From positions 1-32,688 of the IMG/VR virus record IMGVR_UViG_3300036715_002412: DNA of 32,688 bases; one strand, 5' to 3'. Each line of letters begins with the position of its first letter. Position 1 is the stretch's first letter. The notes under the pieces are model-generated. The model saw nothing but the letters and a program-made list of their open reading frames with translations. It was not told the origin of the DNA and ran no database searches. The stretch comes from a virus. Of this stretch, positions 1 through 32,688 are shown in pieces. The position numbers and the translations under genes are program-made.

Positions 1-1534
1 CAAAGAAGGAAATATCGGAAGATTTTACCCCTATATTCTTTATAAGAATTTTAGCTTCCGGTATTCCCTGTCCCCAATATTTTTTAAAATTGTGGATGGG
101 CAGTAGCATATTGTCTAAGATTAATATTTCTTCTTTTTTATTGAAGTCAAATTCATAATCAATATTATGAATTTTTTCAAAACTATAATCTTTTAATTTT
201 TCATTTGACAATTCAATACTTTTTAATAGCTGTTTTTTAGAATATCCTACCCCACTTGCGTTCATATGCCCGCTTAAGAATGAAGCATATCCCAGACTCT
301 CAAGAAAACCTTTTAAATTAGTCAATGGACTATCCTGAAAGTTTCTTATGCTTCCTGAAAAATAATCGCCTTTTTCATTTTTACGCAAAAGAACAACTGG
401 TTTATTGAACTTGGATGCTAGACGTTGAGCAATGAGACCTGTAAAAGCCCTATCCACCCTATCATCACAAAGAGCAAACAAAATCTTGTTATCGTTGCGC
501 TTAAATTTTTCAATATCTTCTAGGATGATTTCCATGCCCTTGTCTATGGCTCTATCTTGACGACTCTTACTATTTGTGCAAAGTCTTAATGCACGAGCAT
601 AAACAGATTCTTGAACAATTGTTTTATCGCGCTTAACATACTCAAATGATTCATCCTTTTCACATAATGCCTGAAACATTATTTGTTTATCCAATTCTGA
701 ACCCGAACGTATAGTGCCATTTATAAGTGGAACAACAAAAAACGAGACATCAATTATTGTTGGAGGAGAGTTTTTGATTCTGTAATCATTATTAATCAAT
801 TCCAATAAAAATTTATTTTTAATGTTCTCTAATCCCAAAGTAATTAGATGGCGATTTTCAATATTCCTAATGTCCATACCATCTGAAATAATTGAAAATG
901 CCACCAGATCAAGATAGTCGTCAGCATAGTTTGTCCATTCAAAATCATCAATAGCTTTTAGGAATTTCCATGTTATCAATGTTCCACTTGAATCTGGATT
1001 TGAATAATTCTCAATTAATTGAGGATTTATAATTATCGAATGTTCATTTTTATTTTTTTCAACAATGTGGTGGTCAAATAAAATTGTTTTACAACCTAAG
1101 TCTGATAAAATCTTTGCTTCTTTATAGTCATTAGTTGAGGAGTCTGGTATAAGCAATAAATCAAGATTTCCTGATTTTGCATCTTCTACAACCTTAGAAA
1201 ATAACTCTTTATCACCGAGACCATGTTGCTTGGAATCGTGAGAATAATATTCTAAATCTAATCCAAAAGCCTTTTTGATATATGAATATAACATTGCAGA
1301 AGAAAACATTCCATCTGCGTCTGGATCACTGTAAATTTTTATTTTTTCCTTATTTTCGATAGATTGCTTAAGTGTTCGATATGCCTGATTAATGCTATCA
1401 CCCAATAAAGAATATGATAAAATATCCTTGTCATTTGTATTTAAATAATGCTCAGGGTCTTCAACCCCCCTCCTGGACAGGATTTCATGTTTTATATCTG
1501 AACATCCTTTGTTTTCGCTGATTTTATATTTCAC
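1..1534 (-). CDS. recJ: RecJ-like single-stranded-DNA exonuclease, 3' end beyond window
   Basis: The frame is open from a GTG start at 1534 to the left edge, so the C-terminus lies outside the window. Near residue 70 the protein has SDPDADG (DHH-superfamily motif I), later FDHHIVEKN (the DHH signature), and further on SGHMNASGVG, matching the GGHxxAAG motif of the DHHA1 domain. The N-terminal EILSRRGVEDPEHYLN matches the RecJ opening. RecJ degrades ssDNA 5' to 3' and needs Mn/Mg held by the DHH aspartates and histidines. An upstream in-frame TGA and a GGAGA element about 12 bases before GTG fix the start. It follows the primase by 21 bases and is probably the last or a late gene of the replication operon. 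Confidence 0.9.
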   Translation of the reverse strand, partial: MKYKISENKGCSDIKHEILSRRGVEDPEHYLNTNDKDILSYSLLGDSINQAYRTLKQSIENKEKIKIYSDPDADGMFSSAMLYSYIKKAFGLDLEYYSHDSKQHGLGDKELFSKVVEDAKSGNLDLLLIPDSSTNDYKEAKILSDLGCKTILFDHHIVEKNKNEHSIIINPQLIENYSNPDSSGTLITWKFLKAIDDFEWTNYADDYLDLVAFSIISDGMDIRNIENRHLITLGLENIKNKFLLELINNDYRIKNSPPTIIDVSFFVVPLINGTIRSGSELDKQIMFQALCEKDESFEYVKRDKTIVQESVYARALRLCTNSKSRQDRAIDKGMEIILEDIEKFKRNDNKILFALCDDRVDRAFTGLIAQRLASKFNKPVVLLRKNEKGDYFSGSIRNFQDSPLTNLKGFLESLGYASFLSGHMNASGVGYSKKQLLKSIELSNEKLKDYSFEKIHNIDYEFDFNKKEEILILDNMLLPIHNFKKYWGQGIPEAKILIKNIGVKSSDISFF

Positions 1535-1555
1535 TATGCTTCACAATCTCCTGTC

Positions 1556-2611
1556 TTATTTCAATTTTATCTTGTTGTTTTTAATCATTATCTCAAAAAT
1601 TTCTTTTTTGTCTGTGGGGCTATATTTATCTGGTAAAATGTTATTGTCATCAAATAAAGCATAAACATTTACACCATATCTAAATTTATCAGCAATATCT
1701 TGTAATTCATTAAATTTTACGTCTTTATCAAAAGCAAGACAAATATCTACACCCAATCTGCTCAATTTATCTATTTGTTCAATACTTATTTTCTTTCCCA
1801 TTGTAGCCACTGAATTTTTGTAGGAATATGACCAAGCCTGCAAAACACTTTTCTCCGCCTCAAAAACATATACTTCCTTTTTCTGTTTTATGTAATTTTG
1901 TGTCAAATTATATCCATATAGAATTTTGTGACGGGGGCATTTTTCCAAGAAGATATATTTCGATTCATTTTCAGGAACATCTTTATAAAACCATCTTCCC
2001 TTCACCCCAACAAAATTATTCAATTCATCGAAAATTGGAATTACAATTCTATTGCTGGCTGGGTCATAAGCTATTTGAAATTCTGCCTGAGTTCCTATCG
2101 ATATATTATCATCTTGAAAGATTTGATTTGCATAAGGATAATAATAATTTTTAAGGATATAAATATCTTTTGGGATTATGGGAGTGACATCTTCTTCATC
2201 ATTATTCTCAACTTCATCAAGCATTTCCTTTATTTTTTTAATTATTTTTAATGACTGAGGAATATCGTCATCAAATTTATGATAATACGATATTCCAGAA
2301 AATTCAGAAATCCATTTTAAGTTTTCAAAAAAACTTTTATCATTACAATAAAAATTAACTAAATCGATAAAATCACACGTCTCTTTTGCTTTACATATGT
2401 TTCTGGTATAGTTTATTGTCAATAAAGATTCGGACAAATAAACCGTGCAGGCTCTGGGGTTATCTCCGTTGGGATTTCCAAAAGTAAAATATGAATCGGA
2501 TGATGTCATTCCATCGTGCTTTGTAATATGATGGCATCCAAGTTCTTCAAGAATCAATTTTATTTTATCTGGATTTTGAAGCAGAAAGTTTTTTAATTGT
2601 TTAATTTCCAT
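1556..2611 (-). CDS. TOPRIM-type DNA primase (DnaG-like)
   Basis: About 350 residues. The C-terminal half carries a TOPRIM domain: VYVFEAEKS supplies the acidic residue (about residues 253-255), TMGKKIS follows, and CLAFDKDV supplies the DxD pair (about 297-299). These bind Mg in DnaG primases. The middle region around NRIVIPIFD and NNFVGVKGRWF resembles the DnaG catalytic core N-terminal to TOPRIM. An N-terminal zinc-binding CHC2 set is not obvious, so the zinc domain is degenerate or absent. Start: ATG at 2611 with AAAGGA about 10 bases upstream; two TTG codons directly before it are alternatives (from 2617). It lies 18 bases after the helicase gene, so the two probably act together at the phage fork. 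Confidence 0.85.
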   Translation of the reverse strand: MEIKQLKNFLLQNPDKIKLILEELGCHHITKHDGMTSSDSYFTFGNPNGDNPRACTVYLSESLLTINYTRNICKAKETCDFIDLVNFYCNDKSFFENLKWISEFSGISYYHKFDDDIPQSLKIIKKIKEMLDEVENNDEEDVTPIIPKDIYILKNYYYPYANQIFQDDNISIGTQAEFQIAYDPASNRIVIPIFDELNNFVGVKGRWFYKDVPENESKYIFLEKCPRHKILYGYNLTQNYIKQKKEVYVFEAEKSVLQAWSYSYKNSVATMGKKISIEQIDKLSRLGVDICLAFDKDVKFNELQDIADKFRYGVNVYALFDDNNILPDKYSPTDKKEIFEIMIKNNKIKLK

Positions 2612-2629
2612 CAACAATATTCCTTTCTA

Positions 2630-4168
2630 TCATGCCCTAATCAATATTCCCAATTCTCTCCAGATGTTTCTATTCAAATCAATTTGAACAAGAATTGGCA
2701 TCTTACTCCCCTCTCTGTTCTTATCGGGAATGTGACCCTGTAAAACATATCCTTCCACATCGGGCAATGGCAAAGGCATCTTGGATGTTTCACCCATACC
2801 AGTATTGGTTGGAATATACTTATATTTCTTATATTTTTCTCGTTCAATTTGCTTCCCTAAAACGAGAGAATCTAAAACAGACTTCAATCCTTTGCTTGCC
2901 GCAATGTTATTGCTTTCCAAATCCATCACATCATAATTGGCTGTATCATCGGTCAATTGAATAGACCCCCAGCAAAAAATCCCTTCTTCTTTTGCTGTTT
3001 CACTAAGAGTCGTTGTTGTTGCAATCAATGACGCCCAATTTCCCAGATTATCTTTTAGATTTTTTAAGTTATCGTATGCGATAAAACCAAAACCTTTTCT
3101 CGCATTTTTTCTCATGTGATTAGCCAAAGAGCCATCAGAATAATCATGTTTAACATCTAAGACATTCAAATACTTTTTAAAACAATCTTCTTCAAGCCAT
3201 TTAGCAATTTTTAAAATTTCTCTATATTCAGTAGATTTCTTTTCAATTCTTTTTTTGTATTCAGCTATTGTTTCTGTAAAATTTCCTTCACTATCCCTGC
3301 CACGCTGAATTATGATTCCGTCATCATCTCTGTATAAACCAAGTTTAATTTCTCTTTCAACTTTATCAACTTTGTATCCATGCAAAGAATAAAATTCTTC
3401 ATTATTTATAACCGCTGTCAATACGGCTATTTTTAATTGTTCATAAGACATCTCATTTAACATGAGAAGTGTTTTTTCTTTTTTAACTAAAGCATTATAT
3501 GCCGCAATTTTTGATAAAAATCTTGTTTTTCCAAAATTACTCTGAAGTCCAAATGCAAGCATTGATGATTTTTGAAATCCAAGAAACAATTCATTATATG
3601 TTGGAAGAAACGTTGCAGTTCCCATAGCGGGTCTATCAATATATTCATCAATCATGGAGACAACATTATCGGAAATATCTAAAATTTCCGCATCTGATGC
3701 TATTTGAGTGTGAATTGTATCAACAGAATTTCTTATGCTTTTATAAATTTGGTCGGCATTGGATTTATCAAAATTTTTATGTTCCCTAATTCTCTTGGTA
3801 TCAATGCCTTTTGCCTCGTATTCTCGTAAAAGAGCGAATTTTTGAAGAATTTGAAAATAGGATTTAAATTCAGTTATATCAGAAATCTCCATAAATCCCT
3901 CAATGGTTTTCCAACCCCCTATTTTACGATAAAACAGGAGTCTTTCTTCATCTTGATTCACATATACGGCTAGATTTTTTTCATTGAACTTCTGCTCATT
4001 TGCATAAAGAGTTGAGAGCCAATCATAAAATGTCCTGCACACTTCATCGCTAAAGTAGTATTTTGATTTTATGATTCTTTCATATTCCAAAAATAAATCA
4101 TTTGCAATAAATAAAGAACCAATAAATCTTATTTCATTTTCTACATTACTAATGATCGTTGATTCCAT
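2630..4168 (-). CDS. DnaB-family replicative helicase
   Basis: 512 residues, the usual DnaB length. The N-terminal 120 residues (IRFIGSLF, then FYDWL) match the DnaB primase-interacting domain. The RecA-fold domain begins near residue 190 with FLPTYNELFLGF, followed by a Walker A at 207-215 ending FGKT. The A/G normally five places before GKT is Leu here (L208), with Gly one residue earlier, a small departure. GFGFIAYDNL is the likely Walker B. The gene begins 3 bases after the stop of the upstream gene, with GGGAG for ribosome binding. It sits directly before the primase, the normal helicase-primase pairing. It should unwind DNA as a hexamer. Confidence 0.88.
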   Translation of the reverse strand: MESTIISNVENEIRFIGSLFIANDLFLEYERIIKSKYYFSDEVCRTFYDWLSTLYANEQKFNEKNLAVYVNQDEERLLFYRKIGGWKTIEGFMEISDITEFKSYFQILQKFALLREYEAKGIDTKRIREHKNFDKSNADQIYKSIRNSVDTIHTQIASDAEILDISDNVVSMIDEYIDRPAMGTATFLPTYNELFLGFQKSSMLAFGLQSNFGKTRFLSKIAAYNALVKKEKTLLMLNEMSYEQLKIAVLTAVINNEEFYSLHGYKVDKVEREIKLGLYRDDDGIIIQRGRDSEGNFTETIAEYKKRIEKKSTEYREILKIAKWLEEDCFKKYLNVLDVKHDYSDGSLANHMRKNARKGFGFIAYDNLKNLKDNLGNWASLIATTTTLSETAKEEGIFCWGSIQLTDDTANYDVMDLESNNIAASKGLKSVLDSLVLGKQIEREKYKKYKYIPTNTGMGETSKMPLPLPDVEGYVLQGHIPDKNREGSKMPILVQIDLNRNIWRELGILIRA

Positions 4169-4171
4169 TAA

Positions 4172-4843
4172 TCAATCTCCCAATTCATCTTCATCAAATA
4201 TATCTATTTCATTCTTCTTTATGTTGTTTGTAGCAACTACTTCAGTCAACCTCTCATTGACTATTAAACTATTCTGAGCCTGTTTATTTTCTATTTCTTT
4301 TTTACCCAACCAATCCAGATAACTTCGATATTTTCCAATCAAAACAGCTAAATCATAATTAATTCTTCCAATTCCATCAATACCGTTCTTGTGATATATC
4401 TTATTTAACCAATCCTGCTTTCGTTGAAACATATCTAATAAATGTTCTGGGGGAATGGGACAAGACATATCCTTCCACGTTCCATCAAATATTCCCTCCA
4501 TCTTTTGATAAATATAAGTAGGAAGCATTACCACGTCATAGGCATCACATAAATATTTATAGAGATGGCTTTTTGCCATTGTTTTATAAATATACTCGTC
4601 GCTGGATAATCTTAATTCATTAATTTTTATGTCAAGCGCTTCTTCACTTGGCCTACGAATTTTTTTATTTAACATTTTATTTTTAAAACAATTGATGTGG
4701 TGAAAAGCATTTGATACATAAATAGTGCTATCCCATTCCGTTTCAAGGGTTATATACTCTTTGCATTCTTTGCATTTTCGCATTGTTTTATACTTATTTA
4801 TGAGTATGGTTCTATCGAATGTTTTTGTTTTATCTTTTTCCAT
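4172..4843 (-). CDS. Unknown protein with N-terminal zinc-finger-like motif, first gene of replication operon
   Basis: 223 residues; family not recognised. Residues C24, C27, H49 and C52 give a C-x2-C ... H-x2-C pattern typical of a small zinc site. The rest is charged, with a long helical C-terminus ending in an acidic patch (IDIFDEDELGD). Position before DnaB suggests a helicase loader, initiator or accessory factor, but that is inference only. The ATG at 4843 has no Shine-Dalgarno sequence, and the -10 box of the upstream promoter ends just 8 bases before it, so the message is nearly leaderless. An internal ATG at 4783 also lacks a ribosome site. Confidence 0.75.
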   Translation of the reverse strand: MEKDKTKTFDRTILINKYKTMRKCKECKEYITLETEWDSTIYVSNAFHHINCFKNKMLNKKIRRPSEEALDIKINELRLSSDEYIYKTMAKSHLYKYLCDAYDVVMLPTYIYQKMEGIFDGTWKDMSCPIPPEHLLDMFQRKQDWLNKIYHKNGIDGIGRINYDLAVLIGKYRSYLDWLGKKEIENKQAQNSLIVNERLTEVVATNNIKKNEIDIFDEDELGD

Positions 4844-4851
4844 ATTATTTT

Positions 4852-4880
4852 ATTTTATCACACTTTCTTACAACTGTCAA
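4852..4880 (-). promoter_or_regulatory. Sigma-70 promoter for the replication operon
   Basis: On the minus strand TTGACA is followed after 17 bases by TAAAAT. The -10 box ends 8 bases before the ATG of the next gene, so transcription should start about two bases before the start codon. Confidence 0.8.
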
Positions 4881-4926
4881 ATTAAATTTATTATTTATGT
4901 TTTATAAACTAAAGATATTTTTAAAA

Positions 4927-4960
4927 ATAAGGATGTGTCCCCTACCGACCACATCCTTAT
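4927..4960 (-). terminator. Intrinsic terminator after the Sak4-like gene
   Basis: An 11-base-pair stem (ATAAGGATGTG pairing with CACATCCTTAT) with a 12-base loop is followed on the minus strand by a run of T. It lies 33 bases past the stop of the recombinase gene and just before the promoter of the next operon, insulating the two. Confidence 0.85.
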
Positions 4961-4992
4961 TTAGCTAATATATTTAATTATTCCACTATTAT

Positions 4993-6063
4993 TTAATCAT
5001 CGGCCTTAAGAACACGATAAATTTTCTTCAATGTTTCCATGTCATCAATTTGACTGAATTGTAATGGAAGTCCTTTTCTTTCAAGTTCTTGTTTCTTTAA
5101 AGATGATACTTCCTTAGACATTGACTTTGCATAATTCAAAACTTCCGCTCTAAATTCTTCAACACCAACCAAAGAATCCACCGTGTTTTTATTTTTCTCT
5201 TTTTCAGAAAATGCAATTGCTCTTTCGGAATATTCCTTTTCTTCTTTTTTGCGAAGAGCATCAATTTCTTTAGATGTTTTTCCAGTTGATTTTTCTAATG
5301 CCACAGTAATTGCATTGATGTATTCTTTGGCATCAAGGTTAATTTTCTCAGGTAAAAACTCGCCACTCAATCGTGAACCAGCATCAACAAAATCCGTTCC
5401 TCTAAAATAAATAACTCTCTTTGATGCGGTTTTTCTTTCGTCCTTGATTTCCACTTCTTCAATAAACATTGGCATAAAATCTGCTCTATCGGCAAAAATT
5501 GCATCATAAGCGAATTCCAAAGAGCCAGTAATCATTTGATATGCTTCATCCGAGAGTTTTTCCTTCATGTCTTTGGTTTTGGTATGACCAATATAAACCA
5601 TTCCATATCCAGCCAATTCCAATTTACCAATTTGTTCCTCAATTAATTGACGTGCCTTCTTTTTACCTGCTCCATAACCACCTAAAGCCGCATTGATAGA
5701 ACTGATCGCTTCACCTTTGGTGATACGATGAATTTCCATAACCTTGCGTTCAGCCATTTCAACTAATTCATCAACTGTGTCGAGAGCCAAAATTTTAAAT
5801 GTGTTTTCATTCTTGTTTTCAACCAAATCCTCGACAACATCTACAAAATCACCCCATGTAGGACAAGATTGAGCATAAAGATTATCTAAGGTTTTATAGC
5901 CTTCTTCGTAACCCATAGAAATCAACATCCCGAACTCTGGTTTTCCATATGCTTCAATTACCAAATCACGAAAAGCCGTTGTTTTTCCCACCTTTGGCGT
6001 TCCACGCCAATAATGACGATAGTGGGCAATATCAAGTTTAATAGTATTGAGTGAATATTTCAT
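4993..6063 (-). CDS. Sak4-like P-loop ATPase (phage recombinase)
   Basis: 356 residues. Walker A is GTPKVGKTT (residues 21-29) and Walker B is the hydrophobic run ending ILALDTVDEL. The layout of a short N-terminus, an early P-loop and a RecA-like core is that of phage Sak4/AAA_24 proteins, which promote ssDNA annealing with a partner ssDNA-binding protein. The C-terminal third is helical and charged. The gene has a strong GGAGG site and follows the putative ssDNA-binding protein gene, the usual Sak4 neighbour. A RAD51/RecA-type recombinase is the alternative, but the early P-loop and short core favour Sak4. Confidence 0.8.
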   Translation of the reverse strand: MKYSLNTIKLDIAHYRHYWRGTPKVGKTTAFRDLVIEAYGKPEFGMLISMGYEEGYKTLDNLYAQSCPTWGDFVDVVEDLVENKNENTFKILALDTVDELVEMAERKVMEIHRITKGEAISSINAALGGYGAGKKKARQLIEEQIGKLELAGYGMVYIGHTKTKDMKEKLSDEAYQMITGSLEFAYDAIFADRADFMPMFIEEVEIKDERKTASKRVIYFRGTDFVDAGSRLSGEFLPEKINLDAKEYINAITVALEKSTGKTSKEIDALRKKEEKEYSERAIAFSEKEKNKNTVDSLVGVEEFRAEVLNYAKSMSKEVSSLKKQELERKGLPLQFSQIDDMETLKKIYRVLKADD

Positions 6064-6109
6064 TTTATTATTTCCTCCGGTATTTACTTTTTTTATTTTT
6101 TTAGAAAAT

Positions 6110-6142
6110 TATGTTCACGATAAATAAATTATCGTGAACATA
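6110..6142 (-). terminator. Perfect 14-bp inverted repeat between the SSB-like and Sak4-like genes
   Basis: TATGTTCACGATAA and its exact complement are separated by only 5 bases (ATAAA). On the minus strand it is followed by AATTTTC, a poor U-tract. It may act as a partial terminator setting the SSB to recombinase ratio, as an RNA-processing hairpin, or as a protein-binding dyad. Confidence 0.6.
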
Positions 6143-6168
6143 AACAAATATTATTTATTTAAATAATA

Positions 6169-7176
6169 TTACCAACCACTCTCGACTTCACTATCAATTT
6201 TACTCTTTTCACCACCCTCTTGACTTTCAAAAGCAGATGCATTCTTTGACTTCTTTAACTCAGAACATTCATCCCTAAACGACTCAACAATCTTCTTTGT
6301 ATATGATTCGGTGTCCAACGTTTCAGGACGCGCTCCAGTAACTTGCATGGTAACACGAGAAGGAGTTTTTGCCTTCCCCACTGAACTAGCTTCACCCCAA
6401 ACCTCAGTAGTAACAGTCTCCACGACTTGAGTTGATTGAATCTTTCCCGTTAAAGTAATCCCATTGAAAGGTTTAACATGTTCTTTAATTTGCTTTGCCA
6501 ACGATTCATTGGTTTCTAATGAAATATCCTCGACATTATTGTATCCAATGACAATACCATTTACAAAATACTTGAAACTTTTTTCAAATTCCACACGTTC
6601 TACTCCAGTGAAAACAATTGGCTGTGCAAACTCCGCCTGCTTAACAAACTTATCGCTTGAGAAATCAATTTCATCTTTAGCGAGATAAAGAGCTTGTGGA
6701 ATAAATTTGGTGGTTTTTCTCACTTCCTTGCTATCCTTATCTTCATAAGAAGAATGTTCGATAGAACCCTTCACGAAAACAGAAATCCCATCGTTTCCGT
6801 GAGTTTCAATATAGTCAATTGCATCAAATGGTGTAAGAGTTACTAATTCATTCTTTTTGGTTTCTTCATTTTTAGTCAAACCCAAACTTACTCCAATGAG
6901 TCTGAAACCATCCCTGCTCCATCGCATTCGTTTAACCCAATCAACCTTTTCGATTTCTGGTTTATTATTCTTAACAGGTTTACTAAAATAAACATATTCC
7001 TGTTCCATACCATTCATGTGCAAAAACATCATTTCTGTATCACTGATTTTGAGGCGAAGATTCATCATTCGCATTTTCTTACCACTCTTAGTGGTAATTT
7101 CAGTAAAAGACTTTTCTTCTTTAAAGCCCATGAGAATACCACGAGCTTCAAAAGTTCCCTTAGTTTGTTTTAACAT
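6169..7176 (-). CDS. Putative phage single-stranded-DNA-binding protein
   Basis: 335 residues. No catalytic motif. The first two thirds are beta-rich (FEARGILMGF; GISVFVKGSIE; GITLTGKIQS), compatible with OB folds. The tail is disordered and ends in an acidic, Gly/Ser-rich stretch with a terminal aromatic (SKIDSEVESGW), similar to the protein-docking tails of SSB proteins. Its position directly before a Sak4-like recombinase supports an ssDNA-binding role, since these genes are commonly paired. Start ATG at 7176 with TAGGAGAAAAT in front. About 200 AT-rich bases separate it from the tRNA group upstream. The function is inferred from fold-like pattern and context, not from a recognised motif. 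Confidence 0.6.
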   Translation of the reverse strand: MLKQTKGTFEARGILMGFKEEKSFTEITTKSGKKMRMMNLRLKISDTEMMFLHMNGMEQEYVYFSKPVKNNKPEIEKVDWVKRMRWSRDGFRLIGVSLGLTKNEETKKNELVTLTPFDAIDYIETHGNDGISVFVKGSIEHSSYEDKDSKEVRKTTKFIPQALYLAKDEIDFSSDKFVKQAEFAQPIVFTGVERVEFEKSFKYFVNGIVIGYNNVEDISLETNESLAKQIKEHVKPFNGITLTGKIQSTQVVETVTTEVWGEASSVGKAKTPSRVTMQVTGARPETLDTESYTKKIVESFRDECSELKKSKNASAFESQEGGEKSKIDSEVESGW

Positions 7177-7383
7177 ATTTTCTCCTATTTTTTTGTTTTG
7201 TAAATATTTTTATTTATTTAGTTTTGCTTTTATAATTATATATATCTTTCATGTGTTTGTTTTGAACTATGAGTATTTGTTTTTATTTTAAGAAAATATG
7301 CCGCCTGATTTTAACGAAGTATTTTAAAAGCGGAATAATAATCTTTCAGCCTCCTTGTTTATGGTCGTGAATAATCGCACTAG

Positions 7384-7454
7384 CAGGATATGAAAGTGTC
7401 GAACTTCCATCTTTAGGGTCAAAGCCTAATGTAATACCGTTATACCAATATCCC
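7384..7454 (-). tRNA. tRNA-Gln (TTG)
   Basis: Cloverleaf readable on the minus strand: acceptor GGGATAT with ATATCCT (one G-U pair), anticodon stem TTAGG/CCTAA, loop CTTTGAC giving anticodon TTG, T-stem GGAAG/CTTTC with loop TTCGACA, discriminator G. The D-stem is weak. It reads CAA, a codon favoured in AT-rich genes. No CCA is encoded. Confidence 0.85.
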
Positions 7455-7569
7455 ATGAATAAACCATGATTGAATTGAATAATACTTTTATTGATTTTGA
7501 ATCAACCACACTTCTAATAAAAAAATTGCTTATGTTGCAGTCTGGAAAAACAAGTGCAATAATCCTGAG

Positions 7570-7641
7570 CGTCCTTATCCAGAATCGAACTGGAATCGTG
7601 ATGTTAGAAGCATCGTATGTTTTCCATTACACTATAAGGAC
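7570..7641 (-). tRNA. tRNA-Arg (TCT)
   Basis: Acceptor GTCCTTA/TAAGGAC is perfect; anticodon loop CTTCTAA gives TCT; T-stem TCCAG/CTGGA with loop TTCGATT; discriminator G. The outer pair of the anticodon stem is a C-A mismatch. It reads AGA, typical of AT-rich phage genes. Confidence 0.88.
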
Positions 7642-7759
7642 GTGTTTATTTAATTATGACGCATAAGGAGAATAAAAAAATGAACCTTATTTATTGATTT
7701 ATAATCAATCATTTTCAATCATTCATCCTGGTTCTCTATATGAAAATATTGTAAAACCT

Positions 7760-8845
7760 TCATTTCATCAACAGATAGCTGAAAATATGTTTTATAACAT
7801 CCACTGTCCATCCATTTCCAAGCATTTTATATCTCTGAGAATTTGAAACAATGGATGTGTAATTATCTGGAACAGTTTGCAATCTTTCACACTCCAACGG
7901 GGTCAATTTTCTATAATAAATATCATTCAATGCAATTTTAGGTTCTCTATGCCCACCCTGCATTGTTGTCAAGGATGGACTTTTTCCATTAATGGAATAT
8001 ACCCGTTTTACTATATCGTATCCATTTATGTTTTCAGCCATTCCAACTTGAATCAATCCATTTAATTTATGTGGATGATCTGAGGCGACAAAATTGTGTT
8101 CTCCGTCCTTTTCAATATTTAATTGAGATTCAATATTATCAGCAATAATTTGATTTTTAAGTGTCGCGCCACCACACCCAACAAGACACCCATGAGGAAT
8201 TGTTTTTACATAAATATAGCCCCACTCATGTCTATCTTCGCGACCACTTCCCCTTCCCGAACTTCTTACCGTATTGGATTTCTCCTTAATTAATGAAGAA
8301 TTTTGAATATCAAAATTTTCTAAAATATCTTTTAAAAATATTTTTTTATCTTCTGGCTGTTCAATTCCATGTATATTTGTCCAATATAATCTTTTTCTTG
8401 ATTGTGCGGAGACCAAAGATGAATTAATTTCAATTGGCGTTATTTTCAAATACTCGGAAATTACATCTTGAAATTCTTGTTTCATTTTAACATTTTCAAG
8501 AAGAAATTTTATTTTTGGATTTTTCTTTTTCAAAAAATTCAATATTTCTACATATTCAAAAAATAATTTACTTCGAGGATCATTGAAATTCAATTGTTTT
8601 CCAGCAAAGGAAAATCCCTGACAGGGACTTCCTCCAATCAAAAGATCGATTTTTGGTAAATTCCAAGATTTCCAATTTTGAACATCCCCAAGTTGAATAG
8701 TTTGCGGATAATTTTTTTGGGTAACTTTGATTGCGTATTTATCAATCTCGGACGCAAAATATTTATTTACCTTAATTCCAGCGCGCTCCAAAGCAATTTG
8801 ACCGCAACTCATTCCATCAAACAATGAAAGAATATTTAATTTCAA
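7760..8845 (-). CDS. DNA (cytosine-5) methyltransferase
   Basis: 361 residues with the C5-methyltransferase motifs in order: motif I SLFDGMSCGQIALERAG (SAM binding), motif IV GGSPCQGFSF with catalytic C75, motif VI LLENV (E117-V119), motif VIII QSRKR (148-152), a target-recognition region at about 190-300, then motifs IX-X (LTPLECERLQTVP; MLGNGWTVDVI). It transfers methyl from SAM to carbon 5 of cytosine. Start is a TTG at 8845, with GAGGAG about 10 bases upstream. No restriction endonuclease gene is next to it, so it is an orphan enzyme, probably shielding phage DNA from host restriction. It lies inside the tRNA group. Confidence 0.93.
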   Translation of the reverse strand: MKLNILSLFDGMSCGQIALERAGIKVNKYFASEIDKYAIKVTQKNYPQTIQLGDVQNWKSWNLPKIDLLIGGSPCQGFSFAGKQLNFNDPRSKLFFEYVEILNFLKKKNPKIKFLLENVKMKQEFQDVISEYLKITPIEINSSLVSAQSRKRLYWTNIHGIEQPEDKKIFLKDILENFDIQNSSLIKEKSNTVRSSGRGSGREDRHEWGYIYVKTIPHGCLVGCGGATLKNQIIADNIESQLNIEKDGEHNFVASDHPHKLNGLIQVGMAENINGYDIVKRVYSINGKSPSLTTMQGGHREPKIALNDIYYRKLTPLECERLQTVPDNYTSIVSNSQRYKMLGNGWTVDVIKHIFSYLLMK

Positions 8846-8998
8846 ATTATACGCTCCTCGTTTTCATACAATAATTTTTTTTATCAATTATGAAAAAGTG
8901 AATGATTGAATGATGAACACATTCAATTATTCATCGAAACTCTCAAATCCTGCCTTGAAACAAATCTTTCATTGCTAACCAAAGTCCCATGTTTTTTG

Positions 8999-9070
8999 TA
9001 GCGGGTATTGAAATCGAATCAATTTAATATAGGTTATGAGCCTATTTAGACACCTTGCCTACCACCCGCT
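8999..9070 (-). tRNA. tRNA with CAT anticodon (elongator Met, or Ile2)
   Basis: Acceptor AGCGGGT/ACCCGCT, anticodon stem ATAGG/CCTAT perfect, loop CTCATAA giving CAT, T-stem ATTGA/TCAAT with loop TTCGATT, discriminator A. The A1-U72 pair excludes a normal initiator tRNA. CAT may be modified to lysidine and read AUA; sequence alone cannot decide. Confidence 0.85.
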
Positions 9071-9449
9071 GTATAAATTTATTCTTATTTAAGAGAATCC
9101 GCTTCCTTTTAAACTAAGGAAGCGTATATTATCAATTATGGTTCTACGCTTTCCTTCCCATCTGGACTACCAGATGTTGCATGTTGATTCTATGAGCCAA
9201 AAACAGTCAAATAAATATGAATAATTTGCACACCTTTTCTTTATAAGCTCTCTCTCATAAATGGGATTTCCAACCAAAATTTAAAACTCATTCGGTTTCC
9301 ATCATATCCCATCCACCCACCGAAAGTCTTTTGATTAGGGATAAAGATAACGCAAGTCAGAAATTTTAAGATTAAGTATAATAGCTTTCTAAAATTCCTT
9401 TTTGCCATAAAAACATTTGTCGGAATGTTTTACCGCTGACATTTTAGTT
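9071..9449. other. Non-coding, structure-rich region between tRNA genes
   Basis: No convincing gene on either strand. It holds several stems: CGCTTCCTT/AAGGAAGCG (9100-9124), CATCTGG/CCAGATG (9159-9176), a nested stem from ATGGGAT/ATCCCAT (9261-9312) with an inner 7-pair arm, and AAAACATT/AATGTTTT (9410-9431), which is followed on the minus strand by a T-run and looks like a terminator. The minus strand around 9159-9176 reads TCCAGATGGGAAGGA, faintly like the 3' end of an FMN riboswitch, but the rest of that aptamer is not recognisable. Confidence 0.5.
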
Positions 9450-9563
9450 AAAATGGTCATTCAGTGACCATTTTCGTAACTGTGGCTGTTGCCTTTGTTA
9501 GCATGACAACGATTTTAATATTTGTTCCTATCAGTGAACACACCACGTTATTTATTTCTTATA
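9450..9563 (-). ncRNA. Candidate small RNA of about 110 nt
   Basis: A strong minus-strand promoter (9570-9598) predicts a start near 9563, and a 10-pair stem AAAATGGTCA/TGACCATTTT (9450-9474) ends the unit. No good ribosome site or open frame is present; the best is a 15-codon ORF without a Shine-Dalgarno sequence. Inside, TGTTC/GAACA and GTTGT/GCAAC can form small stems. The family is not recognised. It could also be a leader of a longer tRNA transcript. Confidence 0.4.
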
Positions 9564-9569
9564 AAATTT

Positions 9570-9598
9570 ATTTTACATCCGTTTGTTTATTTTGTCAA
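9570..9598 (-). promoter_or_regulatory. Sigma-70 promoter for the candidate small RNA and tRNA region
   Basis: TTGACA, 17 bases, TAAAAT on the minus strand. No protein gene starts within the next 700 bases, so its product should be RNA. Confidence 0.7.
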
Positions 9599-9788
9599 GA
9601 GGCAAGAGTTTATAAAAGAAACATTTTATGGCTACTTTTTCCTATGGCTTACTATTGTATCATCGCCACAGTTTCATTCCTGAAACACTCAATCGAATAC
9701 AAATTTCACTATTTATCAATCAATTCATCTCTATTCATAGAGCCTTTTACCACCACAATACTTACATTAGTGACATACCATCATTTTT

Positions 9789-9855
9789 ATAATGAGATTA
9801 CTCGCCACCCCGAATGCCCTTCTCAAAAGCCCCAAATAGCATGTAATCTCATTAT
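9789..9855 (-). other. 13-bp perfect inverted repeat with 41-base loop
   Basis: ATAATGAGATTAC at 9789-9801 is exactly complementary to 9843-9855. The loop is unusually GC-rich for this area (GCCACCCCGAATGCCC on the plus strand). Together with the neighbouring stem it forms a pair of hairpins 3' of the tRNA-Ile gene. Confidence 0.6.
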
Positions 9856-9859
9856 TTTT

Positions 9860-9932
9860 AGAAGCAATAAGATAAAAATCTTGATAATATGATAATATAA
9901 ATAGAAGATATTTTTATCTATTTATTGCTTCT
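9860..9932 (-). terminator. Long hairpin just 3' of tRNA-Ile
   Basis: AGAAGCAATAA pairs with TTATTGCTTCT, and an inner GATAAAAAT pairs with ATTTTTATC. The stem starts five bases after the tRNA end on the minus strand, so it is a likely terminator or 3'-processing signal, although the U-tract is part of the stem. Confidence 0.5.
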
Positions 9933-9936
9933 TAGG

Positions 9937-10024
9937 TTATCCGAGAAGGAGTCGAACATCCATAAACCTTGTGAGGGCATCCACGTTATAAGCATGGGGC
10001 TCTAACCAGTTGAGCTATCGGATA
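9937..10024 (-). tRNA. tRNA-Ile (TAT) with an unusually long variable arm
   Basis: Acceptor TATCCGA/TCGGATA, D-arm GCTC...GAGC, anticodon stem CCATG/CGTGG with loop CTTATAA giving TAT, T-loop TTCGACT, discriminator A. The variable region is about 19 nt, as in class II tRNAs, with a short CCT/AGG stem, and the T-stem has one mismatch (GGATG against CCTTC). Isoleucine tRNAs normally have 4-5 nt there. It would read AUA. Confidence 0.75.
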
Positions 10025-10062
10025 ATACTTTTTTCAGTAGGTAACATCCTCTTACGTTTTTT

Positions 10063-10091
10063 AGTATACAATATTTTTCTATTTTTGTCAA
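10063..10091 (-). promoter_or_regulatory. Sigma-70 promoter for tRNA-Ile
   Basis: TTGACA, 17 bases, TATACT on the minus strand, ending about 38 bases before the first tRNA base. Confidence 0.75.
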
Positions 10092-10118
10092 GCCCAAAAC
10101 GGCTATAAAAAGTTTGTT

Positions 10119-10997
10119 TTATTCCCAAAAACATTGATGCGTGATCGCCTTCTTTTCTTCACTACTCTCGTTATTTTGTTTTATTGGTAGAGGGTAATTA
10201 GAAATAAAAAGTTCATTTCCCTTTTTCGCTTTCCCCTGCTTGTAATTATTCATTCCATATTGCAATTTCCAATTATAGATATTCGCAAATTCAAAATTGT
10301 TTCTAATTTTAGGACAATCATCATAGGTAATTAGCCATAAATGATTGCACTTTTTCATCTCATTTGCAAAATCATTATGGTTAAATCCAGTGTGTAAAAT
10401 GCCATTTTTTCCGTATAACTTTGACTTAGTTGCTTTGAAATAAGGTGGATCAAGAAAAGTAAAGACTTCTTTTCCTCCACTTGATAAGACTTTGTGATAA
10501 TCCAAAAATGTAATCCTGATTCCTTCTAAGAGTTTTCCAAGTTTTGCAACACGTTCAATTGAAGAATCTGTAAACCTTCCAGCAAATGCCAATTGTGAGT
10601 AACCGCCAGATTCAGCTACACCAGAAAAAGTGATTCGATTTAAGACAAAGAAACGAACAGCACGCTCAAATTCAGTTAATGTTTCTGTTTTCACATTTAC
10701 TAATTCATTGAACAATTCCCGTCCATTTGCTCTTTCTATTTTAATTTTCAGAACTTCCTTCGCTAATTTTTCTGAATCAATTTGGGCATACTTCCAGAAG
10801 AAATATAATTCGAGATTTAAGTCATTAATCCAAATTTTCAACTCTGGGAAGACTTGTTTTAAATAAATAAAAAATGACCCTCCGCCGACAAATGGCTCTC
10901 GATATTCCTCAAACTCCTTTGGCAAAAGGGATTTCATTTGCTGTATTGCACGGGATTTTCCGCCAGGGTATCTCAATGGGCTTTTCATAATTTTCAT
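10119..10997 (-). CDS. D12-class (Dam-like) N6-adenine DNA methyltransferase
   Basis: 292 residues. The N-terminal SPLRYPGGKSRAI and EPFVGGGSFF are the SAM-binding motifs X and I of the D12/Dam class, and FLDPPYF (D183-Y186) is the catalytic DPPY motif IV. It methylates adenine N6, usually in GATC-like sites. Start ATG at 10997 with no clear Shine-Dalgarno. The preceding bases ACCTAAC fit the RYYYAAC core of an attC site, so it may mark the border of the cassette-like island just upstream, but one core alone is weak. It is one of five DNA methyltransferases here. Confidence 0.9.
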   Translation of the reverse strand: MKIMKSPLRYPGGKSRAIQQMKSLLPKEFEEYREPFVGGGSFFIYLKQVFPELKIWINDLNLELYFFWKYAQIDSEKLAKEVLKIKIERANGRELFNELVNVKTETLTEFERAVRFFVLNRITFSGVAESGGYSQLAFAGRFTDSSIERVAKLGKLLEGIRITFLDYHKVLSSGGKEVFTFLDPPYFKATKSKLYGKNGILHTGFNHNDFANEMKKCNHLWLITYDDCPKIRNNFEFANIYNWKLQYGMNNYKQGKAKKGNELFISNYPLPIKQNNESSEEKKAITHQCFWE

Positions 10998-11045
10998 GGT
11001 CTGTTAGGTAAAATTTGAATTTCAAGTTTCTGATTATTTGAAGAT

Positions 11046-11144
11046 TTATGATTTTAATTTTTGTAAAATTTCTTCTTCTCGTTTGGAGCAGCTTTCTTTG
11101 TTTTAACTCAAGAATTGTGCCAACAAATTTTCATCATATGGCAT
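11046..11144 (-). pseudogene. Degenerate remnant of an unknown gene
   Basis: The frame MPYDENLLAQFLS stops after 13 codons. A second frame (REEEILQKLKS, stopping at 11046) continues it sensibly, as if one base had been lost or gained. It looks like the tail of a larger gene left by recombination at the island border. Family unknown. Confidence 0.25.
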
Positions 11145-11166
11145 TGATAATGACCCAGAAACTTTT

Positions 11167-11463
11167 TTACTTGTCAACTTCAAGTGTGACATGAAAGGCT
11201 GGGAAGAAATCCTTCTGTGGAATTTTTGCTTCTTGTAGAAAACGAGGGATGAATTGCCATTGTCCTCCCGTCACAGTGACATCTAAAATTTTTATGATGT
11301 CGTTTCCAAAAATATCCACAACTTTAACTGCAATCTTCCGCCGTCCCGCGGGGACTTTTATCTGGGCTGGCTGGGATTCGACTTGTGAGCAGAAAAAACC
11401 CGAAGCCAGTGTCTCGACAGGCTCGACAACCAAAAACTGCTTGAAAATGCGGCAGAATCCCAC
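11167..11463 (-). pseudogene. C-terminal fragment resembling an adenine-specific methylase or type III R-M tail
   Basis: The segment GRRKIAVKVVDIFGNDIIK resembles the extreme C-terminus of type III / adenine-specific restriction-modification proteins, but no catalytic part is present. The upstream codons (VVEPVETLASGF) are not part of that protein: they translate a widespread dyad DNA repeat, so the first third of the frame is repeat-derived. There is no ribosome site. Base composition is richer in GC than the phage backbone, and the piece sits at the left end of the cassette-like island. The family match is from memory of motif similarity. Confidence 0.45.
11411..11430. repeat. Dyad repeat of the VVEPVET type
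   Basis: Plus strand GTCTCGACAGGCTCGACAAC contains two CTCGAC/TCGAC units. Read on the minus strand it encodes the VVEPVET peptide seen in many bacterial genomes as a translated extragenic repeat. Its presence marks DNA of likely chromosomal origin. Confidence 0.5.
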
Positions 11464-11487
11464 CAGTCGGCTGCAAGCAGTTATTGG
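11430..11487 (-). repeat. attC-like hairpin after a cassette gene
   Basis: AACTGCTTG (11435-11443) pairs exactly with 11474-11482, flanked by CCAA/TTGG. It lies a few bases after the stop of the short gene ending at 11494. The 7-base cores do not fit RYYYAAC/GTTRRRY well, so it is a degenerate site at best. Confidence 0.35.
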
Positions 11488-11493
11488 ACTTCA

Positions 11494-11772
11494 CTAATTT
11501 TGAAGAACATGCTGCAATAAAAAGTTACCAAGAACAATTAGCGCAACCGCAAGAATTACAAAATCAAACCAACCAAGAGGCGAAACTTCACCACCGCACT
11601 CTTCGGCAACTTGTGAGTTGTTTTCACGCGACTCTCCCATGCGACGCAAGTTTTCTTCGTGCGCCTCTTTTTCTGCGCGTTCAATCGCTTCAATCTGATA
11701 ACCATGTGCAACAACTCCATCGGAGCGTTCCCACATTCGATAACCATCTTTATCTACACTTTGCCACGACAT
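11494..11772 (-). CDS. Small tail-anchored membrane protein, cassette gene
   Basis: 92 residues; family unknown. A hydrophilic helical N-terminus (IEAIERAEKEAHEENLRR) precedes a single C-terminal membrane segment (WFDFVILAVALIVLGNFLL), so the protein is probably tail-anchored with its N-terminus in the cytoplasm. Start ATG at 11772 with AAAGGAG 5 bases upstream; a longer frame runs to 11805 but would translate the end of the attC site. The start lies 28 bases after the GTTGGTC core of the preceding site, the spacing expected of an integron cassette. It is richer in GC than surrounding phage genes. Confidence 0.65.
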   Translation of the reverse strand: MSWQSVDKDGYRMWERSDGVVAHGYQIEAIERAEKEAHEENLRRMGESRENNSQVAEECGGEVSPLGWFDFVILAVALIVLGNFLLQHVLQN

Positions 11773-11799
11773 AAGACTCCTTTGTTGAGTAAGGAAAAA

Positions 11800-11927
11800 G
11801 ACCAACGGTTTACGTTAGTGGTTTGCGGGCGGAGTGGCATCCGCTCCACCAACAAGATTAACTTTGGTGCAGATTTACCTTCCGATTCCGCAGACTCCCT
11901 GCAAATCGGCTGCGCGCTTTGTTAGTT
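11800..11927 (-). repeat. attC-like recombination site
   Basis: In gene orientation it opens with ACTAACAAAGCG (R''/L'') and closes with GTAAACCGTTGGTC (L'/R'). ACTAAC can pair with GTTGGT using one G-U pair. Inside, CCGATT pairs with AATCGG and GGAGCGG with CCGCTCC-like sequence. The stop codon of the upstream gene lies in the opening core. About 128 bases long, within the normal attC range. Confidence 0.6.
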
Positions 11928-12119
11928 TTCTTGCCAACCAAAGGCAAGCACAAAATACAAAAACTGAAAATTGAAAAAGGTAACTTGGTCAATCTTACGC
12001 GAATTGTATGCTTCCATCGTTTCGCCAATAGTGAAGCTGATTACCTTAAATGGGTCTCCGCGAAACCAGCCAACGTTAAGCCATAAATTTTTATAATGAA
12101 CATTGAGACACTTTTGCAT
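11922..12119 (-). CDS. Small unknown protein, cassette gene
   Basis: 65 residues, aromatic-rich (NLWLNVGWFRGDPF; FFNFQFLYFVLAFGW); family unknown. Clear AAAGGAG site with start ATG at 12119. The TAA stop overlaps the CTAAC core of the following attC-like site, a hallmark of integron cassettes. A core-like GTTAGTT lies about 24 bases before the start. The aromatic tail may be membrane-associated, though no full hydrophobic span is certain. Confidence 0.55.
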   Translation of the reverse strand: MQKCLNVHYKNLWLNVGWFRGDPFKVISFTIGETMEAYNSRKIDQVTFFNFQFLYFVLAFGWQEN

Positions 12120-12140
12120 TGTTACTCCTTTTGCAAGATG

Positions 12141-12264
12141 AAAACTAACGGACTTGCTTTAGTAGCGTATGGGAGGGCGTGGATAAACTTTGAGAGCAGA
12201 TAAAACCAGAACGTAGAAAAATGCCAATAAACCGCGTAAAATCCCCGGACGCCTTAATTATTGG
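12141..12264 (-). repeat. Possible degenerate attC at the right edge of the first island
   Basis: A core-like CCGTTAGTT (minus strand, 12143-12151) precedes the next gene. An imperfect stem CCAATAA/TTATTGG (12224-12264) with inner GCGT/ACGC lies upstream. No RYYYAAC partner core is seen, so the site is incomplete or much altered. Confidence 0.35.
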
Positions 12265-12296
12265 TTTAAGAATTATGTTTACAAAATCAGCACCGC

Positions 12297-12515
12297 TCAT
12301 TTAACACCGTATTTTTTAGCAAGCAAAACAGATGTAACAAACAAACTAATTCCACCACCAACGAACATGAAGTCCGCAAAAATTGGCATGATCGCTGGAA
12401 TATGAGCCAAAAAATCAATCACGCCAAAAAAAATAAACGAAACAGAAATTCCAATTTTTGTTTTATCAGATGTCGAAAGATTGTCAACCCAAGTTGCGTT
12501 TTTGGAAATATTCAT
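12297..12515 (-). CDS. Small two-span membrane protein (holin-like size)
   Basis: 72 residues from ATG at 12515, which has a strong AAAGGAG site. Two hydrophobic segments (IGISVSFIFFGVIDFLAHI and FADFMFVGGGISLFVTSVLL) separated by a short turn, with a positive C-terminus (AKKYGVK). Size and topology fit a small holin or another two-span membrane protein, but no family is recognised. The same frame stays open upstream through the 12,600s and joins the 27-codon ORF there by a -1 shift, so the product may also be made as a longer fusion. It lies at the border between backbone and the first cassette island. Confidence 0.6.
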   Translation of the reverse strand: MNISKNATWVDNLSTSDKTKIGISVSFIFFGVIDFLAHIPAIMPIFADFMFVGGGISLFVTSVLLAKKYGVK

Positions 12516-12637
12516 ACTAAGTTCTCCTTTCTCTTCTCCAAGTCTCCAAATAGAACCATTAAGAAAATCTATTTTCTTTGTTTCTTCACCGTAAATCAAA
12601 GTATTTCCTTCTAAATTTCTTTCATCTTTTTCTATTT

Positions 12638-12721
12638 CTATTTTGGGAAAGTTGTAATAAGTATCTGAATAACTTTATTTTCAGCAATTTCATGATTAAA
12701 ACCAACATAAATTTTACTCAT
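12638..12721 (-). CDS. 27-codon ORF ending in a canonical -1 slippery site
   Basis: It starts MSKIYVGFNHEIAENK, with promoter (12756-12784) and AAAGGAG site both well placed, and stops after TTC CCA AAA TAG. C-CCA-AAA is a textbook X-XXY-YYZ heptamer, and the stop codon follows at once. A -1 shift would continue IEIEKDERNLEGNT and run without stops into the membrane protein ending at 12297, giving about 141 residues. Either a programmed frameshift or a one-base loss in a single ancestral gene would explain this. The short peptide alone has no recognised role. Confidence 0.5.
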   Translation of the reverse strand: MSKIYVGFNHEIAENKVIQILITTFPK

Positions 12722-12755
12722 TTTATTTAATCTCCTTTTTTATCTGATATTTTTT

Positions 12756-12784
12756 ATTATATATCAAAACTCAATTTCTGTCAA
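12756..12784 (-). promoter_or_regulatory. Consensus sigma-70 promoter
   Basis: TTGACA, 17 bases, TATAAT on the minus strand, about 35 bases before the ATG at 12721. It should drive the 27-codon ORF, the membrane protein and the first cassette island. Confidence 0.85.
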
Positions 12785-12846
12785 TTCTTAAATACCAATC
12801 ACCCTATAACAAATTCCAAATAATCCATTATAATCCGATTATTGTT

Positions 12847-13341
12847 TTACCTTAAATAAAATGTCTGTGCGGGATAGAGAACAATATCTTTTCCTAAATC
12901 AGTGGAACATTCCTTATATCTTAAAAATTTTAATCCATCTGAATCTAATAATTTGATTGTTTTTTTGGTTGCCGAAATTCCAACAGTAAAATGGTCATAT
13001 CTTCCACCTATGCCTATTATAACACATGACTTTGGAACTGCAAGGAATTCAACAATGGAATTCCAATAAACTCTTGTGCTTGGATTGGGGTGACCAGCCC
13101 AAATAAGAGTTTTATTTTTTATTCTATCACCAAGAACATCTCTCATTATCATCGATATATTCTTTTTCCAAACACCACCTAAAATAGCGTCTTTCAACAT
13201 TCTTTTTCTGGAAAGATATTTTATAATGTCATCAAATAATAATTGACATTCTTCTGGATTGGCATCATTCAAGTATTGATATGCATTAATAATAGAATAA
13301 ATTCCACACAAACTATCTAATCCTTGATAAAAACCATTCAT
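12847..13341 (-). CDS. Papain-like cysteine peptidase-type protein
   Basis: 164 residues. Q6 and C12 in YQGLDSLCGIYSIINA match the oxyanion Gln and catalytic Cys at the N-terminus of a helix in papain-fold enzymes; H117 in GGRYDHFTVG and D133 or D135 in LLDSDG supply the rest of a Cys-His-Asp set. The spacing resembles C39-like peptidases. No signal peptide, so it acts in the cytoplasm; it may cleave a phage precursor, a host factor or a peptide conjugate, but the substrate is unknown. The start overlaps the previous gene's end by 4 bases, so translation is coupled. It is the last gene of the RNA-repair operon. Confidence 0.65.
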   Translation of the reverse strand: MNGFYQGLDSLCGIYSIINAYQYLNDANPEECQLLFDDIIKYLSRKRMLKDAILGGVWKKNISMIMRDVLGDRIKNKTLIWAGHPNPSTRVYWNSIVEFLAVPKSCVIIGIGGRYDHFTVGISATKKTIKLLDSDGLKFLRYKECSTDLGKDIVLYPAQTFYLR

Positions 13342-13553
13342 TTTATTTTAACACCTTCCCGAATTGCCTTATTCAACATCTGTTCCATTTGATTAGCTCG
13401 TTTTGTGGCAATGCCAGCCAAAGACGTGCCTCTATGTTTCAATGCCAGTAACCGAAGACCACTAATTTCTGAACGAACATCTGAAATGTGGCCATCAAAA
13501 CGGTTATGCTTTTTTATGTTGTTTAAATGAAATTCCAATGTTTTCTCGTTCAT
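13338..13553 (-). CDS. Small unknown helical protein
   Basis: 71 residues, basic and mostly helical (HLNNIKKHNRF; RANQMEQMLNKAIREGVKIK); no motif recognised. A GGAG site precedes the ATG at 13553, and the stop overlaps the start of the cysteine-peptidase-like gene by 4 bases. The 16-base gap to the upstream kinase-HD gene places it in the same operon. It could be a partner or substrate of the peptidase-like protein, but that is inference from the overlap only. Confidence 0.65.
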   Translation of the reverse strand: MNEKTLEFHLNNIKKHNRFDGHISDVRSEISGLRLLALKHRGTSLAGIATKRANQMEQMLNKAIREGVKIK

Positions 13554-13569
13554 GAAATGCTCCTTTTAT

Positions 13570-14475
13570 TTATGATTTTGATTTTTTATCAGCAACATTT
13601 AATAAAAAGACATCATTATACATATCTTGACCAACCAATTCCAGAAATTTCAATCGGGATTTTTCAGACTGAATTCCATAGGGACGCATGTGATTTTGAA
13701 TAATCCCACAAATCCAAATTATATCATTCGTGGAAACATTCTTGACATCCAAATAAAACATGGCTTCATACGCTGAAACTGATTCATGAGAATAAAAATG
13801 CGCTATATCGGATGGATTTCCTTTGGAGTCTTCAAAAGTTTTAGTGTATAGTTTTCCAATATCATGAAGTATGGCGGCACGTTCCATTCTTTCGTTTTCA
13901 TAATCCAAAACTTCTCTGTAAACACTGCGTGTATGCTCACCCAGCGTTTTAGAGTGATGGGGATTATCTTGATTGAACGCGTCCATTTTTTTCCACAAAT
14001 CGTTCCAATTATAATTATCGGGATTATAATTATAAACAATATTGATTTCATCCCAGCCTTCATTATATTGTGGCATCTGAAATTGTTTACGATAACGAGA
14101 AATAACATGAAGAGGAACTACCCGTTCACGCATCTCGTTTTGCCTTAGACATTTTTGAAACTCTGTTGCCACAACAATCGCTATTTTTTTCACATATAAT
14201 TTATTTATTTTTTGAAGCAATGCAACACGATATTTTGCTGAAATATTTGTAGAATCTAATATAACGCTTTTACCATTTGCCAACCACGATAAAATATCGG
14301 AATGAATTTTGTCAAAGATTTTTGAATTATCTCCTTGCTTGGATTCGTCACCATATTCTTTTTGACGATGGGTGTCCGAAGATAGGATAATGGCGGGAGT
14401 GCCTTCCGCAATTTGTTTTGCCAAAGTGGATTTACCGCTTCCTTGCAAACCGATCATCATTATAAATTTTACCAT
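13570..14475 (-). CDS. Polynucleotide kinase-HD phosphohydrolase fusion (RNA/DNA end-healing)
   Basis: 301 residues. The N-terminal P-loop kinase domain has GLQGSGKST (9-17) and LDSTNIS (73-79), as in T4-type 5'-OH polynucleotide kinases. The C-terminal part is an HD domain: H181, then H204-D205 in AILHDIGK, H230 and NH in IIQNHMRPYG. HD domains fused to such kinases can remove 2',3'-phosphates; the described Runella HD-Pnk has the HD domain first, whereas here the kinase is first. Together with the RNA ligase upstream it would heal and seal broken tRNA. It begins 3 bases after the ligase C-terminal part. Confidence 0.82.
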   Translation of the reverse strand: MVKFIMMIGLQGSGKSTLAKQIAEGTPAIILSSDTHRQKEYGDESKQGDNSKIFDKIHSDILSWLANGKSVILDSTNISAKYRVALLQKINKLYVKKIAIVVATEFQKCLRQNEMRERVVPLHVISRYRKQFQMPQYNEGWDEINIVYNYNPDNYNWNDLWKKMDAFNQDNPHHSKTLGEHTRSVYREVLDYENERMERAAILHDIGKLYTKTFEDSKGNPSDIAHFYSHESVSAYEAMFYLDVKNVSTNDIIWICGIIQNHMRPYGIQSEKSRLKFLELVGQDMYNDVFLLNVADKKSKS

Positions 14476-14478
14476 TGT

Positions 14479-14892
14479 TTATTCTCCAATCATTTTTAAT
14501 ATACGATCATTTGATTGATTAAAAATCCAGGTTGTAAAACTATCTACTTTCAAATCAGCCATTGAATACATTGCGCTCGGAAATGATGTGGAGTTCGCCC
14601 ATATAGCTAAATCTCTTCTATTATTATAAGATGGAATAGTAGACCAATCCTTCTCCATAACTTCAATCACATTATTTATTTTACGCTCAATATCACTAAA
14701 CATGCCGCGATACTCAGGATAATAAGCCAGAAATTCATCTTTCTCGTTTGTACGAATCATATCCAAAATTCTTGATTTAGTAACAACACCATTATTTCTA
14801 AGATGATGAGCAACAACATACGCCCTGGATTTAATCTTAACCCTATTATAATTAGCATCCACTACGACATACCCTTCTTCATTGAAAGACAT
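14479..14892 (-). CDS. C-terminal part of T4 Rnl1-type RNA ligase (motifs IV-V)
   Basis: 137 residues. EEGYVVVD is nucleotidyltransferase motif IV (E6) and RVKIKS is motif V (K19, K21). The 13- and 15-residue spacing matches T4 Rnl1 E227, K240 and K242. The remainder resembles the helical Rnl1 C-terminal domain. The ATG at 14892 directly follows, in the same frame, the TAA that ends the N-terminal part, so without that stop a 352-residue ligase (T4: 374) would result. No Shine-Dalgarno is seen before this ATG. The two halves may be made separately by reinitiation, or joined by stop readthrough, or the ligase may be inactivated. Confidence 0.8.
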   Translation of the reverse strand: MSFNEEGYVVVDANYNRVKIKSRAYVVAHHLRNNGVVTKSRILDMIRTNEKDEFLAYYPEYRGMFSDIERKINNVIEVMEKDWSTIPSYNNRRDLAIWANSTSFPSAMYSMADLKVDSFTTWIFNQSNDRILKMIGE

Positions 14893-15537
14893 TTAACTTG
14901 TCGCTTCTAAACATTCATCTAAACTTGATAATGCGTATTGTTCTGGCTTCTCGATGCCAATTTCAACATCTAATTCTTCAAGGGTATGATTATCTCTCGT
15001 TCCAATATGATACAACTTTGTCTCTGGATATGCAATTACAACCTTATTATAAATAGATACTAATTTAAAAATATAAGTGTATCCATTATTTAAAACAGTG
15101 TAAAGATGTGATGGAAACACGCTGGTAAATAATTCACCAAAATTATGAAAATTCGAATCCGTCACTGGAAGCTCACAATTAAACGCATCAATTACGCCAT
15201 TGGTGCTAATTCTCCAAGTTCCATTATAAAACCATAACTTCATAATTGAACCATCAATTTTTTGTTGAACCTTTGCACTTTTCCAATCAATAGAGTCGGC
15301 ATTTTTTTCTTGAACATTAAAGAATTTGAAAAAGGGAACGCACACAAGCACAAAATGCTTATCAAAAATAATTCCACGACATTCACGCACAAGGGGGATT
15401 GAAAAATCGCTGAAAAGTTGATTGTAAGAAAACAAATAGAAATCACCATCTTTTTTTATATCAATATAATATGGGGCATTGGAAAGTTTTTCTTTCCAGT
15501 CCAAATTTTCTTGAATGAATTTCTGTAATTTCAACAT
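14893..15537 (-). CDS. N-terminal part of T4 Rnl1-type RNA ligase (motifs I-III), ends at in-frame TAA
   Basis: 214 residues. Motif I is QQKIDGSIMKLW with the AMP-accepting lysine K93 (T4: K99); VRECRGIIFD precedes it as in Rnl1, and TYIFKLVSIYNKVV is the motif IIIa/III region. It lacks motifs IV and V, which are needed to bind ATP and seal, and these lie immediately downstream in the same frame. The junction reads GAA GCG ACA AGT TAA ATG TCT TTC. Rnl1 repairs tRNAs cut by host anticodon nucleases, and the tRNA genes and end-healing enzyme nearby fit that role. Confidence 0.85.
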   Translation of the reverse strand: MLKLQKFIQENLDWKEKLSNAPYYIDIKKDGDFYLFSYNQLFSDFSIPLVRECRGIIFDKHFVLVCVPFFKFFNVQEKNADSIDWKSAKVQQKIDGSIMKLWFYNGTWRISTNGVIDAFNCELPVTDSNFHNFGELFTSVFPSHLYTVLNNGYTYIFKLVSIYNKVVIAYPETKLYHIGTRDNHTLEELDVEIGIEKPEQYALSSLDECLEATS

Positions 15538-15598
15538 GTTGTTTTCTCCTGCTTGAAAAATTGTTTCTTGAAAATTGTGGCATAAGAATACTTATATA

Positions 15599-15799
15599 TC
15601 AAATAATTTTGTTCACATCTTGTCTCAACTCATATTTATCATCTGTTTGATTATATTGAATCAATTTTTCCTTATTCAATTTCGTCAAAGACTTTGCAAC
15701 CGCTTTTTCGGTTATACCAAATTTTTTTGACAATTCTTTTTTAGATTGTCCTCCATCTCGAAGATGGAGCAGGATGGCTAAGTAAGTATGAAAAGCCAT
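15599..15799 (-). CDS. Winged-helix DNA-binding protein
   Basis: 66 residues, almost all one winged helix-turn-helix: LLHLRDGGQSKKELSKKFG (helices 1-2) then ITEKAVAKSLTKLNKEKLI (recognition helix and wing). Probably a small transcription regulator for nearby genes. Its start overlaps the stop of the upstream gene by one base, so the two are translationally coupled. No autoregulatory operator could be identified in the 60-base gap to the ligase gene. Confidence 0.7.
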   Translation of the reverse strand: MAFHTYLAILLHLRDGGQSKKELSKKFGITEKAVAKSLTKLNKEKLIQYNQTDDKYELRQDVNKII

Positions 15800-15990
15800 T
15801 ATTTCCCAATCCCTCTTTTATAGTCCTCTTCAAGTTTAAATGATATTTCCTTAATACGAAGGGCAACGAGATTTAATTGTTGAACAATGTATAAATTATC
15901 TTTTTCGGAATTCTTTTTTGCCCATTCCTCAAAAAATTTTATAATTACTTTCAGTGATTTATTGCTCAATTCATTCTCTCTTATTTTCAT
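15799..15990 (-). CDS. Small coiled-coil protein
   Basis: 63 residues, almost wholly helical with heptad-like leucines and isoleucines (SLKVIIKFFEEWAKK; LVALRIKEISFKLEEDYKRG). Not recognised. It overlaps the winged-helix gene by one base and may act with it. Start ATG at 15990, with GGATTCGTGAA as a weak ribosome site. Confidence 0.6.
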   Translation of the reverse strand: MKIRENELSNKSLKVIIKFFEEWAKKNSEKDNLYIVQQLNLVALRIKEISFKLEEDYKRGIGK

Positions 15991-16034
15991 TTCACGAATC
16001 CTTTCATCTAGTCATAAAACACTTATTTCATAGT

Positions 16035-16865
16035 CTAATAATTCTTATAAAGACTTTCAAAAACATATTCGGAATTGGAACTTCCAACAATTCTTCTAAA
16101 TGGAGAATTTCCAGAAGCTAAATAAACATGATTATTATATAATTTCTGGGGAACATCATAAGTCATATCACTCGTTGCAGTCCTTCCATTAAAAGAAAGA
16201 AGATATTTTCCACTTTGTTTTTCTAACCATCCCCACATTTTTTCATAATCAATTGCACCATAATACATTCCTTTTGTTCCGGTATAGGGTGGATCAAGAT
16301 ATAGAACATCATTTTCTTTTGATTGTATTTTTTCATATGAAATATTTTCAAAGACCACATTGTTTTTATTCAATAATTCACTCCAAATTTTTAATATTTT
16401 TTTTAATTTATCAGGAAGAATTCCATTTCTTTTCACATGAAAAGCAGTATTAAAATTTCCATTTTTATTATATCTTGGCATTCCATTTACAGCTGTTCTC
16501 ATTATAAACATAAAATCGATTGGATTTCTTTCTAAATTAAATCTATCTCTAATAGAAAAATAATATTTTCTTTTTCTTTCTATGTCGTCATCTTTATTCA
16601 AATCCATCCACAATTTTTCATATCCACTACTTATTTCTAAAGGAGAGCTTTTTATTTTTTTCCAAAGACTAATCAAATCATTATTCAAATCTGAAATCAT
16701 AAAATTTTTTACTTTTATATTAGAAACCATTAATTGAAACAAAACTGAACACCCTCCACAAAAGGGTTCATAGTATGTATCAATTTCTTTCGGAAAAAGA
16801 GCGATTATCCTTTTCGCCTGACTCCGCTTGCTTCCAGACCATTTAATAGCAGGTTGTATAATCAA
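16035..16865 (-). CDS. Second D12-class N6-adenine DNA methyltransferase
   Basis: 276 residues. AIKWSGSKRSQ and EPFCGGCSVLF are motifs X and I; LYLDPPYTG (D191-Y194) is the catalytic DPPY. The residue before GSK is Ser rather than the usual Gly/Pro-Gly pair (KWSGSK), and the target region differs from that of the other D12 enzyme, so the two probably recognise different sites. Start ATG at 16865 preceded by AAAGGAG. About 170 bases of AT-rich, gene-free DNA lie upstream. It is the first gene of the run towards the RNA-repair genes. Confidence 0.9.
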   Translation of the reverse strand: MIIQPAIKWSGSKRSQAKRIIALFPKEIDTYYEPFCGGCSVLFQLMVSNIKVKNFMISDLNNDLISLWKKIKSSPLEISSGYEKLWMDLNKDDDIERKRKYYFSIRDRFNLERNPIDFMFIMRTAVNGMPRYNKNGNFNTAFHVKRNGILPDKLKKILKIWSELLNKNNVVFENISYEKIQSKENDVLYLDPPYTGTKGMYYGAIDYEKMWGWLEKQSGKYLLSFNGRTATSDMTYDVPQKLYNNHVYLASGNSPFRRIVGSSNSEYVFESLYKNY

Positions 16866-17039
16866 GATGATCTCCTTTAAAAAATCAACAAAAAAACTTA
16901 TTAATCCAATTACAATTCAATTTTATTTATATCGCTCAACCAAACCACTATCACCTAAAAGCGATAGGTTAGACCCTGTGTGTAAACAATGAGTACAAAA
17001 AAGGTGGATATAAAATATTTTTCATTTTCAAACATATTT

Positions 17040-17576
17040 TCAATCCCCCAAAGTATGAAAATATTTTACAAATAATTCCATGCCATTATCAAAAGTTTTT
17101 TTCATCAAACGATATTTTTCACGAATTTGCTTGTCTGTTTTACTATCATATAAATCTTCATCAATAATAACCATGTATGCTCGAAAGCCACTGGATATAT
17201 CCATTATGACTTGTCTAAAATTATTTTTAGCATTTTCCTCTTCTTCTTTTGTAAATTTATAGCGTCCCCTTTTTTCAAGTTCTTTCCACTCCACATCAAA
17301 AAATTCCATTGGGATTCCAACGAGAGCATGGGGATTATCCAATTTTTCTTTAAGAGAATCCAAAATTTCTGGAATCATCCTTGCTAAATATGTATCTATT
17401 CCCCATGTTGCCGTATAATCCCATCCTTTTTGAACACGCTGAATTGCTTTTTTGACTTCATCATAAACATATTCTATAATCTTATGAGGATGAGATAGGG
17501 CGTAGCTTGGGCGATAACCAGCCAAACTTTTTTCTTTGAAAATCTTATTATCGATGAAATTTGCTATAAAATTCAT
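17040..17576 (-). CDS. Conserved phage protein of unknown function
   Basis: 178 residues. The pattern GWDYTATWGIDTYLARMIPEILDSLKEK, followed by a short Gly-Pro loop, resembles a protein common in tailed phages with a WxxD...LA..I.P.L..F core and no assigned role. No catalytic motif or membrane segment. It begins immediately after the stop of the recombinase (no gap), so the two share a transcript from the promoter at 18445-18472. Confidence 0.65.
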   Translation of the reverse strand: MNFIANFIDNKIFKEKSLAGYRPSYALSHPHKIIEYVYDEVKKAIQRVQKGWDYTATWGIDTYLARMIPEILDSLKEKLDNPHALVGIPMEFFDVEWKELEKRGRYKFTKEEEENAKNNFRQVIMDISSGFRAYMVIIDEDLYDSKTDKQIREKYRLMKKTFDNGMELFVKYFHTLGD

Positions 17577-18413
17577 TTATTTTTCCTCCGCCGTCAAATA
17601 ATCATAGACTTCATTCCGTGCATGAATATATTTTTCACCAATTGCCAAATTACTATGACCGGCAATAAATTTTACCGCATACGGGTCTTTCGTTTTTTCG
17701 TAAATACCCGTTAGAGTATAATGACGAAAAGCGTGTCCATGACCAAATCTGGTAATTTGATCTGCTGTAAATCCAGTGGATTTTACAAAACGATTTATGC
17801 GAAGATATACAGCCGTGCCACTAATAGCATGTCCACCCCAAGAAAACAGATATTCAGACTTCTCATGACGCATTTGGGACACGTCTGCAATCATATCCAA
17901 AATATCTTGAGGAAGTTTAATTGAACGTTCTTTATTACCCTTCCCATGCACAAGCAATCGTCCATCAGAAATATCGGACAATTTAATATTTGCCATTTCG
18001 CTTGAACGCAAACCAATTCTTCCCAAAATGTTGATCATCAAAAAAAGTTTCTTGTTCCCCCTTGATTTTTCAAGAATATCTTGCATTTCTGATTCAGTTG
18101 GCATTCGTATCATTTTTTTGGCGGTGGACAGATATTCAATCTTATCAAAAATATTTGATTGAATATATTCTTGCTGATACAGCCAGCTAAAAAATGAAGA
18201 AATAATACGAGTTATGGTATTCTTGCTTGAATTTGTAATTTTTAAACTATTTCGATATTCACGAAATTGAATGGCCGTAACCGCCTTCAAGTCTTCAATA
18301 GAATTGATATTCAATGCCGAAAGAAAAGCATCAATTACACTTCGATATGACCGAAGGGTAAGATGACTTTTATCGTTTTTCGCATTCAAGAATTGCTCGT
18401 ATTCATTGAACAT
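17577..18413 (-). CDS. Tyrosine recombinase (XerC/D-like phage integrase)
   Basis: 278 residues. The N-terminal SAM-like core-binding domain (about 1-95) is followed by the catalytic domain with R136 in GLRSSEMANI, K158 in VHGKGNKER, H227 and R230 in HGHAFRHYTLT, H253 in AGHSN and nucleophile Y262 in EKYIHAR: a complete set. It is about 40 residues shorter than integron integrases and lacks an evident IntI insert, so it should not recombine attC sites. Likely roles are phage integration or resolution of genome multimers. No attachment core could be recognised. Start ATG at 18413 with AAAGGA, about 25 bases after a consensus promoter. Confidence 0.9.
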   Translation of the reverse strand: MFNEYEQFLNAKNDKSHLTLRSYRSVIDAFLSALNINSIEDLKAVTAIQFREYRNSLKITNSSKNTITRIISSFFSWLYQQEYIQSNIFDKIEYLSTAKKMIRMPTESEMQDILEKSRGNKKLFLMINILGRIGLRSSEMANIKLSDISDGRLLVHGKGNKERSIKLPQDILDMIADVSQMRHEKSEYLFSWGGHAISGTAVYLRINRFVKSTGFTADQITRFGHGHAFRHYTLTGIYEKTKDPYAVKFIAGHSNLAIGEKYIHARNEVYDYLTAEEK

Positions 18414-18444
18414 AGTAGAATCCTTTCTTTATCAATATATTATG

Positions 18445-18472
18445 ATTATACAGTAAAAAAGGATTTTGTCAA
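18445..18472 (-). promoter_or_regulatory. Consensus sigma-70 promoter for the recombinase
   Basis: TTGACA, 16 bases, TATAAT on the minus strand; short leader to the ATG at 18413. Confidence 0.85.
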
Positions 18473-18563
18473 TAGTAAAATGTCATATTTTTAATGTCAC
18501 ATTTATAATTTTAATAATCTATCTATCAAATTTATTTATCATAATCTCAGCATCTTTTCTACA

Positions 18564-18827
18564 TTATTTTATCTTTTGTTCCGATGTATGTATAAATGAA
18601 AAATATTTTCCTTTGGTTTCATATAAATAACCCATGCAAAAAAGCCATTCAAAATCAAATGATTCTGGTATCAGATCAACAACAATGGGTAGCCTTTTTT
18701 TAACTATATATTTCACCATAGAATCTTTAGTTTCAATGGGTAGCTCTTTCATTTTATTTTTATCAAGAAGTTTTGTTTTCTTATCAACCATGCTATTTAT
18801 GATTTTATTAAATTCTCTTTTTTTCAT
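18564..18827 (-). CDS. Small unknown protein
   Basis: 87 residues. Basic helical N-terminal half, then a compact hydrophobic end (ESFDFEWLFCMGYLYETKGKY). Not recognised. It starts 3 bases after the stop of the previous small gene and closes the operon read from 19494. The ATG context is GGATAAAATATG, a weak ribosome site, suggesting coupling to the gene before. Confidence 0.6.
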   Translation of the reverse strand: MKKREFNKIINSMVDKKTKLLDKNKMKELPIETKDSMVKYIVKKRLPIVVDLIPESFDFEWLFCMGYLYETKGKYFSFIHTSEQKIK

Positions 18828-18830
18828 ATT

Positions 18831-18962
18831 TTATCCGCCATGATTTTGATTATAAACAATCATTTTAAATGCTTCATCCGCCATCATTTTTCTATCCGTT
18901 GCTATTGCTTGAATCACGGCATCATTTTTCATTAAAAAATCAAGAATATTCATTCTATTCAT
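18831..18962 (-). CDS. Very small unknown protein
   Basis: 43 residues from ATG at 18962 (or 40 from 18953), ending DEAFKMIVYNQNHGG. It overlaps the upstream gene by 8 bases at AAGGATGAATAG, where the AAGG serves the second ATG well. A helical protein with no motif. The overlap and codon pattern support a real, coupled gene; the longer in-frame extension upstream overlaps the neighbour too far to be likely. Confidence 0.5.
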   Translation of the reverse strand: MNRMNILDFLMKNDAVIQAIATDRKMMADEAFKMIVYNQNHGG

Positions 18963-19203
18963 CCTTTTTTGCGCGTAATCCAAATGAATTGCTATTTTGG
19001 TATCCATGACAAAGAGAATAAAAATCATAAACGCCATTTGGGTCTAAAAGTTCAATCCAAGCATTTTCATTAGTGAATAAGGTGGAAGCATCGATAACGG
19101 CATCCGTTGGATTTTCCTTGTCCCAAAGATGAAATCCATGTTCATCAACTATCAAAGTCCATCTTCCTGTTTCTGATTTAAATTCATGTCGGCTCATTTT
19201 CAT
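18955..19203 (-). CDS. Small unknown protein
   Basis: 82 residues; beta-rich (GRWTLIVDEHGFHLWDK; AWIELLDPNGVYDFYSL). It resembles other small acidic phage proteins but no family is recognised. AAAGGAAA precedes the ATG, a double start ATGAAAATG. It sits mid-operon and overlaps the following gene. Confidence 0.6.
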   Translation of the reverse strand: MKMSRHEFKSETGRWTLIVDEHGFHLWDKENPTDAVIDASTLFTNENAWIELLDPNGVYDFYSLCHGYQNSNSFGLRAKKDE

Positions 19204-19266
19204 TTTCCTTTTTCTGTTTACAAAATCTTTCTTTTGCTAATTTTTATTTGTAAACCCAGCGCGCTA

Positions 19267-19494
19267 TTATTCACCCATTTTCACATCTTTTATTGTGTCA
19301 GTTTCAACAAACACTTCGTCCTTCGAGAGCTTTTCTAAAAGCTCTCCAGCTTTTGAATGATGATACACGACATTTTTCCAATTCCACAATCGATAAAGCC
19401 AATTAGATTTACAATAATGCTCAACGTAAGTTTGGTGCTCATCAATTTCATCTAATATATTTTCTAGGGCATTCTTTACTTTTTCTTCTTCCAT
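19267..19494 (-). CDS. Small acidic helical protein
   Basis: 75 residues, strongly acidic ends and a Trp/Tyr-rich centre (SNWLYRLWNWKNVVYHHS). Not recognised. TAGGAGATAAA precedes the ATG. First gene after the terminator that closes the DUF932 unit; no promoter with good boxes was found between, so it may depend on readthrough. Confidence 0.6.
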   Translation of the reverse strand: MEEEKVKNALENILDEIDEHQTYVEHYCKSNWLYRLWNWKNVVYHHSKAGELLEKLSKDEVFVETDTIKDVKMGE

Positions 19495-19533
19495 TTTATC
19501 TCCTATTTATGAAACAACAAGTTTATCAAAACC

Positions 19534-19572
19534 ACAACCATCCTGATTTTATTCAGAATGGTTGTTTTTTTA
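19534..19572. terminator. Terminator-like hairpin after the DUF932 gene
   Basis: ACAACCAT pairs with ATGGTTGT and CTGA with TCAG around a TTTTAT loop. The better T-run is on the plus-strand side, with only GTTTTG on the minus strand. It starts seven bases after the DUF932 stop and probably ends that transcript. Confidence 0.6.
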
Positions 19573-19578
19573 TTTTTT

Positions 19579-20637
19579 CTACTTTCCGTCCATGTGATTT
19601 ACAATTACATTCAAAGCCTTTTTCATTGTGTTGGCACGATTCCCAATAAACACAGACGATGTATCGTCTTTTTTACTTAAACGTTCATGATTTTCTATCT
19701 GTGTAAATACATTCCAAAGACCCCACATATCAGGCGTAATTGCAATTCCACGAGAGGAATTGTTGAAAAGCTCATATGCCAAATTTCGGTCACGTTCCGC
19801 AATTTCATTTTTCTTGGCAAGAGCTTCAGCATTACGTTCAATAATTTTCTTGGGAGCATCTTTTGCCTCGGAAAATTCATAAACAGATTCAACAATTGAT
19901 TTTAAAACATTCTCCGAATCAACTGGAATTGATTTCATCCGATTGAACAGATTGGAAATTAATTCAGCTTGCCTATCTGCCTTCTGGTCAATATGGCTCA
20001 TCCATTCACCCAAATCATTGAGGATATACGGAGAATTATGCTTGCCATTCCAAACTAAGCCCTCGTCAGTCCCATCGCTTTTTTTGTGCTTTGTTTGATT
20101 CACAACCATTTGAAACGTATTTGAACACACAGTGCGAATTCCAGAAATGGCAAGCGTAATGGACATTTTTCCATCAAAACCACCAAGAATTGTTCCAAAC
20201 AATGTAACCTTGTCGTCTTTGCCAACAATTACATCCCCCTTCTTCAATTGCCAAGTTACGAACATGCGTTCACCATGATTTAAAAATCCCATTGTTTCAA
20301 CTGGCTTCTTCACTTTTTCATCAAATTTCTTTGCAATGTCCTCAGCTTGCACAAGATGATAACTATCCGTACACCAACCAATCGGAATATACTTATCATC
20401 TGTTTTGGTGGGGAGGCGATAAATACGAAAATCGCCAGTCTCGTGCATCTCCCCATCGGGAGATTTTGCAAAATCTTTCCATAATTCAAAAATGGGAACT
20501 CCATCGTGACCGTCAAACATATTCAATGTTTCCATCGCCGTTTGATCGATTTCATTCCGATACCCCAATGAATGCCATGCCGCACCAGAACGCTTTACGT
20601 CGACATAAATATTTTTACCTTGAGCATTTACCGACAT
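19579..20637 (-). CDS. DUF932 phage/plasmid-related protein
   Basis: 352 residues. The opening (WHSLGYRNEIDQTA), the middle GWCTDSYHLVQAEDIAKKFDE and the core TILGGFDGKMSITLAISGIRTVCSNT match the DUF932 family (TIGR03299), found in phages and plasmids near replication genes. Biochemical role unknown; an association with recombination or anti-restriction is sometimes proposed. It is transcribed alone: a consensus promoter lies 42 bases upstream, a terminator precedes that promoter, and another hairpin follows the stop. AAAAGGAGAATAAA is a strong ribosome site. The isolated, well-promoted unit suggests high expression. Confidence 0.82.
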   Translation of the reverse strand: MSVNAQGKNIYVDVKRSGAAWHSLGYRNEIDQTAMETLNMFDGHDGVPIFELWKDFAKSPDGEMHETGDFRIYRLPTKTDDKYIPIGWCTDSYHLVQAEDIAKKFDEKVKKPVETMGFLNHGERMFVTWQLKKGDVIVGKDDKVTLFGTILGGFDGKMSITLAISGIRTVCSNTFQMVVNQTKHKKSDGTDEGLVWNGKHNSPYILNDLGEWMSHIDQKADRQAELISNLFNRMKSIPVDSENVLKSIVESVYEFSEAKDAPKKIIERNAEALAKKNEIAERDRNLAYELFNNSSRGIAITPDMWGLWNVFTQIENHERLSKKDDTSSVFIGNRANTMKKALNVIVNHMDGK

Positions 20638-20678
20638 TTTATTCTCCTTTTGAATTTTATTTTCTTTTATCTTTCATC

Positions 20679-20707
20679 ATTATAAAACAAATAATTCTTT
20701 TTGTCAA
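20679..20707 (-). promoter_or_regulatory. Consensus sigma-70 promoter for DUF932
   Basis: TTGACA, 17 bases, TATAAT on the minus strand. Confidence 0.87.
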
Positions 20708-20719
20708 TAGGCAAAATAA

Positions 20720-20755
20720 AAACCTGTATTCGCATCATAGATGAAATACAGGTTT
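20720..20755 (-). terminator. Intrinsic terminator upstream of the DUF932 promoter
   Basis: AAACCTGTATT pairs with AATACAGGTTT (11 pairs), followed on the minus strand by TTTATTTT. It ends the operon read from 21495. Confidence 0.82.
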
Positions 20756-20777
20756 CATGAACGATTGTTCTATTTAG

Positions 20778-20903
20778 TTATACATAAACATCCCAATTTC
20801 CAATATGACAAATTGAACATAAATAACGTTCCGCTCTTTTGTTCAACTTTTCATAAAATTCAAATTCCGTTTCACATTCACAATGAAAACAATAATGTTT
20901 CAT
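20778..20903 (-). CDS. 41-residue zinc-ribbon-like protein
   Basis: The product begins MKHYCFHCECETEF and has a second pair in YLCSICHIGNW, giving C5, C8, C10, C29 and C32, a compact CxxC-CxxC zinc-ribbon pattern. GGAGATGGC stands before the ATG. It ends 22 bases before a terminator. Small zinc proteins of this type in phages often modulate host enzymes, but no family is recognised. A similar pattern occurs, interrupted by a stop, at 28297-28413. Confidence 0.6.
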   Translation of the reverse strand: MKHYCFHCECETEFEFYEKLNKRAERYLCSICHIGNWDVYV

Positions 20904-20927
20904 GCCATCTCCAAAATTGATTTCAAA

Positions 20928-21131
20928 CTAAAAACGAATGGTCACATCATAAGAATTTCTACATTGTTGACATTTACGAATTTCAACAATATAGCCATCT
21001 TTTTCCAAAAAATTTAACTTTATATCTACGACAATCTCCCAAACAAGATTGAAGTCCCACCAATAATGCTGGCCTTTTTGTTTAAGATGCGATATCTCGT
21101 TTTGGATTTTTAGAATTGATGAACTTGTCAT
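20928..21131 (-). CDS. Small unknown protein with C-terminal CxxC
   Basis: 67 residues. Helical N-terminus, Trp-rich centre (YWWDFNLVWEIVV) and C54-x2-C57 (RKCQQCRNSYDVTI) near the end. One CxxC alone could bind zinc only in a dimer or with a partner. It lies between two other small genes of one operon and has no clear homologue known to me. Confidence 0.55.
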   Translation of the reverse strand: MTSSSILKIQNEISHLKQKGQHYWWDFNLVWEIVVDIKLNFLEKDGYIVEIRKCQQCRNSYDVTIRF

Positions 21132-21147
21132 TGTCTATTATTTAATA

Positions 21148-21495
21148 TCAACGTTTCGCACGTTTCATCATGCGATCATATAACTGACGACCATAAAGTT
21201 TCTTCACCACATTGAGAGCAAAGCCAATGTTCTCATCAAAAACATCTCCCTCATGACAACGAACCTGGGTTTTATCGCCGTCGGCCCAAATAACTGTTGT
21301 CACTGGATTTGAAAATATAATTTGTTTAACATGAGGAATAGTGTTGATAGGAATGCGAAGACATGAATTAGTATGGTAGGGAGGCTGGGAATTTGTTTCG
21401 CAACCTAAACCTATTAGATTGCTTGTAATATAAATAGATTCATCAAGAATAGATTTGTCAAGCTGAATAGAATTATTTTTTTTAGATGTATTCAT
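21148..21495 (-). CDS. Conserved small phage protein
   Basis: 115 residues. The block NPVTTVIWADGDKTQVRCHEGD, then VFDENIGFALNVVKKLYG, resembles a very widespread tailed-phage protein whose usual form is 'I.FNPPATIVFWKDGTKT.V'. Its function is unknown. The N-terminal 45 residues are polar and probably flexible. It is the first gene of a three-gene operon ended by the terminator at 20720-20755; the start is ATG at 21495, with no strong Shine-Dalgarno. Confidence 0.7.
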   Translation of the reverse strand: MNTSKKNNSIQLDKSILDESIYITSNLIGLGCETNSQPPYHTNSCLRIPINTIPHVKQIIFSNPVTTVIWADGDKTQVRCHEGDVFDENIGFALNVVKKLYGRQLYDRMMKRAKR

Positions 21496-22082
21496 TTTTA
21501 TTTTTACCCATTTCTTTTTTATTTTTATTCATTGTTCTTTTGATTATAATCATATAATATTTGCAAAACTAAATGAAAGTTTTTTTGATTTTGTTGACAC
21601 CGAAGTGTATTAAAATATTCATTATCACTTCCTAAATAAAACCCGCTAATTGCGGCAACTATACCACTCGATCTTGAAATCCAGGTCTCGCATTAAACAA
21701 TAAATAAATTCCAACTATCCATAAACATGTTTACAAACCGAACGACGTTATTTGTTTGATATTCTAGTATAATCCAGCAAAAAAATTGACCATTGGCACT
21801 AAATAATTTCTTTATCCACATCATGAAACTGGAGTCACAGGATATTATGTTTTATTATATTTTTCATGTTGACAATCCCATTAAACGAATCAATAATTTA
21901 TATATTATATGATAAATTCGCCTTCGTGTGAAAGATTTTTATCTTCCAGAGTTTTGCGGGATACAACTTGGATTGTGTTCATCTTTTCACCCAATGTTTT
22001 TGTATAATATCATGGTTTTTGTACCCGTCAAGATGCAAAATAAATCATCGGATGGTGAATCATAGTCTATTTTATAAAAAAT
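21496..22082. other. 587-base gap without a convincing gene
   Basis: AT-rich, no frame with a ribosome site on either strand. It holds a small minus-strand terminator (GCCGCAATTAGCGGG plus TTTTATTT, 21634-21656) with no clear gene before it, so a short untranslated RNA may end there. Plus-strand TTGACA occurs at about 21595 and 21868 with poor -10 boxes. It separates two operons and could hold a regulatory or replication function. Confidence 0.4.
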
Positions 22083-22544
22083 CTAGATATTTATAACTGG
22101 ATTGCCATTTATAGTAAAAACATGACCCTTTGGCGTATCTATTATACCAATTTTGAATCCTTTTACTGGATAAGCAACAATTAAAAATCCATCTTGTATA
22201 AATGGTTTTGGGCTATGCCAATCATTCATTAATTTTATCAGTTTTTCAAATAATATTTTTTGTCTTTCTTCTTTTTTCTTACCACTGGAAAACGAAAGAC
22301 AAATATTTTCAATTTCTTGTATTTGTTCCAAAGACAATGCAAACCACTCTCCTCTAATATTTTCTTTTTTATATCTAGAATGAAGAAAAAATTCTATTTC
22401 TTTTGCGTCGTTATGTTCAAAAACAAATATTATTTCTAATTCGTAAGGATTTCCAACCATCAATGTTTTTATTCTTTTTTCTATATTATTGGAAAACCCT
22501 ATTTTATAGAATTCATTACATTTCATCACATAAACATATGGCAT
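22083..22544 (-). CDS. GIY-YIG / T5orf172-type nuclease-like protein
   Basis: 153 residues. The first 80 match the T5orf172/MUG113 branch of the GIY-YIG superfamily: YVYVMKCNEFYKIGFSNNIEKRI replaces GIY...YIG, with the catalytic-position Arg in the helix (KRIKTL), then EIEFFLHSRYKKENIRGEWFALS with the conserved E and RGEWF. GIY-YIG proteins cut DNA with a single metal; many T5orf172 proteins are uncharacterised. The C-terminal 60 residues are a separate beta-rich part. The start overlaps the stop of the preceding frame by one base. It is the last gene of the operon from 25515. Confidence 0.72.
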   Translation of the reverse strand: MPYVYVMKCNEFYKIGFSNNIEKRIKTLMVGNPYELEIIFVFEHNDAKEIEFFLHSRYKKENIRGEWFALSLEQIQEIENICLSFSSGKKKEERQKILFEKLIKLMNDWHSPKPFIQDGFLIVAYPVKGFKIGIIDTPKGHVFTINGNPVINI

Positions 22545-22978
22545 TACTTATTATCTCCAGTAGTTTTTTCTAATGTTTTTTCCACCAGTAGATTTATTGG
22601 AATGCCATCCACCAACAGATTTCCATCTTTAAAACTAAAATCATGCTCATTATCTGTCAAACACCAGTAGATTTTTCCATCTTTATTTGTCATCCAACTT
22701 TCGGGAAAACTCATTTTGATTGCTTTGAAATCTCCAATTATTATCTGAACCGCCAGTAGTTTTGCCAGCAAGAGTGAATCCGAGACTTTTTCTTCTAAAA
22801 TCAAGGATTCTTCCTTCGTGTGGGCATCTTTCAATACTTGTAATTTTTTTAATTCTTGTTCCATTGATTTTATTGGGGCTAACCCTTTTTCTTTGTCCAT
22901 TTTTCCAGAAGGTATATATCCAGTAGATTTTTCCTGTCTTGAACCATTTTTCATTTTTCTTATCCCATGCTTTCCCAT
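22544..22978 (-). CDS. Unknown ORF in a frame-disturbed, repeat-rich stretch (frame A)
   Basis: Up to 144 residues. The part from MEQELKKLQVLKDAHTK to the end (MSFPESWMTNKDGKIYWCLT; GNLLVDGIPINLLVEK) looks like normal protein, while the first 35 residues are low-complexity and compete with the frame ending at 22683. This frame equals that of the membrane protein upstream (23144-24205). The likeliest reading is one gene whose frame changes near 22,900, by mutation or recoding. The stretch contains five of the seven CCAGTAG-type repeats described separately. Confidence 0.4.
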   Translation of the reverse strand: MGKHGIRKMKNGSRQEKSTGYIPSGKMDKEKGLAPIKSMEQELKKLQVLKDAHTKEESLILEEKVSDSLLLAKLLAVQIIIGDFKAIKMSFPESWMTNKDGKIYWCLTDNEHDFSFKDGNLLVDGIPINLLVEKTLEKTTGDNK

Positions 22979-23082
22979 AATAAAATTCCACTGAAGAATC
23001 GGGAGGCATTGCGAAAGTATTTATTTCTCCAGTGGATTTTAATGCCTCGTCAGCATCATTTATTCCAGCCAGTAGTTTATCC
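22557..23082. repeat. Seven direct copies of CCAGT(A/G)G(A/T)TTT
   Basis: Copies begin at about 22557, 22585, 22664, 22753, 22920, 23029 and 23069. Two (22664, 22920) share the 15-mer CCAGTAGATTTTTCC. Start positions fall in all three codon phases, so the repeat is conserved as DNA or RNA rather than as peptide. An inverted copy (CTACTGG) lies near 23098. The spacing is irregular. Confidence 0.7.
22683..23009 (-). CDS. Unknown ORF in a frame-disturbed, repeat-rich stretch (frame C)
   Basis: From ATG at 23009 the product reads MPPDSSVEFYYGKAWDKK then WFKTGKIYWIYTFWKNG, a plausible aromatic beta-rich domain; after about residue 48 it becomes less protein-like as frame A takes over. The frame is already open upstream to 23186 (KEDERLAVEIKPVEVVLPDK) with no start codon there, and can be reached only by a -1 shift from the membrane-protein gene at A-AAA-AAT. 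That upstream part looks coding. It shares GKIYW with frame A because both cross the same DNA repeat. Confidence 0.4.
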   Translation of the reverse strand: MPPDSSVEFYYGKAWDKKNEKWFKTGKIYWIYTFWKNGQRKRVSPNKINGTRIKKITSIERCPHEGRILDFRRKSLGFTLAGKTTGGSDNNWRFQSNQNEFSRKLDDK

Positions 23083-23143
23083 GGTAGGACTACTTCTACT
23101 GGCTTTATTTCTACCGCCAGTCTCTCATCCTCTTTCCCAGAGA

Positions 23144-24205
23144 CTAGCGATTCTGAAAATTTCCTCCACCGCCATTCTGTTTTTGATTTTTTTCAAAATC
23201 TCTTAATCCAGCAGGTCTAGGACGAGGATTTTGCGGCTGTACCTGTGACTGCGATTGATTTTCCTGTGGAAAATTGCCTTCATCCTCACGATGAGATTCT
23301 TGACGTGATTGCAAAATAATTTTTTGCTCTGGTTTTTCCGATTCGGTATCATTGGCGGGGAATTGCCGAGATTGCCTAGACCGAATTGATTGAAGTTCTT
23401 GGCGAGAATTATTTTGAATAGATTGTTTCTGATTATTATTTCCACCTTGATTTTGACCGCTAGATTTAACAGGCGCTTTCTTAAATTCGGCGCGAACCTT
23501 GTTTCTCGCCTCTTCCAAAATGGGATTAAGCAATTCGGATGGAAGATGAGAATATTGTGTTTTCAAATCATTTACAGAATTTAATTCTGCTTCAATGCTT
23601 TGAAGTTCCGCCTCAGAACTCTTAATTGCCAAATTAATACTATTCTGCTTTTGAATAACCTTGCCAAGTTCTTGATTATGTTCTCTTTTCATCTTACGAA
23701 TATCATCTGCGCTATGCCATAATTGATACCCAATAAGATGAGCAGCAAACATTATACCAATAATGATAATTGCTACAACATCCCAGCCATCAATACTCGT
23801 AGTGGTTGGCAATAAACTTGTGGTCAAATTAATATTTCCATTAGAAGAAAGTCTTATTAAATTTACAATAAGCAATAAAATCGCTCCACCAGTTGTGAGA
23901 CCTGTCATTATATGAGAAATACTTTGTTGACGAACACTGTTCAGTGGACGCTCAGAAACAATATGCCATCCTGCCAAAAATACACCGAATAAAACACCAA
24001 TAAATAAAGCTACTATTAAACCAAAATCTTGAACCGATGAAATGATATTCGCAGTAGTTTCAGTCCCAACCAATAATAAAAACATGATAAAAGCAGGCCA
24101 TGCATGGACATCAATTGCCTTTAAACCATTTTTAAGAGCTTCCCAAATACTTGTCTCATTTGCATTTTTTTGATTTTGATTTGAAGTCAAATTGTTATTC
24201 ATCAT
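23144..24205 (-). CDS. Multi-span membrane protein with disordered Q/N/R-rich tail
   Basis: 353 residues. Four membrane segments: about 35-55, 60-83, 95-118 and 138-162 (DVVAIIIIGIMFAAHLIGYQLW). A coiled coil follows at about 165-215, then 130 residues rich in Gln, Asn, Ser and Arg with no fold. Family unknown; the shape recalls membrane anchors with a cytoplasmic scaffold. At 23186-23194 the message has GAAAAAAAT; slipping back one base at A-AAA-AAT would extend the protein by 167 residues in another frame. AAAAGGATAAATG is the ribosome site. Second to the lipoprotein gene in the operon. Confidence 0.7.
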   Translation of the reverse strand: MMNNNLTSNQNQKNANETSIWEALKNGLKAIDVHAWPAFIMFLLLVGTETTANIISSVQDFGLIVALFIGVLFGVFLAGWHIVSERPLNSVRQQSISHIMTGLTTGGAILLLIVNLIRLSSNGNINLTTSLLPTTTSIDGWDVVAIIIIGIMFAAHLIGYQLWHSADDIRKMKREHNQELGKVIQKQNSINLAIKSSEAELQSIEAELNSVNDLKTQYSHLPSELLNPILEEARNKVRAEFKKAPVKSSGQNQGGNNNQKQSIQNNSRQELQSIRSRQSRQFPANDTESEKPEQKIILQSRQESHREDEGNFPQENQSQSQVQPQNPRPRPAGLRDFEKNQKQNGGGGNFQNR

Positions 24206-24217
24206 TTATCCTTTTGT

Positions 24218-24583
24218 TTATTTTATAGTTGTGCAATATTGTAATCTAATCCACCCACTGCCAGACCACAATCCCCATTGTTCACCCGCAGAATTTTTAA
24301 CGACACTTTCAATATGTATCTTTTGATTTTTTATCGCCCAAACCTTTATCGTTGAACAAGAACTATTAGCACAAGAACGTGTATTAAGAGCATCAACATT
24401 TACATAACAATCAAAAGAATTATTTGTACTCGTAACAATAATTGGAGTAATTGGAATGGTGGGTGAAATTGTTGGGGTTAAAGTTGCCAATAAATTGTTT
24501 CCATTCAATGTTATGTCGCATCCAAAAACAAATATGGCAAAAAAAATAAAAATGATTACAATAAAAATATTTTTTCTATTCAT
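24218..24583 (-). CDS. Lipoprotein with bacterial SH3-like domain
   Basis: About 121 residues. A basic start and hydrophobic run end in the lipobox VFGC (Cys about 22-24), so it should be lipid-anchored outside the membrane. A Thr/Pro-rich linker (TPTISPTIPITP) leads to an SH3b-like domain: ALNTRSCANSSCSTIKVW, then KIHIESVV and GEQWGLWSGSGWIRLQYC. Cys pairs could form disulfides. Extracytoplasmic phage lipoproteins often block superinfection or help lysis; which applies is unknown. Two ATGs are possible (24589, 24583); GAAGG suits the second better. Confidence 0.78.
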   Translation of the reverse strand: MNRKNIFIVIIFIFFAIFVFGCDITLNGNNLLATLTPTISPTIPITPIIVTSTNNSFDCYVNVDALNTRSCANSSCSTIKVWAIKNQKIHIESVVKNSAGEQWGLWSGSGWIRLQYCTTIK

Positions 24584-24585
24584 TT

Positions 24586-24885
24586 TCATCCTTCATAATT
24601 ATCATTCCTCGCGTCATCAATTTCCGTTGAAGCAGTTTTCATACTTTCAATTTCATTAGACATATCTTTATTAATAATCCAAACCATTGATTTACCAACA
24701 TATTTACTTGGCTCAACTTCTATCTTTCCATAAAAATATTTTTTTTCAACATCAAAAGGCGAAACATATATTAGGGTTGGAAAATAATTATATTTATCAA
24801 TGAAATATTTTATGGCATCATCAATTTTCTCCTCGAAAGTTTTTTGTTTATCTGTATTAAGAGCATAAAGCATTCCAGTCGTCAT
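24586..24885 (-). CDS. Small unknown protein
   Basis: 99 residues, alpha/beta (FEEKIDDAIKYFIDKYNYFPTLIYVSP; MVWIINKDM), with an acidic tail. No motif recognised. GGAGATAATGACCA precedes the ATG. It overlaps the lipoprotein start by up to 4 bases and follows the DUF2227 gene by 15, so it is translated within the same operon. Confidence 0.65.
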   Translation of the reverse strand: MTTGMLYALNTDKQKTFEEKIDDAIKYFIDKYNYFPTLIYVSPFDVEKKYFYGKIEVEPSKYVGKSMVWIINKDMSNEIESMKTASTEIDDARNDNYEG

Positions 24886-24900
24886 TGGTCATTATCTCCA

Positions 24901-25515
24901 TCACTCTATTTTTTTATATCCTGCATCATGGATATATTTTGTATAATCTCTTTTATATGCCTTTCTTTTTATCACATCATCGGAAGGAAAGTCGTAAAAA
25001 TGTTTTAATAAATGCTTCAAGTGAACATTCTTCCCGCCCATCCTATTTCCAAAATTCATCTCGCCCGATATGAAATCAGCCGTAGTATGCAATGAATCGG
25101 CTAAAACCAAACCCAAATACATTGCCGAGAATTCAACATACAATGGATCAATAAAATAATGCCTAAAAACAACTATAAAAGGAAATCCAAAATACATCAA
25201 CCGAATGAATGTTGAAACAAAATAACTATGACTGAGAAATCCACGATGCCCACCAAAACGCTGTATTGCTCTTGCATAAAATGTAGACATTACCAATAAG
25301 GGAATAAGGATGACTGATTTTATCCAAAATGCCTCATCATCATTGATTCCTATTAAGTCTAAATCATTTGTAATGCCTAAAAAATGTAATCCATATCCCA
25401 CCAGGAAAAATAAACCAAAATACCACCATCCTTCAATTGCAAAAAGCAACGCGATAATCACTGCAAATGGAATGAACGATTTCCAAATTTTTCTATGAGT
25501 TTTGCCATCAGGCAG
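24901..25515 (-). CDS. DUF2227-type metal-binding membrane protein
   Basis: About 204 residues. GKTHRKI at the start, GHRGFLSHSYFVSTFIRLMYF in the middle and LADSLHTTADFI near the end are the His-rich motifs of DUF2227, a predicted metal-binding membrane family of unknown function. Several hydrophobic segments flank them. Family members start M-x-x-GKTH; the matching codon here is CTG at 25515, placed seven bases after AAAGGTGGTG, which complements 16S rRNA very well. The alternative GTG at 25527 would overlap that ribosome site. First gene of the operon that runs to 22083. Confidence 0.72.
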   Translation of the reverse strand: MPDGKTHRKIWKSFIPFAVIIALLFAIEGWWYFGLFFLVGYGLHFLGITNDLDLIGINDDEAFWIKSVILIPLLVMSTFYARAIQRFGGHRGFLSHSYFVSTFIRLMYFGFPFIVVFRHYFIDPLYVEFSAMYLGLVLADSLHTTADFISGEMNFGNRMGGKNVHLKHLLKHFYDFPSDDVIKRKAYKRDYTKYIHDAGYKKIE

Positions 25516-25599
25516 AGTAATCACCACCTTTAAAATATGATAAATTCCACAAAAAACTCTGAATATTCAAGATAAAAACAATTTTTTACATAGGAAAAG

Positions 25600-25628
25600 A
25601 TTATATACTATTTTATCTATTTTGTCAA
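25600..25628 (-). promoter_or_regulatory. Consensus sigma-70 promoter for the 25515-22083 operon
   Basis: TTGACA, 17 bases, TATAAT on the minus strand. The promoter and about 40 bases after it closely resemble those at 30200-30258 (shared TATAATCTTTTCC, then ATGT and CTTGAATA), so one is a diverged copy of the other. Confidence 0.87.
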
Positions 25629-25724
25629 GGGCGCAATTTGATTTTACTGATTTTGTCTCTGGCATCAACCATCTTCAATCTCGTAAATTCCAAAAGATAG
25701 AAATCACTCTTTCCCATCACTTGT

Positions 25725-26480
25725 TTACTGCACGCTTTTGTTAGAATGAGTAAGGGACTTAAGCCTTAAAACCGCCGATTGATTAGAATCACAGCCAATG
25801 CAAGACCTGCCTAACTCATGTGCTACTTTCAGAAATGAGCCACTGTCACAAAAGAAGTCTGCAACAATATCATTTTCATTCGATGAAGCCAGTACAATCC
25901 TTTTCATAATCTCACTTGGTTTCTGTGTGGCGTATCCGTTACGCTCTTTTGACATTGTATTGAAGGTCATTTCCCAAACATCGGACGGGATGCGTCCTGC
26001 TGGAATTGGACTTCCTTTTTGAGAACCATGCAGATATCTCCATTCTGTCATTTTACTCTTGTAGGGAATAAATACAGGATTGAAGGTGTATTTTTCTGAC
26101 TTTGAATAAAACAAAATTGTATCGTGCTTTCTGGCAAAGCGTGTTTTTCCACGCCCGCCCATATCGTGATGCCAGATTATTTCATTCACAAAGTTATCAT
26201 AACCAAAAATTTTATCCATTTCAACTTTCACATAGTGAACGGCGTGCCAATCAAGGTGTACATAAATACTACCTGTTGGCTTTAGAAGCCTGTGCATTTC
26301 CTTCAACCGCTCAATCATAAAATCAAGGTAGTGTTGCATTGATTTCCAGCGGTCATCAAAATTTCCATAATCACGCTGTGAGAAGTAAGGCGGGTCAATG
26401 TATATTAGGTCAATTGTTTCGCTCGGCAATTCTCGCATGATTACGAGATTATCGCCTTCGTAGATTATAAAGGTACTCAT
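25725..26480 (-). CDS. Beta-class site-specific DNA methyltransferase (N6-A or N4-C), cassette-borne
   Basis: 251 residues. Motif IV is IDPPYFSQRDYGN (D29-Y32), followed by the target region, then TQKPSEIMKRIVLASS (motif X) and DIVADFFCDSGSFLKVAHE (motif I, with Asp-Ser where Gly is usual). Motif IV before X/I marks the beta class, as in type III Mod and many orphan enzymes. The last codons (SNKSVQ) are encoded by an attC-like core, TTCTAACAAAAGCGTGCAG. It starts 10 bases after the GTTGGGAC core of the previous site and has no clear Shine-Dalgarno, as in many integron cassettes. Confidence 0.88.
   Translation of the reverse strand: MSTFIIYEGDNLVIMRELPSETIDLIYIDPPYFSQRDYGNFDDRWKSMQHYLDFMIERLKEMHRLLKPTGSIYVHLDWHAVHYVKVEMDKIFGYDNFVNEIIWHHDMGGRGKTRFARKHDTILFYSKSEKYTFNPVFIPYKSKMTEWRYLHGSQKGSPIPAGRIPSDVWEMTFNTMSKERNGYATQKPSEIMKRIVLASSNENDIVADFFCDSGSFLKVAHELGRSCIGCDSNQSAVLRLKSLTHSNKSVQ
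25728..25746 (-). repeat. attC half site at the left end of the second island
   Basis: Gene-orientation TTCTAACAAAAGCGTGCAG matches the opening arm of the other sites here (CTAACAAAGCGTGCAG), but no closing core is found before the promoter at 25628. It probably marks the array boundary after a deletion. Confidence 0.5.
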
Positions 26481-26489
26481 TTTTCAGAA

Positions 26490-26523
26490 GTCCCAACGGT
26501 TTACCCCACCTGTTTTGTTGGAC
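26490..26523 (-). repeat. Very short attC-like site between two methyltransferase genes
   Basis: GTCCAAC (fits RYYYAAC) to GTTGGGAC, 34 bases, with AAACC before the closing core as in other sites. Arms pair with one bulged G. It is shorter than known functional attC sites, so it may be a deleted relic. Confidence 0.45.
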
Positions 26524-27298
26524 ATCGCTCTAATTGCACCAAACGCTCGTTTGTTAAAGCCACATGTTCAGCGGATATATCAATGCCGATATAATGACGG
26601 TTGAGAAGTTTGGCCATTTTCGGGGTAGTGCCCGACCCGCAAAAACAATCAAGGACGGTATCGCCTTCGTTTGACCAAGATAAAATATGATCTTGCGCTA
26701 ATGCTTCGGGAAATGTGGCGGGATGTTGAAACGCTATTTTATCTGTTGAGCCTACCATCCAACCACCGCGAATATCCCAAACATTAGTACGCTTTGAGTG
26801 AGTGTTGCCATTTGCCATAAACTCTTTTGTCTTCCCGTTTTTCTTTCTCATGGATGATTTACCAGTTTTTATATATTTATTTTCACGGTCTTTCAAAAGA
26901 TTTATTGACTTCGGCTTTCCTTTGCTAAAAACGAACATATATTCAAAAGCCTGTGTATAGCAATAATTAGAACCCTTCGTTCCGCCTTGTGCGCCCTTAT
27001 TGTAAATCATAGTATCGTGGAGATTGAAGCCACATTGCATAAAATAGAGTGCTTGACGGAAAGAAGTGCCGCTCTCCGTTCCCTTTTTTGTTTCATCAGT
27101 TACAACCCACACCACCACACCGCCCGCCTTTGTGACCCGATACAACTCGCTGGTAATGGTTTTAAAATCGAAAACAAAGCCTTTATAGTCTCTCATGCTA
27201 TCATAGGGTGGAGACGTGATAGTAAGGTCTATGCAATCGGGTGGAAAGGATTGTAAAACTACTGCGCTATCACCTGAGATTATTTTATCAAGTTCCAT
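26501..27298 (-). CDS. Beta-class DNA methyltransferase (TSPPY type), cassette-borne
   Basis: 265 residues from ATG at 27298 (MELDKIISGDS). Motif IV is ITSPPYDSMRDY (T28-Y32), typical of N4-cytosine and some N6-adenine enzymes; motif X/I lies at the end (QHPATFPEALAQDHILSW; DTVLDCFCGSGTTPKMA; RHYIGIDIS). The C-terminal codons (CPTKQVG) are written by the GTCCAAC core of the next attC-like site. A longer frame upstream to 27430 would translate the previous gene's tail and is unlikely. No obvious Shine-Dalgarno. It differs from the neighbour in motif IV, so the two likely modify different sites. Confidence 0.88.
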   Translation of the reverse strand: MELDKIISGDSAVVLQSFPPDCIDLTITSPPYDSMRDYKGFVFDFKTITSELYRVTKAGGVVVWVVTDETKKGTESGTSFRQALYFMQCGFNLHDTMIYNKGAQGGTKGSNYCYTQAFEYMFVFSKGKPKSINLLKDRENKYIKTGKSSMRKKNGKTKEFMANGNTHSKRTNVWDIRGGWMVGSTDKIAFQHPATFPEALAQDHILSWSNEGDTVLDCFCGSGTTPKMAKLLNRHYIGIDISAEHVALTNERLVQLERCPTKQVG

Positions 27299-27317
27299 AA
27301 TGTTATTCAAAATTACT

Positions 27318-27536
27318 TCAATCTTCAAACTCGTTGCCCTTGTCGCTTGCACGCTTTGTTGGACAACTGAGTGCGAAAGCAAAGAACCCAAGAGCAATAA
27401 CCGAAACAATTGAAAAATAAAGCCAATCACCAGCAGACCACATAAACATATTTTCTGTCAATTTTGCAGCGATGTTTCGAGACACATTGTAAAAAGATGA
27501 GCCGATTGCCAATATGAAAGCCTTACCGTATTCCAT
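27318..27536 (-). CDS. Small single-span membrane protein, cassette gene
   Basis: 72 residues, one strong hydrophobic segment near the C-terminal third (WLYFSIVSVIALGFFAFAL). The tail CPTKRASDKG is encoded by GTCCAACAAAGCGTGCAAG, an attC opening core (27346-27364), as in other cassettes here. AGAAAGGAATCGTAA precedes the ATG at 27536, which lies 28 bases after the GTTGGGC core of the upstream site. No family recognised. No closing core is seen between this gene and the methyltransferase, so that attC is truncated. Confidence 0.62.
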   Translation of the reverse strand: MEYGKAFILAIGSSFYNVSRNIAAKLTENMFMWSAGDWLYFSIVSVIALGFFAFALSCPTKRASDKGNEFED

Positions 27537-27563
27537 TTACGATTCCTTTCTGTTGGGCATTCC

Positions 27564-27658
27564 GCCCAACGGCTCTCATGTCAGTTGCAAGAACCACTAA
27601 CCTTTTTGATTTTCACGGCTCGAATGCCGACTCTTATCTACCGCGCGCGGCGTTAGAC
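27564..27658 (-). repeat. attC site with both consensus cores
   Basis: In gene orientation it runs from GTCTAAC (RYYYAAC) to GTTGGGC (GTTRRRY), 95 bases. The cores pair using G-U pairs, and an internal CGGC/GCCG stem with loop ATTCGA is present. It is the best-matching site of the window. A further GCCCAAC lies 5 bases beyond the closing core. Confidence 0.75.
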
Positions 27659-27836
27659 CCACACAACACAAAAGGGCGTGAGCCATGCCGCACGACTCGC
27701 ACGGGCGATTAGGATTGTTGGCGGATGTATCATCGCCATAACAACCACACGCGGGAAGCATACAATCGGCGTAGGGCGTAACAAGCCAGGTTTTATGACA
27801 GATAGGGCATGTGCTTTGACCAGCATTTAATGACAT
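27597..27836 (-). CDS. Cys-rich zinc-finger-like protein, cassette gene
   Basis: 79 residues with nine cysteines: C10-x2-C13 (TCPICH), C25, C30, C32, C46-x2-C49 (PCESCG), C57 and C58, enough for two zinc sites. The last 20 residues (LTPRAVDKSRHS...) are translated from the attC site, so the functional protein ends near CCVG. AAGGAGTTTCGCA stands before the ATG at 27836. Family unknown; similar small Cys-rich proteins are frequent in environmental cassette arrays. Confidence 0.62.
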   Translation of the reverse strand: MSLNAGQSTCPICHKTWLVTPYADCMLPACGCYGDDTSANNPNRPCESCGMAHALLCCVGLTPRAVDKSRHSSRENQKG

Positions 27837-27865
27837 TGCGAAACTCCTTATCTTGCAAGATGGGG

Positions 27866-27956
27866 GGATAACGATTTGCTTCAGTGGCGTGCAACGGATA
27901 GCGCTTGTCCAAAAATTACCTACGCTCGTCCATATCGGGTGAACGCATTGTTAGCC
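27866..27956 (-). repeat. attC site with paired arms and an unpaired base
   Basis: GGCTAAC to GTTATCC, 91 bases. TAACAATGC-TTCA of the left arm pairs with TGAAGCAAATCGTTA of the right, leaving a bulged G in TGC(G)TTCA, the kind of extrahelical base that orients integrase binding in folded attC sites. Confidence 0.68.
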
Positions 27957-28135
27957 CGCGCTATTGCTTCCATGAGATTTCCGGCAGAAACGGAAATGCC
28001 GTCTCCATTCAGCGCGTAATCTGTACCAATATAGTTTTTTGATTCATCATAATTATCATAATCATCAACTTTCACACCGTATTTATTAAACAATTCGCCT
28101 AGCTCAACCAAAAACTTAATTTGCTTCTCACTCAT
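27920..28135 (-). CDS. Small acidic protein, cassette gene
   Basis: 71 residues. A helical opening (EKQIKFLVELGELFNKYGVK) leads to a Tyr/Asp/Asn-rich middle and NGDGISVSAGNLMEAIARAN. The final codons (ANNAFTRYGRA) cross the GGCTAAC core. AAAGGAG lies 10 bases before the ATG at 28135. Not recognised. Its start overlaps the end of a 21-codon leader ORF. Confidence 0.62.
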   Translation of the reverse strand: MSEKQIKFLVELGELFNKYGVKVDDYDNYDESKNYIGTDYALNGDGISVSAGNLMEAIARANNAFTRYGRA

Positions 28136-28193
28136 GTTTGCAATACTCCTTTGCTATAAGATATTTGTACGTTGAAATCATTTTGTTTTGCAT
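28128..28193 (-). CDS. 21-codon leader ORF
   Basis: ATG with TTAGGAGCTACT in front; the product starts MQNKMISTYKYLIAKEYCK. It contains the next gene's ribosome site and ends 8 bases inside that gene, so ribosomes finishing it could start the next gene by coupling. A core-like GTTAGGA (28200-28206) lies just before it. It may be a real leader or a chance ORF. Confidence 0.4.
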   Translation of the reverse strand: MQNKMISTYKYLIAKEYCKHE

Positions 28194-28296
28194 AGTAGCT
28201 CCTAACTATATTTTGAGCGGTGAAATCACAGCTTAAACACCCAATTAATCTTGCTCATCACTCAGCAACCGCGCAATGTTCTGTAACATTGACGTT

Positions 28297-28413
28297 TTAC
28301 TGGTTGATTTTTGCAACATCAAAACCGCAAATAGCACAACGTAAGGCACGCATAATTCTATCTATTCGCGCTTCCCATGTCTAATAGCAATTATTACAAA
28401 AAACTTTTGGCAT
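28297..28413 (-). pseudogene. Zinc-ribbon-like small gene broken by an in-frame TAG
   Basis: MPKVFCNNCY, then TAG, then in the same frame TWEARIDRIMRALRCAICGF and a short end to TAA. Read through, it is a 38-residue CxxC ... CxxC protein laid out like the intact one at 20778-20903 (RAERYLCSIC against MRALRCAIC). It is the first reading frame after a strong promoter. Nonsense mutation is the simple explanation; readthrough is possible. Confidence 0.45.
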
Positions 28414-28468
28414 ATTTACCGTTCTTATTCCAAATATTTTTTCTCTGCATCAATCTTACTTGCAATCT

Positions 28469-28497
28469 ATTATAAACTCTAAACCTTTAAAAGTCAA
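28469..28497 (-). promoter_or_regulatory. Sigma-70 promoter at the head of the second cassette island
   Basis: TTGACT, 17 bases, TATAAT on the minus strand. It lies between the endolysin stop and the first cassette-like gene and should transcribe the array leftwards, like the Pc promoter of integrons. Confidence 0.75.
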
Positions 28498-28601
28498 TAT
28501 GACAAATATCACTCATTTTCAATATAAATATCATTAATCATTTTTTTAATCATTTTTTCCCGTTTATTAAAGTTACACAATGCCGCTGGAAATTTTTCGC
28601 A

Positions 28602-30128
28602 TCATGTTTCCAGCCAATCCATCGGTATCCAAAACGCAACAACCTTGCTTGTTCCAGCCGCAGGATAATCAAGCGGAGACCAAATCGGGCTGTAAATCGT
28701 CCAACCGTTCGGAGTGGGATTGTATGTATTGTTTGGGTTGTGCACAGCCGAGCATTGCTGTATCAGATGCGGTGCGGTGTCGTGCGAATACTTACCCCAA
28801 TCCGCCTTTCTGTAACACACCAAGCGGCCAAGCAACATGTCCGTTTTGCCAGACGAGTTCGGTAATTTGATGCTTGCCGTTTTTTGCGCGTCAATCATAA
28901 CTTTCTCTCCGCCAAATAAAAGTTGTCCCCACTTCATTGTTTCCGCGGATTGCCAATCTGGAGCATCGCCAAAATACGGTCTGCCAGATGGTGCATAAAG
29001 CCAGTTCATCTTTTGGCTGACCGTCCCGTCCGATTGTGGGAACTGCAAAGACGCAAGATGATTGATGGCGGACTTGTCAAGTTTAAGGAAATAACTTACG
29101 GAATCTGTCAACTGAATATCGCCGTTATCAAACTCATAACATAATCTGATAACCTGAAAGTTACTATCAATGGACGGCCAACCCGCAAGGTCATAAAACC
29201 CATTAGATGTTTGTAACAGATGCGGGTCTCCCCATTTACGGACGGTATAAACTGTTTCCGTTGCCGTTGGTGTTGGTGGAGTCGGTGGGGGGAGTGTTGT
29301 TACTGGCGCAGGTGTGAACGCATCCAACCGCGCAGTTGCGTTTGCGTCTGCGCTGGAAACGATGATTGTCGCGTCACTTGCTGGCGTGCTGAATGTGAAC
29401 ACGAATTTCTTATTAGTTTGAATCGGTGTTGGGGGTGGGGGTGTTGAGCCACCTTGCAGTTTCGTCGCAAGTTCGTCCGACATCCAGTTAAGGTCATTGG
29501 CCAGATACCCATTAGACCGTCCATTTTGGCTATACTGCCAAAGTGCGACATCTTCGACTGTCCATCCCGATGGAATAACAGAAGCAGGTGGGGCTGTAAA
29601 ATTGGTTGGGTCTGTTGGATACCACGCCAACCACAACGGATAATTTTTCGTCCATGATGGCGGTTGCAACGCGAAGAATTTACTCGCGACGCGTGTCTTT
29701 ACAAATTCCCAATAATGAACGGATGTGTAAATGAACGGAGTCTTGCCCGCGCCAGCAGCAATTCGGTCAAGCATCTCTTTGATGCTGCTTTGCCATGCAA
29801 CATTGCCATATCTGCCGCCATAATCTGCAAGCAAATCAATCTCGATATCTAGCGCACAGATATCCGCGCCACCACATTTATTCCACACACTCAAAAAAAG
29901 TGCCGCTTGTTCTGCTGCGCCTTCTGGAGCAGCAAAATGATACAAGCCAGTCTTTTTTCCTGCCGCGCGAGCTTGTTTGATAAAATTAACAGCTTGCGGG
30001 TCTTCCGCTCTTTCGTGATCCGCCGATTGACCGGACGCTTTGAAGATTGCCAAAATCACGTTGGGGTCATTGAGATTGATTGGTGCTTCGCCGGAATAGT
30101 AATCAACCGCTCTATAAAGTGGAGTCAT
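28602..30128 (-). CDS. GH25-family lysozyme (probable endolysin) with C-terminal domain
   Basis: 508 residues. The N-terminal 215 are a GH25 muramidase barrel: D9 near the start (YRAVDYYSG), IFKASGQ, GLYHFA, ALDIEID with D94 and E96 (catalytic pair), FIYTSVHYW, and WQYSQNG toward the end. A Thr/Pro linker (STPPPPTPIQ), a small beta domain and a second linker lead to a C-terminal domain of about 210 residues, perhaps for wall binding. No signal peptide, so export needs a holin. It is richer in GC than the backbone, suggesting recent transfer. AAAGGAAATAAA is its ribosome site. Promoter and hairpin lie upstream at 30200-30258. Confidence 0.85.
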   Translation of the reverse strand: MTPLYRAVDYYSGEAPINLNDPNVILAIFKASGQSADHERAEDPQAVNFIKQARAAGKKTGLYHFAAPEGAAEQAALFLSVWNKCGGADICALDIEIDLLADYGGRYGNVAWQSSIKEMLDRIAAGAGKTPFIYTSVHYWEFVKTRVASKFFALQPPSWTKNYPLWLAWYPTDPTNFTAPPASVIPSGWTVEDVALWQYSQNGRSNGYLANDLNWMSDELATKLQGGSTPPPPTPIQTNKKFVFTFSTPASDATIIVSSADANATARLDAFTPAPVTTLPPPTPPTPTATETVYTVRKWGDPHLLQTSNGFYDLAGWPSIDSNFQVIRLCYEFDNGDIQLTDSVSYFLKLDKSAINHLASLQFPQSDGTVSQKMNWLYAPSGRPYFGDAPDWQSAETMKWGQLLFGGEKVMIDAQKTASIKLPNSSGKTDMLLGRLVCYRKADWGKYSHDTAPHLIQQCSAVHNPNNTYNPTPNGWTIYSPIWSPLDYPAAGTSKVVAFWIPMDWLET

Positions 30129-30199
30129 TTTATTTCCTTTCTAAATTTAAATTATATGAAATATGATGAATTTTTTGAAAAATCCCCTTTATTCAAGGC

Positions 30200-30224
30200 A
30201 AAAAAACCCATGTTTTCACATGGG
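30200..30224 (-). terminator. Perfect hairpin with U-tract immediately after a promoter
   Basis: CCCATGT, GAAA tetraloop, ACATGGG, then seven T on the minus strand: a textbook intrinsic terminator. It begins about five bases after the -10 box at 30230, almost at the predicted transcript start. It may end the upstream gene's transcript, act as an early attenuator, or serve as an operator dyad. Confidence 0.75.
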
Positions 30225-30229
30225 AAAAG

Positions 30230-30258
30230 ATTATACACGATTTTGCCTATTTTGTCAA
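30230..30258 (-). promoter_or_regulatory. Consensus sigma-70 promoter upstream of the endolysin
   Basis: TTGACA, 17 bases, TATAAT on the minus strand; closely related to the promoter at 25600-25628. Confidence 0.85.
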
Positions 30259-30305
30259 TATCCAATGGCATAGTTATAATTTCATTTTATGAAAAGCTCC
30301 CATTG

Positions 30306-30629
30306 CTATTCATGAAAATCTCCTTTTATCAACTCATTGATTTTAATTTCACGAATTTTATTCTTGATATCTGACATTTTTAATTTTTCAGCTTCTAAAA
30401 AAACAGAAATCGCTTCTGATTCATCTTTACCAACATAAAGAGGATAAGTTAACTCAATTTCAGTATCGCCATTTCCAAACACCGAATATTCAATATCATT
30501 ATTCTCACCAGACACAAACATTCTACAGGCATTGCCAGCAATATGATAATTTTCAAGTAAAAGCAGTTCCTCTATATTTTTTGGATTCTCGATCTTGTCA
30601 ATTTGTACCTGCAAATTTTCTATTGTCAT
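30306..30629 (-). CDS. Small acidic unknown protein
   Basis: 107 residues from ATG at 30629, preceded by AAAGGAGAAAAT. A helical start, a beta middle (DIEYSVFGNGDTEIELTYPLYVG) and a helical, charged end (IKNKIREIKINELIKGDFHE). Family unknown. Its AT-rich sequence matches the phage backbone, unlike the endolysin and cassettes on either side. A longer frame to 30662 exists but lacks a ribosome site. Confidence 0.65.
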   Translation of the reverse strand: MTIENLQVQIDKIENPKNIEELLLLENYHIAGNACRMFVSGENNDIEYSVFGNGDTEIELTYPLYVGKDESEAISVFLEAEKLKMSDIKNKIREIKINELIKGDFHE

Positions 30630-30703
30630 ATTTTCTCCTTTATATTGATTGAGTTTGCACATGCTCGGTCTTGTTTGTAACCTATCTTCCCAGAAAGTCT
30701 CAA

Positions 30704-30733
30704 CAAGCTCCCCATCAAAACTAGGGGAGCTTG
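30704..30733. terminator. GC-rich hairpin at the end of the third cassette island
   Basis: CAAGCTCCCC and GGGGAGCTTG (10 pairs) with a 10-base loop lie 20 bases after the stop of the last cassette gene. No U-run follows, so it may stabilise or end the message inefficiently. It separates cassette DNA from the backbone gene downstream. Confidence 0.6.
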
Positions 30734-30752
30734 CTAATGCTAGATAAATTTA

Positions 30753-30896
30753 TTACAATTTTCTAAATTCTCTACGGAAAAAAATAAACAAAACCACACA
30801 TGCAATAGCGGCAGCAATTTTTGCATAAATGTTATCAAAAGATAATATAGCAAACATGCTCCACCAGCCAACATTCCACATAAGAAAACCTCTCAT
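30753..30896 (-). CDS. Small membrane protein, cassette gene
   Basis: 47 residues from ATG at 30896 with AAAGGAAGG before it. Two hydrophobic stretches (FLMWNVGWWSMFAILSF and AKIAAAIACVVLFIFF) and a basic end (RREFRKL). Not recognised. An in-frame extension to 30941 would translate a degenerate attC relic. It is the last cassette-like gene before the backbone. Confidence 0.58.
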   Translation of the reverse strand: MRGFLMWNVGWWSMFAILSFDNIYAKIAAAIACVVLFIFFRREFRKL

Positions 30897-30909
30897 TTGA
30901 ACCTTCCTT

Positions 30910-31182
30910 TCAGCAGCGTGCTTGGACAGCAAGCCATGCATAGAATTGTTGAATTAGTGCAAACTCTTTCGGGGATAGTGTATTGCATTCCAAAGAATAC
31001 CTAACAGATAAATTTTCTTTGCCAAAAAGTTCTTCGCACTTCACACACCTATTCACCGGCATACTTGCTTTTGCGCGAAGGTCTGCGAGTTGTTCAAATG
31101 CTTCTTCTATTGCATATGGATGGGTTTCAATTATTCCCCATTTTCCATCGCGCGCCCATTCCAGGACTTCATCAATTTGCAT
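30910..31182 (-). CDS. Small unknown protein with CxxC, internal start of the fused frame
   Basis: 90 residues from ATG at 31182, which has its own AAAGGAAGTAAT site. Helical N-terminal half (IDEVLEWARDGKWGIIE; AFEQLADLRAKAS), a CxxC (C46, C49 in NRCVKCEELFG) and a helical tail. It ends at the degenerate core GTCCAAG. The independent ribosome site supports this as the ancestral second cassette gene. Not recognised. Confidence 0.5.
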   Translation of the reverse strand: MQIDEVLEWARDGKWGIIETHPYAIEEAFEQLADLRAKASMPVNRCVKCEELFGKENLSVRYSLECNTLSPKEFALIQQFYAWLAVQARC

Positions 31183-31458
31183 ATTACTTCCTTTCTGGAA
31201 CATCAAACGGTTTGCGTTGACCTTCGTTGATTTCCTGTGAGGCAGATTACAGGTGGGACAAACTGCTGGATTGTTAACATCAAATCCAGGAAATCTACAA
31301 GCACATAACATGGTTTGTTGTTCATCTTGTTGAATAACTTCTTTGAGAGTGGCGATTTCACTTTCTGCCTGATGCAACTTTGCAAGCGTTACGTTTAGCG
31401 CACCCCGACAATTGCCATGCAAAACTATTAGCTTATTCAATTCAGTTGTTGTGTTCAT
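30910..31458 (-). CDS. Two cassette genes fused in one frame
   Basis: 182 residues from ATG at 31458 (AAAAGGAG site). The first 85 residues form a coiled helix plus a Cys cluster (LCACRFPGFDVNNPAVCPTC: C52, C54, C67, C70), a likely zinc finger. The frame then passes through a degenerate attC arm (ACGCAAACCGTTTGATG, 31202-31218) and continues into the next cassette gene, whose own start is internal at 31182. Loss of the first stop codon together with most of the attC site explains the fusion. Whether one or two proteins are made is open. Family unknown. Confidence 0.55.
   Translation of the reverse strand: MNTTTELNKLIVLHGNCRGALNVTLAKLHQAESEIATLKEVIQQDEQQTMLCACRFPGFDVNNPAVCPTCNLPHRKSTKVNANRLMFQKGSNMQIDEVLEWARDGKWGIIETHPYAIEEAFEQLADLRAKASMPVNRCVKCEELFGKENLSVRYSLECNTLSPKEFALIQQFYAWLAVQARC
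30914..30927 (-). repeat. Degenerate attC half site
   Basis: Gene-orientation GTCCAAGCACGCTGC resembles GTCCAACAAAGCGTGC of other sites but has AAG for AAC. It lies at the stop of one small gene and 18 bases before the next start. Confidence 0.35.
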
Positions 31459-31479
31459 AAAACTCCTTTTGTAAGTTCT

Positions 31480-31618
31480 ATCCAACAAGTTGCTTTGCTG
31501 GCTGGTGGGCGATGAAAGTATCCGCTTTAGGAGCAATAAAGTCTTCGAGTGTAGATTGACTCGATGGGGGAGGAAGAATTCTAGCCCGCCACACGTCAAT
31601 CTGCACGCTTTGTTAGCC
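31480..31618 (-). repeat. attC site
   Basis: GGCTAACAAAGCGTGCAG opens and CTTGTTGGAT closes (GTTGGAT fits GTTRRRY). Length 139 bases. AGATTGAC pairs with GTCAATCT and GGCGGGC with GCCCACC inside. The stop of the upstream gene is in the opening core; the next ATG follows after 22 bases. Confidence 0.7.
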
Positions 31619-31873
31619 ACCTATGTGATTGGTAGCCTCGCCATTCGGATTGCGTGAGACATAGGCAATCCACTCCGCACCATCATACTGAGCAGGAAAA
31701 TAAACAAACTTCTCTGACCACGCTGTAAATGGTTTGCCATTCGTACTGCCATAGCCATTATCAAACTTCACATCAAGTTCTTCTTGTGACAGTGTGATTT
31801 TTGTGTTCTCAAATGTATCACCAGTCTCAACGAACACTTTTTCAAACATTTTGCGCCAAGTTACTTCTGACAT
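31613..31873 (-). CDS. Integron-cassette-type conserved protein
   Basis: 86 residues. The C-terminus DGAEWIAYVSRNPNGEATNHIGG resembles a protein often met in integron cassettes (typically ...EWV.SVPRNPC...HIGG), which supports the cassette reading independently of the attC cores. Function unknown. AAAAGGAGTAAATC precedes the ATG; the TAA stop lies in GGCTAAC. The GTCTAAT-type core of the upstream site is 27 bases before the start. Confidence 0.68.
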   Translation of the reverse strand: MSEVTWRKMFEKVFVETGDTFENTKITLSQEELDVKFDNGYGSTNGKPFTAWSEKFVYFPAQYDGAEWIAYVSRNPNGEATNHIGG

Positions 31874-31899
31874 GATTTACTCCTTTTGAAAGATAGGTG

Positions 31900-31987
31900 G
31901 TCTAATGGTTTGCGTTAGTGACTTGCGCCGCCAACTACTTTACTTTTAAGCACGACGAGTGCAAGTACGCTGCGCGCTTCATTGTTT
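31900..31987 (-). repeat. attC-like site, degenerate cores
   Basis: Opens AAACAATGAAGCGCGCAG and closes CGCAAACCATTAGAC. ACTTGC pairs with GCAAGT inside. The closing core has ATTAG for GTTAG and the opening one ACAATG for CTAAC, so it may no longer recombine. Confidence 0.5.
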
Positions 31988-32179
31988 TATATACCTACCA
32001 GCCTCAGCCTTTTGACATAAATCAATTAGATATTTATGTGCATCATCAAGACTTTTACTACTGGCAATCCACAAAGATTCTGCAATATCATCAACCCTCT
32101 GGGACAGATTTTCATTTTTGCATTCAACAGCCATTGTGCGCTTGATGCAATCTGATATACAGGTTATTGTTGATGGCAT
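31979..32179 (-). CDS. Small helical protein, cassette gene
   Basis: 66 residues, helical, with three cysteines (TCISDCIKR; LCQKAE). No motif recognised. GTGAAAGGAAATGATAAACC stands before the ATG at 32179. The TGA stop overlaps the opening arm of the next attC-like site, as in the neighbours. Confidence 0.6.
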   Translation of the reverse strand: MPSTITCISDCIKRTMAVECKNENLSQRVDDIAESLWIASSKSLDDAHKYLIDLCQKAEAGRYIKQ

Positions 32180-32205
32180 GGTTTATCATTTCCTTTCACA
32201 AAGCA

Positions 32206-32229
32206 AACTAATGGTTTGCGTCACTTGCT
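32206..32229 (-). repeat. attC right-half relic
   Basis: Gene-orientation AAGTGACGCAAACCATTAGTT matches the closing arm of the site at 31900 (CGCAAACCATTAG). The opening arm is missing; only 41 bases separate the two genes. Confidence 0.45.
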
Positions 32230-32430
32230 TTTCTTTTCAAATAAATCAACATATTCCTGAGTAGCAAGCCCATAAATATAAGCAAACCAATCGAGGGCGA
32301 GAATAGTACCAACCACGCCCCAAACCCACCCCCCCGCATGGAATTTATCGAGCAACAAATAACAGATAAGCGAGAACTGCAAAGGCATACGAACGGGCAA
32401 ATTCTTTTCTGCAATAACTTTTGTTTTCAT
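32221..32430 (-). CDS. Small two-span membrane protein, cassette gene
   Basis: 69 residues. Hydrophobic segments at about 16-28 (LQFSLICYLLLDKF) and 33-55 (GWVWGVVGTILALDWFAYIYGL), basic N-terminus. GGAGAAAAT precedes the ATG at 32430. An overlapping frame starting at 32414 is less likely because it lacks a ribosome site. Not recognised. Confidence 0.6.
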   Translation of the reverse strand: MKTKVIAEKNLPVRMPLQFSLICYLLLDKFHAGGWVWGVVGTILALDWFAYIYGLATQEYVDLFEKKSK

Positions 32431-32455
32431 ATTTTCTCCTTTCCTTTCAAGAAGT

Positions 32456-32548
32456 AAATTAAAGGTTTATGTTGGGCGCGTGGAACGAACGGCTCGAATT
32501 TCAAATAACGTTGGTCACACCACACGTCAACTGCACGCTGTGTTAACC
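32456..32548 (-). repeat. attC-like site
   Basis: Opens GGTTAACACAGCGTGCAG and shares TTGACGTGTGG with the site at 31480; closes ACATAAACCTTTAATT with a degraded core. The stop of the upstream gene lies in the opening core. Confidence 0.55.
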
Positions 32549-32688
32549 CGCACGCCAATAGGCGAAATGTGGAGACCATGTTTGAACCTGCCAGCAATGA
32601 CGCTTGCCATTGAAGATTATGAACGCCGCAGGATGTGCCAGGTTCGCGCCGAACCAAAGATTAAAGATACCTACCCTAAAAGACCACT
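32543..32688 (-). CDS. C-terminal end of a cassette gene, start beyond window
   Basis: The open frame enters from the right edge and ends at a TAA inside GGTTAAC. Its visible 47 residues include IFNLWFGANLAHPAAFIIFNG and WSPHFAYWRAG, Trp- and Phe-rich. The stop placement in the attC core, as in neighbouring cassettes, favours this frame over a longer overlapping one that would run on through the attC site. Family unknown. Confidence 0.5.
   Translation of the reverse strand, partial: WSFRVGIFNLWFGANLAHPAAFIIFNGKRHCWQVQTWSPHFAYWRAG

Follow-up and report, generated by a model that had tools for sequence, protein, structure and literature searches.

Clusters of attC sites that lack an integron integrase (CALINs) are known from bacteriophages. 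In the parts of the source drawn on here, 17 CALINs are reported in phages, including Tetrasphaera phage TJE1 and Pseudoalteromonas phage PH101, and methyltransferase cassettes, N6_N4_Mtase included, are recorded within phage CALINs (Qi et al., 2023; PMC9892861). The initial annotation of the locus described here suggested that phage cassette arrays are little described, a view that these records correct. Furthermore, short open reading frames (ORFs) in attC sites relieve ribosome blocking, according to the review passages that cite the original study (Jacquier et al., 2009; PMC8876359).

The stretch of DNA analysed (hereafter the window) is 32,688 nucleotides long, one strand 5' to 3', and covers positions 1 to 32,688 of IMGVR_UViG_3300036715_002412. 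The window lies within a circular phage of 105 kb (record G001, 99.8-100% identical) that is closed by 127-base repeats at its ends and has genes for terminase, portal, tape measure and DNA polymerase among other phage genes; with packaging and tail genes in a closed genome, the element is a phage. Taken as a whole, the locus is very probably a worn phage-borne CALIN of five Anaerolineae-type cassettes, which would have entered through a host integron integrase (IntI) and later decayed; among phages of the wider set, attC loops would commonly be coding.

The five-cassette island

Positions 25725-28500 (the island) hold five consecutive minus-strand genes, each closed by an attC or an attC remnant, and the genes end in or at cores (Table 1), as the initial annotation had noted for several of them. 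The arrangement is one gene with one attC in a single orientation, five of five on the minus strand, with three remnants non-significant alone. The island is identical in the window record and in the 105-kb record. That assembly falsely joined phage DNA to an Anaerolineae chromosome is extremely improbable. GC is raised near the island, at 0.36-0.46 per 600-base window where the window as a whole has 0.345, which would suit such an artificial join, but the circular second record, with which raw data may be shared, has the same island and the same borders.

Table 1. Cassette genes and attC sites of the window, by position.
Feature	Position	Strand	Description
attC remnant	11363..11478	-	coordinates transferred from G001 1260-1375
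attC	11800..11927	-	window's top score, R1 40 bits, E 4.2e-9; fold z -2.56
Cassette 5 gene	25725..26480	-	predicted beta-class DNA methyltransferase, PF01555 2.8e-51, DPPY; core TTCTAAC
attC 5	25728..25746	-	5' half only, TTCTAACAAAAGCGTGCAG; R1 7.5 bits, E 5.1 at 25674-25746
attC 4	26491..26523	-	33 bases, internally shortened; R1 20.6 bits, E 0.0011
Cassette 4 gene	26501..27298	-	predicted beta-class DNA methyltransferase, PF01555 3.2e-44, SPPY; core GTCCAAC
attC 3	27253..27364	-	degenerate; R1 11.1 bits, E 0.5
Cassette 3 gene	27318..27536	-	72 aa; ends CPTKRASDKGNEFED (stop); core GTCCAAC
attC 2	27564..27658	-	degenerate; R'' GTCTAAC, R' GTTGGGC; R1 11.1 bits, E 0.5
Cassette 2 gene	27597..27836	-	79 aa, cysteine-rich, no family match; core GTCTAAC
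attC 1	27866..27956	-	worn; R1 20.4 bits, E 0.0013
Cassette 1 gene	27920..28135	-	71 aa, no family match; end ARANNAFTRYGRA (stop) enters attC; core GGCTAAC
attC, weak	31480..31618	-	R1 17.0 bits, E 0.011
attC	31900..31987	-	R1 35.6 bits, E 7.5e-8; fold z 0.19
attC at window end	32457..32548	-	duplicated segment; R1 22.3 bits, E 0.00038

Sites were scored with R1, a covariance model trained on 30 sites from other contigs, none from the window's phage, and run with filters off. Its covariation is strong, with 114 double-changed cells where shuffles give 41 +/- 6 and a score of 0.411 where they give 0.138. The model finds the textbook aadA1 attC (21.3 bits, E 0.0012) as well as two sites in Tetrasphaera phage TJE1 (19.1 and 18.2 bits, both E<0.01). 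Over the whole window R1 returned two island sites and four elsewhere. The covariance-model check proposed for the interval, run with R1, has found attC 1 and attC 4, a nearby pair where a CALIN has at least two; singly, these 2/5 island sites are above chance, and attC 2, attC 3 and attC 5 are not significant alone. Two sites had been claimed at the outset, of which attC 1 was recovered with exact coordinates; the match at attC 2 is not significant (E 0.5). The claim of paired arms is weak overall: the outer boxes of attC 2 pair at 7/7 positions, G-T allowed, but bottom-strand folding gains nothing over shuffles for either site (attC 1 z 0.22, attC 2 z -0.05), nor for attC 4 (z 0.10). The island is called worn because these three folded sites fold no better than shuffled DNA.

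Wear differs from site to site. All four boxes of attC 1 are kept (R'' GGCTAAC, L'' GCGTTCA, L' TGAAGC, R' GTTATCC), and the stem is intact in a related site of another viral contig, L181 14081-14170 (90.8% over 76 bp by blast), which folds at z -4.15. The 5' half of attC 3 (GTCCAACAAAGCGTGCA) is intact and its 3' half past recognition; its core has an exact match in the 105-kb record. Both R boxes of attC 4 are kept, its L boxes and loop are missing, and nucleotide similarity of this region to L003 and L004 stops just past R''.

An array that is intact and mobile now, with a host IntI that inserts and removes the five cassettes, is improbable. Cores at all five gene ends, the significant attC 1, and a related attC and methyltransferase cassette in other viral contigs would agree with it, but L boxes are lost, a loop is missing, half sites occur, folding is not above shuffles, and between the two records the island shows no difference and no recombination is seen. 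In the worn CALIN that we prefer, the most likely route of cassette entry is the action in trans of a host IntI on folded attC bottom strands, and the island sites would later have decayed by point changes and one internal deletion, so that the five genes are now probably for the most part fixed phage genes. The array as first proposed is CALIN in type, yet worn and not intact, and it is part of a phage-wide attC set.

Among the gene products, the cassette 2 protein continues into its attC as LTPRAVDK, the cassette 3 protein has a weak Ion_trans_2 match under the cut-off, and the cassette 4 ORF spans 26501-27430 with a probable ATG at 27298. In beta-class methyltransferases, S/DPPY precedes an FxGxG-like motif. 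The cassette 5 and cassette 4 enzymes, with the motif pairs DPPY...DSGS and SPPY...GSGT read from sequence, are both predicted to be beta-class DNA methyltransferases on this motif order and PF01555; for cassette 5 the best NCBIfam model is PRK11524 (adenine-specific), with a score under the cut-off. Relatives of the cassette 4 enzyme, 63-65% identical, have a full attC behind the gene in two other viral contigs. Family and context suggest that both enzymes most likely shield the DNA of the phage itself from host restriction by methylating it. The initial reading of a phage-borne CALIN with two PF01555 methyltransferases inside a genuine phage is supported by the R1 matches and the phage genes.

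The element has no integron integrase, as was first stated and as is expected of a CALIN. In G001 the best match to the integron integrase model TIGR02249 reaches 35 bits against a cut-off of 265, so that the phage is not a complete integron. A XerA-like tyrosine recombinase at 17577-18413 is not IntI (TIGR02249 41.6 bits against 265); its six PDB matches at E<=1e-5 include XerA and XerD, and IntI4 is absent from them.

attC sites beyond the island and the probable host

Scanned over its first 100,000 bases, the 105-kb phage gives 13 R1 matches at E<0.05, 13/13 on the minus strand, and the best reach E 4e-12. Within the window, three attC at E 0.011 or better lie at 31480-32548, a 65-aa ORF ahead of the attC at 11800-11927 stops inside R'', and a Chloroflexi MAG (L072) has an attC whose 5' half shares 95.7% identity with 46 bases of the remnant (11433-11478). 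When seven further phage sites were folded, clear gains over shuffles came only at 11800-11927 (z -2.56) and G001 25011-25103 (z -2.34); the other five gave z 0.19, -0.72, 2.11, -1.41 and -0.26. Given this poor folding, many attC of the window's phage may be inactive.

Such values, together with two island sites at only E 0.5 and one at E 5, are what attC-like chance palindromes or phage terminators might produce, but that origin is hardly credible when R1 matches in this phage reach E 4e-12 and share a single strand. Viral records reached via the methyltransferase alone and not via attC (G026-G034) were without an R1 match in 9/9 cases, and regex attC sites numbered 153 in collected loci and 0 once these sequences were reversed, the loci overlapping and most having been fetched by the core pattern. 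A permissive palindrome finder was dropped, with 127 and 101 matches in two reversed controls. An Rfam search of the window returned three tRNAs only.

Ordinary phage mosaicism, in which attC remnants are passengers or offer no more than short stretches of homology to a recombinase that the phage itself encodes (the Sak4-like annealing protein at 4993-6063), is conceivable but rather unlikely. Base-by-base comparison places a difference between G001 and the window near 32.5 kb, a rearrangement inside a 338-base repeat; cassette excision was rejected as its cause, the event being homologous recombination in the repeat and not an attC crossover. This rearrangement, the Sak4-like protein and similar attC loops after dissimilar genes would fit mosaicism, whereas the relatives of the cassette 4 methyltransferase with intact attC behind them and the single strand of all 13 matches argue against it.

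The phage host is probably an Anaerolineae bacterium. The attC type of the window's phage occurs in 33/120 Anaerolineae genomes against 1/68 in the comparison phylum, the single positive there being the genome through which that phylum was reached. The portal protein had no match across 396 Anaerolineae genomes in a search run without a positive control.

attC loops as possible coding sequence

In many related phages, attC recombination sites also appear to encode protein tail ends; their cassette genes often look to be read through the attC, apparently a new observation. In the phage set at large, attC loops would commonly encode the last ~15 to 40 residues of the cassette protein. At 152 phage sites, stops in the loop are four times rarer in the gene's own frame than in other frames (p 2e-11). 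This count is limited to the loop and replaces an earlier read-through count (own frame 122/164, other frames 96/328), which left stops of the constant arms uncorrected; bacterial cassettes in the loop test numbered 16, with power below that of the phage set. A first synonymous-change test (positions 92, 76, 147; 57 synonymous and 130 non-synonymous codons) was biased, its pairs having been chosen by peptide similarity, and was replaced by nucleotide-chosen pairs.

Own-frame loop translations of the phage sites are enriched for zinc-ribbon-like motifs; one cassette gene with such a tail lies at L025 4391-4780. A Pfam search covered 10 of the 13 proteins whose tails contain two CxxC: in 5/10 the tail matched zinc-ribbon families, always under the cut-offs, four proteins gave no match and one gave just a weak non-zinc match. 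Similar attC loops stand behind dissimilar genes in 52/55 pairs. We lean slightly towards the view that attC in phages with Anaerolineae-type cassettes is a two-purpose module, at once a folded recombination site and an in-frame C-terminal tail of zinc-ribbon, membrane-like, basic or acidic character, and that it has become attached to numerous genes of no common origin. To our knowledge, the mechanism by which new gene cassettes are created is unsettled, and a module joined to many unrelated genes would mean that these phages show how cassettes arise. If coding attC holds, a hairpin selected for folding is also selected as protein sequence; this would predict the way in which arrays are translated and offer a testable path of cassette birth, an attC body joined to a new gene.

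Comparison with known systems

The window's phage points to a little-described phage group that has a cassette type in common with Anaerolineae integrons; these shared cassettes probably supply the phages with genes against restriction. Its attC type recurs in chromosomal integrons of Anaerolineae (Chloroflexota), with true IntI in 10/22 bacterial genomes reached via the attC pattern. Their sites have a clear entering ORF in 32/98 cases, 13 of those stopping in R'', and phage sites in 191/245, 27 stopping in R'', where sites <150 bases from a locus end were counted as without ORF in both sets alike. Among viral records, IntI exceeds the family cut-off in 2/34, both from IMG/VR: G053 (36.7 kb, closed by end repeats), whose IntI matches IntI4 (2A3V) across nearly its full length (1.6e-83), and G035 (41.5 kb, not closed). 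These candidate complete phage integrons have the same attC type and IntI with attC, whereas the window's phage has attC without IntI.

The phage CALINs of Qi et al. (2023), as far as the parts of PMC9892861 used here describe them, are likewise attC clusters without IntI. In contrast to them, the window's phage has Anaerolineae-type attC, 13 matches spread over one phage, a worn interval and many relatives among uncultivated phages; loops encoding protein tails find no mention in those parts. Translation through the attC hairpin would be common to the phage cassettes and to the short ORFs of Jacquier et al. (2009), as the passages of PMC8876359 present them. There, a separate short ORF follows re-initiation, whereas in the phages the cassette gene itself continues in frame, and some phage loops, unlike those short ORFs, would encode domain-like tails.

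The phage genome and its cassette island

The initial annotation had placed the window in a phage genome, and this is confirmed. G001, a record of 105,455 bases (IMGVR_UViG_3300035180_001847), matches window 1-32555 at 99.8-100% in an alignment that crosses its own ends; these ends carry a 127-base repeat, so that G001 closes into a circle of some 105.3 kb. Its genes include terminase, portal, tape measure, DNA polymerase and exonuclease V, and the window (the 32,688-base IMG/VR virus record) also encodes DnaB, a primase and a Sak4-like annealing protein. The two records are identical across the island at 25725-28500. They differ by clustered changes in the bin at 14-16 kb and by a deletion of roughly 1 kb around 32.5 kb. 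Over the alignment of 10104-32555, 48 columns differ, 28 of them at window 14000-16000 and 20 in the 32-kb bin, and all remaining columns are identical; the cluster suggests local recombination with another strain. An attC crossover was ruled out as the source of the deletion, for which two 338-base repeats recombined. Of three tRNA genes observed at 7383-7641 and 9935-10024, two are for Gln and Arg and one, with anticodon TAT, was called Ile. Three further DNA methyltransferase genes lie at 7760-8845, 10119-10997 and 16035-16865, with no attC found at their ends, and together with the island's two they give at least five in 32 kb of phage.

Along minus-strand transcription, the island encodes proteins of 71, 79 and 72 amino acids, which gave no confident family match, followed by the two proposed methyltransferases, both matching PF01555. 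Each of the five genes terminates within or at a core of attC R'' type. Scanning with R1, our attC covariance model, with filters off gave two attC matches and three weaker candidates (see table). We conclude that the integron-like array is real and worn: of the two sites originally proposed, the first was recovered and the second is a weak candidate, while the paired arms claimed for them fold poorly at the first site (bottom-strand fold score against shuffled DNA, z 0.22) and have an intact stem in a relative from viral contig L181 (90.8% over 76 bases; z -4.15). In two compared loci, L003 and L004, a full attC follows the methyltransferase (63-65% identical) whose gene in the island ends at the fourth site, and nucleotide similarity stops just past R''; the island's fourth attC thus looks like the product of an internal deletion. 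A leader of about 90 bases with a GTGATTTCAC hairpin and GTTAGGA precedes a first cassette gene at window 28164-28252 and again, far away in the phage, at G001 88074-88163 (93% identical); it is possibly attI-like or an old attC edge.

Integron features in the window and in related viral contigs (island sites in order of minus-strand transcription)
Feature	Coordinates	Strand	Evidence
attC, first of island	window 27866-27956	minus	R1 E 0.0013
Candidate attC, second	window 27564-27658	minus	R1 E 0.5
Candidate attC, third	window 27253-27364	minus	R1 E 0.5
attC, fourth	window 26491-26523	minus	R1 E 0.0011
Candidate attC, fifth	window 25674-25746	minus	R1 E 5
IntI	L123 361-1350 = G053 20361-21350		full integron integrase, closed viral contig
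IntI	G035 40398-41375		full integron integrase, related viral contig

The attC family in phages and bacteria

The attC core pattern YAACAAAGCGYGCAGYYGAY was found in 23 stretches of viral contigs and in 48 stretches across 84,980 species (one genome per species), of which 27 carry Chloroflexi or Anaerolineae-type titles. R1 was built from 30 complete sites, 26 viral and 4 bacterial, none of them from the window's phage. In this alignment the R''L''...L'R' hairpin has 114 double-changed cells, where shuffles give 41 +/- 6; 88.7% of its cells pair, and sliding lowers this to 28-38%. Furthermore, R1 detects the aadA1 attC (21.3 bits, E 0.0012) and, weakly, that of dfrA1 (14.6 bits, E 0.09), with no match to the third site of the class 2-like array holding them; in the isolated phage TJE1 it finds two sites scoring E<0.01 and one more with E 0.5. 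This cross-detection of aadA1 and TJE1 sites identifies the family as attC.

R1 makes 13 matches at E<0.05 within G001 bases 1-100,000, every one of them on the minus strand; they lie at 1.7 kb, 16.4-30.2 kb and 87.8-88.5 kb. The last 5,455 bases of G001 overlap the window, which was scanned separately with R1. The best-folding sites are window 11800-11927 (z -2.56) and G001 25011-25103 (z -2.34), and good folding is not general, as five other sites of this phage score 0.19, -0.72, 2.11, -1.41 and -0.26. As first noted, IntI is absent, with none at the family cut-off in G001.

Similar sites occur in other phages. Of 34 viral records searched in full, 23 had an R1 match, among them G038, a distant relative with 19 protein matches to the window's phage (28-59% identity). 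Three records are closed by end repeats (G053, 127 bases; G036, 115; G045, 101), and G052, G035 and G038, fetched whole, are not; terminase, portal or head genes occur in G053, G036, G045 and G052. IntI exceeded the cut-off in 2 of the 34, G053 and G035, which have 19 protein matches in common. The G053 integrase aligned with IntI4 along almost all of its length (E 1.6e-83), with an attC about 150 bases after its gene on the same strand. A second search, using the 3'-arm pattern, returned 65 viral stretches, and 78 viral loci gave 302 R1 matches at E<=0.001.

Among bacteria, R1 at E<=1e-6 matched 33 of 120 genomes from the class of Anaerolinea thermolimosa and 1 of 68 from the phylum of a Hydrogenedentota MAG, the sole positive being that MAG itself. 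At E<=0.001 it matched 32 of the 33 species-wide pattern loci scanned, the other 15 of the 48 having been omitted as likely chance. IntI exceeded the cut-off in 10 of 22 bacterial genomes, reached via 25 hand-chosen pattern loci of the 48, and R1 sites lay near IntI at 3 of 8 loci (eight IntI examined). The frequency of this attC type in Anaerolineae genomes points to a host that is probably in the Anaerolineae; the phage portal protein had no match in 396 Anaerolineae genomes.

Genes that read through attC and the proposed sharing of tails

The 302 matches were reduced to 245 non-redundant viral sites by omitting near-identical loci, the majority of the weakest rows and a few others. One clear open reading frame enters the site at 191 of these, stopping in R'' (27), at the TAA of L' (111), inside (42) or beyond (11). 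The frame test scored the loop alone, to remove the effect of the constant arms. At the 152 viral sites with a gene entering the loop, the gene's own frame is open in 120 against 142 of 304 for the other two, with 35 loop stops in the own frame against 136 per other frame (p 2e-11); when a single site was drawn at random from each locus, p ranged from 0.03 to 5e-5 over five repeats. Of 98 non-redundant bacterial sites, just 32 have a clear entering frame, 13 stopping in R'', a higher share than in viruses (p 0.0009). The gene enters the loop at only 16, where the own frame is open in 12 and the others in 18 of 32; as this is not significant, the phage-bacteria contrast is one of entry frequency, with no tested loop difference. 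In G001, 10 of the 12 sites given have a clear entering frame (stops: R'' 3, inside 4, L' 2, beyond 1), with an open own frame at 3 of the 10, so the effect would not show from this phage alone. One tail, at G001 87840-87964, is cysteine-rich, and of three genes annotated at R1 sites in TJE1, two extend into the site by some 10 to 12 codons.

In viral loops, 39 of 152 gene frames contain CxxC, compared with 14 among the 304 other frames (p 3e-10). Pairs of CxxC separated by 8 or more residues are present in 13 of the 152 gene frames and in 1 of the 304 others (p 4e-6; bacteria, 2 of 16 against 0 of 32). Pfam zinc-ribbon models cover the tail in 5 of 10 two-CxxC proteins submitted, all below cut-off. 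At L194 5642-6163, the attC of a Dam-like methyltransferase cassette (PF05869, below cut-off) codes for a tail resembling a zinc ribbon.

Among the 191 sites, similar loops occur in 55 pairs, not mutually independent, of which just 3 have alike upstream proteins (threshold, 99% of random pairs). Of 16 independent pairs chosen on nucleotide similarity, 14 share a reading frame (p 1e-5), as do 4 of the 5 pairs whose R'' frame differs. Differences by codon position number 49, 43 and 70 (p 0.01), a modest third-position excess from few pairs. We read this as attC bodies passing between genes with the tail frame kept. Such transfer could proceed by cleavage at R'', or by phage recombinases annealing the conserved arms.

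Relation to described integrons

Among the matches listed from open-licence PubMed Central papers, none described attC loops coding for protein tails, and a sul4 paper alone concerned Anaerolineae integrons; by title or abstract start, the matches listed on viral integrons from metagenomes, in one set the best 15 of 66, held nothing beyond Qi et al. Ghaly et al. (2021) give attC models for 11 taxa, without Chloroflexi (PMC8352920), and Chloroflexi integron integrases are reported in PMC2426708. Phage CALINs and methyltransferase cassettes were already reported in PMC9892861, where Qi et al. found 5 of 6 tested phage attC active with IntI1, the sole failure being P12002L_attC1. A short open reading frame in attC is discussed in PMC8876359, according to which attC hairpins hinder ribosomes and such a frame can bring relief.
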